Of a DNA stretch of 64,000 nt, positions 1-64,000 are shown piece by piece. Source of the stretch: Moraxellaceae bacterium. GTDB lineage: Bacteria; Pseudomonadota; Gammaproteobacteria; Pseudomonadales; Moraxellaceae. The stretch spans positions 434,001 through 498,000 of the forward strand of contig JAQZBP010000003.1 of NCBI GenBank assembly GCA_029237815.1, written 5' to 3'. The notes under the pieces are model-generated. The model was not told where the DNA came from and made no database searches. It saw only the letters and a list, made by a program, of their open reading frames with translations. The translations under genes were made by a program, and so were the position numbers. Each line of letters begins with the position of its first letter. Position 1 is the first letter of the stretch.

Positions 1-224
1 GTGCCGCAGGGCTCCGAGCTCACGCCGGTTTCACAGTTCAGGCACTTGGCCAGGATGCGCGCGATGGTGGTCTTGCCGACACCGCGGGTGCCGGTGAACA
101 GGTAGGCGTGGTGCAAGCGGTCCTGATCCAGGGCGTTGATGAGGGCACGGGCCACGTGCTCCTGCCCGACGAGCTCGCGGAAGCTCCTCGGGCGGTACTT
201 GCGGGCAAGAACCTGGTAACTCAT
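1..224 (-). CDS. dnaX: DNA polymerase III subunit gamma/tau, N-terminal part (cut by window edge)
   Basis: Clamp-loader ATPase of the replicative polymerase. The reverse-strand frame from the ATG at 224-222 starts [15 protein letters not shown], the hallmark start of DnaX. It continues with GQEHV and a Walker A motif GTRGVGKTT at about residues 44-52. The first cysteines of the zinc module follow (CLNC, then PCG at the window edge). Only about 74 codons are present and the gene runs off base 1. The reading frame is intact as far as visible. Confidence 0.95.
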
Positions 225-445
225 GCGTATCGTCCTGGGATCACGGCAGGGGCCAAGGGGGCGCCTGAAAAGAGCGCCTATCGTAACGAATGGTGAGGAC
301 CGGCAGAAGTCGCAACGCCACCGGCAGGCCCATCTTTCAGCGACCACGGCGCCAGCCGACGTTAGCAAAAAGCCTCCAACCCGCACGTTGAAGGGCTCCG
401 CAGGCGCCGCCTATGGTGAAAGAAGCCTTTGGGGGAGCCGGAGCC

Positions 446-1687
446 ATGGAACAGGGAGTGATGGCGCAGACTGCGCAGTACGTTTCCCGCGTCGCCAACG
501 AAACGTACGGGCAATCCCGGCGCATCATGCCGGAGCAGCCCTGGTGGGATAACCTCGACCCCGCCTTCCACCGCTTTCCGGACGATTTCTACCTGGACCT
601 GCCGACCCAGCTCCTGGTGGACGGCACGGCCCTCGTCGACAAGCTGGTCCGTACCCTGAGCAGCTCCTTCGTGCTCAGCCTCGCCCTGCCCGGCCTGCTG
701 CGCGAGGGCCGCCTGAAGAACGACCTCGGCCAGTGGGGGTTCTACCAGCGCCTGGCCGACCAGCGCGATCCGGCCGTCTTCTTCCCGCGGCCACGCCAGC
801 GTGTCGTCATGCGCAGCAAGCTCGGTGGCCGCCTGGACTACCGACCGCAGGAAGGCTTCGTCGAGGTGCTCTCCTTCGAGAGCGAGTTCGAGCCGGTCAA
901 CCCGGCGCTGCGCGAGGATTACGGCCGCTATGGCCGCAACCGCATCGCCTGGGCACAGCACTGGCGCCATGACGGCCCGCCGCGCCCGACCATCTGCCTG
1001 GTGCACGGCTTCATCGCCGACCCCTACTGGCTGAACGCCCGCTTCCTCGCCCTGCCCCGCTTCTACCAGATGGGCTACAACGTGCTGCTCTACACCCTGC
1101 CCTTCCACGGCCCGCGCCGCGAGCCGACCTCGCCCTACAGCGGCCACGGCTATTTCTCCTACGGCCTCTGCCACATGAACGAGACCATCGCCCACGCCGT
1201 GCACGACTTCAGGCTGTTCCTGGACTATCTGGAAATGTCCGGCACGCCGCGTTTCGGGGTGACGGGAATCTCCCTCGGGGGCTACACGGCTGCGCTACTG
1301 GCGGCCATCGAAGACCGCTTGAGTTTTGCCGTGCCCAATGTGCCGCTCGCCAGCATTCCCGACCTCGTGCTGGAGTGGACGCCCATCGGGCAGCTGCTCA
1401 AGATCGGCCTGCGCATGGCCGACCGGGGCATCCGCGACCTGCGCCACGCCAATGCCGTCGTGTCGCCGCTCAGCTACCTGCCGAAGATTCCGCGCGAACG
1501 CCTGCTCATCATCGGTGGCGCCGGCGACCGCTTCGCGCCGCCCAAGCATGCCCGCCTGCTCTGGGACCACTGGAACCGGCCGCGGCTGCACTGGTTCCCC
1601 GGCAACCACCTGATCCACCTCGACCAGGGGCGCTACCTGCGCGAGATGGCGGAATTCCTGCACGAGATCGGCTTCGACCGGCCCTGA
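446..1687 (+). CDS. alpha/beta hydrolase
   Basis: Predicted alpha/beta-hydrolase of about 413 residues. The oxyanion-hole HGF lies near residue 187 and the nucleophile elbow G-I-S-L-G-G puts Ser at about 276. A late Asp region (GGAGDRFAPP) and a C-terminal His (GNHLIH) complete a plausible catalytic triad. The roughly 170-residue N-terminal extension before the core is long for the fold. I chose the ATG at 446 because GGGAG/GGAG lies just upstream; ATG 461 and an in-frame start at 413 are alternatives. The substrate is unknown. The gene is divergent from dnaX and reads towards two small genes. No signal peptide is seen. Confidence 0.8.
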   Translation: MEQGVMAQTAQYVSRVANETYGQSRRIMPEQPWWDNLDPAFHRFPDDFYLDLPTQLLVDGTALVDKLVRTLSSSFVLSLALPGLLREGRLKNDLGQWGFYQRLADQRDPAVFFPRPRQRVVMRSKLGGRLDYRPQEGFVEVLSFESEFEPVNPALREDYGRYGRNRIAWAQHWRHDGPPRPTICLVHGFIADPYWLNARFLALPRFYQMGYNVLLYTLPFHGPRREPTSPYSGHGYFSYGLCHMNETIAHAVHDFRLFLDYLEMSGTPRFGVTGISLGGYTAALLAAIEDRLSFAVPNVPLASIPDLVLEWTPIGQLLKIGLRMADRGIRDLRHANAVVSPLSYLPKIPRERLLIIGGAGDRFAPPKHARLLWDHWNRPRLHWFPGNHLIHLDQGRYLREMAEFLHEIGFDRP

Positions 1688-1780
1688 CCGCGCGGCCCGG
1701 GCCATGCGCGCGATGACCAATGCCCGGCACGAATCCGCATGCTAGGCTCGTTTTTGTACTTCACTTTCCGGCGCCAGCGC

Positions 1781-1951
1781 ATGAGCAACGTCCTGCCCTT
1801 CCAGAAACCCGTCAAGGCCAAGGGCCTCTGCCAGCACGGCTTCCACAAATGGAAGATCTGGCAGGACAAGCAGTTCGACGTGCAGCAGGGCAAGCTCGTC
1901 ACCGTGCTCCGTTGCGAGCGCTGCGGCGAGCAGAAAGTCAAAGCACAATAA
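1781..1951 (+). CDS. small conserved protein with zinc-ribbon-like Cys/His pairs
   Basis: A 56-residue ORF starting MSNVLPFQKP. A C-x2-H pair (CQHGFH) lies near the N-terminus and a C-x2-C pair (RCERCGEQ) near the C-terminus, which suggests a small metal-binding zinc-ribbon fold. A TAGGCT hexamer at 1742-1747 could be a -10 element, so I prefer ATG 1781 over the in-frame start at 1739. The ribosome binding site is weak. Another gene follows 27 bases later and may be co-transcribed. Function unknown. Confidence 0.6.
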   Translation: MSNVLPFQKPVKAKGLCQHGFHKWKIWQDKQFDVQQGKLVTVLRCERCGEQKVKAQ

Positions 1952-1977
1952 GATCAGCGCAGCATGGAGACCGGGGC

Positions 1978-2499
1978 ATGAAAGCAGGCTTTCACCAGGA
2001 TTATCCCGCCACGCCCGAGCGGCTGTGGGAGGTGTTCGGCCAGCCGGATTATCCCCACCGCAAATACCGGGCACAGGGCATCACCGCCTACGACGTGCGC
2101 CGCTTCGAAGTCTCGCCCGAACACATAAGCCTCGACCTGGAGCGGACGCTGTCGGTGCCGCTCAACCGCATCCCCCACTTCGCGCAACGCTTCGTGCACC
2201 CGGAGCAGACCCTGCACTATGTCTCGCACTGGCACCGCAACGCGGCCGGCCTTGCGGACTTCGACCTCGACATCATCGCCAACGGCCTGCCGGTGAAGAT
2301 CCGCGGCAAGGGCGAGTTGCGCCAGACGGCCGACAACAGCTCCCGCCTGTCCATCGAGTTCGACGTGCAGGTGCACGTGCCACTGCTTGGCGGAAAGATC
2401 GAGAAGATGCTGGCCTCATTCATCGAGAAGTCTTTTCGCGACGACCATGCCTTCACGCTGCAGTACCTGTCGGAGGCCGGCCAGGCCCACGCCACCTGA
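1978..2499 (+). CDS. DUF2505-like protein
   Basis: A 173-residue soluble protein beginning MKAGFHQDYPATPERLWEVF. The order of elements (START/SRPBCC-like opening helix, then strands, then a long C-terminal helix with GGKIEKMLASFIEKSF) matches the DUF2505 family of predicted lipid- or ligand-binding helix-grip proteins. The start is supported by GGAG at 1965-1968. It follows the small zinc-ribbon gene at 27 bases, and transcription ends at the hairpin at 2585. No catalytic residues are evident. The family call is from remembered sequence character, not a search. Confidence 0.65.
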   Translation: MKAGFHQDYPATPERLWEVFGQPDYPHRKYRAQGITAYDVRRFEVSPEHISLDLERTLSVPLNRIPHFAQRFVHPEQTLHYVSHWHRNAAGLADFDLDIIANGLPVKIRGKGELRQTADNSSRLSIEFDVQVHVPLLGGKIEKMLASFIEKSFRDDHAFTLQYLSEAGQAHAT

Positions 2500-2584
2500 C
2501 CGCCGCGCGCCCCTGCCAGTTGCATGCCCGAAGCGAATGGCACTGGATGCCCACAGGAGCAGGGCAACTCCCCTGGTAACGGCA

Positions 2585-2617
2585 ATAAAAAAGGCGCGAA
2601 TTTCGCGCCTTTTTTAT
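2585..2617. terminator. bidirectional intrinsic terminator
   Basis: A palindrome with A-tract, stem GGCGCGAA/TTCGCGCC and T-tract lies between convergent genes ending at 2499 (+) and 2630 (-). It can terminate both strands. Confidence 0.85.
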
Positions 2618-2629
2618 TGCCCGCCTGTG

Positions 2630-4171
2630 TCACGCGTCGGCCGTTGCCTTCCTGCCACCGGCCTTCGTCTTGTGTTGCCTGGCGCACTTCACCACGTTGT
2701 ACTCGGAGGTATCGAGCTTCCGCGTCTCCAGCCAGAACTTCCAGGTGGAGAACGGCCACAACACGAAGTTGCCGCCTTCGGCGCTCTGGTACCAGCCCTT
2801 GCACCCCGTCGTCCACACAGTGCCGGCGAAACCGTCCTGCACCTTGCGGTTGAAAGCGTCCTGGGCGGACTGCCTGACGTCGATATAATCAGCGCCGCTG
2901 TCCTTCACCAGCTTGATGGCATCCATGATCATCTTCGCCTGGGACTCGATCATGAAGATGATGGAGTTGTGGCCGAGCCCGGTATTTGGTCCCACCAGCT
3001 GGAACATATTGGGATAGCCCGCCGTGAACACGCCGTAGTGCGAGGTCGCCATGTCCTTCCAGTCGTCAACGATGCTGCGGCCGCCCAGGCCGGTGAGCGG
3101 GAAATCCTTCATGTAGACGCGCGGGTCCACGACAAAGCCGGTGCCGAGGATGATGCAGTCGGCCGGGCGCTCCACACCGTCGCGCGTGACGACGCTGTTC
3201 TCGCGGACCTCCTTGATGCCCTCCGTCACGAGCTCGACGTTCTGGCGATTGAACATCGGGTACCACTTGTTGGAGATCAGCACACGCTTGCAGCCGATGG
3301 TGTAGTTGGGCGTCAGCTTGGCGCGGATCACGGGATCCTTCACCTGCACGCGAATGAAAGTCTCCGCGATGCCCTGGAAAAAGCGCGCCAGCGAAGGGTG
3401 GATGATCGGCCAGACGCGCGATTCGTTGGTCCAGTACAGGCGCGCGCGGTGCAGCTTGCGCAGCAGCGGGAAGCGCTCGTACATCTTCTGCTCGATCTTC
3501 CAGTAGCTGCGCGTGTCGCGCGGGATGACCCAGGCCGGCGTGCGCTGGAACACATAGAGCTGCTTCACGTCAGGGGCGATTTCCGGACAGTACTGGATGG
3601 CGCTGCCGCCGGTGCCGATGGACACCACGTTCTTGCCGTGCAGGTTGTAGCCGTGATCCCACTGCGAGGAGTGCATGACCTTGCCCTTGAAGTTCTCAAT
3701 GCCCTTGATCGGCGGCACCGCCGGCACGTGCAGGGGACCGGAGGCCAGCACGAAATACCGGCAGTCGATGGTGTCGCCAGCTTTGGTGCGCAGCGTCCAG
3801 CGCCCGGTGTCGTCGTTGAAATGCGCCTCGCAGACTTCCTGCCTGAAGCGGATGAAGGGGCGCAGGCCGTATTTCTCGGTGGTATCCAGGATGTAGTTGT
3901 GGATCTGGCGCCAGTCGGCATAGCGATGCGTCCAGTCCGGCTTGGTGGCGAAGGAGAAGGAGTAGAGATGCGACTGCACGTCGCAGGCCGCGCCCGGATA
4001 GGTGTTGAAGTACCAGGTCCCGCCGACATCTTCGCCCTTTTCGAGGACCACGAAATCGTCGATGCCGGCTTCGCGCAATTTTATCGCCTGGCAGAGGCCG
4101 CCAAAGCCGGCGCCCAGAATGGCGACTTCCACTGTCTGGATCTTGGTTTGAATGGGGGCCTTGCTCGTCAT
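2630..4171 (-). CDS. flavin-containing (Baeyer-Villiger type) monooxygenase, copy 1
   Basis: FAD- and NADPH-dependent oxygenase of 513 residues. The FAD-binding GAGFGG is at 20-25, the Baeyer-Villiger fingerprint FKGKVMHSSQWD at 161-172 and the second (NADPH) Rossmann loop GTGGSA at 186-191. Known members insert oxygen next to ketones or oxidise heteroatoms; the substrate here is unknown. The start is supported by GAGG a few bases upstream. A close paralog lies upstream on the same strand (4528-6063), with its own terminator between them, so the two are probably transcribed separately. Confidence 0.9.
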   Translation of the reverse strand: MTSKAPIQTKIQTVEVAILGAGFGGLCQAIKLREAGIDDFVVLEKGEDVGGTWYFNTYPGAACDVQSHLYSFSFATKPDWTHRYADWRQIHNYILDTTEKYGLRPFIRFRQEVCEAHFNDDTGRWTLRTKAGDTIDCRYFVLASGPLHVPAVPPIKGIENFKGKVMHSSQWDHGYNLHGKNVVSIGTGGSAIQYCPEIAPDVKQLYVFQRTPAWVIPRDTRSYWKIEQKMYERFPLLRKLHRARLYWTNESRVWPIIHPSLARFFQGIAETFIRVQVKDPVIRAKLTPNYTIGCKRVLISNKWYPMFNRQNVELVTEGIKEVRENSVVTRDGVERPADCIILGTGFVVDPRVYMKDFPLTGLGGRSIVDDWKDMATSHYGVFTAGYPNMFQLVGPNTGLGHNSIIFMIESQAKMIMDAIKLVKDSGADYIDVRQSAQDAFNRKVQDGFAGTVWTTGCKGWYQSAEGGNFVLWPFSTWKFWLETRKLDTSEYNVVKCARQHKTKAGGRKATADA

Positions 4172-4483
4172 GTCCTACCTCGGCATTCGTTATCAGGTGA
4201 AGCGAGTGTCTCCTGTTTATTCACGATGCCGGTTTGATCCATGTCTAATGCGGCGCCCGTCGGCCCGATATGACAGACAACTGGCATTTTCAGCCTGCAT
4301 AATCGAATGCTTTTTCATCGCCACTTCGCTGAATAAATTAATTTTTACAGCGCCTTCTGCATGCACTCCTTTAGGCTCGTCTTGCATTCATTTATTTGCC
4401 CTACCACGCTTGAGACTTTGTGCAGAGGCCAATCCATATTTTCTCTAAATCTCACTGCAACCAACACAATCAATCCGGAAATT
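4172..4483. other. AT-rich intergenic region upstream of monooxygenase copy 1
   Basis: About 310 bases with no supported gene. The stretch 4321-4380 is visibly AT-rich compared with the flanks (26 G/C of 60). It must contain the promoter of the reverse-strand monooxygenase, but I could not pick a single convincing -35/-10 pair. Confidence 0.5.
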
Positions 4484-4513
4484 AAAAAGGCCGGCGGATG
4501 CCGGCCTTTTTTG
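4484..4513 (-). terminator. intrinsic terminator downstream of monooxygenase copy 2
   Basis: A-tract, then GGCCGGC, loop, GCCGGCC and a T-tract. It lies 15 bases past the stop of the reverse-strand gene ending at 4528. Confidence 0.85.
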
Positions 4514-4527
4514 ATTGATGAGCTTCT

Positions 4528-6063
4528 TCAGGCCTTTTCCGCCACTTTTTCCGGCGCCGCAAGCTTCGTCGAGCAGATGCCGAAAACGTAATCCTCCGCG
4601 TTCACCTTGCGCGTTTCCCGCCAGTACCGGACCGTGGAATACGGCCAGAGCGCGGTGTTCTTTCCGTCCTCCTGCTGGTACCAGCTCTTGCAGCCGGAGG
4701 TCCACACCGTCCCGGTGAGATCACGCTGCACCTGCGCATTGAACGACTGCTGCACCGATGCCCTGACGTCGAGGTAGTCCGCCTGCTTCTGCTGCTGCAA
4801 CTTCATGCACTCGAGCATGTAGTGCACCTGGGACTCGATCATGAAGATGATGGAGTTGTGGCCGAGGCCGGTATTCGGGCCCACCAGCTGGAACATGTTC
4901 GGGTAGCCGCTCACCGTGATGCCGAGATAGGCCTCGGCGGCGTCCTTCCAGTCCTGGCGCAGGTCACGCCCGGCCACGCCGATGACGGGGAAATTCTTCA
5001 TGTAGATGCGCGGGTCGACGATGAAGCCGGTACCGAGCACGATGCAGTCCGCCGGACGCTCGACGCCGTCGCGCGTCACGATTCCGTGCTCGCGGATTTC
5101 CTGGATGCCCTCCGTCACGAGCTCGACGTTCGGCCGATTGAACATGGCGTACCACTGGTTGGAAATCAGGATGCGCTTGCAGCCGATCGTGTAGTCCGGC
5201 GTCAGCTTCTCGCGCAGCGCGGGATTCTTTACCTGCAGGCGGATGAAGCCCTTCACGAAGGCTTCCAGCGTGCGCGCGATGGCCGGGTGGATATTCATCG
5301 CCAGGCGCGCCTCGTTGCTCCAGTAATAGCGCGCGCGGTGCAGCTTGCGCAGCAGCGGAAAGCGGGCGAAGAGCTTCTTCTCGATGCCGAGATAGCCGCG
5401 CTCGTCACGCGGGATGACCCAGGCCGGCGTGCGCTGCATCACGGTGAGCTGCTTCACCTGCGGCGCGATGGCCGGGCAGTACTGGATGGCGGAGGCGCCG
5501 GTGCCGATGGACACCACGCTCTTGCCGGCCAGGTCATAGCCGTGGTCCCACTGCGCGGAGTGCATGACTTTGCCCTTGAAGTTCTCCAGGCCCTTGATGG
5601 CCGGGAAAGCCGGCACATGCAGCGGGCCGGAAGCCATGATGAAGTAACGGGCCGTGTAGGTGGCGCCAGCCTTGGTGCGGACAGTCCACAGTGCCGTCGC
5701 CTCGTCGAAGCGCGCCTCGTTCACTTCCTGGCCGAAGCGCACGAAGGGACGGATGCCGTAGCGGTCGGTGACGTCGTCGATGTAGGCCTTGATCTCGGGC
5801 TGCGGCGCGAAGCGCTTGGACCAGTTCGGGTTGCCCGCGAAGGAGAAGGAGTACATGTGCGACTGCACGTCGCAGGCTGCGCCCGGGTAGCTGTTGAAAT
5901 TCCAGGTACCGCCGACGTCCTGGCCCTTCTCCAGGATCACGAAGCTGTCGTTGCCCGCGTCACGCAGCTTGATGGCGGCACAGAGGCCGCCGAAGCCGGC
6001 GCCGACGATGACGGCGTCCAGGAATTGCGTCTTGCCCGGATGAATGGGGGGCTGGCTGGTCAT
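4528..6063 (-). CDS. flavin-containing (Baeyer-Villiger type) monooxygenase, copy 2
   Basis: A 511-residue paralog of the gene at 2630-4171, colinear over its whole length. GAGFGG is at 21-26, the fingerprint FKGKVMHSAQWD at 162-173, followed by GTGASA. Long shared blocks (for example TYPGAACDVQSH against SYPGAACDVQSH) point to duplication, while the C-termini diverge. GGGAG precedes the ATG. An AraC-family regulator lies divergently at 6209, a common arrangement for inducible monooxygenases. The substrate is not predictable from sequence; steroid, cyclic or aliphatic ketone oxidation are possibilities only. Confidence 0.9.
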   Translation of the reverse strand: MTSQPPIHPGKTQFLDAVIVGAGFGGLCAAIKLRDAGNDSFVILEKGQDVGGTWNFNSYPGAACDVQSHMYSFSFAGNPNWSKRFAPQPEIKAYIDDVTDRYGIRPFVRFGQEVNEARFDEATALWTVRTKAGATYTARYFIMASGPLHVPAFPAIKGLENFKGKVMHSAQWDHGYDLAGKSVVSIGTGASAIQYCPAIAPQVKQLTVMQRTPAWVIPRDERGYLGIEKKLFARFPLLRKLHRARYYWSNEARLAMNIHPAIARTLEAFVKGFIRLQVKNPALREKLTPDYTIGCKRILISNQWYAMFNRPNVELVTEGIQEIREHGIVTRDGVERPADCIVLGTGFIVDPRIYMKNFPVIGVAGRDLRQDWKDAAEAYLGITVSGYPNMFQLVGPNTGLGHNSIIFMIESQVHYMLECMKLQQQKQADYLDVRASVQQSFNAQVQRDLTGTVWTSGCKSWYQQEDGKNTALWPYSTVRYWRETRKVNAEDYVFGICSTKLAAPEKVAEKA

Positions 6064-6208
6064 GGTCTTGCTCCCGTGTGCGGCACTCTGCCGTGCTTCT
6101 GGTTGTTTTTGGGAAGCCCGGAGCTCCCGATGCAGCGCAATCTAGCGGCTTCCGGGAACTGGTGGATATGTTAGGCTCCTCCCCGAAGTTGATATTTTCG
6201 GCCAAGCC

Positions 6209-7234
6209 ATGTCCACCCGATCCATCCTCGGCATGCTCTACACCCTGCGCGGCGTCCGCGACCTCGGCGAGGACATCGGCCCGGTGCTGGCCCGCTTCGG
6301 CCTCGACCTGGATCGACTCGATCCGGGCGCCCGCATCGATCGCGCCCTGGAACTGCGGGTCTACATGGAGCTGGCCCTGCACCTGAAGGATCCGCTCACC
6401 GGGCTCCGGACCGGCAACTTCTTCGGCTTCACGGGCTATGGTCCGCTGACCATGCTGCTGATGACCTGCAATAACGCCTACGAGGCCATCCAGGCCGGCA
6501 TCCGCTACCAGCAGCTGACCTACCTCTTCGGCACCCTGCGCTTCGAGCCCGGCCAGGAACTCAGCGCGCTGATCCTGACCCCGCTGCGGCTGCCCGAGAA
6601 GCCTTACCGCTTCCGTGTCGACGGCGAGGCCTCCGGCACCTACAAGCTGGTGCGCGACATGCAGGCCACGCTGGGCCTCGACATCCATGCCGAGCGCATC
6701 GACCTGCCGTATGCGCGCCCACCCGAGGCCCGGGCCTATGAGGAGCACTACCAGTGCCCCGTGACCTTCGGCGACACGAATGAAGTGCGCTACTGGATGC
6801 GCAACGATTACCTGCAGGTGCGGTTCCCCACGGCGGACGCCACGGCGCATGCACTCTTCCGGCACCAATGCGACCAGCAGCTGGCCGAGCAGGCGTCGAC
6901 CCGGCTCGACAAGCTGTCCGAGCAGGTGGCCGCGCATCTCGAGCTGTTCAGCGGCGGCTTTCCTTCCGCGGCAGAGGTGGCCTCGGCCTTCGACATCGCC
7001 GAGCGCAGCTTCCGGCGCCAGCTGAGCGTCGAAGACAGCTCCTTCAGGGCCCTGCTGGACGGCGTACGCTTCCGCAAGGCGCAGCAGCTCCTGAAAGGCA
7101 GCCGACTGCCGGTCGAGGCCATCGCCCAGCAATTGGGTTATGCCGAATCGGCCGCCTTCATCCATGCCTTCCAGCGCTGGGCGGGCTGCAGCCCGGCCGT
7201 GTTCCGCAACGCCCCGACACCCTCCGGCAGCTAG
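6209..7234 (+). CDS. AraC-family transcriptional regulator
   Basis: A 341-residue protein. The N-terminal ligand-binding half is of the type seen in OruR/ArgR-like AraC proteins (DIGPVLARFGLDLDRLDPGARI near the start). The C-terminal two-HTH domain spans about residues 250-335 and includes AEVASAFDIAERSFRRQL and VEAIAQQLGYAESAAFIHAF, the typical AraC recognition segments. It is divergent from monooxygenase copy 2 across about 145 bases, so I infer it controls one or both monooxygenases. The inducer is unknown. Confidence 0.88.
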   Translation: MSTRSILGMLYTLRGVRDLGEDIGPVLARFGLDLDRLDPGARIDRALELRVYMELALHLKDPLTGLRTGNFFGFTGYGPLTMLLMTCNNAYEAIQAGIRYQQLTYLFGTLRFEPGQELSALILTPLRLPEKPYRFRVDGEASGTYKLVRDMQATLGLDIHAERIDLPYARPPEARAYEEHYQCPVTFGDTNEVRYWMRNDYLQVRFPTADATAHALFRHQCDQQLAEQASTRLDKLSEQVAAHLELFSGGFPSAAEVASAFDIAERSFRRQLSVEDSSFRALLDGVRFRKAQQLLKGSRLPVEAIAQQLGYAESAAFIHAFQRWAGCSPAVFRNAPTPSGS

Positions 7235-7481
7235 ACGGTCCGCCTCATCGCAGTGCACCGGCTGTGCCTACTGCCGCACCAGCGCCGCCGGCGCACCATG
7301 CTGGCGCGCCCCCTCCGAACAAAGGCAGCGAACGCCCGGCATCCTTCTTGCTAAATCCGCTTCAGGACCTGCCTCGGCAGCCCGGGCACAGGGAAACGCC
7401 CCTCACTGGACCAGAAGACGCAAAGCCATGACCCAGTCCCTTCATTTCCCGTCCCAAGGCTTTCTGCGCGAGGAGAATGCG

Positions 7482-8636
7482 ATGAGCATCGGAGTACTCG
7501 GCGAGCTCGAACTCAGGAGCAGCTACCAGGCGGTAATCAGCCCAGCGCTGCAGCGTAGCGTCGGCATGGAGGCGCGCTTGCTGGCCCACCGCGAGGGCCG
7601 CCTGGACGCCGTCGACGTCATGGTCGGCGACATGGACGATCGGGAAATCGCCGCGCTGGACCGGCTGGCCCTGGCCGTGCACATCCGCAACGCCCCGCCG
7701 GCGCCCCATGGCAATGAATGGCTGTTCCTGCCGGTGCACCCGCAGACCATCCGGCAGCGCCTGTTTTCCCCCGAGCAGGCGCTCAGCGAGCTGTCCGCAC
7801 TGGACGTCAGCCCTTCCCGGGTCGTCCTGCAGATCGCCGACAGCGCCAAGCTCACGGACGCCGAGCTGCAGGGCTTCGTTTCAGCCTATCGCGAGGCGGG
7901 CTTCCGGATCGCGCTGGACGACTTCGGCTCGGGCGCGTCCAACTATGACCGCGTGCTGGCGCTGCAGCCCGATATCGTGCGTCTCGATCCGTCCCTGGTG
8001 CAGAACGCGGCGCGGTCACCGCGCGCCGCCCGCCTTTTCCCGCATATGGTATCGCTGCTGCGCGAATCAGGTTCGTTGGCCCTGGTGGACGGCATCGAGA
8101 GCGAAGCCCAGGCTCGGATCGCCGTGGACGCCGATGCCGAGCTGCTGCAGGGCGACTGGTTCGCCCTGGCCGGCGCGCAGCTGGCACCGGCGGAAGTGAT
8201 TCGTGACAAGGCTGCAATGCTGATTGGCGTGGGCAAGGGGCTGCCGGATCGCGTCGAGCTGCGGATGCGTGGCCGCTTCATGACTGCCTGGAACAGCTTC
8301 AGGGACGGGAAGGCGCTGGAGGACATCGTCCACGACATTCCCGACATCGAGATCACCCGCCTGTACGCCATCGACAGCTCGGGTTACCAGATCGGCGACA
8401 CCGCGCTGACCCCGCATGCGCTGCGCGGCCGCGGCCATCCACTGTCCGATGCCCGCGGCGCCTGCTGGGCACGCCGCCACTACTTCCGCAACGCCATGGA
8501 GCAGCCGGGCCGGGTGCAGATCACCCGTCCCTACCTGTCCCTGACGGAACAGCGCCTGTGCGTCACTTTTTCCTGCATGGTGATGCGACCCGGCCTCGGC
8601 CAGGTCGTGCTCTGCATGGATGCGCTGCTGGCCTGA
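7482..8636 (+). CDS. degenerate EAL-domain protein with C-terminal sensor-like domain
   Basis: A 384-residue protein. The N-terminal about 230 residues follow the EAL phosphodiesterase pattern: GMEARL stands where EAL is expected, DDFGSG is kept, VRLDPSLV replaces the usual K-x-D strand, and VDGIESEAQ stands in for EGVETEEQ. The signature Leu and the later catalytic Glu are changed, so c-di-GMP hydrolysis is doubtful and a binding or signalling role is more likely. The C-terminal part (PDIEITRLYAIDSSGYQIGD, then RHYFRNAM) resembles PDC/Cache-like or YkuI-type EAL-associated domains. AGGAG at 7471-7475 supports the ATG at 7482. No membrane segments are seen. Confidence 0.78.
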   Translation: MSIGVLGELELRSSYQAVISPALQRSVGMEARLLAHREGRLDAVDVMVGDMDDREIAALDRLALAVHIRNAPPAPHGNEWLFLPVHPQTIRQRLFSPEQALSELSALDVSPSRVVLQIADSAKLTDAELQGFVSAYREAGFRIALDDFGSGASNYDRVLALQPDIVRLDPSLVQNAARSPRAARLFPHMVSLLRESGSLALVDGIESEAQARIAVDADAELLQGDWFALAGAQLAPAEVIRDKAAMLIGVGKGLPDRVELRMRGRFMTAWNSFRDGKALEDIVHDIPDIEITRLYAIDSSGYQIGDTALTPHALRGRGHPLSDARGACWARRHYFRNAMEQPGRVQITRPYLSLTEQRLCVTFSCMVMRPGLGQVVLCMDALLA

Positions 8637-8892
8637 CGCCAAAGGCAAAGCGGGGAAAGACCACTATTCGCCAGGGGAAATTTGCCGGGGAAACCACAAG
8701 CGGCCTGCAGCGGATCACTTCCGTGACTCCGAATGCCTGCAGTATCAGGACGGCAAGCGCGGGAACAACATCGGTGCGATCGAGAGGAGGATCGGCGCAA
8801 AGGAGCGCCTGGGGCGCGGCCCGGTTCGAACCTGCGCGTGCATGTCCTGTTGCGACTCGAGGCCGCGACTGGACATTGCAGAAAATTGGAGG

Positions 8893-9003
8893 CCCCCCTG
8901 CCAGCCCGACCCCGGCACACGCGTCACAACTACCGTTGCTTCCTTCCGGACCTGGCGGGGTTTGCTGTTTAGCGTTGCGGGGGAACCGGCAGGGTTGCCA
9001 CAG
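8893..9003 (-). ncRNA. ffs: signal recognition particle RNA, small bacterial (4.5S) type
   Basis: The reverse strand contains the conserved apical SRP RNA segment CAGGTCCGGAAGGAAGCA, followed by a run identical to Escherichia coli 4.5S RNA around GACGCGTGTGCCGG. Outer arms CCCTGCC and GGCAGGG pair to close the hairpin. The RNA pairs with Ffh for co-translational targeting. The 5' end is inferred from a strong promoter just upstream on the same strand; ends are approximate to a few bases. Confidence 0.95.
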
Positions 9004-9012
9004 CGGGCGCGC

Positions 9013-9041
9013 AGTATAGGGCCTGCGTGGAAAAAAACCAA
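9013..9041 (-). promoter_or_regulatory. sigma-70 promoter of ffs
   Basis: On the reverse strand, -35 TTGGTT (9041-9036), a 17-base spacer and -10 TATACT (9018-9013). The expected start site is about 7 bases further, matching the 5' end of the SRP RNA. Confidence 0.75.
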
Positions 9042-9331
9042 AGTACCTTGCGCGGACGCGCCGTATTCACGGGCAGCTCCGGCCCATGCCGGCCGCTCGC
9101 CTCCTGCCGGCTCGCCCGACCGCTGCGGCACGCACCTGCAGGGACGGCGGCCATAGCTCGCCAACACGCGACTGCCTCACCCAGGCGGAGGGTTCATACA
9201 CACCAGTCCTGTTCCTGCCCACCGAAATAGCGAATTGCCATAAGGCCAAAACAAAGCTCAAACACTGCCTGTCTGTTGGCTGTCATCTTCAGGTGACAGA
9301 CTCAGGCCTGCATGACGACAGGAGCGCCGCC

Positions 9332-9916
9332 ATGAATCCCCCCCTTTATTTCGACGTGATCTCTTCCCCCTTGGGCGTCCTGCTGGTCGCCCACTGCAGC
9401 GGCTACCTGTGTGCGCTGGACTTCCAGGATTACGAGTCCCGCTTCCGCCAGGTGCTGGCCCGCCGCTTCGGCAATGTACCCATCGAGCAGCGCCCCGCCC
9501 CCGAGGCGATACGGGTGCCACTCGACGCCTATCTCAGCGGCGCCAGCATGGAGGCCCTTACCGACATTCCCGTGCACGCCCCCGGCACCCGGTTCCAGCA
9601 GCAGGTCTGGAAGGCGCTACGGCGAATCCCGGCCGGCAAGCTGTGGAGCTATGGCGATCTGGCCCGGGCCATCGGCCTGCCCGGCTCCGCGAAGGCGGTC
9701 GCTCAGGCCGTCGCCCGAAACCCCGTCGCCATCATCGTGCCCTGCCACCGGCTCGCGGACAGCGACGGCCGGATCGCCAGCTACACCGGCGGCCTCGCCC
9801 GCAAGATCTGGCTACTGGCGCATGAAGGAGTTGCAGGGATCGACCGTCATCTGGAGGCGGTCCTGCCCGCCTTCCTGGGCGGGCAGGCAGCACAAGGTGG
9901 CGCCCCCGGCAGCTGA
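9332..9916 (+). CDS. ogt: methylated-DNA--[protein]-cysteine S-methyltransferase
   Basis: Suicide repair protein that moves alkyl groups from O6-alkylguanine to its own cysteine. The 194-residue product carries the IVPCHR active site with Cys at about residue 138. Before it lies the helix-turn-helix DNA-binding part (FQQQVWKALRRIPAGKLWSYGDLA, then GSAKAVAQAVARNP). The ATG at 9332 is chosen for GGAG at 9321-9324. An in-frame extension reaching back to 9086 has no conserved content and would overlap the ffs promoter area. The Ada regulatory domain is absent, so this is the constitutive Ogt type. Confidence 0.92.
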   Translation: MNPPLYFDVISSPLGVLLVAHCSGYLCALDFQDYESRFRQVLARRFGNVPIEQRPAPEAIRVPLDAYLSGASMEALTDIPVHAPGTRFQQQVWKALRRIPAGKLWSYGDLARAIGLPGSAKAVAQAVARNPVAIIVPCHRLADSDGRIASYTGGLARKIWLLAHEGVAGIDRHLEAVLPAFLGGQAAQGGAPGS

Positions 9917-10079
9917 GCCCTGGTCCGGCGATGGTGGCCGCACCCGTAGAGAGTCACGCAACACAGCAGGGCCACCGCCCGTCAGACGGACAGGAAGCAA
10001 GGGGCTATTCATAGGGAAGCGAAGGCGGCCAGCCGGCACAGGGGCCTGAGCAACAAGCCGGGACGCGCAAAGCCCAAAA

Positions 10080-10108
10080 GAAAAAGGCCTCGCAAGCGAG
10101 GCCTTTTT
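10080..10108 (-). terminator. intrinsic terminator after tRNA-Ser
   Basis: A-tract, GGCCTCGC, AA loop, GCGAGGCC and T-tract, just beyond the 3' end of the reverse-strand tRNA. Confidence 0.8.
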
Positions 10109-10118
10109 CATTCAGTTC

Positions 10119-10209
10119 TGGCGGTGAGGGAGGGATTCGAACCCTCGATACGGTATTAGCGTATACACACTTTCCAGGCGTGCGCCTTCAACCACTCGGC
10201 CACCTCACC
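10119..10209 (-). tRNA. tRNA-Ser (anticodon GGA)
   Basis: Reverse strand: acceptor GGTGAGG pairs with CCTCACC. The D-arm is GCCGAGTGG, the anticodon loop is CTGGAAA (GGA) and there is a long variable arm typical of serine tRNAs. The T-arm contains GGTTCGAATCC, and an encoded CCA ends at 10119. Decodes UCC/UCU. Confidence 0.97.
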
Positions 10210-10395
10210 GGGGATCATTTTCTCGGGTCGCCGCTTGATCTGGGTGGTTGCCGGCCACAGGGCGAGCAGGTGTAAGATGCGCACCCTCTCGTCAATGGCC
10301 GCCGCCGGCCTAGTCTCCGCATCTGCCCGCGACCCCGCGCCGTCGTCCGGGGGAAGCCTATCCGGGGATGACGAAAAGCAAAGGGGATACCTCCT

Positions 10396-12282
10396 ATGCA
10401 GGCGACTGCAGACCACGGTCATAAATCATCGACTACCGCGCTGTCCCTCGGAGCGCTCGGCGTCGTATTCGGCGACATCGGCACCAGTCCGCTGTACGCC
10501 CTCAAGGAGTGCTTTCACGCCAGCCACGGCATCCCCATCACGCACGACAATGTACTCGGCATTCTTTCGCTGATCTTCTGGTCGATTACGCTGGTGGTGT
10601 CGCTGAAGTACATCGCCTTCATCATGCGAGCCGACAATAACGGCGAAGGCGGCATCATGGCCCTGCTCGCGCTGACCCTGCGCTCCGAGCACAAGGGCGC
10701 CGTACGCCGCCGCCTGCTGATCATGACCGGCCTGTTCGGCGCTGCACTGTTCTTCGGGGACGGCATCATCACCCCGGCGATTTCCGTGTTGTCCGCGGTC
10801 GAGGGCCTGGAGATCGCCACGCCCGTCCTCAAACCCTTCATCCTTCCCATTACCATCTCGGTGCTCATCACACTTTTCGTGATCCAGCGTTTCGGCACTG
10901 GTTCGGTCGGCCGCTGGTTCGGCCCTGTGATGGTGATCTGGTTCACCACGCTGGCCGCGATGGGCGTGGCAAACATCAGCCGCTACCCGCACGTGCTCGA
11001 AGCCGTGAATCCCCTCTGGGCCATCAGCTTCGTCGCCGAGCACCGATTCATCGCCTTTGTCACGCTGGGTGCCGTGGTGCTGACCATCACCGGGGGCGAA
11101 GCACTTTACGCTGACATGGGCCACTTCGGACGCCGCCCCATCCGCCTTGCCTGGTTCTACCTGGTGTTTCCCGCCCTGCTGCTCAACTACAGTGGCCAGG
11201 GCGCATTGCTGCTGACCGACCCTAGCGCTGTCGAGAATCCTTTCTATCGCCTTGCTCCGCAGTGGGGCCTGCTGCCACTGGTGGTGCTATCCACGCTGGC
11301 TACGGTGATTGCCTCGCAGGCCGTGATCTCGGGAGTTTTTTCGATTACCCGCCAGGCCGTGCAACTGGGCTACCTGCCACGCATGCATATCCAGCACACC
11401 TCTACCAAGGAAATCGGCCAGATCTATATTCCCGCGGTGAACTGGGCGCTGCTCGCCAGCATCATCCTGCTCGTCATCACTTTCCAGTCCTCCAGCAACC
11501 TGGCCTCGGCCTACGGCATTGCTGTCACGCTAACCATGATTTGCGACACCATCCTCGCCGTCGTGGTGGCCCGCAAGCTGTGGAACTGGCATCCGGTGGC
11601 GGCCATCCTGGTGGCCGTGCCTTTCCTGCTGATCGACCTGGCCTTTTTCGGCGCCACTTCGCTCAAGGTGCTGCAGGGCGGCTGGTTCCCGCTGCTGGTT
11701 GGCCTGACCGCCTTCACCATCATGTCCACCTGGAAGCAGGGCCGGCAGCTCCTGTTCCGGCGCCTCGCCAACGAGACCATGCCGCTCGGCCTGTTCGTGA
11801 ACTCCATTGGCGGTGGCTCAGTGCAAACGGTACCAGGCACGGCCGTATTCATGACGGGCAGCCACCAGTACGTGCCACACGCCATGTTGCACAACATGAA
11901 GCACAACAAGATCCTGCACGAACGCAATGCGCTGCTGACACTGGTCACACGCGACATTCCCTTCGTGGACGACGCCGAGCGCGTCGTCATCTCCGAGGTC
12001 TCGCACAATTTCTACCTGATCACCGGCTACTACGGCTTCAAGGAACAGCCTGACGTACCGGCGCTGCTGGCGAGTTGCGCGGCGAAGGGGCTGGAGTTCG
12101 ACATGATGGACACCAGCTTCTTCCTGTCGCGAGAACGAATCGTCGCCAGCGTCGCCCCCGGCATGGCCATGTGGCGCGAGCTCCTCTTCGTGGCCATGTC
12201 GCGCAACGCCGCTGCCGCAACCGACTTCTTCCAGATCCCCACCAACCGCGTGGTGGAGCTCGGCACCCAGATCGAGCTGTAG
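10396..12282 (+). CDS. kup: low-affinity potassium transport protein Kup
   Basis: Potassium-proton symporter of the inner membrane, 628 residues (E. coli Kup 622). The N-terminus has the family signature LGVVFGDIGTSPLYAL, followed by about 12 hydrophobic segments to roughly residue 430. Conserved FFGDGIITPAISVLSA and GGEALYADMGHFG are present. The last 170 residues form the cytoplasmic C-terminal domain. A possible promoter (TTGCCG at 10248, TAAGAT at 10273, long 19-base spacer) lies about 120 bases upstream. It appears monocistronic. Confidence 0.95.
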   Translation: MQATADHGHKSSTTALSLGALGVVFGDIGTSPLYALKECFHASHGIPITHDNVLGILSLIFWSITLVVSLKYIAFIMRADNNGEGGIMALLALTLRSEHKGAVRRRLLIMTGLFGAALFFGDGIITPAISVLSAVEGLEIATPVLKPFILPITISVLITLFVIQRFGTGSVGRWFGPVMVIWFTTLAAMGVANISRYPHVLEAVNPLWAISFVAEHRFIAFVTLGAVVLTITGGEALYADMGHFGRRPIRLAWFYLVFPALLLNYSGQGALLLTDPSAVENPFYRLAPQWGLLPLVVLSTLATVIASQAVISGVFSITRQAVQLGYLPRMHIQHTSTKEIGQIYIPAVNWALLASIILLVITFQSSSNLASAYGIAVTLTMICDTILAVVVARKLWNWHPVAAILVAVPFLLIDLAFFGATSLKVLQGGWFPLLVGLTAFTIMSTWKQGRQLLFRRLANETMPLGLFVNSIGGGSVQTVPGTAVFMTGSHQYVPHAMLHNMKHNKILHERNALLTLVTRDIPFVDDAERVVISEVSHNFYLITGYYGFKEQPDVPALLASCAAKGLEFDMMDTSFFLSRERIVASVAPGMAMWRELLFVAMSRNAAAATDFFQIPTNRVVELGTQIEL

Positions 12283-12386
12283 CGGCACCACACCGGCCAG
12301 CGGCCCGTTGGCGGGCCGGACGGCCGGGCCGCCGGCAAGCCCGCTTGCTAGACTGGCGACGCCAGCGCCGTACAGGAATGTCTGCC

Positions 12387-14720
12387 ATGCCGCCCTGCGC
12401 CGTCCTTCGCTGCATCATTCCCGGACTGTCTTCGCTACTTCTGTTGCCACTCCCCGGCCTCGCGCAGGCCGCCCCTGAGGCAGTGCCGTCCTACCGGGAA
12501 AGCATCCAGCCGCTGCTCAACCAGAAATGCGTCGCCTGTCACGCCTGCTATGACGCGCCCTGCCAGCTCAACCTGGGCAGCAGCGAAGGCGTCCGTCGAG
12601 GCAGCACGCAACTGAAGGTCTACGACAGCAAACGCACCCGCACGCAGGCCCCCACCCGGCTTTTTACCGATGCGCAAGATGCGGGCGAGTGGCGCCGAAA
12701 AGGCTTTAGCTCAGTCCTCGAATCACAGGGCCCCGCGACTGAAACGCTGCTCGGCAGCATGCTGGCGCTCGGCCGGCAGCATAAGCTCCAGCCCGGCCGT
12801 AAACTCCCCGCTGACATTCCCGTCGGCATCGATGCCATCCATGCCTGTCCGCAGGACGCGGTCGAATTCGCGCAATTCCGCCAGAAATATCCGCACCGCG
12901 GCATGCCACTCGGCGTCACTGGCCTCACCGACAGCGAATACCGGACGATCACCGCGTGGCTCGCCGCCGGCGCGCCGATTGACGATCGCCCGCCACAGTT
13001 ATTGCCACAGGAAATCGATCAACTCGCCGAGTGGGAGGCGCTGCTGAATCCGGAGGGCGCGCGCGAGCAACTGGTGGCGCGCTGGCTTTACGAACACCTT
13101 TTTCTCGCCCACCTGTATTTCGACAACGTGGCGGAAGGCAACTTCTTCGAACTGGTGCGTTCGCGCACGCCGTCCGGCCAGCCCATCGACCTCATCGCCA
13201 CCGCGCAGCCGAACCATCCGCCCGGCAGCGCCCGGATCTATTACCGGCTGCGGCCGCTGCAGGGCGCCATCGTCCACAAGACGCACATCACCTACGCCCT
13301 TGGCGCACAGAAGATGGAGCGCATCCGCACGCTCTTCTTCGACAGCGACTGGGCGGCAGGGCCGGTTCCCGCCTACGACGAGGCGGCTCGCGCCAATCCC
13401 TTCACGACCTTCGCCGCGATTCCGGCGCGTGCCCGCTACCAGTTCATGCTGGATAATGCGGAATACTTCGTGCGCACCTTCATCCGCGGGCCGGTCTGTC
13501 GCGGCAGCATCGCCACCGACGTGATACGCGACCACTTCTGGCTGCTCTTCCAGGCACCCGAGCGCGACCTCTACGTCACGAGTGCCGCGCACCGCAGCCG
13601 CGCCGATGCCCTGCTCGGCCTCCCCGGCCAGCGCAGCGGGCTGGCTGACCTGCCGTCACAGTGGGCGACCTACACGCGGCTGCGCAACCAGTACAGCGCA
13701 GTGCGCGCCGACGACTATGCGCGCGCCCAGCCCGACGGCGCGGCACTCACGGACATCTGGCTCGGCGAGGGCCGCAATCGCGACGCGCTGCTGACCATCG
13801 TGCGCCACCACGACAGTGCCTCCGTCACGCGCGGCCTGGCGGGGCCCCTCCCGCAAACCCTGTGGTGGATGGACTTCCCGCTGCTGGAGCGCACCTATTA
13901 CAGCCTGGTGGTGAACTTCAACGTCTTCGACACCGTCTCGCACCAGGCGCAGACCCGCCTCTATTTCGATCTCATCCGGCATGGCGCCGAAACGAATTTC
14001 CTGCGCCTGATGCCGCCGGGATCGCGGCAGGCCCTGATCGACGACTGGTACCAGAGCAGCGGCAAGCTCAAGGTCTGGCTGTACTATCCGAAGACGGACA
14101 CGTCGCGCCCGGTGGCCATTCCCTATCGCACGGACACGCCCCGGCAGGAATTCGTCGACCGCCTGCGCGTGCGCATGGGCGACCTGGCGCGGCAGGACCC
14201 GCTCAACGGCTGCACCAACCTGCTCTGCTACCGGCCGGGAATCCCGCTATTCCTGCGCGTGTCCGACCATGCCCTGAGCCGGCTGACGCACGACACCGCC
14301 GCCACGCTGCCGGTGATCCTGCAGCTGCCGGAGGCCACGCTGCTGCGCGTGCAGGCGCCGGACGGCCAGCGCGAGGTGTACACCCTGCTACGCAACCGCG
14401 CGCACAGCAACGTCGCCTATATGGCCGGCGAGACCCTGCGCCATCAGCCGCAAAAGGATCGCCTGATGGTGTATCCGGGCCTGCTGACCAGCTACCCGAA
14501 TTTCGCCTTCGACATCCCCGCCGGGGAAATATCGCTGTTCGCGGATGCGCTGCTGGCCGCGCGCGGAACGGCCGACTTCACGGCGATCGTGGAACGCTGG
14601 GGCATACGCCGCACGCATCCGGATTTCTGGCGCCTGTTCAATGATTTCACGGCCTGGCAGCGCGAACGCGACCCGCGGGAGGCCGGCATACTGGACATGA
14701 GCCGCTACGGGAATCTCTGA
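12387..14720 (+). CDS. cti: fatty acid cis/trans isomerase
   Basis: Periplasmic heme enzyme that converts cis to trans unsaturated membrane fatty acids, a solvent and heat stress response known from Pseudomonas and Vibrio. The 777-residue protein has a signal peptide (hydrophobic run to ...GLAQAAPEA). A cytochrome-c type CxxCH lies at about residues 48-52 within CVACHACYDAPCQLNLGS, as in known Cti. The length matches the family. ATG 12387 sits 10 bases after AGGA; ATG 12378 is possible but too close to it. Located downstream of kup with a separate 104-base gap. Confidence 0.93.
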   Translation: MPPCAVLRCIIPGLSSLLLLPLPGLAQAAPEAVPSYRESIQPLLNQKCVACHACYDAPCQLNLGSSEGVRRGSTQLKVYDSKRTRTQAPTRLFTDAQDAGEWRRKGFSSVLESQGPATETLLGSMLALGRQHKLQPGRKLPADIPVGIDAIHACPQDAVEFAQFRQKYPHRGMPLGVTGLTDSEYRTITAWLAAGAPIDDRPPQLLPQEIDQLAEWEALLNPEGAREQLVARWLYEHLFLAHLYFDNVAEGNFFELVRSRTPSGQPIDLIATAQPNHPPGSARIYYRLRPLQGAIVHKTHITYALGAQKMERIRTLFFDSDWAAGPVPAYDEAARANPFTTFAAIPARARYQFMLDNAEYFVRTFIRGPVCRGSIATDVIRDHFWLLFQAPERDLYVTSAAHRSRADALLGLPGQRSGLADLPSQWATYTRLRNQYSAVRADDYARAQPDGAALTDIWLGEGRNRDALLTIVRHHDSASVTRGLAGPLPQTLWWMDFPLLERTYYSLVVNFNVFDTVSHQAQTRLYFDLIRHGAETNFLRLMPPGSRQALIDDWYQSSGKLKVWLYYPKTDTSRPVAIPYRTDTPRQEFVDRLRVRMGDLARQDPLNGCTNLLCYRPGIPLFLRVSDHALSRLTHDTAATLPVILQLPEATLLRVQAPDGQREVYTLLRNRAHSNVAYMAGETLRHQPQKDRLMVYPGLLTSYPNFAFDIPAGEISLFADALLAARGTADFTAIVERWGIRRTHPDFWRLFNDFTAWQRERDPREAGILDMSRYGNL

Positions 14721-14828
14721 CACGGGCGACTCGGTTGATCTGCCGCCGGAGTGACATCTGTCACTTTCCGGCCGTGCCCGGGCGCCCCCACAATCGAACG
14801 GATAACAAGAACAAGACAGGTAGGCCTC

Positions 14829-16088
14829 ATGACGTCACCCCTGCCCTCCCTGCTGCTGCTGGGCTCGCTGCTCGCGCTGGGCGCCTGCGGCGATGACCGC
14901 AGCGGCAGCCTCACCCGCGACGACGGCCCCACCGCAACCGCGACCGATGCCTCCTCTCCCGACTACTGGCCTGCAGAGGGATGGCGAACGGCAACGCCCG
15001 AATCTCAGGGATTCCCGTCCGGCGCCTTCGCTACGCTCGCCGACGATGCCGCCACCGCGCTGCCCTACTACACCAGCCTGATGGTGATCCGGAACGGCTG
15101 GGTGCTGCACGAGAGCTACCACCCAACGGACTCAGAGGCGAGTGATGCCAATACGCCCCATCACGTCTGGTCGATCACCAAGAGCGTGACCTCCCTGACG
15201 CTCGGCCGCGCCTGGACGCTCGGCGATCTCACCGACCTGGACGAGACTGCCGACAGCGTGTTCCCTGCCAGCGTGATGGACACACTGCCGACAGACGATG
15301 CACGCCGCGGCATCACGCTGCGCCACGCCCTGCAGATGCGCTCCGGCCTGGCCTGGAACGAGCCGGCCTGGCTGCTGAACTTCACGGCGATGAAGGACCC
15401 GCTCTTTCGCGCCTACTCCGGCCTGGACCCCGCCTGTCCCACCGACGCCGGAATCCTGGCCTGCTCCATCCTGAACCAGCCACTGGCCTACGCGCCGGGC
15501 ACGACCTGGAACTACAACACCTATGACACCTACCTGGCGTCGGCGTTTTTCACCGGGCTCACCGGACAATCGCTGAACCAGTACGCCGCCACCCATCTGT
15601 TTGCACCGCTCGGCATCACCTTCGACGTCGCCAGCGACTGGCCCAACGTCCCCGACCCCGTCACCTTCGGCGGCGGACTGCTCAATATCCGCAGCCGCGA
15701 TCTGGCCCGCCTCGGCATGCTGGCGTTGTACGACGGGCGCTGGCAGGACCAGCAACTGATTGCGAAGGACTGGATCGACCTCACCACCACGGCCCAGGGC
15801 ACCGGCCGCGTCGCGCTTTTCGACGTTGATGGGAATCCGCGCGCGCTCACCGCCGACGACCCCGAGGTCGACATTCCCTACGGCCTGCAATGGTGGCGCA
15901 TGACAGGCCCCGGCCTCGGCGGGACGCCCTCGCTGAGCGCCCGCGGCCTTGGCGGCCAGATGATGCACATCTTCAAGGACAAGGAGCTGATCATCCTCAT
16001 CACCTGCGACAGCAATGTCCTGTCCGGTCGCGAAGCGGCCATCAACGACTTCCTGCAGACTCGAATCCTGGACAAGCTGACGCTGTAG
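14829..16088 (+). CDS. lipoprotein serine hydrolase (beta-lactamase/class C-like)
   Basis: A 419-residue lipoprotein. The N-terminal signal ends LLALGAC-GDD, a lipobox with Cys19. The penicillin-binding/beta-lactamase fold is shown by S-I-T-K (Ser115/Lys118) inside HVWSITKSVTSL, then GITLRHALQMRSGLAW, WNYNTYDTYL near the usual Y-x-N position, and a late GLGG segment. Such proteins are esterases, peptidases or amidases; true beta-lactam resistance is not implied. ATG 14829 is preferred over 14751 because the signal peptide begins there. Ends at a hairpin terminator. Confidence 0.85.
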   Translation: MTSPLPSLLLLGSLLALGACGDDRSGSLTRDDGPTATATDASSPDYWPAEGWRTATPESQGFPSGAFATLADDAATALPYYTSLMVIRNGWVLHESYHPTDSEASDANTPHHVWSITKSVTSLTLGRAWTLGDLTDLDETADSVFPASVMDTLPTDDARRGITLRHALQMRSGLAWNEPAWLLNFTAMKDPLFRAYSGLDPACPTDAGILACSILNQPLAYAPGTTWNYNTYDTYLASAFFTGLTGQSLNQYAATHLFAPLGITFDVASDWPNVPDPVTFGGGLLNIRSRDLARLGMLALYDGRWQDQQLIAKDWIDLTTTAQGTGRVALFDVDGNPRALTADDPEVDIPYGLQWWRMTGPGLGGTPSLSARGLGGQMMHIFKDKELIILITCDSNVLSGREAAINDFLQTRILDKLTL

Positions 16089-16111
16089 TGGCCGGCCCGA
16101 CAAAACCGGCG

Positions 16112-16146
16112 CAAAAAAAAGCGGGCTCATGCCCGCCTTTTTTATT
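16112..16146. terminator. bidirectional intrinsic terminator
   Basis: A8 tract, GCGGGC, TCAT loop, GCCCGC and T-tract, between convergent genes ending at 16088 (+) and 16156 (-). Confidence 0.8.
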
Positions 16147-16155
16147 CCCCCGTGC

Positions 16156-16479
16156 TCACAGGGGGCACTGCAGGTCCTTGTAGCGATGCTCCGCCAGCTT
16201 GCGGCACCCCATGGCCTTGAAGCCCCCCATGGTGTCGCAGGTCTTGAAGGCCGCGGAACGCTCGGTGCACTTGACGGCCAGGTTGGCCACGGCGTCGACC
16301 GCTTCATTGCCGGAATTCACTTTCACCACCTGATCGCCGGTAGCCGACACTTCGATTGCCGGTGCGGGGGCCGCCCCAACAGCGGGCTCGGCAGCGGTTG
16401 CAGCAGGTTCACACGCAAAAGCGGCAGGTGCCAGGGCAAGCGCCCCGGCAAAGGAAACAGCTTTCCACAGCTTGTTCAT
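16156..16479 (-). CDS. small exported cysteine-containing protein
   Basis: A 107-residue protein with a clear signal peptide (MNKLWKAVSFAGALALAPAAFA). An Ala/Pro-rich linker follows, then a C-terminal part with four cysteines (KCTER, KTCDTM, GCRKL, LQCPL) that could form two disulfides in the periplasm. AGGAGA precedes the ATG at good distance. No family is recognised. The start and signal peptide are convincing; the function is unknown. Confidence 0.7.
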   Translation of the reverse strand: MNKLWKAVSFAGALALAPAAFACEPAATAAEPAVGAAPAPAIEVSATGDQVVKVNSGNEAVDAVANLAVKCTERSAAFKTCDTMGGFKAMGCRKLAEHRYKDLQCPL

Positions 16480-16624
16480 TCTGATTCTCCTTGATGGCTT
16501 GGTTGGTCACCCCCAGAGATGACCCGTCCACGCTACCTACTCGAGCCAACCCCACCAAACGGCTTCCGCCGAACGTCCCCATGGCGTGACCGGTTGCGCA
16601 TTTCCCCCACAAGCGACTCACACG

Positions 16625-16656
16625 CATAAAAAAAACCGCGGCTTGTGGCCGCGGTT
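16625..16656 (-). terminator. intrinsic terminator of the fadBA operon
   Basis: On the reverse strand AACCGCGGC, a short loop, GCCGCGGTT and a run of T. It lies about 40 bases after the stop of fadA. Confidence 0.85.
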
Positions 16657-16693
16657 CCGTGTCCCCTCCACCCCGGATCAGGGGTGTCAGGAA

Positions 16694-17711
<1,018 letters not shown>

Positions 17712-17739
17712 TTTTTAACTCTCCAATCTCGTTGGGCGA

Positions 17740-19890
<2,151 letters not shown>

Positions 19891-20051
19891 GAGTGATCTC
19901 CGTAGTGGGATGGTGAGCGTTAGCCTGCAGGGTAGACCCCGGCTACAGGGGCGGCAGGTAGCGCAGCGCACTGTGGGATGCCGGACAGCCGACGGGTGGC
20001 AGCCTTGGAAGAGTAGCCAAGCGGGCGTCCGGGCGGCGCACAGGGTGGCCA

Positions 20052-20087
20052 AGTGTATGCATCCGAAGGAACTTTGTTAACGCAAAG
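20052..20087 (-). promoter_or_regulatory. probable fadB promoter with overlapping palindrome
   Basis: On the reverse strand -35 TTAACA (20080-20075), 17-base spacer, -10 TACACT (20057-20052), leaving a leader of about 150 bases. The -35 lies inside the near-palindrome CTTTGTTAACGCAAAG (20072-20087), a candidate repressor site, for example for a TetR- or GntR-type fatty acid regulator (inference). The rest of the 19891-20256 gap shows nothing else I can support. Confidence 0.5.
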
Positions 20088-20256
20088 GGGGGACTAAGAA
20101 TGACCGGGTGGCCACGCTGCCAGCTGACGATGGCAGGGCGGCGGGTGTCCGCAGCGGCCCACCTAGCCGGCGCTAGAACGGGGACTCAGGACAGACGAGC
20201 AGAGCTGCTATCAACGGGACTGCGCAAGCAGTGAAGAGTGTGCTCCATCAGGCCGG

Positions 20257-20730
20257 TCACTTCTGAGCAGCGGAAGCTGCCGCCAGGCCGGGGCCGGCCA
20301 CGGGCTGGACATCATGTGGAGTCACGGGCGCGCGGCACTCCGAGCAGACCATGGTCGGCCGGAACTTGTGCCCACAGCTCTTGTGCACGTACTCCAGCGG
20401 CACGCCCTTGCCCTCGTCCAGCCACTTGTCACCCCAAGTGGTCAACGCCAGCAGCACTGGGTAGAGGTCACGTCCCATCTCGGTCAGGCGGTACTCATAG
20501 CGGGGCGGATTGTCCTGGTACGCCACCTTCTTCAGCACGCCGGTTTCCACCAGCCGGCTCAGCCGCTCGGCCAGAATATGGCGAGTCACGCCCAGCTGGG
20601 ACTGGAAATCATCGAAGCGACGGACCGCCAGGAAGGCGTTGCGCAGGATCAGCAGGGTCCAGCGGTCGCCCAGGATGGACAGGCTGCGTGCCACCGAACA
20701 GGGCATCTCCCCAACGTCTTGCCACTTCAT
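20257..20730 (-). CDS. HxlR-family transcriptional regulator
   Basis: A 157-residue winged-helix regulator. The opening MPCSVARSLSILGDRWTLLILRNAF is the HxlR/MarR-like signature and includes a Cys at residue 11, the position of the redox/electrophile-sensing Cys in YodB and HypR. The recognition helix region is VTRHILAERLSRLVETGVL. Unusually, the C-terminus adds a zinc-ribbon-like set (SCGH and VCSECRAP). It is divergent from the hydrolase operon at 20884, with a palindromic operator in between, so it most likely represses that operon in response to a reactive compound. Confidence 0.9.
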   Translation of the reverse strand: MKWQDVGEMPCSVARSLSILGDRWTLLILRNAFLAVRRFDDFQSQLGVTRHILAERLSRLVETGVLKKVAYQDNPPRYEYRLTEMGRDLYPVLLALTTWGDKWLDEGKGVPLEYVHKSCGHKFRPTMVCSECRAPVTPHDVQPVAGPGLAAASAAQK

Positions 20731-20778
20731 GACCGTCTCCGAAAAACCGTCTGGTCATTCTAGGGACATCCTTGCGGC

Positions 20779-20807
20779 TTGACGAGTTCCATTTTGGAAC
20801 TTACTCT
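20779..20807 (+). promoter_or_regulatory. promoter with palindromic operator filling the spacer
   Basis: -35 TTGACG (20779-20784) and -10 TACTCT (20802-20807) are separated by exactly 17 bases. Those 17 bases (20785-20801) are the inverted repeat AGTTCCA-TTT-TGGAACT. A repressor dimer bound here would block RNA polymerase. The adjacent HxlR regulator is the obvious candidate. Drives the operon starting at 20884. Confidence 0.7.
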
Positions 20808-20883
20808 GCCATCAAGCACTGACAACGTCGGTTCGACGGTCGTCCGTTGGCGACTGTGCCCCCTCCATTGCCCGGAGTTCGCA

Positions 20884-21774
20884 ATGACCCCCACGCAGTT
20901 CATCCGATCCGGCGACGTCGATCTCGCCATCCACACTTGGGGCTCACCGGGAACGAGAAAGAAACACCGCCCGGTCGTGGTACTGGTCCACGGCTATCCC
21001 GATTCCGCCGAGGTATGGTCCGGGGTTGCCGAACAACTGGCCGGGACCTGCCACGTAGTGGCGTATGACGTGCGGGGCGCCGGCCTCTCCACGGCTCCGG
21101 CCGGCAGCGCTGCCTATGCACTGAAGCACCTGGTCACGGATTTGGCCGCCGTCATTGATGCCGTCAGCCCGAACTGCCCGGTCCACCTGGTGGGCCACGA
21201 CTGGGGCGCCCTGCAGGGCTGGGAGGCCCTGATGTCCGCGCACCTGCAGGGCCGTATTGCTTCCTACACTGCCGCGGCGCCGTCACTGGACCATGTCGGA
21301 CAGTGGTTTCACCGTCGCTTGCAGTCACCGACACCGCGCAAGCTCGCTGAATTTGTCGGCCAGGCCCTGGGCTCCTCCTACATGCTGGCATTCCAGTTGC
21401 CCCTGCTGCCGGAGCTCACCTGGAAGCTCGGGCTCGGCCGCCAGTGGCCGCGTCTGCTGGGCCTGATCGAAGGGGTGCAAACTGCGGCGCGTCCCACCCA
21501 GGTCGCCGACGGCTACCACGGCCTCGGCCTCTATCGCGCCAACCTGCTGCCCCGCCTGCTACGTCCCCGACCGCAGCGCACCGACGTACCGGTACAGCTG
21601 CTGGTCATGCGCCGCGACCGCTTCGTTCCCCCTCACCTCTTCGACGGCGTCGAGGAATGGGCGCCGAACCTGCGCCGAACTGAACTCGACGCCGGTCACT
21701 GGGCCTCGCTATCCCACCCCCAGGCCTTCGCCCAGGCCATCACCACGTTCGTCCAATCCCTCGAGGAGGCCTGA
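20884..21774 (+). CDS. alpha/beta hydrolase, epoxide-hydrolase-like
   Basis: A 296-residue alpha/beta hydrolase with HGYPDSAEVW (oxyanion side). The nucleophile elbow GHDWGALQGW places Asp106 where serine hydrolases have Ser, as in epoxide hydrolases and haloalkane dehalogenases. The C-terminal His is in DAGHWASLSHP (about 272). ATG 20884 has GGAG upstream and lies downstream of the promoter at 20779. First gene of a five-gene operon; the next gene starts 3 bases after its stop. Confidence 0.85.
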   Translation: MTPTQFIRSGDVDLAIHTWGSPGTRKKHRPVVVLVHGYPDSAEVWSGVAEQLAGTCHVVAYDVRGAGLSTAPAGSAAYALKHLVTDLAAVIDAVSPNCPVHLVGHDWGALQGWEALMSAHLQGRIASYTAAAPSLDHVGQWFHRRLQSPTPRKLAEFVGQALGSSYMLAFQLPLLPELTWKLGLGRQWPRLLGLIEGVQTAARPTQVADGYHGLGLYRANLLPRLLRPRPQRTDVPVQLLVMRRDRFVPPHLFDGVEEWAPNLRRTELDAGHWASLSHPQAFAQAITTFVQSLEEA

Positions 21775-21777
21775 GCC

Positions 21778-22686
21778 ATGTCAACCCGCCCTTCTGCATC
21801 GTCCGCTCCCTACGACATCGTTCCTCGCGAAGTGAAATTCAACTGGGGCGATTCTCCCCTGCATTGGCTGAAGGACGACGCGTTCGCCAGCCATGCCGTC
21901 AACGAATTCAGCTATCTGCTCACGCAGGGCGAAAAATTCTTCTGCCGTGTCTTCCGCGAGGCCTTGCCGCTGGTCAAGGACAAAAAGCTGTGTGCCGACG
22001 TGCAGGCTTTCATCAAGCAGGAAGCCGTGCACAGCCGTGCGCACCACGACTCCATCGAGGGCTACCTCAAGCGCCTCGGCATCGGCGGCGGCGATTTCGA
22101 GCGGAACAACGCCGTGCTGTTCGACCAGCTGCTCTCCGCCGAACCCTTCGGCCGCAAGCCGCCCCGCTTCCTGCAAAAGCAGTGGCTGGTGTTCCGTGTC
22201 GGCGCCGTGGCGGCAATCGAACACTTCACCTCCGCGCTCGGCGTCTACATCCTGGACGCGAACTGGGAAGGCAGTGGCGCCGATCCCGTCGTGGCCGACC
22301 TCTTCCGCTGGCACGGCGCCGAGGAGATCGAGCATCGCACCGTTGCCTACGACCTCTACCGCCACCTGGGCGGACGCTGGCCACTGCGCACCCTGCTCAT
22401 GGCCATCGTGCTGCCGACGCTGGTACTGCGCATGGGCGCCGGCACAGTGGAACTGATGCGCCAGGACCCCAGCATGAAGAAAAAGAATGCAAGCCTGATG
22501 AGTCCCGGCTTCTGGTACGCCTGGCGCCAGGCCGCCGTGCGCGGCAACGTGCCCGACATTGTCTGGTTCACCTTCCACTCGCTGCGCTTCGTGCGCCCGG
22601 GCTACGAGCCGCTGCATGAGGCCTCGACCGAGCAGGCGCTGGCCTATATAAACAGCTCGCCGGCCGTGCTGGCGCACCAACACTAG
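21778..22686 (+). CDS. predicted metal-dependent hydrolase (ferritin-like fold)
   Basis: A 302-residue protein of the PF10118-type family. Carboxylate/His motifs expected for a di-metal four-helix bundle are present: GEKFF, KQEAVHSRAHH, AAIEHFT and HGAEEIEHRTVAYD. A hydrophobic segment (LLMAIVLPTLVL) near residues 206-217 may associate with membrane. Members occur in clusters with oxidoreductases and hydrolases, and the exact reaction is not established. Translationally linked to the upstream hydrolase. Confidence 0.8.
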   Translation: MSTRPSASSAPYDIVPREVKFNWGDSPLHWLKDDAFASHAVNEFSYLLTQGEKFFCRVFREALPLVKDKKLCADVQAFIKQEAVHSRAHHDSIEGYLKRLGIGGGDFERNNAVLFDQLLSAEPFGRKPPRFLQKQWLVFRVGAVAAIEHFTSALGVYILDANWEGSGADPVVADLFRWHGAEEIEHRTVAYDLYRHLGGRWPLRTLLMAIVLPTLVLRMGAGTVELMRQDPSMKKKNASLMSPGFWYAWRQAAVRGNVPDIVWFTFHSLRFVRPGYEPLHEASTEQALAYINSSPAVLAHQH

Positions 22687-22696
22687 GAGATCCCGC

Positions 22697-23161
22697 ATGG
22701 CCGACACGCTTTCGCTCTACAACCGCTTCCGCCGCTTTCCCCTCGGCAAGGGCCTCTTCTCGCGCGCCATCTGCCTGAAAGCGCCTTACTTCCGCTCGAT
22801 CAGCCCGCTCGTCTCCGAACTCAAGCCGGGCCACTGCGAAGTGCAGATGCGCAAGCACCGGGCCGTGACCAACCACATCGGCACGGTGCACGCCATCGCC
22901 ATGTGCAATATGGCCGAGCTCTCGGGCGGGCTGGTCACGGACGTCACGCTGCCCGCCTCGCAGCGCTGGATTCCCAAGGGCATGACGGTGGAATACCTGA
23001 AGAAGGCCGAAACCGATCTCGTGGCGACGGCGCGCCCCCTCGTGGCGATCGACGGATTTGCAGGCGGCGAGCTCCCGGTGGAGGTCCTGGTCACGGACAC
23101 GGCCGGTGACATCGTGTTCCGGGCCCGCATCGCCATGTGGGTCAGTGCCAAGAAAGGCTGA
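22697..23161 (+). CDS. DUF4442-type hotdog thioesterase
   Basis: A 154-residue protein fitting the DUF4442 hotdog family. The core segment has NHIGTVHAIAMCNMAELSGG (the hotdog helix with N and H) and WIPKGMTVEYLKKAETD. It probably acts on acyl-CoA or a related thioester. It follows the ferritin-like gene by 10 bases with AGGAGA before the ATG, so it belongs to the same operon. Confidence 0.8.
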   Translation: MADTLSLYNRFRRFPLGKGLFSRAICLKAPYFRSISPLVSELKPGHCEVQMRKHRAVTNHIGTVHAIAMCNMAELSGGLVTDVTLPASQRWIPKGMTVEYLKKAETDLVATARPLVAIDGFAGGELPVEVLVTDTAGDIVFRARIAMWVSAKKG

Positions 23162-23188
23162 ACATTCCGACCGCTTCAGGAAACCGAC

Positions 23189-23866
23189 ATGACAGCCATC
23201 ATCCTGCACCAGTGGGAAATTTCCCCCTTCTGCCAGAAGGTCGCGCGCGCCCTGCGCTTCAAGGGCTTGCCCTTCGAGGCCATCGACTACAACGGCCTGC
23301 TCGCCACCCGCGTCATGGGCCTCTCCAAGGTCGGCAAAGTGCCGGTGCTCGACATCGACGGCCTGCGCCTGCAGGACAGCACCCGCATTTGCCGCTATCT
23401 CGACGAGCACTATCCGCTGCCGCCGCTGTTTCCACAGGAGCCGCAGCAGCGCGCCCAGGTTGAACTCTGGGAGGACTGGGCCGACGAGACCCTGTACTGG
23501 TTCGAGGTGTATTTCCGCGTGAAAGATGCGGACGCCTTTGCGCAGGCAGTGGCCTTGGCCGCTGCCGGCCGTCCTGCGATCGAGCGCCTGCCCACGCGGC
23601 TCACGGTAAAAGCCATGCTGGGCTTGCAGCTCTATGCCCAGGGTCTGGGCCGTCAGTCGCGCGAGGATGTGGAGGCGGAATTCCTGCGCCACCTCGATCG
23701 CATCGAATCGGTGCTGGAGGCCGGCGACTGGCTGGTGGGCAAGCGCCAGACCATTGCCGACATCGCCGTCGGCAGCCAGTTGCTTGAAGTGTTACGCACC
23801 AGCGATCGCATGCGTCCCGAGTTGCTCACGCGGCCGCGCCTCGCAGCCTGGCTGGAACGCCTCTAA
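23189..23866 (+). CDS. glutathione S-transferase family protein
   Basis: A 225-residue protein with an N-terminal thioredoxin-like domain (ISPFCQKVARAL with S-x-x-C near residues 12-15, then KVGKVPVLDIDG with the cis-Pro and DSTRICRYLDEHYP). A helical C-terminal domain ends in GDWLVGKRQTIADIAVGSQL. Predicted to conjugate or reduce with glutathione. Fourth gene of the HxlR-linked operon, which fits detoxification of an electrophile. Confidence 0.88.
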   Translation: MTAIILHQWEISPFCQKVARALRFKGLPFEAIDYNGLLATRVMGLSKVGKVPVLDIDGLRLQDSTRICRYLDEHYPLPPLFPQEPQQRAQVELWEDWADETLYWFEVYFRVKDADAFAQAVALAAAGRPAIERLPTRLTVKAMLGLQLYAQGLGRQSREDVEAEFLRHLDRIESVLEAGDWLVGKRQTIADIAVGSQLLEVLRTSDRMRPELLTRPRLAAWLERL

Positions 23867-23899
23867 GGCGCCGCCCCATTCATTGAAGGAGTCTTAGTC

Positions 23900-26197
23900 A
23901 TGACCGCGATCAGTCCCACGGCGCGACAGGAAAAAACCGCCTGCATCCTCTGCTCGCGCAACTGCGGCCTGGTGGTCGACATCGACAACGGCAACTTCGT
24001 GAAAATCCGCGGCGACGATGATCACCCCGTCTCCAAGGGCTATATCTGCCAGAAGGCGGCCCGTCTGCAGCACTACCAGCAGCATGCCGATCGCCTGCAA
24101 TACCCGCTCAAGCGCCAGCCCGATGGCAGCTTTGTCCGCGTCAGCTGGGATGAGGCGCTGGGTGACATCGCACAAAAACTGCTGGCCATTCGCAAGGCGC
24201 ACGGCGGTGATGCGTTTGCGTTCGTGGGCGGTGGTGGCCAGGGCAACCACCTGGGCGGCGCCTATAACCGGCAGATCCTTGCCGCCATGAAAAGCCGCTA
24301 CGCCTATAACGCGCTCGGCCAGGAAAAGACCGGCGATTTCTGGCTCAACGGCCGCTACTTCGGGCGCCAGACCTGCCACACCACCGAGGATGTGGAGCAC
24401 GCCGACTACGTGCTCTTTATCGGCACCAATCCCTACCAGGCCCACGGCATCCACAATGCCCGCGACACCCTGAAGGCCATCAAGAAAGACCCGGATCGCA
24501 CCATGGTGGTGATCGACCCGCGCCGCAGCGAAACCGCGAAGCAGGCCGACATCCACCTGCAACTCAAGCCCGGCACCGATGCCTTCCTCATGAGCGCGAT
24601 GCTGGCCATCATCGTGCGCGAAGGCCTGCACGACCGAGAGTTCCTGGCGCAGCACTGCAACGGTTTTGACGCTGTCGAGAAGGCGCTGCGCGAGCTTCCG
24701 GTCGAGGACTACGTGGCGCGCGCCGATGTGCCGCTGGAGCTCGTCACGCAGGTCGCCCGCGATTTCGCCAAAGCGCGCCGCGGCTGCGTGCGTATCGACC
24801 TCGGCCTGCAACAGACCTTGCACACCACGCTGAACGGCTATCTCGAGAAGCTGCTGTACCTGGTCACCGGCAACTTTGGCAAGCAAGGCGGCAACAACCT
24901 GCACAGCTTCCTGCTGCCCATCCTCGGTCACACCGACGAGCGCCAGGTGAGAAAGGGCAAGTCGCTGAAGCGCACCGCCTATCACGGCATGCATCCCATC
25001 GCCGGCATCTATCCGCCCAATATCCTGCCGGATGAAATCCTGCACGCCGGCGAGAAGCGCGTGCGCGCGGTGTTCGTGGACAGCGCCAATCCGGCGCTCA
25101 CCTATGCCAACACCGGCGCCTATGAGCGCGCCTTCCAGTCGCTGGAGCTGCTCGTCGTGATCGATGTCGCGCTGAGCGAAACCGCGCGCCTGGCGCACTA
25201 CGTGCTGCCCGCGGCCTCGCAGTTCGAGAAATGGGAGGCGACCGGCTTCAACCTGGAATTTCCGGAAAACGCCTTCCACCTGCGGCATCCGCTGTTCCCG
25301 CCGCTGGGGGAGTCACTGCCGGAGCCGGAAATCTACACCCGCCTGCTGGAGAAGATGGGCCTGATCCCCACGCGCTTTCCATTGCTGGAGCGCATTGCGC
25401 GCCTGGAGCCCGCGGCCTCGGGGCACCTGGGCTTTATGGCTGCCTTGGGTGCGACGCTGGCACGGCACAAGGAATGGATTCCCTTTGCCGCCTCCATCGT
25501 CTACCGCACCCTCGGCAAGGCGCTGCCGGACAATGCCGCCGCCGCGGCGCCACTGCTGCCCTTGTCCATCGGCTACGCCAACGAGCACTACGCCGCCGTG
25601 AAGCGCGCCGGCCACAAGGGCAACCGCCTCACCCTGGGCAGCGCCTTCTTCAAGGCCATTCTTGATCAACGCGAAGGCATGGTGATGAGCCGTCACGAAA
25701 TGGCCGACACCTGGCGCTTCATCAAGCACAAGGACGGCCGCGTGCATCTCGAAATCCCCGAGATGCTGGCCGAGCTGCGCGCGCTGAAGGACGAGGTTCC
25801 GCCCGGTGCCGACGCGCCCTTCATCCTCATGGCCGGCGAGCGCCGTAGCTATAACGCCAACCAGATCTACCGCGACCCGGCCTGGCGCAAGGTCGATCCG
25901 CACGGCGCGTTGCGCATGCATCCGGAGGATGCCGCCGCGCTGGAGCTGGCCGATGGCGACAAGGCGCTCTGCGATTCCGGCCTGGCCGCCATCGAGGTGG
26001 TGGTCGAGATCGACGACAGCGTGCGCCGCGGCATGGTCACGCTGCCGCACGGCTACGGCCAGCGCTATAACGGCGGCGCCCCGGCCGGCCCCGAGATCAA
26101 CCGGCTCACCGCCAGCGACCATTGCGATCCGCTCTCGCGCACGCCCTTCCATAAGTACGTGCCCGTACATATCCGCAAACCGGCTGCGGCTAACTGA
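23900..26197 (+). CDS. molybdopterin-dependent oxidoreductase (DMSO reductase family)
   Basis: A 765-residue protein of the formate-dehydrogenase/DMSO-reductase family. A [4Fe-4S] site is formed by Cys15, Cys18, Cys22 and Cys50. Conserved MGD-binding elements follow (WDEALGDIAQKL, FIGTNPYQAHGI, VIDPRRSETAKQAD), and the C-terminal molydopterin-dinucleotide-binding barrel includes LMAGERRSYNANQIYRD. No Tat signal is seen, so it is likely cytoplasmic. The physiological substrate and electron partner are unknown. Last gene of the operon, 33 bases after the GST gene. Confidence 0.88.
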   Translation: MTAISPTARQEKTACILCSRNCGLVVDIDNGNFVKIRGDDDHPVSKGYICQKAARLQHYQQHADRLQYPLKRQPDGSFVRVSWDEALGDIAQKLLAIRKAHGGDAFAFVGGGGQGNHLGGAYNRQILAAMKSRYAYNALGQEKTGDFWLNGRYFGRQTCHTTEDVEHADYVLFIGTNPYQAHGIHNARDTLKAIKKDPDRTMVVIDPRRSETAKQADIHLQLKPGTDAFLMSAMLAIIVREGLHDREFLAQHCNGFDAVEKALRELPVEDYVARADVPLELVTQVARDFAKARRGCVRIDLGLQQTLHTTLNGYLEKLLYLVTGNFGKQGGNNLHSFLLPILGHTDERQVRKGKSLKRTAYHGMHPIAGIYPPNILPDEILHAGEKRVRAVFVDSANPALTYANTGAYERAFQSLELLVVIDVALSETARLAHYVLPAASQFEKWEATGFNLEFPENAFHLRHPLFPPLGESLPEPEIYTRLLEKMGLIPTRFPLLERIARLEPAASGHLGFMAALGATLARHKEWIPFAASIVYRTLGKALPDNAAAAAPLLPLSIGYANEHYAAVKRAGHKGNRLTLGSAFFKAILDQREGMVMSRHEMADTWRFIKHKDGRVHLEIPEMLAELRALKDEVPPGADAPFILMAGERRSYNANQIYRDPAWRKVDPHGALRMHPEDAAALELADGDKALCDSGLAAIEVVVEIDDSVRRGMVTLPHGYGQRYNGGAPAGPEINRLTASDHCDPLSRTPFHKYVPVHIRKPAAAN

Positions 26198-26212
26198 AGG
26201 CACTGCCGCCAT

Positions 26213-26863
26213 TTACTGCCAGTTGATCGAACCGACCTTGATCGCACTGATGTAGAACTCACCCACCAGCACATCACCCACCGGGCTGCGATTGACACAG
26301 CGCAACTTCACGGTCTTGGCCTCGGTCGGGTTGAACGCGGCGGTATCGACCAGCGTGATCGTGCGGCGAGAGCCCACCGAGGCCTCGCTGGCCACCGTGG
26401 CGAGGGTGCCGTCGGCAACGTTCAGGGCACACTTGACGTCAGCCACCTCGGCCTCGGTCGTGGAGCGGTTGACGATGCGGCTCGCCTTGGCCGTGATCAC
26501 GTAACTGCCGGCCGGCAGATCCAGTGTCGCGACATCGGTCCAGGCTTCGTTCGGAAAGCTGCCGGCGGGGGTCACCGGCAGCACGGTCAGGGGCTGGCCA
26601 TACTTCACGTAGGCAGCCGACGGGCCGGTCGGGCCCTGCGGTCCCTGCAAGCCCTGTGGCCCCGTCTGGTTCCAGACATGCACCGCTTCCTTGTTGGTAC
26701 AGGCGGGCAGGCTGTTGACCAGGATACTGCTGGGCCGGACCTGTTTGTTGCCGGTGTCGGCACAGGCGCGGTAGACATCCCCCGCAGCGGCCTGCCCCGC
26801 AAGGCCCAGGCCCATCATCGTGCCCACCACGATGCCCACCACGTTGCGCTTCCCTGCTGGCAT
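26213..26863 (-). CDS. exported protein with short collagen-like Gly-Pro tract
   Basis: A 216-residue secreted or surface protein. It has a signal peptide (MPAGKRNVVGIVVGTMMGLGLAGQAAAG), then YRACADTGNKQ with cysteines. A short collagen-like G-x-y tract (GPQGLQGPQGPTGP, about residues 68-81) is followed by a C-terminal beta-rich domain containing two cysteines. AGGGAGA precedes the ATG. Convergent with the molybdoenzyme gene with only 15 bases between stops. The beta domain looks like those found after collagen tracts in bacterial exosporium or surface proteins; function unknown. Confidence 0.75.
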   Translation of the reverse strand: MPAGKRNVVGIVVGTMMGLGLAGQAAAGDVYRACADTGNKQVRPSSILVNSLPACTNKEAVHVWNQTGPQGLQGPQGPTGPSAAYVKYGQPLTVLPVTPAGSFPNEAWTDVATLDLPAGSYVITAKASRIVNRSTTEAEVADVKCALNVADGTLATVASEASVGSRRTITLVDTAAFNPTEAKTVKLRCVNRSPVGDVLVGEFYISAIKVGSINWQ

Positions 26864-27065
26864 TGCACTCTCCCTGTCCCTGGCGGATTCACGGCATCAG
26901 GACGCGCGGCGATATCCGTCCGGTGTCCCTGCCGGAAAGCAGCGTAGCGACTGCCGAGGCGGAAACCATCGGGCGCAAGACCCAGAGGGCGGATGAATTG
27001 CTCGACTCAGGACGTCACGCAAGCCCCCCCTCGCTGCAACCGCGGGCGGGCCCAGGCATCGCGCA

Positions 27066-27101
27066 ATAAAAAAGGCGGTCGCCGCAGCGCCGCCTTCTTT
27101 A
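27066..27101 (-). terminator. intrinsic terminator of the SPFH gene
   Basis: On the reverse strand GGCGGC, loop, GCCGCC-like stem followed by TTTTTTATT, just after the stop at 27117. Confidence 0.7.
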
Positions 27102-27116
27102 ATACTTCCAGCGTTA

Positions 27117-27926
27117 TCAGCGCGCTTCGGCCTTCAGATCGATGAAGGGCGTGGCGCCCCCAGTCACTTGCGGCAGGCGGCCATCCCATTTTTCGATGGC
27201 GCGCTGCTGCATCTCGATCTTGCGCAGCTCGATCAGGTTCTCCGTCACGATTTCCTTCTGCAGGCGCAGGGACTCGGCCTCGGCCTTGGCAGAGCTGATC
27301 TTCTGCTCGGCCTCGATGCGAATACGCTCGAGATCGCGCAGCGCCTTGAGCTTGAACTGCTCGGCCGTGGTCTTGGCCTCGATGGCGTTGCTGAATTCCT
27401 GCGAGAAGGCGAAGTTGACGATGGAGAACTCGTCCACGATCACGCCGTTCTTGGTCAGGCGCTCGCGCAGCTGCGCGCGGATCTGGTCGCGCACTTCCTG
27501 GCGGCGGGATACCAGTTCCTCGGCCGTGTAGAGCGCCGTGGCCGCCTTCACCGACTCCTGCACCGCGGGCAGGATGATGCGATCGCTGACCGCCTGGAGG
27601 GTGCCCACGGTCTGGAAGGTTTCGCCCACGCGCGCCGGATCGAGGTGGTAGTTGATGGCGACGTTGGTGGTGACCTGCTGCAGGTCCTTGGAGGCGGCAT
27701 CGCCCTGGCCTTCGCCCTTCTGCACCTTGACGTCCATGATGACCACGCGCTGCATGATGGGGATCCGCACGTGCAGGCCCTCGCCCATGATCTCCTTCTG
27801 CACGGCGCCGAAATTCATGACGACGCCACGCTCGCCCGGACCGATGACGACGAAGGGGTTGAGGATGAAGAGCAGGATCAGCGCCACCACCAGGGGAATG
27901 ACGATGCGGGCCAGTTGCACGGGCAT
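27117..27926 (-). CDS. prohibitin/SPFH-domain membrane protein (HflC-like)
   Basis: A 269-residue protein with one N-terminal membrane anchor (about residues 7-29). The SPFH core (GPGERGVVMNFGAV, then ATALYTAEELVSRRQEVRDQI) is followed by a charged coiled-coil (LRDLERIRIEAEQKISSAKAEAESLRLQKEI). It probably forms oligomeric membrane scaffolds that modulate proteases such as FtsH. Divergent from dsbD across about 150 bases. Confidence 0.88.
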   Translation of the reverse strand: MPVQLARIVIPLVVALILLFILNPFVVIGPGERGVVMNFGAVQKEIMGEGLHVRIPIMQRVVIMDVKVQKGEGQGDAASKDLQQVTTNVAINYHLDPARVGETFQTVGTLQAVSDRIILPAVQESVKAATALYTAEELVSRRQEVRDQIRAQLRERLTKNGVIVDEFSIVNFAFSQEFSNAIEAKTTAEQFKLKALRDLERIRIEAEQKISSAKAEAESLRLQKEIVTENLIELRKIEMQQRAIEKWDGRLPQVTGGATPFIDLKAEAR

Positions 27927-28078
27927 GAAAATGTCCTTTTTTGATTCAGGGATTTGACGGATTGACCGGGGCGAGCATCGCGCAAAGCCCCCGGCTTGTC
28001 AGCACTTGCTTCGGACTGTCCGCTTGTAGGCGCCGGCGCCAGCCCCGACAATCGCATGACGTCCCCTGGGAGCCTGCC

Positions 28079-29842
28079 GTGACCCCGTCCTCCGCCACCC
28101 GCCTCGTCCGTCTCTGGCTTTCCCTGCTGCTGGTGCTCGGCGTTCTGCTGCCCCTGCCCGCGCTGGCCGAGCTCAAGAAGATCGGCTCTGCCGGACAGCC
28201 CCAGTTCCTGCGCGCCGAGGAGGCCTTCCAGCTGGTGCCGAGCCGCACCGCCGAGGGCCTCAGCCTCGATTTCCAGGTCACGCCCGGCTACTACCTCTAC
28301 CGCGACCGCTTCCAGTTCACCGCGCAGGACCCGGCCCTGACCCCGGGCACCCCGGCTTTCTCCAGCGAAGGCGAGTGGAAGGACGATCCCAACTTCGGCC
28401 GTGTCCGTGTGCACCACGACAGTCCCGTCGTGACCCTGCCCGTCACCGGTACGGGGCGTCTCGCCGTGCGCTGGCAAGGCTGTGCCGACGCCGGCCTCTG
28501 CTACCCGCCACAGGACATGGTGCTCGAGGTCGGCACTACGTCGGTCACCGAAGTGATTCCCGAAACAGCGGCCAGCCCGCCCGAATCCACGGGCCGCCTC
28601 ACCCAGCTGTTCATCGTGTTCCTGCTCGGACTCACGCTCAGCTTCACGCCCTGCGTGCTGCCCATGCTGCCCATCCTGGCCGGCATCGTGGCGCGCCAGC
28701 ACACCAGCTCCGCGCTACGCGGCTTCCTGCTCGCCCTCGCCTACGTGCTCGGCGTGGCCACGGTGTATGCGCTGATCGGCTTTCTGGTGGCGCTGTTCGG
28801 GCAGCAGGTCAACCTGCCCGGCTGGTTCCAGCAGCCGGTCGTGCTGATCGTGTTCGCGCTCCTTTTCTTCGCGCTGGCCTTGAGCCTGTTCGGCCTGTTC
28901 GAGCTGCGCCTGCCCGCCGTGCTGCACGACCACTTCCATTCGCTGAGCCAGCGCCAGCAAGGCGGTGCCCTGCTGGGCAGCTTCGTGATGGGCCTGTTCT
29001 CCGCACTGGTGGTGTCGCCCTGCGTGTCGGCGCCGCTGTTCGGCGTGCTGCTGCACATCAGCACGACCGGCGACGCCGCCTTCGGCGCGCTCTCGCTCTT
29101 CCTGCTGGCGCTCGGCATGGGCGTGCCCCTGCTCGTGCTGGGCGCGACCGAAGGCCGGCTGCTGCCGAAGTCCGGCGCCTGGATGACGGAAGTGAAGACC
29201 TTCTTCGGCTTCCTCCTGCTCTTCGTGGGCGCCGAGCTGCTCACCCGCCTGACCTCCGCGCCGGTGGCGCTCGCGCTCTACGGGCTGTGCACGGCGGCGC
29301 TGGGACTCTGGCTGTGGCGACTGGGGCATGCGCGTAACGGCGTCGGCCTGCTGGTCCGCGCCGCGTCCTTCTGCGCGCTGGTCTTTGCGGCGGCGCTGAT
29401 GGTCGGCGCCACGGCCGGCGGCGACGACCCGCTGCGGCCGCTGGCCTCGCTCAGCAACCAGGAGCAGGCGGCAAAGCCCACGCCCTTCGTGCGCATCAAG
29501 ACGAGTGCCGACCTCGATCGCGAGATCGCGCTGGCCGTGCAGGAGGGCAAGCCGCTGATGCTGGACTTCTATGCCGACTGGTGCGTGAGCTGCAAGGTGA
29601 TGGAGCGCCATGTGTTCCGCCGGCCGGACGTGGCCACGCGCCTCGCCGGTTTGCGGCTCGTGCAGGCCGACGTCACCGCCAACGACGCGGAGGATCGCGA
29701 GCTCATGAAGCGATTTGCGCTTATGGGGCCGCCCAGCATCATTTTCTTCGACCGCCACGGGAAGGAGTTATCCCAGGCCCGGCTCGTCGGCGAGAAGGAT
29801 GCGGAAGGCTTCCTTGCCCACCTGGATGAATACGGCTTGTAG
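28079..29842 (+). CDS. dsbD: thiol:disulfide interchange protein DsbD
   Basis: Transfers electrons from cytoplasmic thioredoxin to periplasmic DsbC, CcmG and others. The 587-residue protein has a GTG start (GGGAG upstream) and a signal peptide. The N-terminal alpha domain has the cysteine pair Cys135 and Cys141 (GCADAGLCYPP). The eight-helix membrane domain has PCVLPMLPIL and SPCVSAPL, each with one redox Cys. The C-terminal thioredoxin domain has CVSC at about 502-505. All six catalytic cysteines appear present. A TCA/ATG extension upstream of 28079 is not supported. Confidence 0.94.
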   Translation: MTPSSATRLVRLWLSLLLVLGVLLPLPALAELKKIGSAGQPQFLRAEEAFQLVPSRTAEGLSLDFQVTPGYYLYRDRFQFTAQDPALTPGTPAFSSEGEWKDDPNFGRVRVHHDSPVVTLPVTGTGRLAVRWQGCADAGLCYPPQDMVLEVGTTSVTEVIPETAASPPESTGRLTQLFIVFLLGLTLSFTPCVLPMLPILAGIVARQHTSSALRGFLLALAYVLGVATVYALIGFLVALFGQQVNLPGWFQQPVVLIVFALLFFALALSLFGLFELRLPAVLHDHFHSLSQRQQGGALLGSFVMGLFSALVVSPCVSAPLFGVLLHISTTGDAAFGALSLFLLALGMGVPLLVLGATEGRLLPKSGAWMTEVKTFFGFLLLFVGAELLTRLTSAPVALALYGLCTAALGLWLWRLGHARNGVGLLVRAASFCALVFAAALMVGATAGGDDPLRPLASLSNQEQAAKPTPFVRIKTSADLDREIALAVQEGKPLMLDFYADWCVSCKVMERHVFRRPDVATRLAGLRLVQADVTANDAEDRELMKRFALMGPPSIIFFDRHGKELSQARLVGEKDAEGFLAHLDEYGL

Positions 29843-29941
29843 CTCTCGGGCCCGCCCCGTGCCCCGGCTCCGGCCGGGTCGCGACGGTCGCGCACGGCGC
29901 GCCCGCCATTCCTGACATCGCTCCTGCGGAATTTTTTGATC

Positions 29942-30277
29942 ATGCCTCACGCCGAACCTCACCAGCTCATGCGCAACCTGCTGCAGGAAGTCGAAGCCGA
30001 GATGCGCGCCTGCGGCCTGTGGTCGGCGGCGCCGCCTTCGGCTGCGGCCATGAACTCCGTCATGCCCTTCATGTACGACACCCTGCGCCTGCACCAGTGG
30101 CTGCAGTGGGTCTTCCTGCCGCGCACGCGGGCCGTGATCGACGCGGGCGCCGCGCTGCCGGGCAACTGCCACATCCATGCGCTGGCCGAGCATGAATTCG
30201 CGCGCCTTGAAGACATCGACACGGCACGGCTGCTGGACCTTGTCCGTCAGGTCGACACGCTCATGAACACGCCCTGA
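29942..30277 (+). CDS. YqcC family protein
   Basis: A 111-residue all-helical protein that matches the YqcC (DUF446) pattern: LLQEVEAEMRACGLW, PSAAAMNSVMPFMYDTLRLHQWLQWVFLPR and LPGNCHIHALAEHEFA. Function is unsettled in the family. ATG 29942 is chosen over a TTG six bases earlier. It lies about 100 bases downstream of dsbD and ends at a shared terminator. Confidence 0.88.
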   Translation: MPHAEPHQLMRNLLQEVEAEMRACGLWSAAPPSAAAMNSVMPFMYDTLRLHQWLQWVFLPRTRAVIDAGAALPGNCHIHALAEHEFARLEDIDTARLLDLVRQVDTLMNTP

Positions 30278-30301
30278 GATCCGCCCGCGGCACCCGCAAT
30301 G

Positions 30302-30329
30302 AAAAAGGCGGCCCGAGGGCCGCCTTTTT
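30302..30329. terminator. bidirectional intrinsic terminator
   Basis: AAAAAGGCGGCCC, GA, GGGCCGCCTTTTT between convergent genes ending at 30277 (+) and 30370 (-). Confidence 0.85.
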
Positions 30330-30369
30330 CATTTGCTTTGCTGCGCATACCGCCGCTCAAGCCCGCGTC

Positions 30370-32874
30370 TTACCGACGACGGCGGCCCTTCGTGTGCTTC
30401 GGCAGCGGCACCTCGTCGGGCACGGGATGGTGCTTCTCCTTCAGCTTCTCCTCGAGGATGTCCTCGTCCTCTTCTTCCTTTTCCTTGTCATTGCGCTTCT
30501 CGGCGTCGTGCCACTGCTGCAGGCGGTCGGCGACCTTGCGGAACACCGTGTTTTCGGGAAAGCGGCCCTTCTTGTCGGGCCGGCCGGCCGGCATGCCCAT
30601 GAGCAGCTCGATGGCCTCTTCCACATGGCTGACGGCATGGATGAAGAACTTCTTCGCCTTCACCGCCTCCAGCACGTCTTCGCGCAGCATCAGGTTGCGC
30701 ACGTTCTGCACCGGAATCACCACGGCCTGCGGACCGTCGTAGCCCTTGAGCTGGCAGGCGGCGAAAAAGCCCTCGATCTTTTCGTTCACGCCGCCGATGG
30801 GCTGCACTTCGCCGAACTGGTTCATGGAACCGGTGATGGCGACGTGCTGGCGGATGGGAATGCGACCGATGGCCGAGAGCAGGCCGCAGAGCTCGCCGAG
30901 GGAAGCGCTGTCGCCGTCCACGCCGCCGTAGGACTGCTCGAAGGCGATGTTGGCGGCGAAGCGCAGCGTGTGCTCGGCGCCGAAGATGGATTTCAGGAAG
31001 CTCGTGAGGATCAGCACGCCCTTGGAATGGATGGCGCCGCCGAGGTCCACGTCACGCTCGATGTCGTTGATGTCGCCATGGCCATAGTGCGCCGTCACCG
31101 AGATGCGCGACGGCATGCCGAACTCGGCGTCAGCGTACTGCACCACCGTCAGGCCGTTGACCTGGCCGACGATCTCGCCCTCGCCCGTGAAGAGCTGAGT
31201 GCCCTTGGCGATCTCCTCCATGTACAGCTTGCGCAGGCGCTCGTGACGACGTTCCTGTCCCTGTAGAGCACGGCGAATGTGCGTATCGCGGATCAGCTTC
31301 ACGTTGTCCTGGCCGGCCCAGAAGTTGGCTTCGCGCAGCAGGTCGCCGACGCTCGCCGCGTGCAGCGAGAGCTTTTCCTGGTCCTCGGCATCGCGCGCGG
31401 CTTCCTCGACGAGGCGCATTACGCCGCTTTTATCGAGCGGGCGCAGGCTTTCCTTGTGCACGAAGTCGGCGAGGAAGTTCGCATAGTGGCGCTCGTTATC
31501 CGGCGTGCGCGGCATGCTGTTCTCGAAGTCCGCGCGCATCTTGAAGAACTCGCCGAGCTCGGGGTCGAACTGGCGCAGCAGGTAGAAGGTCTCGCGGTCG
31601 CCGAGCAGCACCACCTTCACGTGGAAGGGAATGCCGTCCGGCTCGATGGAGATGGTGCCGGTCAGCGTCAGCATCTGCTCCAGCGAGGACAGCTTCAGCG
31701 ACTTGGAGCGGAAGGCGCGCTTCAGGCCCTGCCAGGCATAGGGTTGCTCCAGCACCTGCTCGGCCTCGAGCAGCAGGAAGCCGCCGTTGGCGCGGTGCAG
31801 GGCGCCGGCGCGGATCAGGGTGAAGTCGGTCGCCACGGTGCCCATATAGGTCACCTGCTCGACATGGCCCATCAGGTTGTAGTGCGTCGGCAGGTCCTCG
31901 AAGACGACCGGCGCGCCCTTCTCGGGATCGTTGCTCACGATCACGTTGACCTGATAGCGCGAGGGGATGCCGCTGTCGGTACTGACCGTGGCGACCACGT
32001 CCTGCTGCGCCTCCTGGGCGTTCAGGATGACGTCGACGTTCTCGATGACATCCTTCTCGTAGGCCTCGAGGTACTTCAGGAATTCCGGGAAGGCGGCGTA
32101 CTTGCTGCGCATCTTCTCGAGATGGGCATCGATGGCGCGCGAGGTGACCTCGTCGTTGAGCTGGCGGACCTTGTCGCGGTTCTGCTCCTCGGCCTGGTTG
32201 AGGCCACGGGCGACCTTGCGCAGCTTGGTCTCCATGTCGCTCATGATGTCGCGCAGGCGCTGCTGTTCCTTCTTGGGCAGCTTGTTGAACGCCTCGACGC
32301 TCATCACCTCGCCCTGGTCGTTCATGGGCGAGAAGCCGTAGCCGCCCGGCGTGCGCAACACCAGCTTGACGCCCTGCTTCTCGCCGTCGCCGGCAAGGCC
32401 GGACAAGGCTTCCTGCTGGGCACGCGAGAGCTCGCCCTTGAGCAGCTCCATGCGCTCGAAATACTGCTCGCTCTCGAAGGAGGCAATGACGGCCTCGGAC
32501 ATGTCGCGCCAGAGCATGGCCATGTCCTTTTTCACTTCCTTGCCCATTCCGGCCGGGAATTCCAGCACTGCCGGATAGCGCGGCTCGGCGAAGTTGTTGA
32601 CGTAGCACCAGTCGGAGGGCGCCGGGCAGCGCGCCGCCACCTCGTTGAGGAAGCGCCGGATCATGGTGCGCTTGCCAAGCCCGCTGGTGCCGACCGCAAA
32701 GATGTTGTAGCCGTCGTGCGGCAGCGCCACGGCCATGGCGACCGCTTCCTTGGCGCGCTCCTGGCCGAGGAAATCGTTGAACGGCTCGCACTCCTTCGTG
32801 CTGCGGAAGGGGAAGTCGGAAGCCTTGCAGGCCTTGTAGAGCTGGCTGGCCGCCAGCGGCTTGGGAGTAGCCAT
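30370..32874 (-). CDS. Lon-related ATP-dependent protease
   Basis: An 834-residue AAA+ protease of the Lon-like (LonB/YcbZ-type) group, distinct from classical Lon. The Walker A variant GTSGLGKR is at 62-69, followed by a long coiled-coil insertion. The Walker B/sensor region is ANGGFLLLEAEQVL. The C-terminal Ser-Lys dyad has Ser656 in DGDSAS and Lys699 in VNEKIEG, 43 residues apart as in E. coli Lon. The tail is Lys/Glu-rich. ATG 32874 follows an alternative TTG; the ribosome binding site is weak. Cytoplasmic protein quality control is likely. Confidence 0.88.
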   Translation of the reverse strand: MATPKPLAASQLYKACKASDFPFRSTKECEPFNDFLGQERAKEAVAMAVALPHDGYNIFAVGTSGLGKRTMIRRFLNEVAARCPAPSDWCYVNNFAEPRYPAVLEFPAGMGKEVKKDMAMLWRDMSEAVIASFESEQYFERMELLKGELSRAQQEALSGLAGDGEKQGVKLVLRTPGGYGFSPMNDQGEVMSVEAFNKLPKKEQQRLRDIMSDMETKLRKVARGLNQAEEQNRDKVRQLNDEVTSRAIDAHLEKMRSKYAAFPEFLKYLEAYEKDVIENVDVILNAQEAQQDVVATVSTDSGIPSRYQVNVIVSNDPEKGAPVVFEDLPTHYNLMGHVEQVTYMGTVATDFTLIRAGALHRANGGFLLLEAEQVLEQPYAWQGLKRAFRSKSLKLSSLEQMLTLTGTISIEPDGIPFHVKVVLLGDRETFYLLRQFDPELGEFFKMRADFENSMPRTPDNERHYANFLADFVHKESLRPLDKSGVMRLVEEAARDAEDQEKLSLHAASVGDLLREANFWAGQDNVKLIRDTHIRRALQGQERRHERLRKLYMEEIAKGTQLFTGEGEIVGQVNGLTVVQYADAEFGMPSRISVTAHYGHGDINDIERDVDLGGAIHSKGVLILTSFLKSIFGAEHTLRFAANIAFEQSYGGVDGDSASLGELCGLLSAIGRIPIRQHVAITGSMNQFGEVQPIGGVNEKIEGFFAACQLKGYDGPQAVVIPVQNVRNLMLREDVLEAVKAKKFFIHAVSHVEEAIELLMGMPAGRPDKKGRFPENTVFRKVADRLQQWHDAEKRNDKEKEEEDEDILEEKLKEKHHPVPDEVPLPKHTKGRRRR

Positions 32875-32948
32875 CAATTACACGTCTCTAGATTCGTTTT
32901 ATTCAGTCTTCACGGCCCGGACAGGGTCGCGAAAGGAAACCGTCTGGC

Positions 32949-33371
32949 TCAGCCCTTGCCGGGCGGAGGCAGGGAGTAGGTGCCGGTGGCGTGGGCCACC
33001 ACCTCGGGGCTGCCGGCGGAAAAGATCTTCACGTCCAGCACTACGGTGCGCCGGCCCATCTTCAGTATCTCCGCCTCGGCCACGAGGTCGGCGGGCCTGG
33101 GCCGCGCCAGGAAGTTGATGTTCAGGTTCTGCGTCACCGCCATTTCGATCCGGCCCAGGCGCGCCAGGACGGCGGCATACATGGCGGCATCCGCCAGCGT
33201 CATCATGCTGGGGCCCGACAGCGTGCCACCCGGGCGCAGGTGGCGGTCGTTGTAGGGCAGCCGGCAAACCACGCCATGTTCGGTCACGGATTCCACCAGG
33301 AAGCCGCTGTCCTCCGATGCCGGTACGCCTTGCCGGATGACATCGGTAATAGCGGCGGAGGTCAGTGTCAT
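32949..33371 (-). CDS. PaaI-family hotdog thioesterase
   Basis: A 140-residue single-domain hotdog protein. GGTLSGPSMMTLADAAMYAAV matches the PaaI/YbgC-like helix with the usual G-x-x-x-D. MAVTQNLNINFLARPRPADLVAEAEI and VAHATGTYSLPP follow. Predicted acyl-CoA thioesterase. The start at 33371 (MTLTSAAITDV) has GGAAA upstream; an open extension to 33680 overlaps the proS promoter and carries no family sequence. Confidence 0.83.
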   Translation of the reverse strand: MTLTSAAITDVIRQGVPASEDSGFLVESVTEHGVVCRLPYNDRHLRPGGTLSGPSMMTLADAAMYAAVLARLGRIEMAVTQNLNINFLARPRPADLVAEAEILKMGRRTVVLDVKIFSAGSPEVVAHATGTYSLPPPGKG

Positions 33372-33507
33372 GCGGAATTTCCGGGCAGAAGAGGGATAAA
33401 CAGGACGCGCCGGATGCCTGGCGCTGGCTGAAGTGTAACCGAGACAGGCATCCCCTGCCGAGGCGAGCCGATTGGAGGTGGAGACCGGGTTACAAAGGCA
33501 TAAACGA

Positions 33508-33536
33508 TTGTTGCCCTCCGACCCGCCTCGTACAAT
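33508..33536 (+). promoter_or_regulatory. sigma-70 promoter of proS
   Basis: -35 TTGTTG (33508-33513), 17-base spacer, -10 TACAAT (33531-33536). The predicted leader is about 28 bases, which supports the proS start at 33571. Confidence 0.7.
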
Positions 33537-33570
33537 TCCGCCCTTTCCACTTGCCGCCACAGGAACTCCC

Positions 33571-35313
33571 ATGCGCGTCAGCCGCCTGCTGCTTGCCACC
33601 CTGCGCGAAACCCCCGCCGATGCCGAAGTCATCTCCCACCAGCTCATGCTCCGCGCGGGCATGATCCGCAAGGTGGCCACCGGCCTCTACAACTGGCTGC
33701 CGCTGGGCCGTCGCGTGCTGCACAAGGTGGAGCGCATCATCCGCGAGGAAATGGACCGCGCCGGTGCCCTGGAAGTGCTGATGCCGGTGACCCAGCCCGC
33801 CGAGCTCTGGGAAGAGTCCGGCCGTTACGTGCAGTACGGCCCCGAGCTGCTGCGCTTCCAGGACCGCCACAACCGCCCCTTCGTGCTCGGCCCCACCCAT
33901 GAAGAGGTCATCACCGACCTCGCCCGCCAGGAACTGCAGAGCTACAAGCAGCTGCCGGTGAACTTCTACCAGGTGCAGACCAAGTTCCGCGACGAGATCC
34001 GCCCCCGCTTCGGCGTCATGCGCTCGCGCGAGTTCATCATGAAGGACGCCTACTCCTTCCACACCGACCAGGCCTCCCTGCAGGAGACCTACGACGTGAT
34101 GTACGACACCTACTGCCGCATCTTCACGCGCCTGGGGCTGGACTTCCGCCCGGTGCAGGCCGACACCGGCTCCATCGGCGGCACCGGCTCGCACGAGTTC
34201 CATGTGCTGGCCAGTTCCGGCGAGGACGACATCGCCTTCTCCAATGCCTCCGACTACGCCGCCAATATCGAGATGGCCGAGGCTCTGGCGCCGGCCGCGC
34301 CGCGCGCCGCCGCCAGCGAGGCGATGCGCGAGGTGTCCACGCCCACCCAGACCGCCTGCGCCGATGTCGCCGCCCTGCTCGGCATTGAAGTCACCCGCAT
34401 GGTGAAGGCCGTGGCCCTGTATTCCGAGAGCCAGGCCGACGCCAAGGCCCCCGTGGTGAAGCACTTCACCCTCTGCCTGCTGCGCGGCGACCATGACCTG
34501 AACGAGGTCAAGGCCGGCAAGATCGCGGGTCTCAAGGATTTCCGCCTGGCCTCCGAAGCCGAGATCGTGGAATGCCTGGGCTGCAAGCCGGGCTTCATCG
34601 GCCCGGTACAGGTGAACGACAAGGTCCGCGTCATCGCAGACCGCACCGTGGCGGCCATGAGCGACTTCGTCTGCGGCGCCAACCGTGAAGGCTTCCATCT
34701 GGCCGGCGTGAATTTCGGCCGCGACCTGCCGGAGCCGTCGCTGGTCGCCGACCTCCGCAACGTGGTGGAAGGTGATCCTTCCCCCGATGGCCGGGGCACG
34801 CTGGTCATCAAACGCGGCATCGAAGTCGGCCACATCTTCCAGCTCGGCAAGAAATACTCCGAAGCGCTGAAGCTTTCCGTGCTGGGTGAGGACGGCAAAC
34901 CCTTCATCGTGACCATGGGCTGCTACGGCATCGGCGTCACCCGCGTGGTGGCCTCCGCCATCGAGCAGAACTTCGATGAGAAGGGCATCATCTGGCCGGA
35001 CGCCATCGCGCCCTTCCATGTCGCGCTCATCCCCATGAACTGGGGCAAGTCGGTGCGCATCCAGGAAGAGAGCACGAAGCTGTACGAGGAACTGACGGCG
35101 GCCGGCTACGACGTCTATTTCGACGACCGCAACGAGCGCCCGGGCGTGAAGTTCTCCGATGCCGAGCTGATCGGCATCCCGCACCGCATCGTGGTCGGCG
35201 AAAAGGGGCTGGACGCCGGCACGCTGGAGTACAAAGGCCGCCGCGACGCGGAGTCGCGCGACATCGGACGCAGCGAACTGATGGACTTCCTGGCGCAGAC
35301 GGTCAAACGCTGA
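33571..35313 (+). CDS. proS: proline--tRNA ligase
   Basis: Class II aminoacyl-tRNA synthetase of 580 residues, bacterial long form. The N-terminal catalytic core (motif 1 around [19 protein letters not shown], motif 2 around [22 protein letters not shown]) is interrupted by the YbaK-like editing insertion at about 230-390. Motif 3 ([10 protein letters not shown]) and the anticodon-binding domain follow. ATG 33571 has AGGA upstream and the promoter lies 28 bases before it. tRNA-Val follows downstream. Confidence 0.96.
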
Positions 35314-35344
35314 ACAGGCCGTCGCGTGAAACGGTCAACGGGGC

Positions 35345-35372
35345 TTGCCATGCCTCGATAAACCGTTAACAT
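35345..35372 (+). promoter_or_regulatory. promoter of tRNA-Val
   Basis: -35 TTGCCA (35345-35350), 16-base spacer, -10 TAACAT (35367-35372), about 20 bases before the mature tRNA. Confidence 0.65.
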
Positions 35373-35392
35373 ACGCGGCCTCGCTTCACAGC

Positions 35393-35467
35393 GGGCGGTT
35401 AGCTCAGCGGGAGAGCATTGCCTTCACACGGCAAGGGTCACTGGTTCAATCCCAGTACCGCCCACCA
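35393..35467 (+). tRNA. tRNA-Val (anticodon CAC)
   Basis: Acceptor GGGCGGT pairs with ACCGCCC. The D-arm is TAGCTCAGCGGGAGAGCA, the anticodon stem TTGCC/GGCAA has loop TTCACAC (CAC) and the T-arm is CTGGTTCAATCCCAG. CCA is encoded at 35465-35467. Decodes GUG. Confidence 0.97.
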
Positions 35468-35493
35468 AATATCCCCTGGAAACAGGGACTCGA

Positions 35494-35519
35494 AACGCGC
35501 CGAAAGGCGCGTTTTTTGT
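35494..35519 (+). terminator. intrinsic terminator after tRNA-Val
   Basis: AACGCGCC, GAAA tetraloop, GGCGCGTT followed by T-tract. Confidence 0.85.
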
Positions 35520-35580
35520 TGGCGCCGGCGGCCCCTGCCGCGATGCCCCGGCCCCTACGCTCCCGGTAAGCGCGCCGCCC

Positions 35581-36489
35581 TCAGGCTGTCAACTGGCGCA
35601 GACGGTTATGGATTGCCGTAGCGGCGGTGGCAGCTTCCCCGGCCGCCACCGTCATCTGGTTGAGCGCCTTCACGACATCGCCGGCGGCATAGAGCCCGGG
35701 CACGGATGTCTGCATGTGCGCATCCACCAACAGCTCGCCGTTCGGGCTGCACGCCGCGCCCAGCGCAACCGCCAGCCCGGAACGCAACGTGGTGCCGAGG
35801 GCCAGGTAGAGGCTGTCGAAGCTCCGGCGCCCGTCCCCCGCGAACACACAGGCGAAGCGACCGGAATCGACATGGCCGGAGACCACCGCCTCTGTAACGA
35901 CGGCAATACCGGCGGACCCCAGGTGCGCCAGCGTTCCGCGCTCCGCCGACAGCGCACCGCCTCCCGTCAGCAGCGTCACCCGTGGCGTGAAATGCCGGAT
36001 GAACAGCGCCTCCTGTGCCGCATGCTCGCCGTTGCCGAGGACCGCCAGCTCACGGTCGATCACCTCGAAGCCATCGCAGATCGGGCAGTAGCGCAGATAC
36101 CCTCCACGCACGGACTCTTCCAAGTCGGGCCAGTCAGGCGACGTGTCGATGCAGCCGGTCGCGAGCAGCACCGTGCGCGCCCGCCGCACGCCTGCCAGCG
36201 ACTCCACCATGAAGCACTCATCTGCCCGTTGCAGCCGCAAGACTTCCGCCGGCGCGACGGAAACGCCGTAGCGCGCGACCTGCGCGGTAAGGACGCGCAG
36301 CAGTGCCAGCCCGGCAATGCCTTCCGGAAAGCCCGGGAAATTGTGCGAAGCGGGTATCAGCGCCGCGCGGCTGGCGCCCGTGTCCAGCACCGCGATGTGG
36401 CGCCGGAAACGCGCAAGGTAAAGTGCCGCCGTCAATCCCGCAGGGCCGGCGCCGATGACGGCGCAATCGAGACAGTCCGTTTCCATCAT
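35581..36489 (-). CDS. thioredoxin-reductase-like FAD oxidoreductase
   Basis: A 302-residue flavoprotein of the TrxB-like family. The FAD-binding GAGPAG is at 13-18, a redox-active CPIC (about Cys135/Cys138) lies in YCPICDGFE, and the C-terminal FAD segment is [25 protein letters not shown]. The NADPH-site loop reads [10 protein letters not shown] rather than GGGxSA, so it may not be a classical thioredoxin reductase; a ferredoxin/flavodoxin-dependent or specialised TrxR-like role is possible. AGGGG precedes the ATG at 36489. Confidence 0.85.
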
Positions 36490-36699
36490 GCCGCGCCCCT
36501 TCAGAAATGACAGGGCGCTGCCTGGTTCCGCCCCGTGGGTATGCCGCAAGTTTTCGTGCGACAGCCGGCACAGCGTAGTACAGGCCGAACCTGCTGCGGG
36601 CCGGCGCGCCGCCAGAGGAGACTGTTCCCGGTCCGACCCCATGTGCCCGGACGCGCGCGACGCTGTCTGGGCCGTGACAATTCAGGCGCATGATTTTGC

Positions 36700-36728
36700 T
36701 TGGTTTTACCGCCCGGCCCGTGTAGAGT
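36700..36728 (+). promoter_or_regulatory. probable promoter of the RhlE-type helicase
   Basis: -35 TTGGTT (36700-36705), 17-base spacer, -10 TAGAGT (36723-36728). It would give a leader of about 330 bases before the TTG start at 37065. The stretch 36490-36699 holds no supported gene. Confidence 0.55.
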
Positions 36729-36734
36729 CCGCGG

Positions 36735-37064
36735 CCGTTACCTCCCCAGAACCGCGATACACGGTTAACGCCCTCGGCGACAACCCCATCATCGCTGTAA
36801 TGCATGGCCTCCAGAGGCCCTCTGCTTGTCCGGGACATCCCGGACGCAGGTAACAGCACTGCTGCTTGACCTGCTGAAAGCTCCCACAGCCGCCCCCTTT
36901 GAAGGCTCAGGAACTTTCCAACATCGTTCCTGACCTTGCCTCCTGCCCCTGCGCAGTGAAATCCGGTTGGCGACGATACCGCCGCCAGCCGTCTGTGGGC
37001 TCATCGCCCCGATCCCGGCTTGCATTTGATCGACCATCAGGGCCATGAGCCCCGGAGTAGTACA
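36735..37064 (+). promoter_or_regulatory. long structured leader of the helicase mRNA
   Basis: No coding sequence is supported here. It contains two perfect hairpins, GGCCTC-CA-GAGGCC (36806-36819) and GTCCGGG-ACAT-CCCGGAC (36828-36845), and ends with GGAG at 37054-37057 seven bases before the TTG start. Long leaders with RNA structure are known for cold-inducible DEAD-box helicases; such control here is inference. Confidence 0.45.
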
Positions 37065-38933
37065 TTGTCTTTTTCCTCGCTGAACCTGCACGAAGCCGTG
37101 CAGAGCGCGCTGGCGGCTGCCGGCTATACCGAACCCACTCCCGTCCAGGCCGCCGCGATTCCCCCCGCGCTGGAAGGCCGTGACCTCATCGTTTCCGCGC
37201 AGACCGGCACCGGCAAGACGGCCGCCTTCATGCTGCCGGCGCTGTCCGCCATTGCCGACGATCCCCGCAAGGCCGGCCGCGGCCCCCGCGTGCTGGTGCT
37301 GACCCCGACCCGCGAACTGGCGCAGCAGGTCACCGCCGCTGCCCAGAAATACGGCTCCACCCTGAACCAGCTGCGCACCGTGAGCGTGCTGGGCGGCATG
37401 CCCTTCCCCGCGCAGAACCGCCTGCTGGCCCGCCCCTACGACATCATGGTCGCGACCCCGGGCCGCCTGCTCGACCACATGAGCCGTGGCCGCATCGTGT
37501 TCGAACGCCTCGACATGCTGGTCCTGGACGAAGCCGACCGCATGCTGGACATGGGCTTCATCGAGGACGTCGAGCGCATCGCCGCGGCCTGCCCGGCCGA
37601 GCGCCAGACCCTGCTGTTCTCCGCGACCTTTGAAGACCGTATTGCCAAGCTGGCGGGCACCCTCATGAAGGAGCCGCAGCGCATCGATATCGCTGGCCAC
37701 AAGACCAAGCACGAGCAGATCGAGCAGCGCGCCTATTACGCCGATGACCTCGACCACAAGAAGAAGCTGCTGATGAACCTGCTCACCGGCACCGACGTGA
37801 ACCAGGCCATCGTGTTCGCCAGCACCCGCGTCGACAGCGATGCCCTTGCCGACGAACTGGCCGGCTTCGGCTTTCCCGTGGACTCGCTGCATGGCGACAT
37901 GAAGCAGACCTCGCGCAACCGCACCCTGACGGCGCTGCGCAGCGGTCGCACCAAGATCCTGGTCGCCACCGACGTGGCCGCCCGCGGCATCGACGTGCCC
38001 GGCATCAGCCACGTGATCAACTACGACTTGCCCAAGAACGCCGAAGACTACGTGCACCGCATCGGCCGTACCGGCCGCGCCGGCCGCACCGGCATCGCCT
38101 GCTCGCTGGTCGGCCCGCGCGATCGCAGCGTGCTGCGCCGTATCGAGCACTTCCTCGACCAGAAGCTCGAGATCCAGACCATCGAAGGCCTGGAGCCGCA
38201 GCGCCGCTTCGACAGCGAGCGTCCGCGCCGCGCAGGCGAAAAGCCGCGCTGGGGCCACAAGGACCGCGAACAGCGGGACGACCGCCAGAAGCGCTTTGTT
38301 GACCGTGATCGTCAGCCGCGTAGCGAAGGCTTTGCCGATCGCGCACCGCGCAGCGAAGGCTTCGGCGACCGCCAGCCCCGCACCGGTGGCGAGCAGCGTC
38401 CCCGTTTCGCCGCTGGCGAGGCCGGTAACCGTGCTCCGCGTGGCGAGGGCTTCGGCAACCGCCAGCCGCGCGACTTCGGCGATCGTCAGCCGCGTGACTC
38501 CGGCGATCGTCAGCCGCGGGAACTCGGCGAGCGCCAGCCGCGCATCGAAGGTGACGTTGGCGAATTCCAGCGTCGCGACTTCATGGAGCGTACCGGCCTC
38601 GAGCGCCGCCCGCGTGGCAACGACGGCTTCAAGCCCCGCACCGGCGAAGGCTTCAAGCCGCGCACTGGCGAAGGCTTCAAACCCCGTAGCGCCGACGGCT
38701 TCAAGCCGCGTGGCAACGAAGGCTTCAAGCCGCGCAAGCCCCGCCCCGAAGGCGGCTTTGGCGAGCGCCGCAGCTTTGGCGCCGCCCGCAGCACGCCGGA
38801 CGCGCGTTTCGGCGACGCCACGCCGCGGGACAACAGCGTCAAGCCGGCCGTGAGCATCAAGGCCAAGCCGCGCCGCAGCGTCGGCGATGACAGCATGCGC
38901 TTCCCGCAGGCGGACGACTTCGGCAATCGCTGA
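37065..38933 (+). CDS. rhlE: DEAD-box ATP-dependent RNA helicase, RhlE type
   Basis: A 622-residue helicase. The Q motif and FSSLNL opening are followed by AQTGTGKT (45-52), DEAD (155-158), SAT, HRIGRTGR (331-338), and then a basic tail of about 250 residues rich in Arg/Gly repeats. The start is TTG, giving (M)SFSSL, the normal RhlE beginning. GGAG lies at perfect distance, whereas the open frame upstream adds only non-conserved residues. Predicted roles are mRNA decay and ribosome assembly. The symbol is assigned by type, since several rhlE paralogs usually exist. Confidence 0.88.
   Translation: MSFSSLNLHEAVQSALAAAGYTEPTPVQAAAIPPALEGRDLIVSAQTGTGKTAAFMLPALSAIADDPRKAGRGPRVLVLTPTRELAQQVTAAAQKYGSTLNQLRTVSVLGGMPFPAQNRLLARPYDIMVATPGRLLDHMSRGRIVFERLDMLVLDEADRMLDMGFIEDVERIAAACPAERQTLLFSATFEDRIAKLAGTLMKEPQRIDIAGHKTKHEQIEQRAYYADDLDHKKKLLMNLLTGTDVNQAIVFASTRVDSDALADELAGFGFPVDSLHGDMKQTSRNRTLTALRSGRTKILVATDVAARGIDVPGISHVINYDLPKNAEDYVHRIGRTGRAGRTGIACSLVGPRDRSVLRRIEHFLDQKLEIQTIEGLEPQRRFDSERPRRAGEKPRWGHKDREQRDDRQKRFVDRDRQPRSEGFADRAPRSEGFGDRQPRTGGEQRPRFAAGEAGNRAPRGEGFGNRQPRDFGDRQPRDSGDRQPRELGERQPRIEGDVGEFQRRDFMERTGLERRPRGNDGFKPRTGEGFKPRTGEGFKPRSADGFKPRGNEGFKPRKPRPEGGFGERRSFGAARSTPDARFGDATPRDNSVKPAVSIKAKPRRSVGDDSMRFPQADDFGNR
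38616..38735 (+). repeat. tandem 24-base coding repeats in the helicase tail
   Basis: Five consecutive 8-residue units of form x-G/A-E/D-G-F-K-P-R (GNDGFKPR, TGEGFKPR twice, SADGFKPR, GNEGFKPR). They are preceded from about 38360 by looser G-D-R-Q-P-R-D units. Likely a flexible RNA-binding region that can vary in copy number. Confidence 0.85.
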
Positions 38934-38945
38934 GGCTCCCGTCTG

Positions 38946-38979
38946 AATAAAAAAGCCGGCTTTCGCCGGCTTTTTTATT
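38946..38979. terminator. bidirectional intrinsic terminator
   Basis: AATAAAAAAGCCGGC, TTTC, GCCGGCTTTTTTATT between convergent genes ending at 38933 (+) and 39013 (-). Confidence 0.88.
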
Positions 38980-39012
38980 GGGGAAAATAACTCTCCTGGC
39001 ACGGCAGCCGCA

Positions 39013-40251
39013 TCACGCCTTCTGTGCCACCGTCGTCCAGGTCGCCGCGCGGTTACGCCCCGCCGTCTTGGCGAAATACAGCGCCTGGTCGGCATTGGCG
39101 ATGAGCTGGGTCGTGTCGGCACCGCCCTCCGATGGCAGGACGGATGCCACGCCGATGCTGACCGTGACGCGGTCACAGACCCGCGACGTCGCGTGCGGCA
39201 GTTGGCGGGAAAACACGTGGGCCACCACTTCCTCTGCAATCGCCAGGGCATCGGCTTCGGAGGAGCCCGGCAGGATGAGCGCGAACTCCTCGCCACCGTA
39301 GCGCGCCGCGACATCGCCCGGGCGACGGGCATACAACGCCAGCGACTGCGCCACCTGGATGAGGGTCTCGTCGCCCGCCTGGTGGCCATAGGTGTCGTTG
39401 TACTGCTTGAAACTGTCGACATCGACCATCAGGAGCGCAAGCGGATAGGCCGCGCGCTCGGCGCGGCGAAATTCATCGGTGATGCGTTCGTCGAAATAGC
39501 GGCGGTTGGCGATGCCGGTCAGGGCGTCACTGCGCAACAACTGCTCGAGATGCGAGTTGCTCTCCTCGAGATCCTGCTGGCGCAACTCCAGCAGGCGCTG
39601 CTGCAGGTAATCGGAGCGGGCCGAACGCTCCATCATGTAGTTCGCCACGATACAGAGCATGCCGGCGAAGACGATGAGCATCAGGTCGATGATGCGCTCG
39701 TCCGGCTTGACCGGAAACGGCAGCTTGAAGAGCGCCAGCGCCGTCCCGACGGCAATCACCACTACGCACACAAGCGCATAGCCGAACTGCATGCGCAGCA
39801 ACGCAAGCCCGAATATCTGGATGAGTACCAGGGTATCGATATAGATGCGCCCCATGGGCACGGTGACGAAGAAGGCCATCAGCAGGAAGGCAGACGCGCC
39901 GCCCAGCGTGGAGAATACGAGGATGCCCTGCTGCCAGGCGGCCATCGCCGGCCGGCGAATCAGCAGCAGCAGCGCAACCACAGTCGGCATGACGACGCCA
40001 AAGCGGATGAACAGCGGCATGAACCGCTGCTCCGGCGGCAGCATGAAGTCCTCGAACACGGAGAACACCATGGCCAGCGCGCCCACCGCGAGGCCCAGGG
40101 CCATGTGGTCGCGATAACGTTCGGCGTAGTAGGCCTGGAAGTCTCCTTCCAGCGGGGAGTCCCAGGAGAGTCGCCAGCCGCCTTTGCCGCTGGCCTTCCA
40201 CGCCGTCTCGAAAAGGGAACCGTCCTGTGAGGGCGTGGGCGCTGAGGTCAT
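39013..40251 (-). CDS. membrane-bound diguanylate cyclase (GGDEF)
   Basis: A 412-residue protein with about six membrane segments between residues 50 and 205. A short coiled-coil (LLELRQQDLEESNSHLEQLL) follows, then a C-terminal GGDEF domain with active-site GGEEF. An RxxD product-inhibition site (RPGD) lies five residues before it. Other expected elements are DALTGIANRRYFDE and DVDSFKQYNDTYGHQAGD. Predicted to make c-di-GMP under feedback control. The membrane sensor is not assigned to a named MASE type. No EAL domain. Confidence 0.92.
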   Translation of the reverse strand: MTSAPTPSQDGSLFETAWKASGKGGWRLSWDSPLEGDFQAYYAERYRDHMALGLAVGALAMVFSVFEDFMLPPEQRFMPLFIRFGVVMPTVVALLLLIRRPAMAAWQQGILVFSTLGGASAFLLMAFFVTVPMGRIYIDTLVLIQIFGLALLRMQFGYALVCVVVIAVGTALALFKLPFPVKPDERIIDLMLIVFAGMLCIVANYMMERSARSDYLQQRLLELRQQDLEESNSHLEQLLRSDALTGIANRRYFDERITDEFRRAERAAYPLALLMVDVDSFKQYNDTYGHQAGDETLIQVAQSLALYARRPGDVAARYGGEEFALILPGSSEADALAIAEEVVAHVFSRQLPHATSRVCDRVTVSIGVASVLPSEGGADTTQLIANADQALYFAKTAGRNRAATWTTVAQKA

Positions 40252-40352
40252 GACTGCGGTTTCAGGGGCTGGGGGACGCTCAGGTTAGGCAAAGTCGCCC
40301 CCTCAGGGAAGCGACTGCCGGCCCCATCGGAGAGGAGGCGGTGTTTCCCCGA

Positions 40353-40874
40353 TTAATAGCCCAGGGACCAGAGGAAACTGAAGAAAATCGTCGGCTCTGC
40401 CGTGAGCTTCGTCTTGCCGACTTCCAGCGGCTCGGCGGCACCCACGCCAAGTGTCAGTTCGGCGCGGGTGTATTCCTTCACCCAGTGATAGCCCATTTCA
40501 GCACCGGCGCCCAGACGGTGGTAGGTCTCCTCCACCAGTTGCTCGCCCGCCACCTGCCCCCCGAAGAGTCCGATGTAGTAGCCGGACGCATGGCCGTCGT
40601 CGCCCTCAAGCGGCTTGCGCCAGCTGACGTTGGCGGCAAGCCCTTCGTTGTCGCTGAACTGCCCGACGCGCACCAGGAAGTTGCCCCAGCGGGTGACCTC
40701 CTGAACGTTCAGGTTGAGCATGTCGCTGAACACGCCAACGCCTATATAGAAGTTGTCGACGTCACCGGTGGCGGCAGCCGGCTCGGAGGCCTCGTCGGAA
40801 TGGCTCACGTCGGCATGCGCGGCCGGGACCATCAGGGCGAACGTCAGGAGAAGGAGCTTGGACAGTCTGGACAT
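40353..40874 (-). CDS. exported, probably outer-membrane protein
   Basis: A 173-residue protein with a signal peptide (MSRLSKLLLLTFALMVPAAHA). Its alternating beta-strand-like segments end in aromatic residues (FYIGVGVFS, GYYIGLFGG, AEMGYHWV) with a C-terminal FFSFLWSLGY ending in Tyr, typical of small beta-barrels. No family is recognised. Between a diguanylate cyclase and pdxB on the same strand but separated by about 100-150 bases each side, so probably its own unit. Confidence 0.72.
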   Translation of the reverse strand: MSRLSKLLLLTFALMVPAAHADVSHSDEASEPAAATGDVDNFYIGVGVFSDMLNLNVQEVTRWGNFLVRVGQFSDNEGLAANVSWRKPLEGDDGHASGYYIGLFGGQVAGEQLVEETYHRLGAGAEMGYHWVKEYTRAELTLGVGAAEPLEVGKTKLTAEPTIFFSFLWSLGY

Positions 40875-41024
40875 GGATTACCTGGAGCACCGCCGCCGAT
40901 GCCAAGGCTCCGCGGCTTTGTTGTTTTCTGGGTAGGACGCAGTAATGCCTGCGTGCAGGCGGCTCAGTTTAGGGAGCCTCCCCGCAAATATCCATAGCCG
41001 GCAGCCGTCCAGAGCGGCATTGCC

Positions 41025-42152
41025 TCAGGCCGGCCGGAAGCCGAACCGGGTCAGGAGCGGCCAAAGCGCGTTCGCTTCGGGCAAAGCGACACGATGGGCC
41101 GTGAACTCACGGCGCGGAGGATAGTGCCTGCGCATGTCATCAAAGGCGGCGCCAGGCTCGGCAGTCGCCATGCTCCGACGCAGCGCGGCATCGTCACGCA
41201 GCAGCGGACAGGCCTGCAGGAGGAGGTCGCGAAGGAGCTCCGCTGGCGTCGCGCCCGTGGCCAGCAGGGGCGCCGGGGCCGGCACACCGGCCAGCAGGGC
41301 GGGCAGCGAATGCCGGGGCGCCATGCCGGCAAAGTCGCAAAAGGCCCGGTAGACCATTTCGGTGCCGCGCCACTTGCCTTCCTGGCTGTAGCCCGCCACA
41401 TGGGGCGAGCCCAGGCGCACCTGCTCCAGCAGGGCAGGAGCAATCCGGGGCTCCCCTTCCCAGACATCCAGCACGGCCGTGACATCGGCGCGGGCAGCCA
41501 GCAGCGACGCCAGAGCCTGGCCGTCCACCACCTCGCCTCGACAGGCGTTGACCAGGATGGCCCCGGCAGGCAATGCAGCCAGCACGGCTGCATCGACGAG
41601 GTGATGAGTGGCGTGGGTGCCGCCGCGGGTCAGCGGCACATGCAGGGACAGGATGTCCGCCTTCGCCCGAAGCTCCGCGAAGGTTAACTGCCGGATGCCA
41701 GGCAACGCCTCGAAAGGATCACAACCCAGCACCTGGAAGCCCATGGCCTGCGCCAGAGCCACTACCTGCCGCCCGGTGTTACCGAGGCCGACCACGCCGA
41801 GCGTCCGTTCCTGCGGACGCCAGCCCTGGTCGGCCGCCAGACAGGCCAGGGCAGTCACCACGTATTCGCCGACGGCGCGGGCATTGCACCCGGGGGCCGA
41901 GGCGACGCGTACGCCCAGCTCGCCCAGGCCGGCCAGATCGATATGGTCGGTGCCGATGGTGGCGGTCCCGACGAAGCGGACCGGCGTGTCCGCGAGCAGT
42001 GCACGGTCGACCCGGGTGACGGAGCGCACCAGAAGGGCATCCGCCTCCAGCAGATCGGCGCGCGAGATCCCCCGGCCCGGCAGGCGGCGGACCTCGTGCC
42101 CGGCAAAGAACTCCGCGACCAGTGGCATGTTTTCATCGGCAACGAGGCGCAT
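41025..42152 (-). CDS. pdxB: erythronate-4-phosphate dehydrogenase
   Basis: NAD-dependent enzyme of the DXP-dependent pyridoxal phosphate pathway, oxidising 4-phosphoerythronate. The 375-residue protein starts MRLVADENMPL as PdxB does. The NAD-binding loop GVVGLGNTGRQV, the 2-hydroxyacid dehydrogenase Arg (NACRGEVVD), Glu (VWEGEP) and His (SPHVAGYS) are all present, and the PdxB-specific C-terminal dimer domain follows. GGGAG lies before the ATG. The open frame further upstream to 42365 has no conserved sequence. Confidence 0.94.
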   Translation of the reverse strand: MRLVADENMPLVAEFFAGHEVRRLPGRGISRADLLEADALLVRSVTRVDRALLADTPVRFVGTATIGTDHIDLAGLGELGVRVASAPGCNARAVGEYVVTALACLAADQGWRPQERTLGVVGLGNTGRQVVALAQAMGFQVLGCDPFEALPGIRQLTFAELRAKADILSLHVPLTRGGTHATHHLVDAAVLAALPAGAILVNACRGEVVDGQALASLLAARADVTAVLDVWEGEPRIAPALLEQVRLGSPHVAGYSQEGKWRGTEMVYRAFCDFAGMAPRHSLPALLAGVPAPAPLLATGATPAELLRDLLLQACPLLRDDAALRRSMATAEPGAAFDDMRRHYPPRREFTAHRVALPEANALWPLLTRFGFRPA

Positions 42153-42409
42153 GGCGGCCACTCCCGCAAAAGAAGCCGGCACTTTGCCGCCCGCCTCGCG
42201 CGCTGACAAGCCGGACAGGCCGTGTCGGGACTGCGACTCCCCGGGACGAGCGGCCGGATTCGCGGGACGAGCGGCGCGCCACCCCCCGACAGGCCCGTCA
42301 AAAAGCGGCTCCCGAATGAACTTGCCGGTCAGGGAATCGCCCCGGATTGCAGCTGAAGCCGGCATGAAAAAATGCTCACAACCTGCTGAAAAACCGCCAT
42401 TTCAGGTCT
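42153..42409. other. intergenic region between pdxB and the TPR/Tol-like operon
   Basis: About 260 bases between divergent units, continuing to 42572. I see no gene. It holds the pdxB leader and, at its right end, the promoter at 42410. Confidence 0.5.
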
Positions 42410-42440
42410 TTGACGGACGAATACTGTTGTGCGTTAATAC
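42410..42440 (+). promoter_or_regulatory. probable promoter of the nine-gene TPR/Tol-like operon
   Basis: -35 TTGACG (42410-42415) and -10 TAATAC (42435-42440) with a 19-base spacer, or TTAATA one base earlier with 18. About 125 bases of leader would precede the first gene. Only candidate I see. Confidence 0.45.
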
Positions 42441-42572
42441 CTCGCGATCGACGGTGTGAAGGGTTGCCGTCCCAAAGGGCAATCTCGCACGGGACCCTCG
42501 CCGCCCGGCCTTGTCCCTGGCGCCGGACGCGCTACGCACCGCACATAAAAACAATATCTGGATCAATAAATA

Positions 42573-43109
42573 ATGATTCGTGGACGACTGCTCGCCCTGG
42601 CCTTCCTGGGCCTCGCCCTCTCCGGCGCCCTTCCGCTGACGCAGGCCCATGCCGCCGGCGCCCCGCTGCCCAAGGATCTGCAGGGACTCAAGGGCGAACT
42701 CCTCAATCTCAATCGCGACATCTCCCAGATCGAGAAGGACCTGCTCTTCCCGAGCACTGAAACCGCCGTGGTGTTCGCGCTGGAGCCCAGCTCACCGCTC
42801 AAGATCATCGACGCCAAGCTGCTGGTCGACGACAAGGACGTGGCTTATCACTTCTACAGCGAGCCCGAACTCGCCGCGCTCGCCAAGGGCGGCATGCATC
42901 GCCTATTTACCGGAAACGTGACCAGCGGCCAGCACAACCTCAAGGTCGTGATGACGCTGCGCGGCGCCAACGGCGCGGAACAGCAACGCACCGCCAGCTA
43001 CACGTTCACCAAGGGGGCGCAACGCAAGGTCATCGAGGTCAAGCCCGTGGTCCAGGCGACCACATCCCAGGGCGACGTGCGCTTCCGGGAATGGGAAGTC
43101 CAACAATAA
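42573..43109 (+). CDS. exported protein, first gene of the TPR/Tol-like operon
   Basis: A 178-residue protein with a signal peptide (cleavage near QAHAAG). A short coiled-coil (LKGELLNLNRDISQIEKDLLF) is followed by a beta-rich domain (VVFALEPSSPLKIIDAKLLVDDKDV, then SGQHNLKVVMTLRG) that looks immunoglobulin- or carrier-like. The family is not recognised by name. The ribosome binding site is poor. It is periplasmic by prediction and its place at the head of the operon suggests a structural role in the envelope complex. Confidence 0.75.
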   Translation: MIRGRLLALAFLGLALSGALPLTQAHAAGAPLPKDLQGLKGELLNLNRDISQIEKDLLFPSTETAVVFALEPSSPLKIIDAKLLVDDKDVAYHFYSEPELAALAKGGMHRLFTGNVTSGQHNLKVVMTLRGANGAEQQRTASYTFTKGAQRKVIEVKPVVQATTSQGDVRFREWEVQQ

Positions 43110-43167
43110 CCGGAAGTCACTTTTCCAGACCTTTGGCACTCGCGTTTTTTCAGGAATTTTCCGGGCC

Positions 43168-45105
43168 ATGACACAGACCTCTCGCCTTCGATGCGCGCCG
43201 CGGCTCCTGACGCTTGCGGTCGCCCTGCTCGGAATAGCGGCCCCTGTCGCGGCCACCGACCTGCGCGAGCGTCTCAACGTGCGCCAGGAATCCAGCGAAG
43301 TGGTCATCGGCGAGACGATGTACAACTTCTATCTCGGCGACAATTTCACGGCCCTGAACCACATCCTCCTGGCCAAGGCCATGGGCCGCATCGACGAGAG
43401 CATCACCACGTCCGAGCTGCTGCTCGGCGACCTGCTCACCGCCTTCGGCATGCCCGACGAGGCCGACAACATCTTCGCCCGCATCGCAACCCGCGACACG
43501 CGCTCGCAGACCCGCAACGAGACGATGTTCCGCCAGGGCCGCCTGCAATACCGCCAGGGCAACTATTTCGAAGCGGAGCGCATCCTCAACGTGCCGCTCG
43601 ACACCAAGATGTCGACGATCGAGACCGAGCGCCGCGTGATGCTGGCCAACGTGCTGATGACACGCAACGCCTTCCTCGAGGCGCGCGAAGCACTCGCCCC
43701 GATCTCGCTCGACAATCCGCTCGGCCCCTACGCCACCTACAACATCGGCGTCTCACACCTGCGCGCCAACCACGGCACCGAGGGCATGCAGCTGCTCGAG
43801 CGCGTGATGAACCTGCCGGTGAGCGATACCGAAACGAACGCACTGAAAGACCGCGCGGCGCTCGCGCTGGGTTACGACTACCTGCAGATGCAGCAGCCCG
43901 AGAAGGCGCGCGAGGCGCTCGTCAACGTGCGCCTCAAGGGACCGTTCTCCAACAACGCCATCCTGGCGCTGGGCTGGGCCAACTACGAGCGCAAGGACTA
44001 CAAGCGCGCGCTCGCCTACTGGCTGGAGCTGCTCACGCGCAATACCGCCGACCCCTCCGTGCAGGAGGCCATGCTGCTCGCCCCGCGCGCCTATGAGGCG
44101 CTGCAGGCCAACCAGCAGGCCCTCTATGGCTACAAGCTCGCTGCCTCCACGCTGACCGGGCAGCTCGATACGCTGGAGCGGATCGAGAAGGACATCGCCT
44201 CCGCCGGCTGGCTCGATCGCCTGGGCGCCAGCGCCAACCTGGATCCGTTCGGCGATCCCCTGGCCGTGCCGGACTCCATCGTGCCCGCCGACAAGGTCGC
44301 CGTTGCCCAGCTCTTCGCGCTCTTTGCCAGCCATCCGTTCAACGAAGGCTATCAGCAGTACGAGCAGCTCAAGCGCCTGCGTATCGTCCTCGACGAGCGC
44401 AGCAATGACCTGCGCGCGATGCGCGAGATGTCCGCGCTGCTGCGCAAGCGCCAGTCCGACCTGCCGGCGATTGCCGCCCGCGTGACCGAACTCCGGCAGC
44501 GCCTCGACCTCGTCGCCGAGCGCTTCCCCATCCTCGACAAGCGCGCCCGCCAGGCGGCCCGCAGCAGTGCCACCGCCCCCGCCCGCCCTGCCGGCCTGAA
44601 GACGCTGGAGCAGCAGTTCAAGCTGCAGCAGATCGAAACCTCCCTGTCGCGCCAGCCGGACAGCCCGACGGTGCGCGCCCTGCGCGACCGACTGGCCGTA
44701 CTGAAGGGACTCATCCTCATGGACAACGCCAGCAAGGTGGCGCCCTCGCAGGAAGAGATCTATGCCGACCTCGCGCGGAGCGAGTCGCAACTGCGCATCC
44801 TGCAACAGCGCATGGAGGCACTGCAGAAGCTGCTCGCCGACAACCAGCGGCAGGCCGCCGCCAATAACGAAGCAAGGATCAACGACATGGAAAGCCGTCT
44901 GAAGACCAGCTACCAGGCCCTGGACGCGGCCCTCGCCGAATATCGCGGCTACCTGAACCAGCTCGCCTACAACGAGCTGGAGGACCGCCGCAACCGCATC
45001 AACAGTGATATCGCCGAAGCCCACCTCAGCATTGCCCGCCTCCAGGACGCGTCGCTCTTCCGTGACGATGGCCAGGGCACTTCCTCTGCGAAACCGATGC
45101 CATGA
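43168..45105 (+). CDS. exported tetratricopeptide-repeat protein
   Basis: A 645-residue protein with a signal peptide (MTQTSRLRCAPRLLTLAVALLGIAAPVAA). Helical repeats of TPR type run to about residue 330 (for example FRQGRLQYRQGNYFEAERILN and RAALALGYDYLQMQQPEKAREALVNVRL). The C-terminal 250 residues are charged and rich in coiled-coil (LAVLKGLILMDNASK, QLRILQQRMEALQKLLADNQ). Predicted periplasmic scaffold. AGGAA upstream; its end overlaps the next gene by 4 bases (ATGA), indicating translational coupling. Confidence 0.82.
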   Translation: MTQTSRLRCAPRLLTLAVALLGIAAPVAATDLRERLNVRQESSEVVIGETMYNFYLGDNFTALNHILLAKAMGRIDESITTSELLLGDLLTAFGMPDEADNIFARIATRDTRSQTRNETMFRQGRLQYRQGNYFEAERILNVPLDTKMSTIETERRVMLANVLMTRNAFLEAREALAPISLDNPLGPYATYNIGVSHLRANHGTEGMQLLERVMNLPVSDTETNALKDRAALALGYDYLQMQQPEKAREALVNVRLKGPFSNNAILALGWANYERKDYKRALAYWLELLTRNTADPSVQEAMLLAPRAYEALQANQQALYGYKLAASTLTGQLDTLERIEKDIASAGWLDRLGASANLDPFGDPLAVPDSIVPADKVAVAQLFALFASHPFNEGYQQYEQLKRLRIVLDERSNDLRAMREMSALLRKRQSDLPAIAARVTELRQRLDLVAERFPILDKRARQAARSSATAPARPAGLKTLEQQFKLQQIETSLSRQPDSPTVRALRDRLAVLKGLILMDNASKVAPSQEEIYADLARSESQLRILQQRMEALQKLLADNQRQAAANNEARINDMESRLKTSYQALDAALAEYRGYLNQLAYNELEDRRNRINSDIAEAHLSIARLQDASLFRDDGQGTSSAKPMP

Positions 45106-48059
45106 AAGCACGCCAGACTTTTCACTACCGCCTGACTCCCCTCTCGCTGGCCATCGTGCTGCTGGCCGGCTGCGCGAGCGCGCCGCCCCCCGCGCCGAAG
45201 GCCGAGAACAAGACCCGTTTCACCGGTACGCTGGCCGACCTCGAGAGCCGCGAGATCGACATCAAGAACGAGCAGGTGCTGCCGCAGAGCGCCGAAGAGG
45301 TGCTGGCCAACTACCAGACCGCGCTCAAGCTTTTCCGTGACCCGGCCGCGCGCCTCGACACCCTGAAGCGCATGGCCGACCTGACGATGGAATCCTCGCA
45401 GGCGCGCGATGCCGAGAAGGATCCGGCGGCAGCGCCGAAACCCGCCTTCGAGGATGCGCAGCATGAGGACTACATGCAGGGCCTCGACAAGGCCAGCGGC
45501 AAAGGCGCTGCCAAGCAGAAGGGCGCGACGGCCCTGCAGGCCCAGCTCGAGGTCAACTACGGCGAGGCGGTGGAACTCTATGCCGCCGTGGTGAAGAACG
45601 CGCAGACGCCGAACGAACGCGCCGACGCCTACTACAACCTGGCCAAGGCCTACGACCTCAACGGCCAGCGCGCCGAATCCGTCGACACGCTGCGCCTGCT
45701 GGTCACGCAATTCCCGGACAACCCCCTTGCGGTGGAGTCCCGCTTCCGTATCGCCGAATACGAATTCACGGTGGGCCAGTACCTCGCCGCCGCCGACAAC
45801 TATGCCCTCGTGGTGAAGACGCCGGGTAATGCCGATTTCCGCGACCAGGCGCTCTACAAGCAGGGCTGGGCGCTGTACAAGGCTTCCGACTACGATGCAG
45901 CCCAGCCGATCTTCTTCCAGGTGCTGGAGGAGCTTGAGACCAAGGTGCGCAGCGCCGACCCCAAGATCCGCTCGCACGCCGGCAAGCTGCGCGAGGACAC
46001 CTACAGCATCATCAGCCTCGGCTTCATCCAGCAGGAAGGCGCGAAATCGGTCGAGCAGTATTTCAAGAAGGTCGGCCCCAAGAATTACGAAACCGACGTC
46101 TACATGAACCTCGGCAAGGCCTACATGAACCGCCGCCTGTGGCGTAATGCGGCCGAGTCCTACGATTTCTTCGTCGCCAAGTATCCGTTCAGCGCGCGCG
46201 CACCGGAATTCAGCACGGCCTCCATCAAGGCCTTCCAGGACGGCGGCTTCCCCTCCGAAGTGCTGCCCGCCAAGGAACGGTTCGTGCAGCGTTACGGCCG
46301 CACCAGCGAATTCTGGGGCCGTGCCGACGAGAGCACCCGCCAGAGCCTGCTGCCCTTCCTGCAGTCGCACGTGATCGACCTGGCCAAGCACTGGCATGCC
46401 GTCGCCCAGCAGTCGCAGAAGGAAGAGGATTACCTCAAGTCCGCCAAGTGGTATCGCGAGTTCCTGACGCTGGATCCGGCCCCGGCCGAAGCCGTCACCA
46501 TGAACCAGCTGCTGGCGGAAGCGCTGTTCGCCGCGAAGAAATTCGACGAGGCCATCGTCGAGTTCGAGAAGACCGCCTATGGCTATGCGCAGAATCCCAA
46601 GGCCGCCGAGTCCGCCTATTTCGCGCTGCTCGCCTACAACGAACAGGAAAAGGCCGGCCTGAAGGGCACGCCGGAAGAACAGAACGCCTGGTGGGGCCGT
46701 CGCACCGACAGCACCTACAAATTCGCCAAGGCCTTCCCCGCCGACAAGAACACGCCCGTGCTGCTGCAGGGCCTGACCAACGACCAGATCGCGCGCAAGG
46801 ACCTGACCGGCGCCATGAAAACGGCCAGCACCATCCTGCAGCTGTATCCGCCGGCACCGCTGGCGATCCAGAAGGAAGCCTGGGCCGTGGTCGCCGACGG
46901 CGAGTTCAACATGGGCCGTCCGGAAGCCGCCGAAGTCGCCTATGGCAAGGTCCTCGCCTTCACCGACCTGACGCCGGAAGAGCGCCGCACCTACCAGGAG
47001 CGCCAGACGGCATCGATCTACAAACAGGCCGAGAAGCTCAAGGACTCGAAGGACGTGGATGGCGCCGTGTCCGCCTATCTGCGCGCCGCCAAGGTCACCA
47101 CCGACATCAAGCTGAAGTCCTCGGCCGAGTTCGACGCCGCCACCACCTACTTCACGGCCGAGCGTTATGCCGCCGCGATCCCGATGCTGGTGGCCTTCCG
47201 CGCGAGCTATCCCGACAACACGCTGAACAGCACGGTTCCCGACAAGCTCGCGCTGGCCTATGAAAAGACGGGCCAGTTCGACAAGGCCGCGGCCGAATAC
47301 GAGCTGATCTCCGCCGCCAACGCCAGCAGCAATCCGGAAGTGGCGCGCGAAGCCATGTGGGTGGCGGGCGAGATGTACAACAAGGCCGGCCGCAACGACG
47401 AAGCACTGCGCATCTACAAGCGCTACGTGGCGGCGTATCCGAAGCCCATCGATGTGAACATGGAGGCGCTGAACCGCCTCTACACGCATTATGACAAGCA
47501 GGGCAACGCCGCCGAGACCACGACCTGGCTGACGGCGCTGTCTCAGGCCTACGACCGCGCCGGCGGCGACAACACCGCGCGCACCAGTTATCTCGGTGCC
47601 ATGGCGAAGTTCAGGCTGAACCAGCCCGTGTACGAGGAATTCGCCGCAATCCAGCTGACCCAGCCACTCAAGAAGAGCCTGGGCATGAAGAAGGCGGCGA
47701 TGCAGCGCGCGCTCGATGCCTATACGAAGACGGCAGCGATCGGCGTCGCGGAATTCACGACGGCCTCGAACTACCAGATCGCGGAAATCTATCGCAAGCT
47801 CGCCGCCGATCTCATGGCCAGCCAGCGCCCCAACGGCCTCTCCGAGCTGGAGCTCGAGCAGTACGCCATCCTGCTGGAGGAACAGGCCACGCCGTTCGAG
47901 GACAAGGCACTGGACCTGTACATCGCGAATGCCAACCTGGCCAAGCAGAACATCTACGACGACGGCGTGCGCAAGAGTTTCGCTGCACTCGCCAAGCTTT
48001 CACCGGGCCGCTACAACAAGCACGAGCAGCCTGAACCCTTTGTCGACGTGATCTACTGA
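45102..48059 (+). CDS. large TPR-containing lipoprotein
   Basis: A 985-residue lipoprotein: the signal ends LLAGC with Cys24. Many TPR-like repeats follow along the whole length (for example YYNLAKAYDLNGQRAESVDTLRLLVTQFPDNP, and later PDKLALAYEKTGQFDKAAAEYELI). The repeat style is close to that of the large TPR proteins found with Tol/Agl-type motors. Ser/Ala after Cys suggests the outer membrane. Likely the main periplasmic scaffold of the complex. Confidence 0.85.
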   Translation: MKARQTFHYRLTPLSLAIVLLAGCASAPPPAPKAENKTRFTGTLADLESREIDIKNEQVLPQSAEEVLANYQTALKLFRDPAARLDTLKRMADLTMESSQARDAEKDPAAAPKPAFEDAQHEDYMQGLDKASGKGAAKQKGATALQAQLEVNYGEAVELYAAVVKNAQTPNERADAYYNLAKAYDLNGQRAESVDTLRLLVTQFPDNPLAVESRFRIAEYEFTVGQYLAAADNYALVVKTPGNADFRDQALYKQGWALYKASDYDAAQPIFFQVLEELETKVRSADPKIRSHAGKLREDTYSIISLGFIQQEGAKSVEQYFKKVGPKNYETDVYMNLGKAYMNRRLWRNAAESYDFFVAKYPFSARAPEFSTASIKAFQDGGFPSEVLPAKERFVQRYGRTSEFWGRADESTRQSLLPFLQSHVIDLAKHWHAVAQQSQKEEDYLKSAKWYREFLTLDPAPAEAVTMNQLLAEALFAAKKFDEAIVEFEKTAYGYAQNPKAAESAYFALLAYNEQEKAGLKGTPEEQNAWWGRRTDSTYKFAKAFPADKNTPVLLQGLTNDQIARKDLTGAMKTASTILQLYPPAPLAIQKEAWAVVADGEFNMGRPEAAEVAYGKVLAFTDLTPEERRTYQERQTASIYKQAEKLKDSKDVDGAVSAYLRAAKVTTDIKLKSSAEFDAATTYFTAERYAAAIPMLVAFRASYPDNTLNSTVPDKLALAYEKTGQFDKAAAEYELISAANASSNPEVAREAMWVAGEMYNKAGRNDEALRIYKRYVAAYPKPIDVNMEALNRLYTHYDKQGNAAETTTWLTALSQAYDRAGGDNTARTSYLGAMAKFRLNQPVYEEFAAIQLTQPLKKSLGMKKAAMQRALDAYTKTAAIGVAEFTTASNYQIAEIYRKLAADLMASQRPNGLSELELEQYAILLEEQATPFEDKALDLYIANANLAKQNIYDDGVRKSFAALAKLSPGRYNKHEQPEPFVDVIY

Positions 48060-48067
48060 GGCCGCCC

Positions 48068-48949
48068 ATGAGCATTCAGCAACTTCCCGCCAAAAGCGCG
48101 CTTGCCGCCGCCCTCGCGCTCTCGCTGCTGCTGGGCGGCTGCAGCAGCGCGCCGAAGAAGCCGGTCGAGGCCGCCGGGCCCGAGAGCAACGAGCCCGACC
48201 TCGTCGCGCAGCTGCGCGAGCGCATGGCCTCCGGCAACCTGCCACGCAAGGCCAAGGTCGAATCCACCGGCCCCACCGCCGTCACCGGCGACACCTCGAG
48301 CGCGCCCACCGTGACGGTGGACCCGGTCAAGCAGCAGGCCGCGATGGCCGTCGGTGCCGACTATGCGCGTGCCCTCGGCCTGATGAAGGCGGACAGCGAC
48401 GCCGAAGCGCTGGCCCTGCTGCGGCAGATTGGTACCCGGGCGCCGCAGTTCTCCGGCCCGCTGGTGAACCAGGGTGTGATCCTGCTGAAGCAGAAGAAAT
48501 ACGCCGAGGCCGAGACCGCACTGAAAGCAGCACTGAAGGCCAACCCGCGCAGCCCCTATGCCAATAACCTGCTCGGCATCGCGCTGCGCGAACAGGGCAA
48601 GTTCGGCGACGCGAAAGCTGCCTACCAGGCGGCGCTCGCCCTCGACCCGAACTATGCCAAGGCGCACTTCAACCTTGGCGTGCTCGCCGACCTGTACATG
48701 CAGGAGCTGCCGCTGGCGCTCTCGCACTACGAGAAGTACCAGGCGCTGCAGTCCAAGCCGGATCCGGCGGTGGCGAACTGGATCATCGACCTGCAGAAGC
48801 GCACCGGGGTGTACAAGGCCCCGCCGCGCCCGGCCCCGGTGGAACCGGTGGCCACGCCCGACGAGCCTGCTGCCGAAACGGCGCCGGCGACCGAACCACA
48901 GGCCCCGGCAACGGATGCCGCGGCCGCGGAACAGAAGAGCGCATCATGA
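48068..48949 (+). CDS. TPR lipoprotein
   Basis: A 293-residue lipoprotein with lipobox LLGGC (Cys25). A central set of three to four TPR units (NQGVILLKQKKYAEAETALKAALKANPRSP, NLLGIALREQGKFGDAKAAYQAALALDPNYAKAHFNLGVL) is followed by a Pro/Ala/Glu-rich C-terminal tail. It starts 9 bases after the previous stop and overlaps the next gene by 4 bases. It resembles the small TPR lipoproteins (PilF- or GltE-like in architecture only). Confidence 0.82.
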   Translation: MSIQQLPAKSALAAALALSLLLGGCSSAPKKPVEAAGPESNEPDLVAQLRERMASGNLPRKAKVESTGPTAVTGDTSSAPTVTVDPVKQQAAMAVGADYARALGLMKADSDAEALALLRQIGTRAPQFSGPLVNQGVILLKQKKYAEAETALKAALKANPRSPYANNLLGIALREQGKFGDAKAAYQAALALDPNYAKAHFNLGVLADLYMQELPLALSHYEKYQALQSKPDPAVANWIIDLQKRTGVYKAPPRPAPVEPVATPDEPAAETAPATEPQAPATDAAAAEQKSAS

Positions 48950-49266
48950 ACAAGGCACTCAGTGTGGGCCTGCTGGCCCTTAGTCTCGGCAGCCCGTTGC
49001 TGGCGGCGCCCGCCGCCACGGACAAGAAGCCCGAGGCGGCAGCGGGCGGCGCCGCCACGCCGGCCACCGCTCCGGCGGCACAGACCGACATCATCGGCAC
49101 GCAGGAAGCGCCGTCGGTGTTCAACGTGGTGCCATGGAAGGACAAGCCCTCGCGTCTGCCCAAGAAGGAGGTGACCACCTCCATCCTGCGCGAGACGCTG
49201 CAACCGCTGGACCCCGAAGTGCTGCGCCGCGAGATCGAGCTGCAGAAGCGCCTCGGGGAGCAATGA
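48946..49266 (+). CDS. small exported protein of the operon
   Basis: A 106-residue protein with a signal peptide (MNKALSVGLLALSLGSPLLA). An Ala/Pro-rich linker is followed by a conserved-looking C-terminal part (NVVPWKDKPSRLPKKEV, then LQPLDPEVLRREIELQKRL). It overlaps the TPR lipoprotein gene (ATGA). Short periplasmic linkers like this may bridge the inner-membrane motor to other parts. No family name recognised; real gene by context and signal. Confidence 0.72.
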   Translation: MNKALSVGLLALSLGSPLLAAPAATDKKPEAAAGGAATPATAPAAQTDIIGTQEAPSVFNVVPWKDKPSRLPKKEVTTSILRETLQPLDPEVLRREIELQKRLGEQ

Positions 49267-49384
49267 CATTTACCGGGTCATGCCGATTGCGGCAGGCGCT
49301 GCATGACCCTCTTCGAACAACTGCCGTCCAGTTTCGCATTAACAACTTGGGCAACGTCGCCAGAACAATAAACAGGAGTCCCCG

Positions 49385-50038
49385 ATGAACATGTTCCAGA
49401 GCTTTGCGTCCTTCATGCAGGAAGGTGGTGTGTGGATGTATCCCATCCTGCTTACCCTGGTCGCCGGTATCGCCATCAGCATCGAGCGCTGGCTCTATCT
49501 CTCCAAGGTGGAACGGGTGAACAAGGAGCTGTGGGCGGAAGCCTTCGCGCTCGTGTCCAAGGGCCAGGTCAAGGCCGCGCTGGAGAAGACCAAGGTGTCC
49601 GACTCCGCGCTCGGCATCATCCTCACCAACGGCCTTACCCGCCTCGTCACCTCGCGCAAGATGGACGACGTGGAAATGGCGATGGAAGAAGGCCTGATGG
49701 AGTCGCTGCCGCGCCTGGAAAAGCGCACGCATTACCTCTCCACGCTGGCCAACGTCGCCACCCTGCTCGGCCTGCTCGGCACGATTATCGGCCTGATCCA
49801 CGCGTTTACCGCCGTGGCCTCCGCCGACCCCGCCGAAAAGGCGAACCTGCTCTCCGCCGCCGTGGGTGAAGCCATGAACTGTACGGCCTTCGGTCTCATC
49901 GCCGCGATCCCGATGCTGGTCATGTTCTCCCTGCTGCAGTCCAAGACCGGCGCCGCCGTGGAGTCCCTGGAAGCCGCTTCCGTGAAGTTCCAGAACGTCA
50001 TCCGCCAGATCGGCAACCAGCAGACCCCGCAGCAGTGA
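49385..50038 (+). CDS. MotA/TolQ/ExbB-type proton channel protein
   Basis: A 217-residue inner-membrane protein with three membrane segments (about 15-35, 118-140 and 165-187). The family core is LEKRTHYLSTLANVATLLGLLGTIIGLIHAF and AMNCTAFGLIAAIPMLVMF. It should pair with the two TolR-like proteins encoded next to form a proton-driven motor. AGGAG precedes the ATG. The 118-base gap before this gene is the largest in the operon, so a second promoter could lie there. Confidence 0.92.
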   Translation: MNMFQSFASFMQEGGVWMYPILLTLVAGIAISIERWLYLSKVERVNKELWAEAFALVSKGQVKAALEKTKVSDSALGIILTNGLTRLVTSRKMDDVEMAMEEGLMESLPRLEKRTHYLSTLANVATLLGLLGTIIGLIHAFTAVASADPAEKANLLSAAVGEAMNCTAFGLIAAIPMLVMFSLLQSKTGAAVESLEAASVKFQNVIRQIGNQQTPQQ

Positions 50039-50072
50039 GGCCCGCCCCTACCGCATTCCGGAGTGAATTCCC

Positions 50073-50582
50073 ATGAGGCGCCGTAAACCGCGCGAGTTGG
50101 AAGCCGACCTGGACATGACCACCTTCATCAACCTGATGGTGGTGCTGCTGGCCTTCCTGCTCGTGACCTCTGCCTTCACCGAACTGTCGCGACTGCAGGT
50201 GAACCTGCCGTCCGGCGGTGGCGGTGCAGGGGGCGCTGACGCGCCCAAGCCGCTGGTCCTGGAAATATCGATCTACAAGGACAAGTTCGTGGTGGCCGAC
50301 CGCCAGTCGGGCCCCATGAAGATCGTCAACGCCACGCCGCAGGGTCTGGACTTCAAGAGCCTCAACGAATACCTGGTCGGTGTGAAGGCCAGCTATCCGG
50401 CGATCACCGAAGTCACCCTGCTGCTGGAACCGGACACCGACTACGACACCCTGATCCACACCATGGACTCCGTGCGCTACAAGCCGCGCGAAGTGAACGG
50501 CAAGTGGATCAAGGCCTCGCTGTTCCCGGACATCGGCATTGGTGACGCGCCGACCGCCGCGGAAGCCGGAGGTGCCGCATGA
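50073..50582 (+). CDS. TolR/ExbD-type protein lacking the usual membrane Asp
   Basis: A 169-residue protein with one N-terminal membrane helix (DLDMTTFINLMVVLLAFLLVTS) and a periplasmic domain. At the position where ExbD (Asp25) and TolR (Asp23) carry the essential proton-binding Asp, this protein has Asn20 (F-I-N-L-M). Asp12 and Asp14 just before the helix are not equivalent. It may be a structural partner of the next gene's product, which keeps the Asp. Overlaps the next gene by 4 bases. Confidence 0.88.
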   Translation: MRRRKPRELEADLDMTTFINLMVVLLAFLLVTSAFTELSRLQVNLPSGGGGAGGADAPKPLVLEISIYKDKFVVADRQSGPMKIVNATPQGLDFKSLNEYLVGVKASYPAITEVTLLLEPDTDYDTLIHTMDSVRYKPREVNGKWIKASLFPDIGIGDAPTAAEAGGAA

Positions 50583-51088
50583 GCAAGCAATCCGCCCAGC
50601 TGGCGCGCATGGCGCGCCGCCACCGGCTGAAGAAGCCGGCGTCGATCCAGCTCACCTCGCTCATCGACATCCTCACGGTGCTGGTGTTCTTCCTGCTGGT
50701 GAACTCGCAAAACGTCACCAACATCCCCGACAGCCAGCAGCTCGACCTGCCGAAATCGACCGCCGACACGCGCGCCGAGGAAACGGTGCTGACGGTGATG
50801 GTGAACGCGAAGGACATCGTGGTGCAGGGCGTGAAGGTGGCCAGTACCGCCGAAGCGCTGCAGATCCAGGGCGATGTCATCCCCGGCCTCGCCAAGGAAC
50901 TCGCCTATCGCGCCAGCAAGGCGCCGCCCAAGCTGAACGAGCAGGGCATTCCCGAGCGCGAGGTCATGATCCTCGGCGACAAGGGCATCCCCTACTCGCT
51001 CTTGCGCAAGGTCATGGCTACCTGCTCCGCCTCCGACTACAGCAAGATCGCCTTCGCGGTAATGCGCACGAAGGAGGGCAGCCGATGA
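50579..51088 (+). CDS. TolR/ExbD-type protein with canonical membrane Asp
   Basis: A 169-residue protein with a membrane helix at about 24-45 (SIQLTSLIDILTVLVFFLLVN). The proton-path Asp30 is in L-I-D-I-L as in ExbD/TolR. The periplasmic domain carries VLTVMVNAKDIVVQG and EREVMILGDKGIPYSLLRKVM, the usual ExbD fold. Starts within the stop of the previous gene and overlaps the next by 4 bases. Confidence 0.9.
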   Translation: MSKQSAQLARMARRHRLKKPASIQLTSLIDILTVLVFFLLVNSQNVTNIPDSQQLDLPKSTADTRAEETVLTVMVNAKDIVVQGVKVASTAEALQIQGDVIPGLAKELAYRASKAPPKLNEQGIPEREVMILGDKGIPYSLLRKVMATCSASDYSKIAFAVMRTKEGSR

Positions 51089-52134
51089 GCAATCTCGTCC
51101 TCGAGTACATGCGCCCCACGCTGCCGTGGGATCCGCAGCCGGGCGAAAGCACCCGCTTCCGCGCGCTGATGGCGTTCTTCCTGATCCTGGCCTTCCTCAT
51201 CTGGATCATCGTGCCGCGCATCGAGATCCCCAAGGTCGACCGCGCCAAGGCCGAAGCCGTACCCGAGAGCCTGGCCAAGGTGGTGATGCAGCGCAAGGAA
51301 GTGCCCCCGCCCCCACCCCCGGTGGAGACGGTGAAGAAGGAAGAGATCAAGCCCGAAGAGACGGTAAAGAAGGAAGAGGCCGCGGTCCCGCAGCCGAACC
51401 CTGACGCCGCGCCCAAGCCCGTGGTCACGGACCTGCAGCGCAGCGCCGCCAAGGCTCGTGCCAGCCAGGCCATCCAGGACGCCGGCTTCGACGACCTGGC
51501 CGACCTGCGCGACATGGACGTGGCCGCCGCCGGCGCGCCGCGCGGCATGCCCGGCCAGACCGGCAACGGCACGGGCGGCCTCATCACCAGCACCGAGGAA
51601 GCGGGCACCAGCCGCAACCTGATCACCAGCCGCGCCGGCTCCGGCTCGGGCTCTTCCGCCGGCGCCTACAGCGGCGGCGTGAGCACGGGCTTCGGTGGCG
51701 GCAAGGCCGGTGGCAAGGGCACGGCGGGCCTGCTCGGCGCCGCGGGTGCCGGCGGTGGCAGCGCGCAGCTGCAGAAGGTGCAGAGCACCATCGGCAGCGG
51801 CGGCGCCGCCGCCTCGGAAAGCCGCGTCGGCAAGGACGGCAAGTCGCGCCGTACGGCCGAGGACATCCGCAAGGTCTTCGACCGCAACGGTGCCCGCCTG
51901 AACAACCTGTACCAGCGCGCCCTGCGCGACGATCCCACCATGCAGGGCCTGGTGAGCCTGTCCCTGACGGTGGCGCCGGACGGCTCGGTGTCGAATGCCT
52001 CGATCACCTCCAGCCAGCTCAACAACTCCGAGCTGGAAGGCAAGATCCTGGCGCTGGTGAAGGGCTTCAACTTCGGCGCCGCGCCGGTGGACGTGTGGTC
52101 GGGCAACTACAGCCTGAACTTCTACGCCAACTGA
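51085..52134 (+). CDS. TonB/AgmX-like trans-envelope protein
   Basis: A 349-residue protein with one membrane segment (about 27-46). A Pro/Lys/Glu-rich stretch (KEVPPPPPPVETVKKEEIKPEE) like that of TonB is followed by a Gly/Ser-rich low-complexity linker (about 155-250). The C-terminal domain (from about 256: RTAEDIRKVFDRNGARLNNLYQRAL, then VTVAPDG-like strand) is of the AgmX/PglI type found in Agl/Glt gliding proteins and TonB-like transducers. It probably carries motor force across the periplasm. Last gene of the operon, followed by a terminator. Confidence 0.88.
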   Translation: MSNLVLEYMRPTLPWDPQPGESTRFRALMAFFLILAFLIWIIVPRIEIPKVDRAKAEAVPESLAKVVMQRKEVPPPPPPVETVKKEEIKPEETVKKEEAAVPQPNPDAAPKPVVTDLQRSAAKARASQAIQDAGFDDLADLRDMDVAAAGAPRGMPGQTGNGTGGLITSTEEAGTSRNLITSRAGSGSGSSAGAYSGGVSTGFGGGKAGGKGTAGLLGAAGAGGGSAQLQKVQSTIGSGGAAASESRVGKDGKSRRTAEDIRKVFDRNGARLNNLYQRALRDDPTMQGLVSLSLTVAPDGSVSNASITSSQLNNSELEGKILALVKGFNFGAAPVDVWSGNYSLNFYAN

Positions 52135-52151
52135 CGCTGTCACCCGGAACG

Positions 52152-52179
52152 AAAAAGGCGCGGATTTCCGCGCCTTTTT
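52152..52179 (+). terminator. intrinsic terminator of the TPR/Tol-like operon
   Basis: AAAAAGGCGCGGA, TT, TCCGCGCCTTTTT, 17 bases after the stop at 52134. Confidence 0.88.
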
Positions 52180-52322
52180 CTTTTCTGCGGCCCGTCGTCC
52201 CCGCCCTCGCGCAGCCGCACGCCATCTGCGACCACGCTGCCGCCACAGCGGCATGATGGCGGCGTGCTCGCCGCTGCGCTCCTGCTGCCCTGCTACACTT
52301 CGCGATTCCTGCCGAGGCGCGC

Positions 52323-53705
52323 ATGTCACCCACTCCACCCACCTCCTTCGGCCACGAGCTCCGCGCCCTCGGCCTGCTGCTCGGCCCCATCCTGACCAGC
52401 CAGCTCGCGCAGGCCGCCTTCGGTTTCGTCGACACGGTGATGGCCGGACAGGCCTCGCCGCTGGACCTGGCCGCGGTCGCGCTCGGCGCCAGCCTCTGGC
52501 TGCCGCTCATGCTGCTGCTCACCGGCACGCTGCTCGCCACCACGCCGCTGGTGGCGGCCGCGCGCGGCCGGCGCGACTATGCGGAAATCCCGCACCTCGC
52601 CCACCAGGCGCTGTGGCTGGCGGCGGCGCTCGGGCTGGCGGGCGTCGCGCTGCTGCACTTCGTGGAGCCGGTGTTCGTGCTGCTCGACACGCCGGCGCAC
52701 CTGCGCGAGCTCACGCGGCGTTTCCTGGCGGCGATCTCCTGGGGCCTGCCGGCGACCGCGCTCTTCGCCGTGCTGCGCAACTACTGCGAGGGCATGGGGC
52801 GGCCGCTGCCGGTGACCCTGGTCAGCCTCGCCGGCCTGGCATTGCTGGTTCCGCTCAACTACGTGCTCATCCACGGCAAGCTCGGCCTGCCACGCCTCGG
52901 CGGCGTCGGCTGCGGCGTCGCCACGGCGATCGTGTCCTGGCTGATGCTCTTCATGCTGCTCGCCTACGTGCTGCGCGCGCCGCACTTCACGCAGGTGCGG
53001 CTGCTGCACGCACGCAGCCGGCCGGAGCCGGCGCGCCTCGCCGCCTTCCTCCGGCTCGGCCTGCCGATCGGCATCGCCATCTTCTTCGAGGTCAGCGTGT
53101 TCGCCATCGTCGCCATCCTGATCAGCCCGCTGGGGGAGCTGCAGGTGGCCGGCCACCAGATCGCGCTGTCGCTGACCTCGCTGCTGTTCATGTTCCCGCT
53201 CAGCTTCGCCTTCTGCATGACGATCCGCACCGGACACGCCTTCGGGCGCCAGGACCTGGCCGCCATCCGCCACACGCGCCGCGTCGGACTCTTCGCCATG
53301 ACGGTGTTCGCCAGCCTCTCCGCCCTCTTCCTCGTGGCCATGCGGTATCCGCTCACCGGCCTCTACACCGACGATCCCGCGGTGCGCCTGCTGGCCGCCG
53401 ACCTGCTGCTTTTCGCCGCCGCCTACCAGGTCGTCGACGCACTGCAGGTGGGTGCCGCCGGCAGCCTGCGCGGGCTGCACGACACGCGCGGCCCCATGGC
53501 CATCACGCTGGTCGCCTACTGGGTCGTGGCGCTGCCGCTCGGCTATGTGCTGGGCCTGACCTTCGCCAGCGGGGAGCGCCATGGCCCCTACGGTTTCTGG
53601 TTCGGCCTGGTCGCCGGCCTGACCCTGGCCGCGGTGATGCTCAACTGGCGCCTCGGCCACCAGGTCGAGCGCCTGCGGCGCGAGGGCTTTCCAGCCGCGC
53701 ACTGA
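52323..53705 (+). CDS. MATE family efflux transporter
   Basis: A 460-residue inner-membrane exporter with twelve hydrophobic segments in two homologous halves. The N-terminal MATE pattern is GPILTSQLAQAAFGFVDTVMAG and the second half has LRLGLPIGIAIFFEVSVFAIVAILIS, as in NorM/MdtK. Predicted sodium- or proton-coupled drug/cation export. GAGG precedes the ATG. It stands alone between a terminator and the next promoter. Confidence 0.92.
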   Translation: MSPTPPTSFGHELRALGLLLGPILTSQLAQAAFGFVDTVMAGQASPLDLAAVALGASLWLPLMLLLTGTLLATTPLVAAARGRRDYAEIPHLAHQALWLAAALGLAGVALLHFVEPVFVLLDTPAHLRELTRRFLAAISWGLPATALFAVLRNYCEGMGRPLPVTLVSLAGLALLVPLNYVLIHGKLGLPRLGGVGCGVATAIVSWLMLFMLLAYVLRAPHFTQVRLLHARSRPEPARLAAFLRLGLPIGIAIFFEVSVFAIVAILISPLGELQVAGHQIALSLTSLLFMFPLSFAFCMTIRTGHAFGRQDLAAIRHTRRVGLFAMTVFASLSALFLVAMRYPLTGLYTDDPAVRLLAADLLLFAAAYQVVDALQVGAAGSLRGLHDTRGPMAITLVAYWVVALPLGYVLGLTFASGERHGPYGFWFGLVAGLTLAAVMLNWRLGHQVERLRREGFPAAH

Positions 53706-53746
53706 GCCGTCGCCGGGCGGCAGTGGCCACCATCCATCCTCATCTG

Positions 53747-53776
53747 TTGGTTGTAAGACATTTCACGGGCTAGGGT
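53747..53776 (+). promoter_or_regulatory. possible promoter of the solute-binding protein gene
   Basis: -35 TTGGTT (53747-53752), 18-base spacer, -10 TAGGGT (53771-53776), with about 50 bases of leader. Confidence 0.4.
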
Positions 53777-53833
53777 TTTCACACTGCCGTTACCGTGGGC
53801 GCTGCAAAAAATGGAAGCCACTGAGGGACCACC

Positions 53834-54850
53834 ATGACGCTCATGCAGCGCCTGCTATTTGCCATCCTCCTCGCCGCCAGCGGCCTTGCCTCGGCCGCCC
53901 CGCCCGCCAGGGCCCTGCAGAAAGTCACCTTCTGCATCTACGATCCGCTCGGCACCCGCGGCGACGCCTTCTCGATCGCCCAGGACCACGCGCTCGTCGC
54001 CCGCCAGTGGGGCGTGGAAATGCTGCTGCGCCCGTACACCGACGAGCGCGTCGCCGCCGAGGACTTCAAGGCCGGCCACTGCGACGGCGTCGCCATGACC
54101 ACCATCCGGGCGCGCCAGTTCAATGCCTTCGTGGGCAGCGTCGACTCCATCGGCGCCGTGCCGAGCGTGAAGCACATGCGCCTGCTGGAAGAAACGCTGG
54201 CCAACCCGAAGCTGGCGGCGCGCATGGTCAACGGGGATTACGAAGTCGTCGGCGTCGTGCCCATGGGGGCCGCCTACGTGCTGGTCACCGACCGCCGCAT
54301 CGACTCCGTGGAGAAAGCCGCCGGCAAGAAGGTCGCCGTGCTCGACCTCGACAAGGCGCAGGCGAAGATCGTGCAGCGCCTCGGCGCGCAGCCGGTCGCC
54401 TCCGACCTCAGCAACTTCGCCGGCAAGTTCAACAACCACCAGGTGGACGTGCTGGTCGCGCCGGTCGTGCTCTACCAGCCCATGGAGCTCTACAAGGGCG
54501 TGGGCACCAGGGGCGCCATCTACCGTTTTCCGCTCGGCCAGATCAGCGCGACGCTGCTGATCCACCAGAAGCGCTTTCCGCAAGGCTTCGGCCAGAAGAG
54601 CCGCGAGCACGTGCTGACGCAGATGGACAAGGCCTTCGCCGTGGCGACGCGCGCCGAGAAGGAAATTCCGGAATCGCAGTGGCTGTCGCTCTCGGCCGCG
54701 GACGAGGCGCGCTATTTCAAGATGATGCGCGAGGCGCGCATCCAGCTGATGAACGAAGGCATCTATGACAAGGCGATGATGCGCCTGCTGAAGAACATCC
54801 GCTGCCGTGTCGAGCCCGGCCGCGCCGAGTGCGCGATGTCGGACGAATGA
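53834..54850 (+). CDS. putative periplasmic solute-binding protein (DUF6091-like)
   Basis: A 338-residue protein with a signal peptide (to ...GLASAAPPA). The mature part begins KVTFCIYDPLGTRGDAFSIAQDHALVARQWGVE and includes CDGVAMTTIRARQFNAFVGSVDSIGA, the pattern of the putative solute-binding/DUF6091 family found in Acinetobacter and relatives. The fold resembles TRAP-type binding proteins, but no transporter genes are adjacent. Bracketed by its own promoter and terminator. Confidence 0.75.
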   Translation: MTLMQRLLFAILLAASGLASAAPPARALQKVTFCIYDPLGTRGDAFSIAQDHALVARQWGVEMLLRPYTDERVAAEDFKAGHCDGVAMTTIRARQFNAFVGSVDSIGAVPSVKHMRLLEETLANPKLAARMVNGDYEVVGVVPMGAAYVLVTDRRIDSVEKAAGKKVAVLDLDKAQAKIVQRLGAQPVASDLSNFAGKFNNHQVDVLVAPVVLYQPMELYKGVGTRGAIYRFPLGQISATLLIHQKRFPQGFGQKSREHVLTQMDKAFAVATRAEKEIPESQWLSLSAADEARYFKMMREARIQLMNEGIYDKAMMRLLKNIRCRVEPGRAECAMSDE

Positions 54851-54901
54851 GCCCGGCCTGGCTGCGCTGATCGCTGACCTGCGGCCATCGCGGCGCAGGC
54901 A

Positions 54902-54933
54902 ATAAAAAAACCGGCATTGCCGGTTTTTTTATT
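54902..54933. terminator. bidirectional intrinsic terminator
   Basis: A7 tract, CCGGC, ATT, GCCGG, T7 tract between convergent genes ending at 54850 (+) and 54969 (-). Confidence 0.85.
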
Positions 54934-54968
54934 TGGGGCATCCGCCAGGACGGCCGCAGGAAAGCTGC

Positions 54969-55211
54969 TCAGCCGCCCTTGCGGATCACATAGCGGAACT
55001 CGCCTTCCGCCGGCCCCGCCTCCTGCTGCACGAGCTCGTGGCCGAGGAAACGGCAGAACTTGGGGATGTCGCGCTGCGTGGAGGGATCGGTGGCGATGAC
55101 TTCCAGCAGCTCGCCGGCGGCCATCTCGCGCACCTTGTTGTGCAGCATCATGACGGGTTCCGGGCAGTAGAGGCCGCGGGCATCGAGGTGGTGGGCGATG
55201 TCGGAAGTCAT
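54969..55211 (-). CDS. tusA: sulfurtransferase TusA family protein
   Basis: An 80-residue protein with the family signature [22 protein letters not shown] (Cys16 in CPEP) and [19 protein letters not shown]. It carries persulfide sulfur, in E. coli to TusBCDE for tRNA thiolation. Full length for the family. It is 45 bases downstream of the MFS gene on the same strand and may be co-transcribed. Confidence 0.93.
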
Positions 55212-55256
55212 GGCGCGCCGTGGAAAGCTTCAGGGGCGCGCATTGTCGCCCAGGAA

Positions 55257-56519
55257 TCAGGACGCCGGAAGCCTGCCCGCCGCCAGCTGCGGCAGCCGGT
55301 GGCAGTACACCGCCGCCGGCCACAGCAGTACCAGCCCGATCAGCGCCGACACCAGGAAATAGCCGGTGTAGCCCAGCGCCTCGGCCACGATGCCGGCGAC
55401 CAGGTAGAAGCTGCCGCCGAAGATGGCGAGGATGCTCACCTGCACGGTGAAATCCGCCGCGGCGTGCTCGCCGCGCGACAGGTCCATCACCGCCGTCAGC
55501 AGCGCCGCCATCGCCATGCCGCTGACGAAATGCTCGATGGCGTTGATGCCGTAGATCAGCGCCAGCGGCACAGGCAGCCCCTGGTCGTGCTGCCAGGGCA
55601 GCCAGGCGTAGATGGCGACGCCCAGCGCCTGCAGCGCGCCAAAGCCGATGATGGCGCGCGCGCGGCCCATGCGCGCCGTGAGCCAGCCGCCCAGCAGCGC
55701 GCCGGCCAGCGCCGCGAAGGAGCCCACCAGGCTGACCATGAGCCCGATCTGCTTCAGGTCCAGGCCCATGTCGACCAGCATGGGTTTCACCATGGCCGAG
55801 CCCAGCGACTCGCCGACCTTGTAGGTGACGAGCACCACGAGCCAGCCGCGCAGGCCGGGCCGCGCGAAAAAGCTCGTGAAGATCTCGTGGTAGCGCAGGC
55901 GCGGGCCGGAGGGAGGTAACGGCGCCGGCTCGCGGAAGCGCAGCACCGGCAGCGTCAGCAAAAGCTGCAGGACCACCATGAGCAGGAAGGCCGCCTGCCA
56001 GTTCCACGCGCCGATCAGGTAGAGCAGCAGGCCGCCACCGATGATGAGGCCGATGCGGTAGCCCGCCACCTGCACGCCGTTGCCGACGCCGCGCTCGTGG
56101 AAGTCGAGGCTGCGCACGGCGAGGCCGTCGGTGGCGATGTCCTGCGTCGCGGCGAACAGGTTGACGAGGAACATCAGCACGAAAAATTGCGCGACGCCTT
56201 CCGCGCTCGCCAGGCGATACGGATCGAAAAAGGCGATCACCAGCAGCATGGCCAGCGCGGCGAGCTGCATCGGCAGGATCCAGGAGCGGCGCTGGCCCCA
56301 GCGCGGCGAGAAGTGCCGGTCCACGAACGGCGCCCAGAGGAATTTCAGCGCCCAGGGCATGGCGAGCAGGCCGGAGAAGCCGATCACCGTGAGCGGCACG
56401 TCATAGCGGCGCAACAGCGCCGGCAGCGCCTGCGTGAAGACCCCGGTGGGCAGGCCCTGGCAGATATAGAGGGAGAGCAGCAGCCCGAGCCGGGCGCGCA
56501 GGGTGGCGTTCGGATCCAT
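55257..56519 (-). CDS. MFS transporter, AmpG-like
   Basis: A 420-residue membrane protein with twelve hydrophobic segments. The opening LLLSLYICQGLPTGVFTQALPALLRRYDVPLTVIGF and the segment FAATQDIATDGLAVRSL (D-I-A-x-D) are typical of AmpG muropeptide permeases and the related acetyl-CoA transporter family. It is shorter than long AmpG forms with 14 segments. A role in peptidoglycan recycling is plausible but not certain; no ampD/ampR nearby. Confidence 0.82.
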   Translation of the reverse strand: MDPNATLRARLGLLLSLYICQGLPTGVFTQALPALLRRYDVPLTVIGFSGLLAMPWALKFLWAPFVDRHFSPRWGQRRSWILPMQLAALAMLLVIAFFDPYRLASAEGVAQFFVLMFLVNLFAATQDIATDGLAVRSLDFHERGVGNGVQVAGYRIGLIIGGGLLLYLIGAWNWQAAFLLMVVLQLLLTLPVLRFREPAPLPPSGPRLRYHEIFTSFFARPGLRGWLVVLVTYKVGESLGSAMVKPMLVDMGLDLKQIGLMVSLVGSFAALAGALLGGWLTARMGRARAIIGFGALQALGVAIYAWLPWQHDQGLPVPLALIYGINAIEHFVSGMAMAALLTAVMDLSRGEHAAADFTVQVSILAIFGGSFYLVAGIVAEALGYTGYFLVSALIGLVLLWPAAVYCHRLPQLAAGRLPAS

Positions 56520-56745
56520 GGGAACTCCGCCGTAGGTGCGCGCAGGCTCGCACAGCGGGGCGCCGGTCGCAAATGCACAAGGCAGTCACAGGAACGTAGC
56601 GCCGACAGGTCACCGGTACGGCCTGCCCCCCCGGATAGCGACGGTGACAGCAGGGTCGAACCGCAGCAGGCGCCGCGGAGCGATGCGACGTGTGCCCTTC
56701 AGCAGCCGTGCGCGCCCGCCGCCTCGCAGCGACGGACCGACGCGG

Positions 56746-57222
56746 CTAGAGCAGGCTTTCGATGGACTCCCGCACCGCCGCATCGGTGGGCGGCGTGCGC
56801 GGCGTGAAGCGCGCCTTCACCGTGCCATCGCGGCCGATCAGGAATTTCTCGAAGTTCCAGGTGATGTTGCCGGGAAAGCCGCCCTGCTCGTCGGCCAGCC
56901 AGGCATAGAGCGGATGCCGGCCGGGGCCGTTCACGTCGGTCTTGGCCAGGAGCGGAAAGGACACGTCGTAGTTCGACGCGCAGAACTGGCTGATCTGCGT
57001 GGCATCGCCCGGCTCCTGGCCGCCGAACTGGTTGCAGGGCACGCCCAGCACGGTGAAGCCGCGCGGCCCCAGGTCGCGCTGCAGCTGCTCCAGCTCCCGG
57101 TATTGCGGCGTCAGGCCGCACTGGCTGGCCACGTTCACCACCAGCACGACTTTGTCGTCGAGTTGCGCCGCCGGCAGCGGCGTGCCGTCGAGGGCGGTGA
57201 GGGAAAAATCGGTGAGCTTCAT
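56746..57222 (-). CDS. glutathione peroxidase
   Basis: A 158-residue thiol peroxidase of the BtuE/BsaA type. Peroxidatic Cys35 is in NVASQCGLTPQ, Gln69 in CNQFGGQEPG and Trp122 in TWNFEKFLIG, the conserved tetrad positions. GGAGG lies six bases before the ATG. An open frame further upstream to 57357 is not supported. Confidence 0.93.
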   Translation of the reverse strand: MKLTDFSLTALDGTPLPAAQLDDKVVLVVNVASQCGLTPQYRELEQLQRDLGPRGFTVLGVPCNQFGGQEPGDATQISQFCASNYDVSFPLLAKTDVNGPGRHPLYAWLADEQGGFPGNITWNFEKFLIGRDGTVKARFTPRTPPTDAAVRESIESLL

Positions 57223-57383
57223 GGCAGCCTCCGGTTGCGCCTGTTGAGCGGATGCTCCGGCCAGGACCGCGGGTTCTGGCTTCAGGAGTCTAGCTGTCCT
57301 GCCTCGCGGCAGGACCTGTGCAAGGGCAGGACACAGTCCCTCGCCTGGCTGTGACAACCAGCGCCGGCGAAATGGCCCTTCGC

Positions 57384-58247
57384 TCAGCTGAACACGATGG
57401 TCTTGTTGCCGTGCACGATCACACGGTCTTCCAGGTGCCAGCGCACGGCGCGCGCCAGCACGTTGCGCTCTACGTCCTGGCCAAGCTCGCGCAGCGTGTC
57501 GACATCGTCGCGGTGCGACACGCGGTCGACGCCCTGTTCGATGATGGGCCCCTGGTCGAGATCGGCGGTGACGTAGTGCGCGGTGGCGCCGATCAGCTTC
57601 ACACCCTTGTCATAGGCCTGCTGGTAGGGATTGGCACCGACGAAGGCGGGCAAGAACGAGTGGTGGATGTTGATGATGCGGTGCGGCCATTTCGCCACGA
57701 AGTCGGCGGAGAGCACCTGCATGTAGCGCGCGAGCACGACGAGGTCGCAGTCCTTGATCAGCGCCTGGATCTGCGCTTCGGCCTCGGCCTTGGTGTCCTT
57801 GCCCACCGGCACCACGTGGAAGGGCACGCCGAAGCGCTCCACCTGCTGCTGCAGGTCGGGATGGTTGCTGACCACGCAGCGGATGTCGCAGGGCAGCGCG
57901 CCGCGCGACCAGCGCCAGAGCAGCTCCAGCATGGCGTGGTCGACCTTGCTGACCAGCACGGCGACCTTCTTGAGGTCGGCGGCGTAGCTGATGGTCCAGT
58001 CCATGCCGTAGCGGCGGGCGACGGCGTCCTCGAAGGTTTTGGCGAGCACGTTGCGGGAGAGGTCGAGGTGCGGCGTCTGGAATTCCAGGCGCATGAAATA
58101 GGTGCCGCCTTCGGCTTCGGTCGCGTGCTGGTCGAGCGCGGTGATGTTGGCGCCGTGGTTGTAGAGGAAGCTGGAGACGGCGTTGACGATGCCGGCCTTG
58201 TCGGGGCAGGTGATGAGCAGGCGGGCGGTGGTGTTGTCGTGGGGCAT
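57384..58247 (-). CDS. purU: formyltetrahydrofolate deformylase
   Basis: A 287-residue enzyme hydrolysing 10-formyl-THF to THF and formate. The N-terminal ACT domain (LLITCPDKAGIVNAVSSFLYNHGANI) is followed by the formyltransferase fold with the catalytic N-x-H motif in INIHHSFLPAF and Asp in ADLDQGPIIEQ. Length and domain order match PurU. Apparently monocistronic. Confidence 0.95.
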   Translation of the reverse strand: MPHDNTTARLLITCPDKAGIVNAVSSFLYNHGANITALDQHATEAEGGTYFMRLEFQTPHLDLSRNVLAKTFEDAVARRYGMDWTISYAADLKKVAVLVSKVDHAMLELLWRWSRGALPCDIRCVVSNHPDLQQQVERFGVPFHVVPVGKDTKAEAEAQIQALIKDCDLVVLARYMQVLSADFVAKWPHRIINIHHSFLPAFVGANPYQQAYDKGVKLIGATAHYVTADLDQGPIIEQGVDRVSHRDDVDTLRELGQDVERNVLARAVRWHLEDRVIVHGNKTIVFS

Positions 58248-58341
58248 GTGAGGGGCGGCCGGGGGTTGCGGAAGCGGATGACTTTAACGGATTTGCGGGG
58301 GTTGGTGCAGGCGGGGTTGGGCTTCGGTCGGGGCGGGGTTG

Positions 58342-58418
58342 TCAGGCGTGGGGGGCTCCTTTCAAAAAGGGGTGCCCGGTTCCCAACCCTCTTTTTGAAA
58401 GGGGGCCCCCACGCCTGA
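58342..58418. repeat. large inverted repeat (about 31-bp arms)
   Basis: Left arm 58342-58372 starts TCAGGCGTGGGGG and includes CCTTTCAAAAAG. Right arm 58387-58418 is its reverse complement with about three mismatches, around a 14-base loop. It lies in the 377-base gap 58248-58624, downstream of the AraC-type gene and upstream of purU. No other feature seen in that gap. Confidence 0.85.
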
Positions 58419-58624
58419 CCACTTTCACGGCGGGTGGGGCTTCGGCTTTTACACCCGACTTCGGGGAGGCCTCGGGTGGAGATCGGGAGCGGTGGCAGTC
58501 AAGGTGGCCGGCGGGCGGTGAATGCGCGTGGCGGCGGAGGACAAGATTCCGGGGAAGTGGAGGGAGGAGCAGCGGGAACGGAGGGAAGACCGTGTGCCGC
58601 CGGTGGCCCGGCAGTGCCGCTGCT

Positions 58625-59671
58625 TCAGCCGGTGACCCAGCCTTCTTCGTCGTCGTCGGACTCGGGGGGCAGGCCGAGGAGTTCGCGGCGGTAGCCGGCG
58701 GGGGTCTGGCCGGTCCACTTCTTGAAGGCGCGGTGGAAGGAGCTGGCTTCGGAGAAGCCCATCATGAGGGCGATCTCGTCGATGGAGAGTTCTTCCTTGG
58801 CGAGGTAATAGCGCGCGGCGTCCTGGCGGATGTTGTCCTTGATGGCCTGGTAGCTGGTGTTTTCTTCCTTCAGGCGGCGGCGCAGCGTCTGTGGCGTCAT
58901 GTTGAGGCTGTCGCAGACCTGGGCGAAATCGGGGAAGGAGTTGCCGTAGCCCTTGGAGATGATGGCCTTGATCTGCTCGGTGAGGCCGATGGGCCGCTGG
59001 TTGCCGACGATGATGAGCGCCAGCGAATCCCGGAGGAATTTCGACAGCGACAGCGGGTTCTGCACCAGCGGCAGCGACAGCCACGGCGTGGGGAAGACGA
59101 TGGCGTTGCGCGCGTTGTTGTAGGTGACGGGGCCGCGGAAGATCTTGCGGAATTCGTCGGCCTGCGGCGGCTCGGGAAAATCGAGCTGGATGGAGATGGG
59201 CTCCAGCGTGCGGCCGGTGAGCCAGCTCCAGAAGCGCACCATGATGAAGATCATGGCCTCGAGGATGTTGTCGCGCTCGGGTGCCTCGGTGGTGAGGATG
59301 AAGCGGCTCTCGGTGGCGCCCTCCTCCAGGCGCAGCTCGATGGGCAGGTCGACGATGCGGTAGAACTGCGCGGAGCGCTCGATGGCATGGCCGAGGTTGG
59401 GGCAGTTGATCACCGCGTGCGCCATCATGGAGAAGGTGCCGGGCTTGCTCTTGGTGCCGCGGCCCAGGCCGATGAACTCGTCCTCGGTGCGCCGCATCAC
59501 GATCTGCATGAGGCGGATGAATTCGTGGGTGGCGATGCGCGCCTCGGGCTGCTCCAGCAGTCGGGCGTCGAGCCCCGCCTCGCGGAACAGGCTGCCGGCG
59601 TCCACGCCCTCGCGCGCCGCGTCCTGCAGCAGGCGGGTGACATAGGCGATGGTGATGGCGCCTCGGCTCAC
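58625..59671 (-). CDS. AraC-family transcriptional regulator
   Basis: A 348-residue regulator. The N-terminal Arabinose-binding-like/OruR-type domain (LLQDAAREGVDAGSLFREAGLD) is followed by the C-terminal double HTH (about 245-335: FAQVCDSLNMTPQTLRRRLKEE and IDEIALMMGFSEASSFHRAFKKWTGQTPAGYRR). A short acidic tail ends the protein. It is unlike the 6209 regulator in detail but of the same architecture. Its target is not evident; the cyanase gene lies just upstream on the same strand. Confidence 0.9.
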   Translation of the reverse strand: MSRGAITIAYVTRLLQDAAREGVDAGSLFREAGLDARLLEQPEARIATHEFIRLMQIVMRRTEDEFIGLGRGTKSKPGTFSMMAHAVINCPNLGHAIERSAQFYRIVDLPIELRLEEGATESRFILTTEAPERDNILEAMIFIMVRFWSWLTGRTLEPISIQLDFPEPPQADEFRKIFRGPVTYNNARNAIVFPTPWLSLPLVQNPLSLSKFLRDSLALIIVGNQRPIGLTEQIKAIISKGYGNSFPDFAQVCDSLNMTPQTLRRRLKEENTSYQAIKDNIRQDAARYYLAKEELSIDEIALMMGFSEASSFHRAFKKWTGQTPAGYRRELLGLPPESDDDEEGWVTG

Positions 59672-59822
59672 GTAATGACTTCCTTTCCGTCGCGCCGGGT
59701 TCGGCGCAGGGGAAGGCTATCAAAAGCCCCGCGCCCCTGCACGGGCCGGGGCCGGACCGGTGTGGCGGGCCCGGGCCTTCTGCACGAGTCCTCCTCACAC
59801 GACCCCGCGCCGCAGCGCGGGC

Positions 59823-60266
59823 TCAGTAGGTCTTGTACGGCAGGAACTTGCCGCTCATCACGATGCGCACGCGGTCGCCCTTCGGGTCCGGCTCGCGCGT
59901 CATGGCCATGGAGAAGTCGATGGCGGACATGATGCCGTCGCCGAACTCCTCGTGGATGAGCTGCTTGAAGGTGGTGCCGTACACGCTCACGAGCTCGTAG
60001 AAGCGGTAGATCAGCGGATCGGTGGGCACCGCCGTCGGCAGCGAGCCCTTGTAGGGCGGCACCTGCAGCAGGGCCACGGCCTCGCCCGGCAGCTCCAGCA
60101 GGTCGCCCAGGGTGGCGGCGTCGGCGGCCGTCAGCGTCATCTGGCCGAGGCAGGCGGCGGTGACCCACTCCTTGCTGTGGCCGAGGGCCGCGGCGATGCC
60201 GGCCCACTTCAGGCCCTTGCGGACTTTGGCGGCAACGATCAGGTCGGTGACGTCTTCACGGTTCAT
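59823..60266 (-). CDS. cynS: cyanate hydratase (cyanase)
   Basis: Bicarbonate-dependent decomposition of cyanate to ammonia and carbon dioxide. The 147-residue protein has an N-terminal helical DNA-binding-like domain and a C-terminal catalytic domain. The catalytic triad is Arg88, Glu91 (IYRFYELVSVYG) and Ser114 (GIMSAIDFSM), a constant offset of 8 from E. coli Arg96, Glu99, Ser122. No cynT or cynX is seen beside it. Confidence 0.95.
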   Translation of the reverse strand: MNREDVTDLIVAAKVRKGLKWAGIAAALGHSKEWVTAACLGQMTLTAADAATLGDLLELPGEAVALLQVPPYKGSLPTAVPTDPLIYRFYELVSVYGTTFKQLIHEEFGDGIMSAIDFSMAMTREPDPKGDRVRIVMSGKFLPYKTY

Positions 60267-60377
60267 GGCGGCTCCAGAGCGAGGCGGTGAAAGGGGCGCG
60301 TGCCTTGGAATGACGCAGGCCGGTGGCCACGGCGGCACGCCGCGACACGCAGACGGGACCCAAGCAAAAGCCGCGCC

Positions 60378-60406
60378 TTCCCGCTGGCGGGGCGGCTGGT
60401 TATAGT
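60378..60406 (+). promoter_or_regulatory. probable promoter of the HIT gene
   Basis: -10 TATAGT (60401-60406) with a weak -35 TTCCCG (60378-60383) at 17 bases; leader of about 25 bases. Confidence 0.45.
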
Positions 60407-60436
60407 CCGAACAACTCCTTATTGCGTCCCTCCCCC

Positions 60437-60868
60437 ATGTTCGAACTGCACCCCCGCCTTGCCGCCGACACCCTCCTGCTGGGCGACTTCCCGCTCTGCC
60501 GCTGCCTGTTGATGAACGACATGCACTATCCCTGGCTGATCCTGGTGCCGCGCGTGGAGGGACTGCGCGAGATCTTCGAGTTGCCGGAGGCCGACCAGCA
60601 GCAGCTGATCCGCGAATCGAGCTATGTGAGCGAGCGCCTGGCAAAGCACTTCAATGCCGACAAGATCAATATCGGCGCGCTCGGCAACATGGTGCCGCAG
60701 CTGCACCTGCACCATATCGCCCGCTACCAGAACGACGCGGCCTGGCCGGGGCCGGTGTGGGGCAAGCACCCGGCCCAGCCGTATACGGATGACAACCTGC
60801 AGATGATGAAGGCGCGCTTAAGGGAAGCGTTTGCCGATGCGGAGAAGCTGCAGTTCGAATGGGCGTGA
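60437..60868 (+). CDS. HIT-domain protein
   Basis: A 143-residue protein of the histidine-triad superfamily. The triad QLHLHHIAR puts His at 90, 92 and 93, following MNDMHYPWLILVPR, as in small bacterial HIT hydrolases. Probable nucleotide phosphoramidase or hydrolase. ATG 60437 is preferred because the promoter at 60378 lies directly upstream. The HD-domain gene follows at about 12 bases. Confidence 0.88.
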   Translation: MFELHPRLAADTLLLGDFPLCRCLLMNDMHYPWLILVPRVEGLREIFELPEADQQQLIRESSYVSERLAKHFNADKINIGALGNMVPQLHLHHIARYQNDAAWPGPVWGKHPAQPYTDDNLQMMKARLREAFADAEKLQFEWA

Positions 60869-60880
60869 GGATGAGTGCGC

Positions 60881-61537
60881 ATGGACGCGGAACAACGAAA
60901 CACGCTGCTTGAGCACTGGCAGCAGTTGTGGCGAGAGGCCGGCGCAATGCCGGGCCCGGCGCTGTTTGACGCGCTGATCGATCGCTACCGCGAGCCGCAC
61001 CGGAAATACCACACCCTCCAGCACCTGGGCGAATGCCTCGCCAATTTTCAACAACTGGCCGCCGTGGCCGCCCATCCGGTCGAGGTCGGGCTGGCCCTCT
61101 GGTTCCATGACGCCATTTATGACCTGGGGCGCCACGACAACGAGGCGTGCAGCGCCGACTGGGCGCATGCGGAAATGCTGGCCGCGGGACTGCCAGCGGC
61201 CATGGCCGACCGGGTGGCGGACTTGATCCTGGCGACCTGCCATAACACCACGCCGGTGGGGATCGATGCCGAGGTGGTGGTGGATATCGACCTGTGGATC
61301 CTGGGGGCGCCGGCCGGGCGATTTGATGAATACGAGCGGCAGGTGCGGGAGGAGTACGGGCATCTGGCGGATGAGGTGTTTCGGGTGGGGCGGTTGGGGA
61401 TTCTGCAGCAGTTTCTGGAGCGGCCAAAGTTGTTCAGTACGGCGGTGTTCTTTGAACACCATGAGGGACAGGCGCGGGATAACCTGAGTCAGTCCATGGC
61501 GGCACTTACATTGGCCAACTCCGACCCAAGGCATTAA
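60881..61537 (+). CDS. HD-domain predicted metal-dependent phosphohydrolase
   Basis: A 218-residue protein. YREPHRKYHTLQHLGE and LWFHDAIYDLGRHDNEACSA supply the His and Asp metal ligands of the HD fold, with a later CHNTTPVG and VVDIDLWILG. The type resembles the family often labelled N-methyl-D-aspartate receptor NMDAR2C-like, a mislabel. Start either ATG 60881 or GTG 60875, both after GAGG. Co-transcribed with the HIT gene. It is the last gene of normal high-GC composition in the window. Confidence 0.82.
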   Translation: MDAEQRNTLLEHWQQLWREAGAMPGPALFDALIDRYREPHRKYHTLQHLGECLANFQQLAAVAAHPVEVGLALWFHDAIYDLGRHDNEACSADWAHAEMLAAGLPAAMADRVADLILATCHNTTPVGIDAEVVVDIDLWILGAPAGRFDEYERQVREEYGHLADEVFRVGRLGILQQFLERPKLFSTAVFFEHHEGQARDNLSQSMAALTLANSDPRH

Positions 61538-61723
61538 TGAAGTTGCAGGTAGCGGCCTACCCCGACCGGTTGCGGACAACACGCATTTCGGCATGGGACG
61601 GCTTGAGTTACCGTCTAATTCATTGTGCCGATAACACCTCGTAGCTAGCCGTCAATTTGGCGGCCACTTATTGTCAGTTCAATCAAACAAAAAAACGTAA
61701 TCTACGTCAGAAGTATAAATATC
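61538..61723. other. composition boundary to AT-richer accessory DNA
   Basis: G/C content falls from core-like values (38 of 60 in 61081-61140) to clearly AT-rich sequence from about 61.6 kb on (24 of 60 in 63721-63780). No tRNA, integrase or obvious direct repeat marks the junction within the window. No gene supported in this stretch. Confidence 0.6.
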
Positions 61724-62656
61724 ATGACTCTAGCTACACATACCAAGACAGACGGCGCCGCTGCGGCGAGATTTGCAGCTGGGCTTCTCGGCATCGCTAC
61801 TTGCGCCGAAACCACAGCTACGACAATGACGGAGGATGCTGCGAAAGTTGATGTCAAATTCTCGTTCCGTCATATTGCGAGGAAAGAGAAACTGATCACT
61901 GCGCACGCTCAAGTAAAGGCCGGCCCTTCATACAGAAAGGACTCATCAAACAGCACGCATTTAACACTTGGCATAGATAAGGACACGTTACAGGCTTTGT
62001 CAGGCACAGGCATGCCTGGCGTGGTTATCTGGGTACCACCGCCCCCGATGGACCGCCTATATTGGTATTCAACAGACCCGCGAAGCGCCTCTAAAAGTCC
62101 AGTGAAGATCAGAAGGACTCAGTACATACGTCCTTCGCTTCGCTATGACTTATCTAGGCTCTACGACTATGCTTCTTGGACCCGGGGATACACCAAGCAA
62201 ACAGTTGCGATGCTTCCGGACCCCCAAGTAATGGCAAGGGCAAAACAATCATATAAAGCGCTAAAATCACAGAGTTGGCACAACCCTCTGGTAGGCCCCC
62301 TTCACGTCACCCGACTTGCTTGGCGCCATATAACGAGGCGCTCAAAATCTTCGACTCGCAGAACAATGTCCCTTCGGATCGTTCCTTACCTCAAGGCATT
62401 TCTAGCAAGTCCTCCCGACAGGTATGCCTGCAACTTTGTAGGCATTAAGGAGTCGGGGGCAATGACAATTGAGACCAGATACCTTATGTGCTGGTATCGA
62501 CAAGCGCTTACTGTAAACGGAGAAAGCCACTCACTGCTTGTCCGAATTCGAGAAGAAATTACTTACCCGACAAATTGGAGCTCTCGCCCACTTAGTGCCA
62601 ATGCCATAAAGCAGGTGGCAACCTTGGCATCTTGGTGGTGCAAGAAAGATAAGTGA
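61724..62656 (+). CDS. possible DUF4365-like nuclease-fold protein
   Basis: A 310-residue protein. The N-terminal about 115 residues read like DUF4365/PD-(D/E)XK-like proteins: D43 in KVDVKFSF, then A-Q-V-K-A-G-P-S (Q63-V-K65), then TLGIDKDTLQAL and VVIWVPPPPMDRLYWYS. The rest is basic and not recognised. The ribosome binding site is weak. Codon use and base composition differ from the core genes. If the family call is right, it is probably a DNA-degrading or DNA-binding partner in a mobile or defence module. Confidence 0.55.
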   Translation: MTLATHTKTDGAAAARFAAGLLGIATCAETTATTMTEDAAKVDVKFSFRHIARKEKLITAHAQVKAGPSYRKDSSNSTHLTLGIDKDTLQALSGTGMPGVVIWVPPPPMDRLYWYSTDPRSASKSPVKIRRTQYIRPSLRYDLSRLYDYASWTRGYTKQTVAMLPDPQVMARAKQSYKALKSQSWHNPLVGPLHVTRLAWRHITRRSKSSTRRTMSLRIVPYLKAFLASPPDRYACNFVGIKESGAMTIETRYLMCWYRQALTVNGESHSLLVRIREEITYPTNWSSRPLSANAIKQVATLASWWCKKDK

Positions 62657-62991
62657 CGTACCCGCCTCGGGTTGCTGTACTGACACCTTGATAGAACAAC
62701 TAATCGTCCTATCTTAATGTCATCTAACCAGTATGGTTGAGACGGATACGCCACGGAGAATTGTACAACCTAGATATTGTCGGGCCAAGACATAAACATT
62801 TTTATCTGACCACCAATCCACTCAAATATAAACCGAAGAAGCCATTTTGCGAGATTTAACCGTTATCCCTTTCAGATCAAATGACATGCAATACATCAAA
62901 TGCGAACACTGCAAGAGCTCGTAAAAAGGTCTTTCATTAGGCCACTAACCCGTTCGACAAAAAAGACTCTTCATTTCGGGGGAATCTACCT
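62657..62991. other. gene-free AT-rich stretch
   Basis: About 335 bases with no supported coding sequence or RNA. A good ribosome binding site (GGGGG at 62978-62982) at its right end serves the KTSC gene. Confidence 0.5.
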
Positions 62992-63192
62992 GTGCAAATG
63001 ATCAACGTTAGCTCAAGTGCAATTTCTGCAGTTGGCTATAACCCTTCGTCCCAGCAGCTTTATATCCGCTTTCATAAAGGGCACACATACTCTTTTTGCA
63101 GGGTTCCGCAAAGCATATTTGAGGGCCTTCTCGCCGCAGGCTCCAAAGGCAGCTATTACGATCGCCATATTAAGGATAGGTACCATTGCTAG
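62992..63192 (+). CDS. KTSC-domain protein
   Basis: A 66-residue protein with the KTSC pattern: SSSAISAVGYNPSSQQLYIRFHKGHTYSFCRVP, then IFEGLLAAGSKGSYYDRHIKDRY. The family is named after Lys-tRNA synthetase C-terminal occurrences and is common in mobile and defence loci. Its function is unclear. Start GTG 62992 is nine bases after GGGGG; ATG 62998 is the alternative. It lies about 115 bases before the ATPase gene on the same strand. Confidence 0.82.
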   Translation: MQMINVSSSAISAVGYNPSSQQLYIRFHKGHTYSFCRVPQSIFEGLLAAGSKGSYYDRHIKDRYHC

Positions 63193-63306
63193 ACACTTAA
63201 AAAGGTGCATGCCAGCCCCACGGCAAGCTATGCACATAAATTGGTTTAGGCCGACATGCTACATGCGAGACCTTAACCCCAACTGATAAGCTAGGGAGAG
63301 TGCGAA

Positions 63307-64000
63307 GTGAGGCTACGACGGCTAGAAGTACAAGGATTTCGGTCGCTTCAGCAGTTCCAGATCACCTTTGATAACGACTTGACCATTGTTGTGGGAGAAA
63401 ACGACGCTGGAAAGACGTCACTCATAGAATGCCTTAAAGTAATTACGCAGGGCCGGTCAGTAAACCCAGATGACTTCACATATGGGCGTGAGCAGCTTCT
63501 GATAACTATAGAAATAGAAGACTTCGTCTTTCGAAAGGAATACAGAAGAAGTGGCAATACTGTTACGGAAGAACCACTTATAGCATTTCCCACCACTGCT
63601 TATGTGCAGAAAACCCTCGACAGGCTCCGAAGCGAAAACTTGGATATTTCCTCTGACGAGGAGAAAAATTTCATAAGAGAAGTAGCAAAACTTTTTGGAT
63701 TAACCGTAAGGTCAAATTCGGTTATTGAAAATCTCAGAGTTCAACTGATAGATAGGCTCAGCGCTGACGGGGATTTAATAATAGATGGCGCCACCTTCCC
63801 GAGATTCAACCATATCCAATTAGATGGAAGGCACTTTGAAAATATTCCAGCCTTCTTTAAGGAAGTTTTTCTTAAAGAGAAGCAAGCAAGTATTTGGCGT
63901 GAGAATGTAAATGAAGGGATAACAATAGAGACTTTTGTTAGATCTCACCTCGAAGCATACTCAAACGAAGTATCACGACAGATACAAGACCGCGGCATTA
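63307..64000 (+). CDS. OLD/RecF-like AAA ATPase, N-terminal part (cut by window edge)
   Basis: An open frame from GTG 63307 to the last base, 231 codons. It starts (M)RLRRLEVQGFRSLQQFQITF and has Walker A GENDAGKTSL at about residues 30-39, the hallmark of SMC/RecF/OLD-family ATPases. The typical strand LTIVVGENDAGKTS is followed by charged helices suggestive of coiled-coil. AGGGAGAG lies upstream. OLD-family ATPases with a C-terminal TOPRIM nuclease are phage-defence proteins (OLD, Gabija GajA); whether TOPRIM is present lies beyond the window. AT-rich. Confidence 0.85.
   Translation, partial: MRLRRLEVQGFRSLQQFQITFDNDLTIVVGENDAGKTSLIECLKVITQGRSVNPDDFTYGREQLLITIEIEDFVFRKEYRRSGNTVTEEPLIAFPTTAYVQKTLDRLRSENLDISSDEEKNFIREVAKLFGLTVRSNSVIENLRVQLIDRLSADGDLIIDGATFPRFNHIQLDGRHFENIPAFFKEVFLKEKQASIWRENVNEGITIETFVRSHLEAYSNEVSRQIQDRGI

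Follow-up and report, generated by a model that had tools for sequence, protein, structure and literature searches.

What does a proton-driven machine related to the Agl/Glt apparatus of Myxococcus do in the envelope of a gammaproteobacterium? The question is raised by an operon in a 64,000-nucleotide stretch of Moraxellaceae DNA (contig JAQZBP010000003.1, positions 434,001 to 498,000; hereafter the window). Between positions 42573 and 52134 of the + strand, open-reading-frame calls give nine co-directional genes, A to I, with ATGA overlaps at four junctions (B/C at 45102, D/E at 48946, G/H at 50579 and H/I at 51085), followed by a strong intrinsic terminator on the same strand (52151-52180, z -4.2). 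The run of same-direction genes, the several ATGA overlaps and the single terminator at the operon end, all described in an earlier note on this DNA, are thus borne out. For gene I, the TTG of a longer reading frame at 50539 was rejected as a start, and the ATG at 51085 was taken instead.

The products fall into an exported part, a motor and a transducer. Gene A (42573-43109) encodes an exported protein of 178 residues, for which structure prediction gives a helix and a β-sandwich of the transthyretin/Ig kind (pLDDT 87), in keeping with its previous description as exported and β-rich. A Foldseek search of the PDB with gene A gave no match under E 0.001, and the fold comparison returned common β-sandwich arrangements only (Z up to 9.7) and is uninformative. 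Gene B (43168-45105) encodes an exported, GltC-like TPR/coiled-coil protein; gene C (45102-48059), a GltD-like TPR protein of 985 residues, and gene D (48068-48949), a GltE-like TPR protein, are both predicted outer-membrane lipoproteins. Gene E (48946-49266) encodes a small exported protein with the family motif GNrELPKvLYIVPWK. The motor is formed by gene F (49385-50038), a TolQ/ExbB-type proton channel and AglR counterpart, gene G (50073-50582), the first ExbD/TolR-type protein and AglQ counterpart, and gene H (50579-51088), the second ExbD/TolR-type protein and AglS counterpart. Gene I (51085-52134) encodes a GltG-like inner-membrane transducer. Pfam and NCBIfam place TPR repeats in B, C and D, MotA_ExbB in F (PF01618, 95 bits) and ExbD in G and H (PF02472, 54 and 62 bits), and give no family match for A and E. 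Gene C has YbgF/CpoB-like TPR matches, and gene D reaches 37 bits against the curated GltE model, under that model's cut-off. Gene I scores 55.8 bits against the AgmX/PglI C-terminal domain model NF033768 (cut-off 40) and also matches the curated GltG model, below its cut-off. These matches agree with the TPR, TolQ/ExbB, paired TolR/ExbD and AgmX-like products proposed from the sequence at first reading, and the lipoboxes found in C and D agree with their being TPR lipoproteins. Under the Lol rule, the residue at position +2 of a lipoprotein is read as a sorting signal; it is not Asp in either C or D, so sorting to the outer membrane is likely for both.

Two lines of evidence bear on whether the nine genes belong together. 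First, dN/dS against two relatives is 0.12-0.34 for each of the nine genes, a range by which all of them are under purifying selection and are not chance reading frames. Second, we surveyed the locus in other genomes. A strong match to gene C occurs in 90 of the 370 gammaproteobacterial genomes searched; 95 loci were retrieved and joined to the window (96 in total), and profiles built from the nine proteins were run against all their reading frames. The earlier note had held that its reading would fail if the genes were not conserved together; the outcome is in its favour, since the exact order A-I is found in 55 of the 96 loci and all nine genes in 63 of the 88 that have enough flank for gene-content counts, numbers that, like the residue counts below, come from loci of shared ancestry and are not phylogenetically independent. 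Among the same 88 loci, gene A is present in 79, gene E in 85 and the motor genes F-I in 76. Genes B and C are fused in one reading frame of 1418-1595 residues in five loci, which suggests that the two proteins may touch.

The motor genes are missing at the remaining 12 loci, which hold A-B-C with or without D and E (L034, L035, L045, L062, L070, L072, L087, L088, L090, L092, L096 and L102). Eleven of the 12 genomes concerned carry another C gene, mostly in an operon with motor genes; the sole genome lacking one is that of L088. The additional C genes suggest either that motor-less copies may share a motor in trans or that the outer part may have a motor-independent use.

To place the operon, we used as comparison genome Myxococcus sp. 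CA023, found with the MglA protein as bait. The window-family profiles match one aglRQS locus of this genome (F, E 1e-56; G, 3e-25; H, 4e-36) and a second motor as well. Profile C matches four GltD/NfsD-type paralogues (E 1e-51 to about 1e-107), profile D GltE-type proteins (1e-39 to about 1e-67) and profile I a GltG-type protein (3e-28). Profile B matches gltC of the gltBAC operon at E 6e-7 and a gltC paralogue at 2e-15, a similarity part of which may come from shared TPR repeats. Gene A has one weak homologue (E 1e-5), which adjoins B- and C-type genes on the contig that carries mglA, and gene E has no detectable homologue in Myxococcus sp. CA023. The identification of E with GltF, suggested by the same operon position, was not adopted, 224 of 2000 shuffles having scored equally well against one GltF-like protein.

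Luciano et al. (2011) described a core complex (Group B: gltC, gltD, gltE, gltG, aglR, aglQ and aglS) that is clustered in Gammaproteobacteria and has no known function there, together with one extra gene in the gammaproteobacterial cluster that has no homologue in Myxococcales and Bdellovibrionales (PMC3169522). Because its profiles match AglR/Q/S and GltC/D/E/G of Myxococcus, the window operon, with these seven components in one cluster outside Deltaproteobacteria, belongs to this core complex; on these homologies it is almost certainly a gammaproteobacterial Agl/Glt-type core machine, of a class known since 2011. The earlier reading of it as a proton-driven, envelope-spanning relative of Myxococcus Agl/Glt therefore holds against both the Myxococcus genome and the published gene set. 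The motor, the transducer and GltC/D/E are homologous to those of both the gliding (AglRQS-GltA-K) and the spore-coat (Nfs) machines of M. xanthus. The window family differs from the published core complex in adding two conserved genes, A and E (the former with its weak Myxococcus homologue), in the Asn of its AglQ counterpart, in having motor-less copies, and in the barrels and redox cassette to which it is linked in other species. A function for the gammaproteobacterial complex was not found in the open-access literature; as leads towards one, the present survey adds a putative one-site motor, barrels and cargo candidates. As far as searchable papers show, the conservation of A and E, the residue pattern of G and H, the linkage to GltA/B-family barrels and to the redox cassette, and the clade with DUF11 proteins are new.

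The motor departs from its Myxococcus counterpart at the proton site. In Myxococcus the proton Asp is present in AglQ and in AglS alike, whereas the window has Asn20 in G and Asp30 in H. Across the gammaproteobacterial loci the residue is Asn in 78 of 80 G proteins and Asp in all 80 H proteins; one of the two exceptions in G, L081, has an H-like sequence in place of G. Both ExbD proteins have Asp in Myxococcus, Corallococcus, Hyalangium, Anaeromyxobacter and Sorangium, and Nannocystis, with a gamma-like cluster arrangement, has Asn in G. Position 162 of AglR follows this division in part, being Glu in most myxobacterial proteins and Val or Ile in most gammaproteobacterial ones; the window (gene F codon 162, 49868-49870) and its two nearest relatives have Glu at this point of the channel helix. 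In M. xanthus, proton conductance, motility and sporulation are all lost when AglQ carries D28N (PMC3858216). Searches of the open-access literature found no mention of Asn in the AglQ counterpart.

Most simply read, this pattern means that the axle pairs two unlike ExbD proteins and has a single proton site. The F protein would form a TolQ-like pentamer enclosing G and H, with Asp30 of H as the only point of proton passage and G as a proton-inert structural partner, giving a 5:1:1 motor with one such site. Alternatively, the axle may consist of H only, with G placed elsewhere. For the window operon, we lean slightly towards the heterodimeric axle and single-site proton flow that we infer here; that gammaproteobacterial Agl-type motors in general are natural one-site motors, with a TolQ-like pentamer, a two-ExbD axle, one Asp and, in the other subunit, the same Asp-to-Asn substitution that disables the Myxococcus motor, strikes us as an even proposition. 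A review leaves undecided whether AglQ and AglS form homodimers or a heterodimer (PMC9389320). Since a G homodimer with Asn could hardly conduct protons, the gammaproteobacterial family makes this question testable. An apparent one proton site instead of two also asks whether 5:2 rotary motors need both.

In its AlphaFold2 model, the transducer begins with a membrane helix (residues 19-45), from which a long disordered linker leads to a C-terminal domain predicted with confidence. Sequence searches of the PDB gave no match for H and I. The fold list for I is topped by the TonB, TolA, HasB and FusB domains (best Foldseek E 8e-4; VIA-align Z up to 8.3 across 81-86 residues), and the C-terminal domain is thus predicted to be TonB-like, in the sense of a shared fold and not of functional proof. 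It differs from the transducer of the vWA force-transducing systems (PMC12204202), which has a von Willebrand A domain; Pfam and the fold search find none in gene I, with the TonB-like domain instead. It also differs from Myxococcus GltG, whose cytosolic FHA domain (PMC3169522) has no counterpart in gene I.

The predicted fold invites the reading that the operon is a dedicated TonB-type importer, in which the transducer would let a polymer or a metal in by opening a channel in the outer membrane; cellodextrin import has indeed been proposed for the FSU_2400-2403 proteins by the authors of the Fibrobacter work (PMC6851124). A TonB-dependent receptor gene was not seen, however, among the recurrent neighbours of the operon, the large TPR scaffold and the two ExbD genes are unlike Ton systems, and the AgmX/PglI and GltG models fit gene I better than TonB. 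We regard an importer as quite improbable.

The neighbours of the operon in other gammaproteobacteria offer candidates for what the machine acts upon. They vary by clade among the 96 loci, clades being assigned from a concatenated tree of all 96. The TIGR04565 barrels occur in 56 of the 90 genomes with a C gene and in none of the 280 without (p 6e-43, shared ancestry ignored), and for 41 of the 56 the distance to a C gene is no more than 25 kb. The Myxococcus members of TIGR04565 include two barrels directly before gltC, namely GltB and GltA, the outer-membrane barrels that bind GltC (PMC4488436). The Myxococcus machines have GltA/B barrels, and other gammaproteobacterial copies are likewise linked to barrels of that family; Luciano et al. 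had confined gltA and gltB to Myxococcales and Bdellovibrionales (PMC3169522), so the survey ties this family to the machine in Gammaproteobacteria, where it was thought absent.

Two kinds of cargo candidate emerge: a flavin/thiol redox cassette and giant DUF11 surface proteins. The cassette lies near the operon, mostly upstream, with genes for a TlpA-like thioredoxin at 22, DUF3570 at 17 and ApbE at 14 of the 96 loci, and also DUF4266; it is spread over several separate clades. DUF3570 occurs in 76 of the 90 genomes with a C gene against 22 of the 280 without (odds ratio 64, p 7e-44, shared ancestry ignored), and 56 of the 57 genomes with its short form have the machine. DUF3570 is flavinylated by ApbE (PMC8238504). 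For the barrels and DUF3570 alike, physical linkage together with the scatter over clades argues that the co-occurrence does not come from ancestry alone. In the redox-linked clades, the machine might service an outer-membrane flavin/thiol cassette (DUF3570, ApbE, TlpA, DUF4266) that the window copy lost or never had. As an account of the machine we hold this improbable: the cassette is not beside the operon in the DUF11 clade or in the window clade, and the only DUF3570 of the window genome is on another contig, beside a DsbD-like gene.

At L119:1-17044, a divergent island has on one side the core operon, ApbE, an exported protein resembling DUF1501, a LamG lipoprotein and a PSD2-domain protein, and on the other a lipoprotein with a hydrazine-synthase-alpha domain, an SH3-barrel protein, a GltA/B-family barrel, TlpA and DUF3570.

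The DUF11 proteins mark one clade of 13 loci, 12 of which have genes for giant DUF11 proteins 3' of the operon. This clade includes a second full A-I operon of the window genome itself (L117; L117 and L128, G000:C3:500500-533227), about 35 kb downstream on the opposite strand, which is followed by genes for a 2848-residue DUF11/SdrD-like protein and a 1737-residue OmpA-domain protein.

The window copy belongs to another clade, of nine loci, in which neither a barrel nor a DUF3570 or DUF11 gene stands beside the operon. Its constant neighbours are a MATE-like transporter gene and pdxB, the latter adjoining nearly always; both were set aside as functional partners since they look like inherited synteny. 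The window genome has no TIGR04565 barrel over the cut-off, the best reaching 39 bits against 60, on another contig. This bears on whether the window organism has a true gliding or surface-motility motor. Homology to Agl/Glt and the use of the same motor to power gliding in Myxococcus speak for it (PMC3169522), but Luciano et al. argued that the core alone is insufficient (PMC3169522), the GltA/B barrel is missing at that cut-off, and the AglQ counterpart bears the change that paralyses the Myxococcus motor, which together leave gliding highly improbable here.

For the window copy, the chief competing account is a Tol-like role in the envelope. In an accessory system resembling Tol-Pal, the motor would pull on the TPR lipoproteins so as to tether the outer membrane, or constrict it, and maintain its integrity, with no surface cargo. 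The operon shares with Tol-Pal and Ton the parts of a 5:2-type proton motor and a TonB-like transducer domain, and the two predicted outer-membrane lipoproteins, the YbgF/CpoB-like matches of C and the lack of a barrel or adhesin gene beside it fit such a role. It differs from both systems in its two different ExbD proteins, its large TPR part and its lack of TolB, Pal or a receptor, the absence of TolB and Pal from the nine genes being the result of the Pfam and NCBIfam searches. Elsewhere in the genome a TolQ-family gene adjoins tolB, so the window operon neither is Tol-Pal nor replaces it. Its presence in about a quarter of the sampled genomes (90 of 370 by gene C) is also unlike a housekeeping system. 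An accessory role of this kind is unlikely in our judgement.

Taken as a whole, the evidence is best explained by an Agl/Glt-type core machine with a two-ExbD, one-site motor, a TonB-like transducer, a TPR assembly and a surface cargo, a reading to which we give a probability of about 0.5. The motor would drive the TonB-like transducer I, which would span the cell wall and pull on a periplasmic and outer-membrane TPR assembly made of the lipoproteins C and D, soluble protein B and the two small proteins, A and E. Its task would most likely be to move surface cargo anchored in the outer membrane (an adhesin, a barrel complex or a polymer) in one direction, or to assemble it, and not swimming or import. 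Gene content, homology, conservation and the residue pattern are observed and the TonB-like fold is predicted, whereas these subunit interactions and the cargo are what we infer.

A motor of this kind transports outer-membrane complexes in Myxococcus, both in gliding and, when the spore coat is assembled, around the spore (PMC3858216). Fibrobacter succinogenes is listed by Luciano et al. among the carriers of the core (PMC3169522), and its proteins FSU_2396 (OmpA), FSU_2397 and FSU_2398 (TPR) and FSU_2400-2403 (ExbB, ExbD, ExbD and TonB) are up on cellulose; several from FSU_2396-2403 were seen on cellulose only, and FSU_2396 and FSU_2397 were reported in complex with cellulases and fibro-slime proteins (PMC6851124, PMC4619616). 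This run (OmpA-TPR-TPR-gap-ExbB-ExbD-ExbD-TonB), which we matched to the operon by order, size and annotation alone, was read by its authors as a scaffold and a TonB importer. The GltA/B-family barrels and giant DUF11 surface proteins, with the Fibrobacter and Myxococcus data, favour proton-driven handling of surface cargo. We propose that function for the gammaproteobacterial machine tentatively, and leave the cargo of the window copy unassigned.

Three minor observations concern the surveyed records and the rest of the window. A record titled Comamonas sp. KCTC 72670 (L132, BNCN01000011.1) encodes an MglA 99% identical to that of Myxococcus and is probably mislabelled or contaminated. Window positions 62001-64000, reached by a reading frame at 61724-62656, have a G+C content of 46% against about 65% elsewhere and are possibly acquired DNA. 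Two adjacent, similar flavin-containing monooxygenase-like genes (2630-4171 and 4528-6063) are apparently a tandem duplication.

Follow-up and report, generated by a model that had tools for sequence, protein, structure and literature searches.

Asparagine at the Proton-Site Position of a TolR/ExbD-Like Subunit Encoded beside an Aspartate-Bearing Partner in AglR-Type Motor Operons

In the accepted 5:2 model of rotary proton motors, the two Asp residues of a dimeric axle alternate against five pentamer subunits, with ten protons passing per turn (PMC9389320). A 64,000-nucleotide stretch of the genome of a Moraxellaceae bacterium (GenBank assembly GCA_029237815.1, contig JAQZBP010000003.1, positions 434,001 to 498,000; referred to here as the window) harbors two adjacent genes for TolR/ExbD-like subunits, designated here TolR1 and TolR2. 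An earlier note on this DNA had claimed that TolR1 carries Asn in place of the essential proton-carrying Asp, which raises the questions of whether this replacement is genuine and conserved and of what kind of motor such a pair of subunits would form.

An Asn-type and an Asp-type subunit encoded side by side

TolR1 (positions 50073 to 50582, plus strand) is a 169-amino-acid protein whose translation starts MRRRKPRELEADLDMTTFINLMVVLLAFLLVTS and whose membrane helix has the sequence LDMTTFINLMVVLLAFLLV; its score against the ExbD/TolR family PF02472, 53.8 bits, lies above the curated cutoff of 25.4 bits. In a phmmer alignment with the solved ExbD, Asn20 of TolR1, specified by an AAC codon (50130 to 50132, plus strand), occupies, gap-free, the position of the essential Asp25, and TolR1 has Asn where proton-carrying proteins of the ExbD/TolR/MotB type have a conserved transmembrane Asp. 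The claimed replacement is borne out by this alignment and by its recurrence in 183 of 192 homologous proteins (see below). A sequencing or annotation artefact is ruled out as the source of Asn20, since the residue recurs in the paralogous operon of this genome and in every close relative. The AlphaFold2 model of TolR1 (mean pLDDT 85.6) combines a single N-terminal transmembrane helix (residues 15 to 42) with an ExbD-fold periplasmic domain at residues about 60 to 160. The solved structure closest to this predicted domain is that of TolR (5by4; Z 11.0, rmsd 3.2, 84 residues), with ExbD at Z 9.1.

The TolR2 gene (50579 to 51088, plus strand) overlaps the stop of the TolR1 gene by 4 bp (ATGA, 50579 to 50582), and its product scores 61.6 bits against PF02472 (cutoff, 25.4). 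Its helix sequence, LTSLIDILTVLVFFLLV, includes LTSLIDILTV and thereby the conserved transmembrane residue Asp30 (codon GAC, 50666 to 50668, plus strand), as the earlier note had read it.

Operon layout and gene set

The two subunit genes are preceded by a TolQ-like gene and TPR genes and followed by a GltG-like transducer gene, all on the plus strand. The gene run opens with a 178-amino-acid exported protein (42573 to 43109), the equivalent place in the paralogous operon being held by a 189-amino-acid protein (L007:14286-14855), and continues with a TPR/coiled-coil exported protein (43168 to 45105), which is GltC-like by position only, and a large TPR protein (45102 to 48059), GltD-like by position. 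These are followed by a TPR lipoprotein-like protein (48068 to 48949), whose match to GltE (NF033758) lies below the cutoff, a small protein of 106 amino acids without a family match (48946 to 49266), and the AglR/TolQ-like proton-channel subunit (49385 to 50038), which matches PF01618 and bears the pore residues Thr133 and Thr167. Downstream, overlapping the stop of the TolR2 gene by 4 bp, a GltG/GltJ-like force transducer is encoded (51085 to 52134) which has an AgmX/PglI C-terminal domain (NF033768; 55.8 bits, cutoff 40) and weak matches to both GltG and GltJ.

The window operon is of the agl/glt-like "core complex" type, as the gene set of this complex (aglR, two tolR-like genes, a GltG-type transducer, and TPR proteins) is present both here and in the paralogous operon. 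The equivalog scores in the window operon are too low (GltG, 40.2 versus the 650 required; GltE, 37.1 versus 225), and the encoded proteins are therefore regarded as homologues, not as orthologues, of the AglRQS-Glt motility proteins. In the paralogous operon, which lies approximately 38 kb away in the same genome (L007; C3:515000-530000, positions 5049 to 14855, minus strand), the entire gene run is present again in diverged form, and the operon shows the same pattern as that of the window, with Asn in its first subunit (LDVTTFMNLMV) and Asp in its second (LSLTSLMDIFT).

Core complexes of this layout, related to the Myxococcus gliding machine and of unknown function, have been described in Gammaproteobacteria (Luciano 2011, PMC3169522). 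Like the AglRQS and Glt/Nfs core complex of Myxococcus xanthus (Luciano 2011, PMC3169522; Wartel 2013, PMC3858216), the window operon specifies one TolQ/ExbB and two TolR/ExbD homologues, a GltG-like transducer, and TPR proteins. The two systems appear to differ at the proton site: according to a 2022 review, AglQ and AglS of M. xanthus are both predicted to carry the conserved Asp, and the AglQ D28N substitution kills the motor (PMC9389320), whereas the window motor, compared here with that literature description only, has Asn in one of its two subunits. Asn at the proton site is not mentioned in the cited AglRQS-Glt papers.

Asn as a family trait of the first subunit

Searches for first subunits, i.e., TolR1 and its counterparts, covered Gammaproteobacteria, the wider phylum, Nitrospirota, KSB1, Eisenbacteria, and smaller groups. 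Among relatives, every first-position orthologue has Asn, even as identity drops to 28%. Across all searches, the site is occupied by Asn in 183 of 192 distinct proteins, by Asp in 6, and by Gly, Thr, and Ser in one each, while Glu never occurs; Asn is thus prevalent in first-position proteins well beyond chance but falls short of complete fixation. The distribution by group, which rests on uneven sampling across phyla, is 118 Asn and 1 Ser in Pseudomonadota; 30 Asn in KSB1; 19 Asn, 6 Asp, and 1 Thr in Nitrospirota; 12 Asn and 1 Gly in Eisenbacteria; 2 Asn in Krumholzibacteria; and 2 Asn in a small Gemmatimonadetes-labelled group. Canonical ExbD/TolR proteins from the genomes searched, taken as controls, have Asp in 24/24 cases, and E. 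coli ExbD and TolR, added as further controls, have it as well.

Ascertainment bias towards Asn was tested by a partner-side contig scan, which was queried with the Asp subunit and is blind to the first subunit. The gene upstream of the second subunit has Asn in 75 of the 77 loci recovered and Asp in the other 2, these loci being drawn from many genera of Gammaproteobacteria, Nitrospirota, KSB1, Eisenbacteria, and Krumholzibacteria, and the notion that the Asn excess reflects such bias is not upheld. The second subunit has Asp in 191/191 cases; because the pattern used for the partner-side scan itself contains Asp, this residue was re-counted on loci found via the first subunit and reaching the second, where it is present in all 133 distinct loci.

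The codons for the site Asn are evenly used (AAC, 92; AAT, 91), although a single base change would restore Asp, which argues that the amino acid itself is under selection. This evidence bears on the reading that TolR1 is functionless and its Asn a neutral leftover of relaxed selection. The lone Gly, Thr, and Ser cases, which indicate that other residues are tolerated, are in keeping with such a reading, yet the residue is kept across phyla despite the even codon usage and the remainder of TolR1 is conserved; conservation of such depth refutes this explanation, which we consider extremely improbable.

Two further observations concern the distribution of the family. In KSB1 (the phylum of L108), 76 of 82 genomes match the Asn-type subunit, mostly with two matches each, and the motor may belong to the core envelope biology of this phylum. 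Separately, an operon on contig JAVHYE010000075.1 (L039), whose label is Pedobacter, encodes a second subunit with 80% identity to TolR2 of the window; the corresponding metagenome bin probably bears a wrong label or is mixed.

History of the site

In a tree of the individual subunits, TolR1, TolR2, and canonical ExbD/TolR form three clans, with support values of 96, 98, and 96, respectively. A tree of the combined AglR, TolR1, and TolR2 proteins, computed with the site column removed in a quick search that leaves some branches weak, has Asn on either side of its root, which is a midpoint root only, and Asp in two nested groups. The first comprises four Nitrospirota sequences placed within the gammaproteobacterial part of the tree, and the second comprises two sequences beside an Asn-type sister. 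The simplest reading, which we favor, is that the ancestor would have had Asn and that Asp was regained on two later occasions; one of the two sites of the motor has probably been Asn since the common ancestor of the family. Orthologues with Asp, which the earlier note had put forward as a refutation, do exist (6/192, all Nitrospirota), but as the tree places them as later returns inside Asn-type clades, the Asn pattern is not overturned. The Asp-type Nitrospirota operons L092, L097, L170, and L171 are nested in the gammaproteobacterial tree, a placement which suggests horizontal transfer followed by the return to Asp.

Absence of a replacement acid and composition of the pore

The earlier note had also named Asp12 and Asp14 of TolR1 as acids that might lie in the pore instead. 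Shifted there, one of them would carry the proton, giving two proton sites in total. Positions −8 and −6 relative to the site, which correspond to these residues, are indeed frequently acidic in first subunits. Their aligned counterparts in ExbD, however, are Asp17 and Asn19, which precede the proton site, and canonical proteins are often acidic at −8 alongside the site Asp, so that an acid at −8 can coexist with the proton site and need not take its place. In six Asn-type loci both acids are lacking, and among the 192 first subunits no acidic residue occurs between −4 and +11 except the six site Asp residues, leaving the first subunit without a proton carrier at pore depth. Asp12 and Asp14 are accordingly rejected as substitute proton carriers across the 192 sequences, and a second proton site of this kind is judged very improbable.

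Pro is found at +7 from the site in 170 of the 183 Asn-type first subunits and is absent from all six Asp-type ones; the window TolR1 has Ala there. The neutral subunit may be associated with a Pro-kinked helix, and kinship may also explain the split.

The pore of the channel subunit retains the threonine ring of the 5:2 rotary proton motor, as the residues corresponding to Thr133 and Thr167 are invariant in 143/143 loci. AglR-type TolQ proteins, in addition, conserve an Asn two positions ahead of the second pore Thr (Asn165 in the window protein), where TolQ/ExbB have Ile, Val, or Met; this residue may mark the AglR-type motor family. It would also speak for a chemically active Asn20, which, rather than being a blank, would help to bind an ion or water near TolR2 Asp30 and the Thr ring and possibly tune ion choice or leak. 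The strong preference for Asn over other non-acidic residues at the TolR1 site (183 versus 3) would agree with such a role, but single cases of Gly, Thr, and Ser occur there and first subunits of the Asp type are likewise accompanied by the AglR Asn, and we regard an active Asn20 as rather improbable.

A proposed heterodimeric axle

The sequence comparisons support the view that a proton-dead subunit is encoded beside a proton-competent one and that the pair is conserved. The two genes are adjacent in all distinct loci except L014, which lies at a short contig end, and the 4-bp stop/start overlap, present in 88/191, points to equal production of the two proteins. We consider it likely that TolR1 and TolR2, as non-identical subunits, together make up the axle of a single AglR-type 5:2 proton motor. 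The strict 1:1 gene pair and coupled translation make a D/N axle the simplest product, and we lean, by a narrow preference, towards an obligately heterodimeric rotary motor of 5:1:1 composition, in which one Asp alone carries protons, each turn takes five proton steps, and asymmetry is built in, and which would be ancestral to this multi-phylum family.

The main rival holds that each subunit forms separate homodimers in AglR pentamers, AglR5-TolR2(2) being active and AglR5-TolR1(2) being an inactive anchor or a regulator which reduces the number of active motors. Solved members of the family are homodimers, TolR1 and TolR2 form distinct clans with their own conserved features, and TolR1 retains the full ExbD fold in its AlphaFold2 model, all of which would suit this arrangement. 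The strict 1:1 adjacency with coupled overlap is better suited to a fixed 1:1 complex, as is the result that none of the 77 loci of the partner-side scan has TolR2 without TolR1, and separate homodimers are considered unlikely.

In the preferred 5:1:1 motor, TolR1 and TolR2 would form a 1:1 heterodimer within one AglR pentamer. TolR2 Asp30 would take up and release the proton against the threonine ring of AglR, while TolR1 Asn20 would act as a neutral mimic of a permanently protonated Asp, TolR1 merely completing the axle. Since only TolR2 could take a proton, each pentamer subunit would be met once per turn, and the single working proton path would allow five rather than ten transits per turn, with bigger steps (strokes of 72 instead of 36 degrees) and a lower peak torque, at about half the maximum. 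The motor would be mechanically asymmetric; the periplasmic domain of TolR1 would be free to specialize, and the mismatch between the periplasmic domains could reserve one face for a partner, for instance the cell wall or the GltG-like transducer. The motor would power an envelope-spanning Glt-like core complex. Some considerations stand against the 5:1:1 motor. Alternating-site models for canonical motors use both Asp residues and MotB motors are harmed by a D-to-N mutant copy, which might lead one to expect that a D/N axle stalls. The regaining of Asp on two occasions implies that the family can also work with a symmetric motor.

Relation to known motors and significance

The proposed motor resembles the 5:2 motors ExbBD and TolQR of E. 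coli in its subunit families, Thr ring, and periplasmic fold, but differs from their homodimeric axle with two Asp residues in having two diverged subunits, one of which lacks Asp. Heterologous axle-like genes beside a TolQ-like gene are also found in TPH-vWA pairs and PVC tolR-like pairs (PMC12204202); TPH-vWA pairs, by contrast, are reported to have Asp in each monomer, and no Asn subunit appears in that paper. A literature search for an Asn-type or heterodimeric TolR, with most subscription papers outside its reach, returned none. The operon type and the presence of two TolR-like genes per operon are already known; what is new, within this incomplete literature coverage, is the Asn-type subunit beside the Asp-type one.

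The structure of the Agl complex is unsolved (2026 review, PMC13104615), and the pairing of AglQ with AglS and the need for both Asp residues to cycle are regarded as open questions (PMC9389320). A natural Asn/Asp family makes both questions, the latter and pairing of the AglQ/AglS type, testable. The 5:1:1 model predicts a heterodimer, five-fold rather than ten-fold stepping, and a dead motor if TolR2 alone loses its Asp, with the two Asp-regaining lineages serving as natural controls. If true, it would break the 10-fold symmetry that has been called almost certainly universal for 5:2 motors (PMC9389320), and a motor found in several bacterial phyla would probably run on one proton site, versus two in its well-studied relatives.
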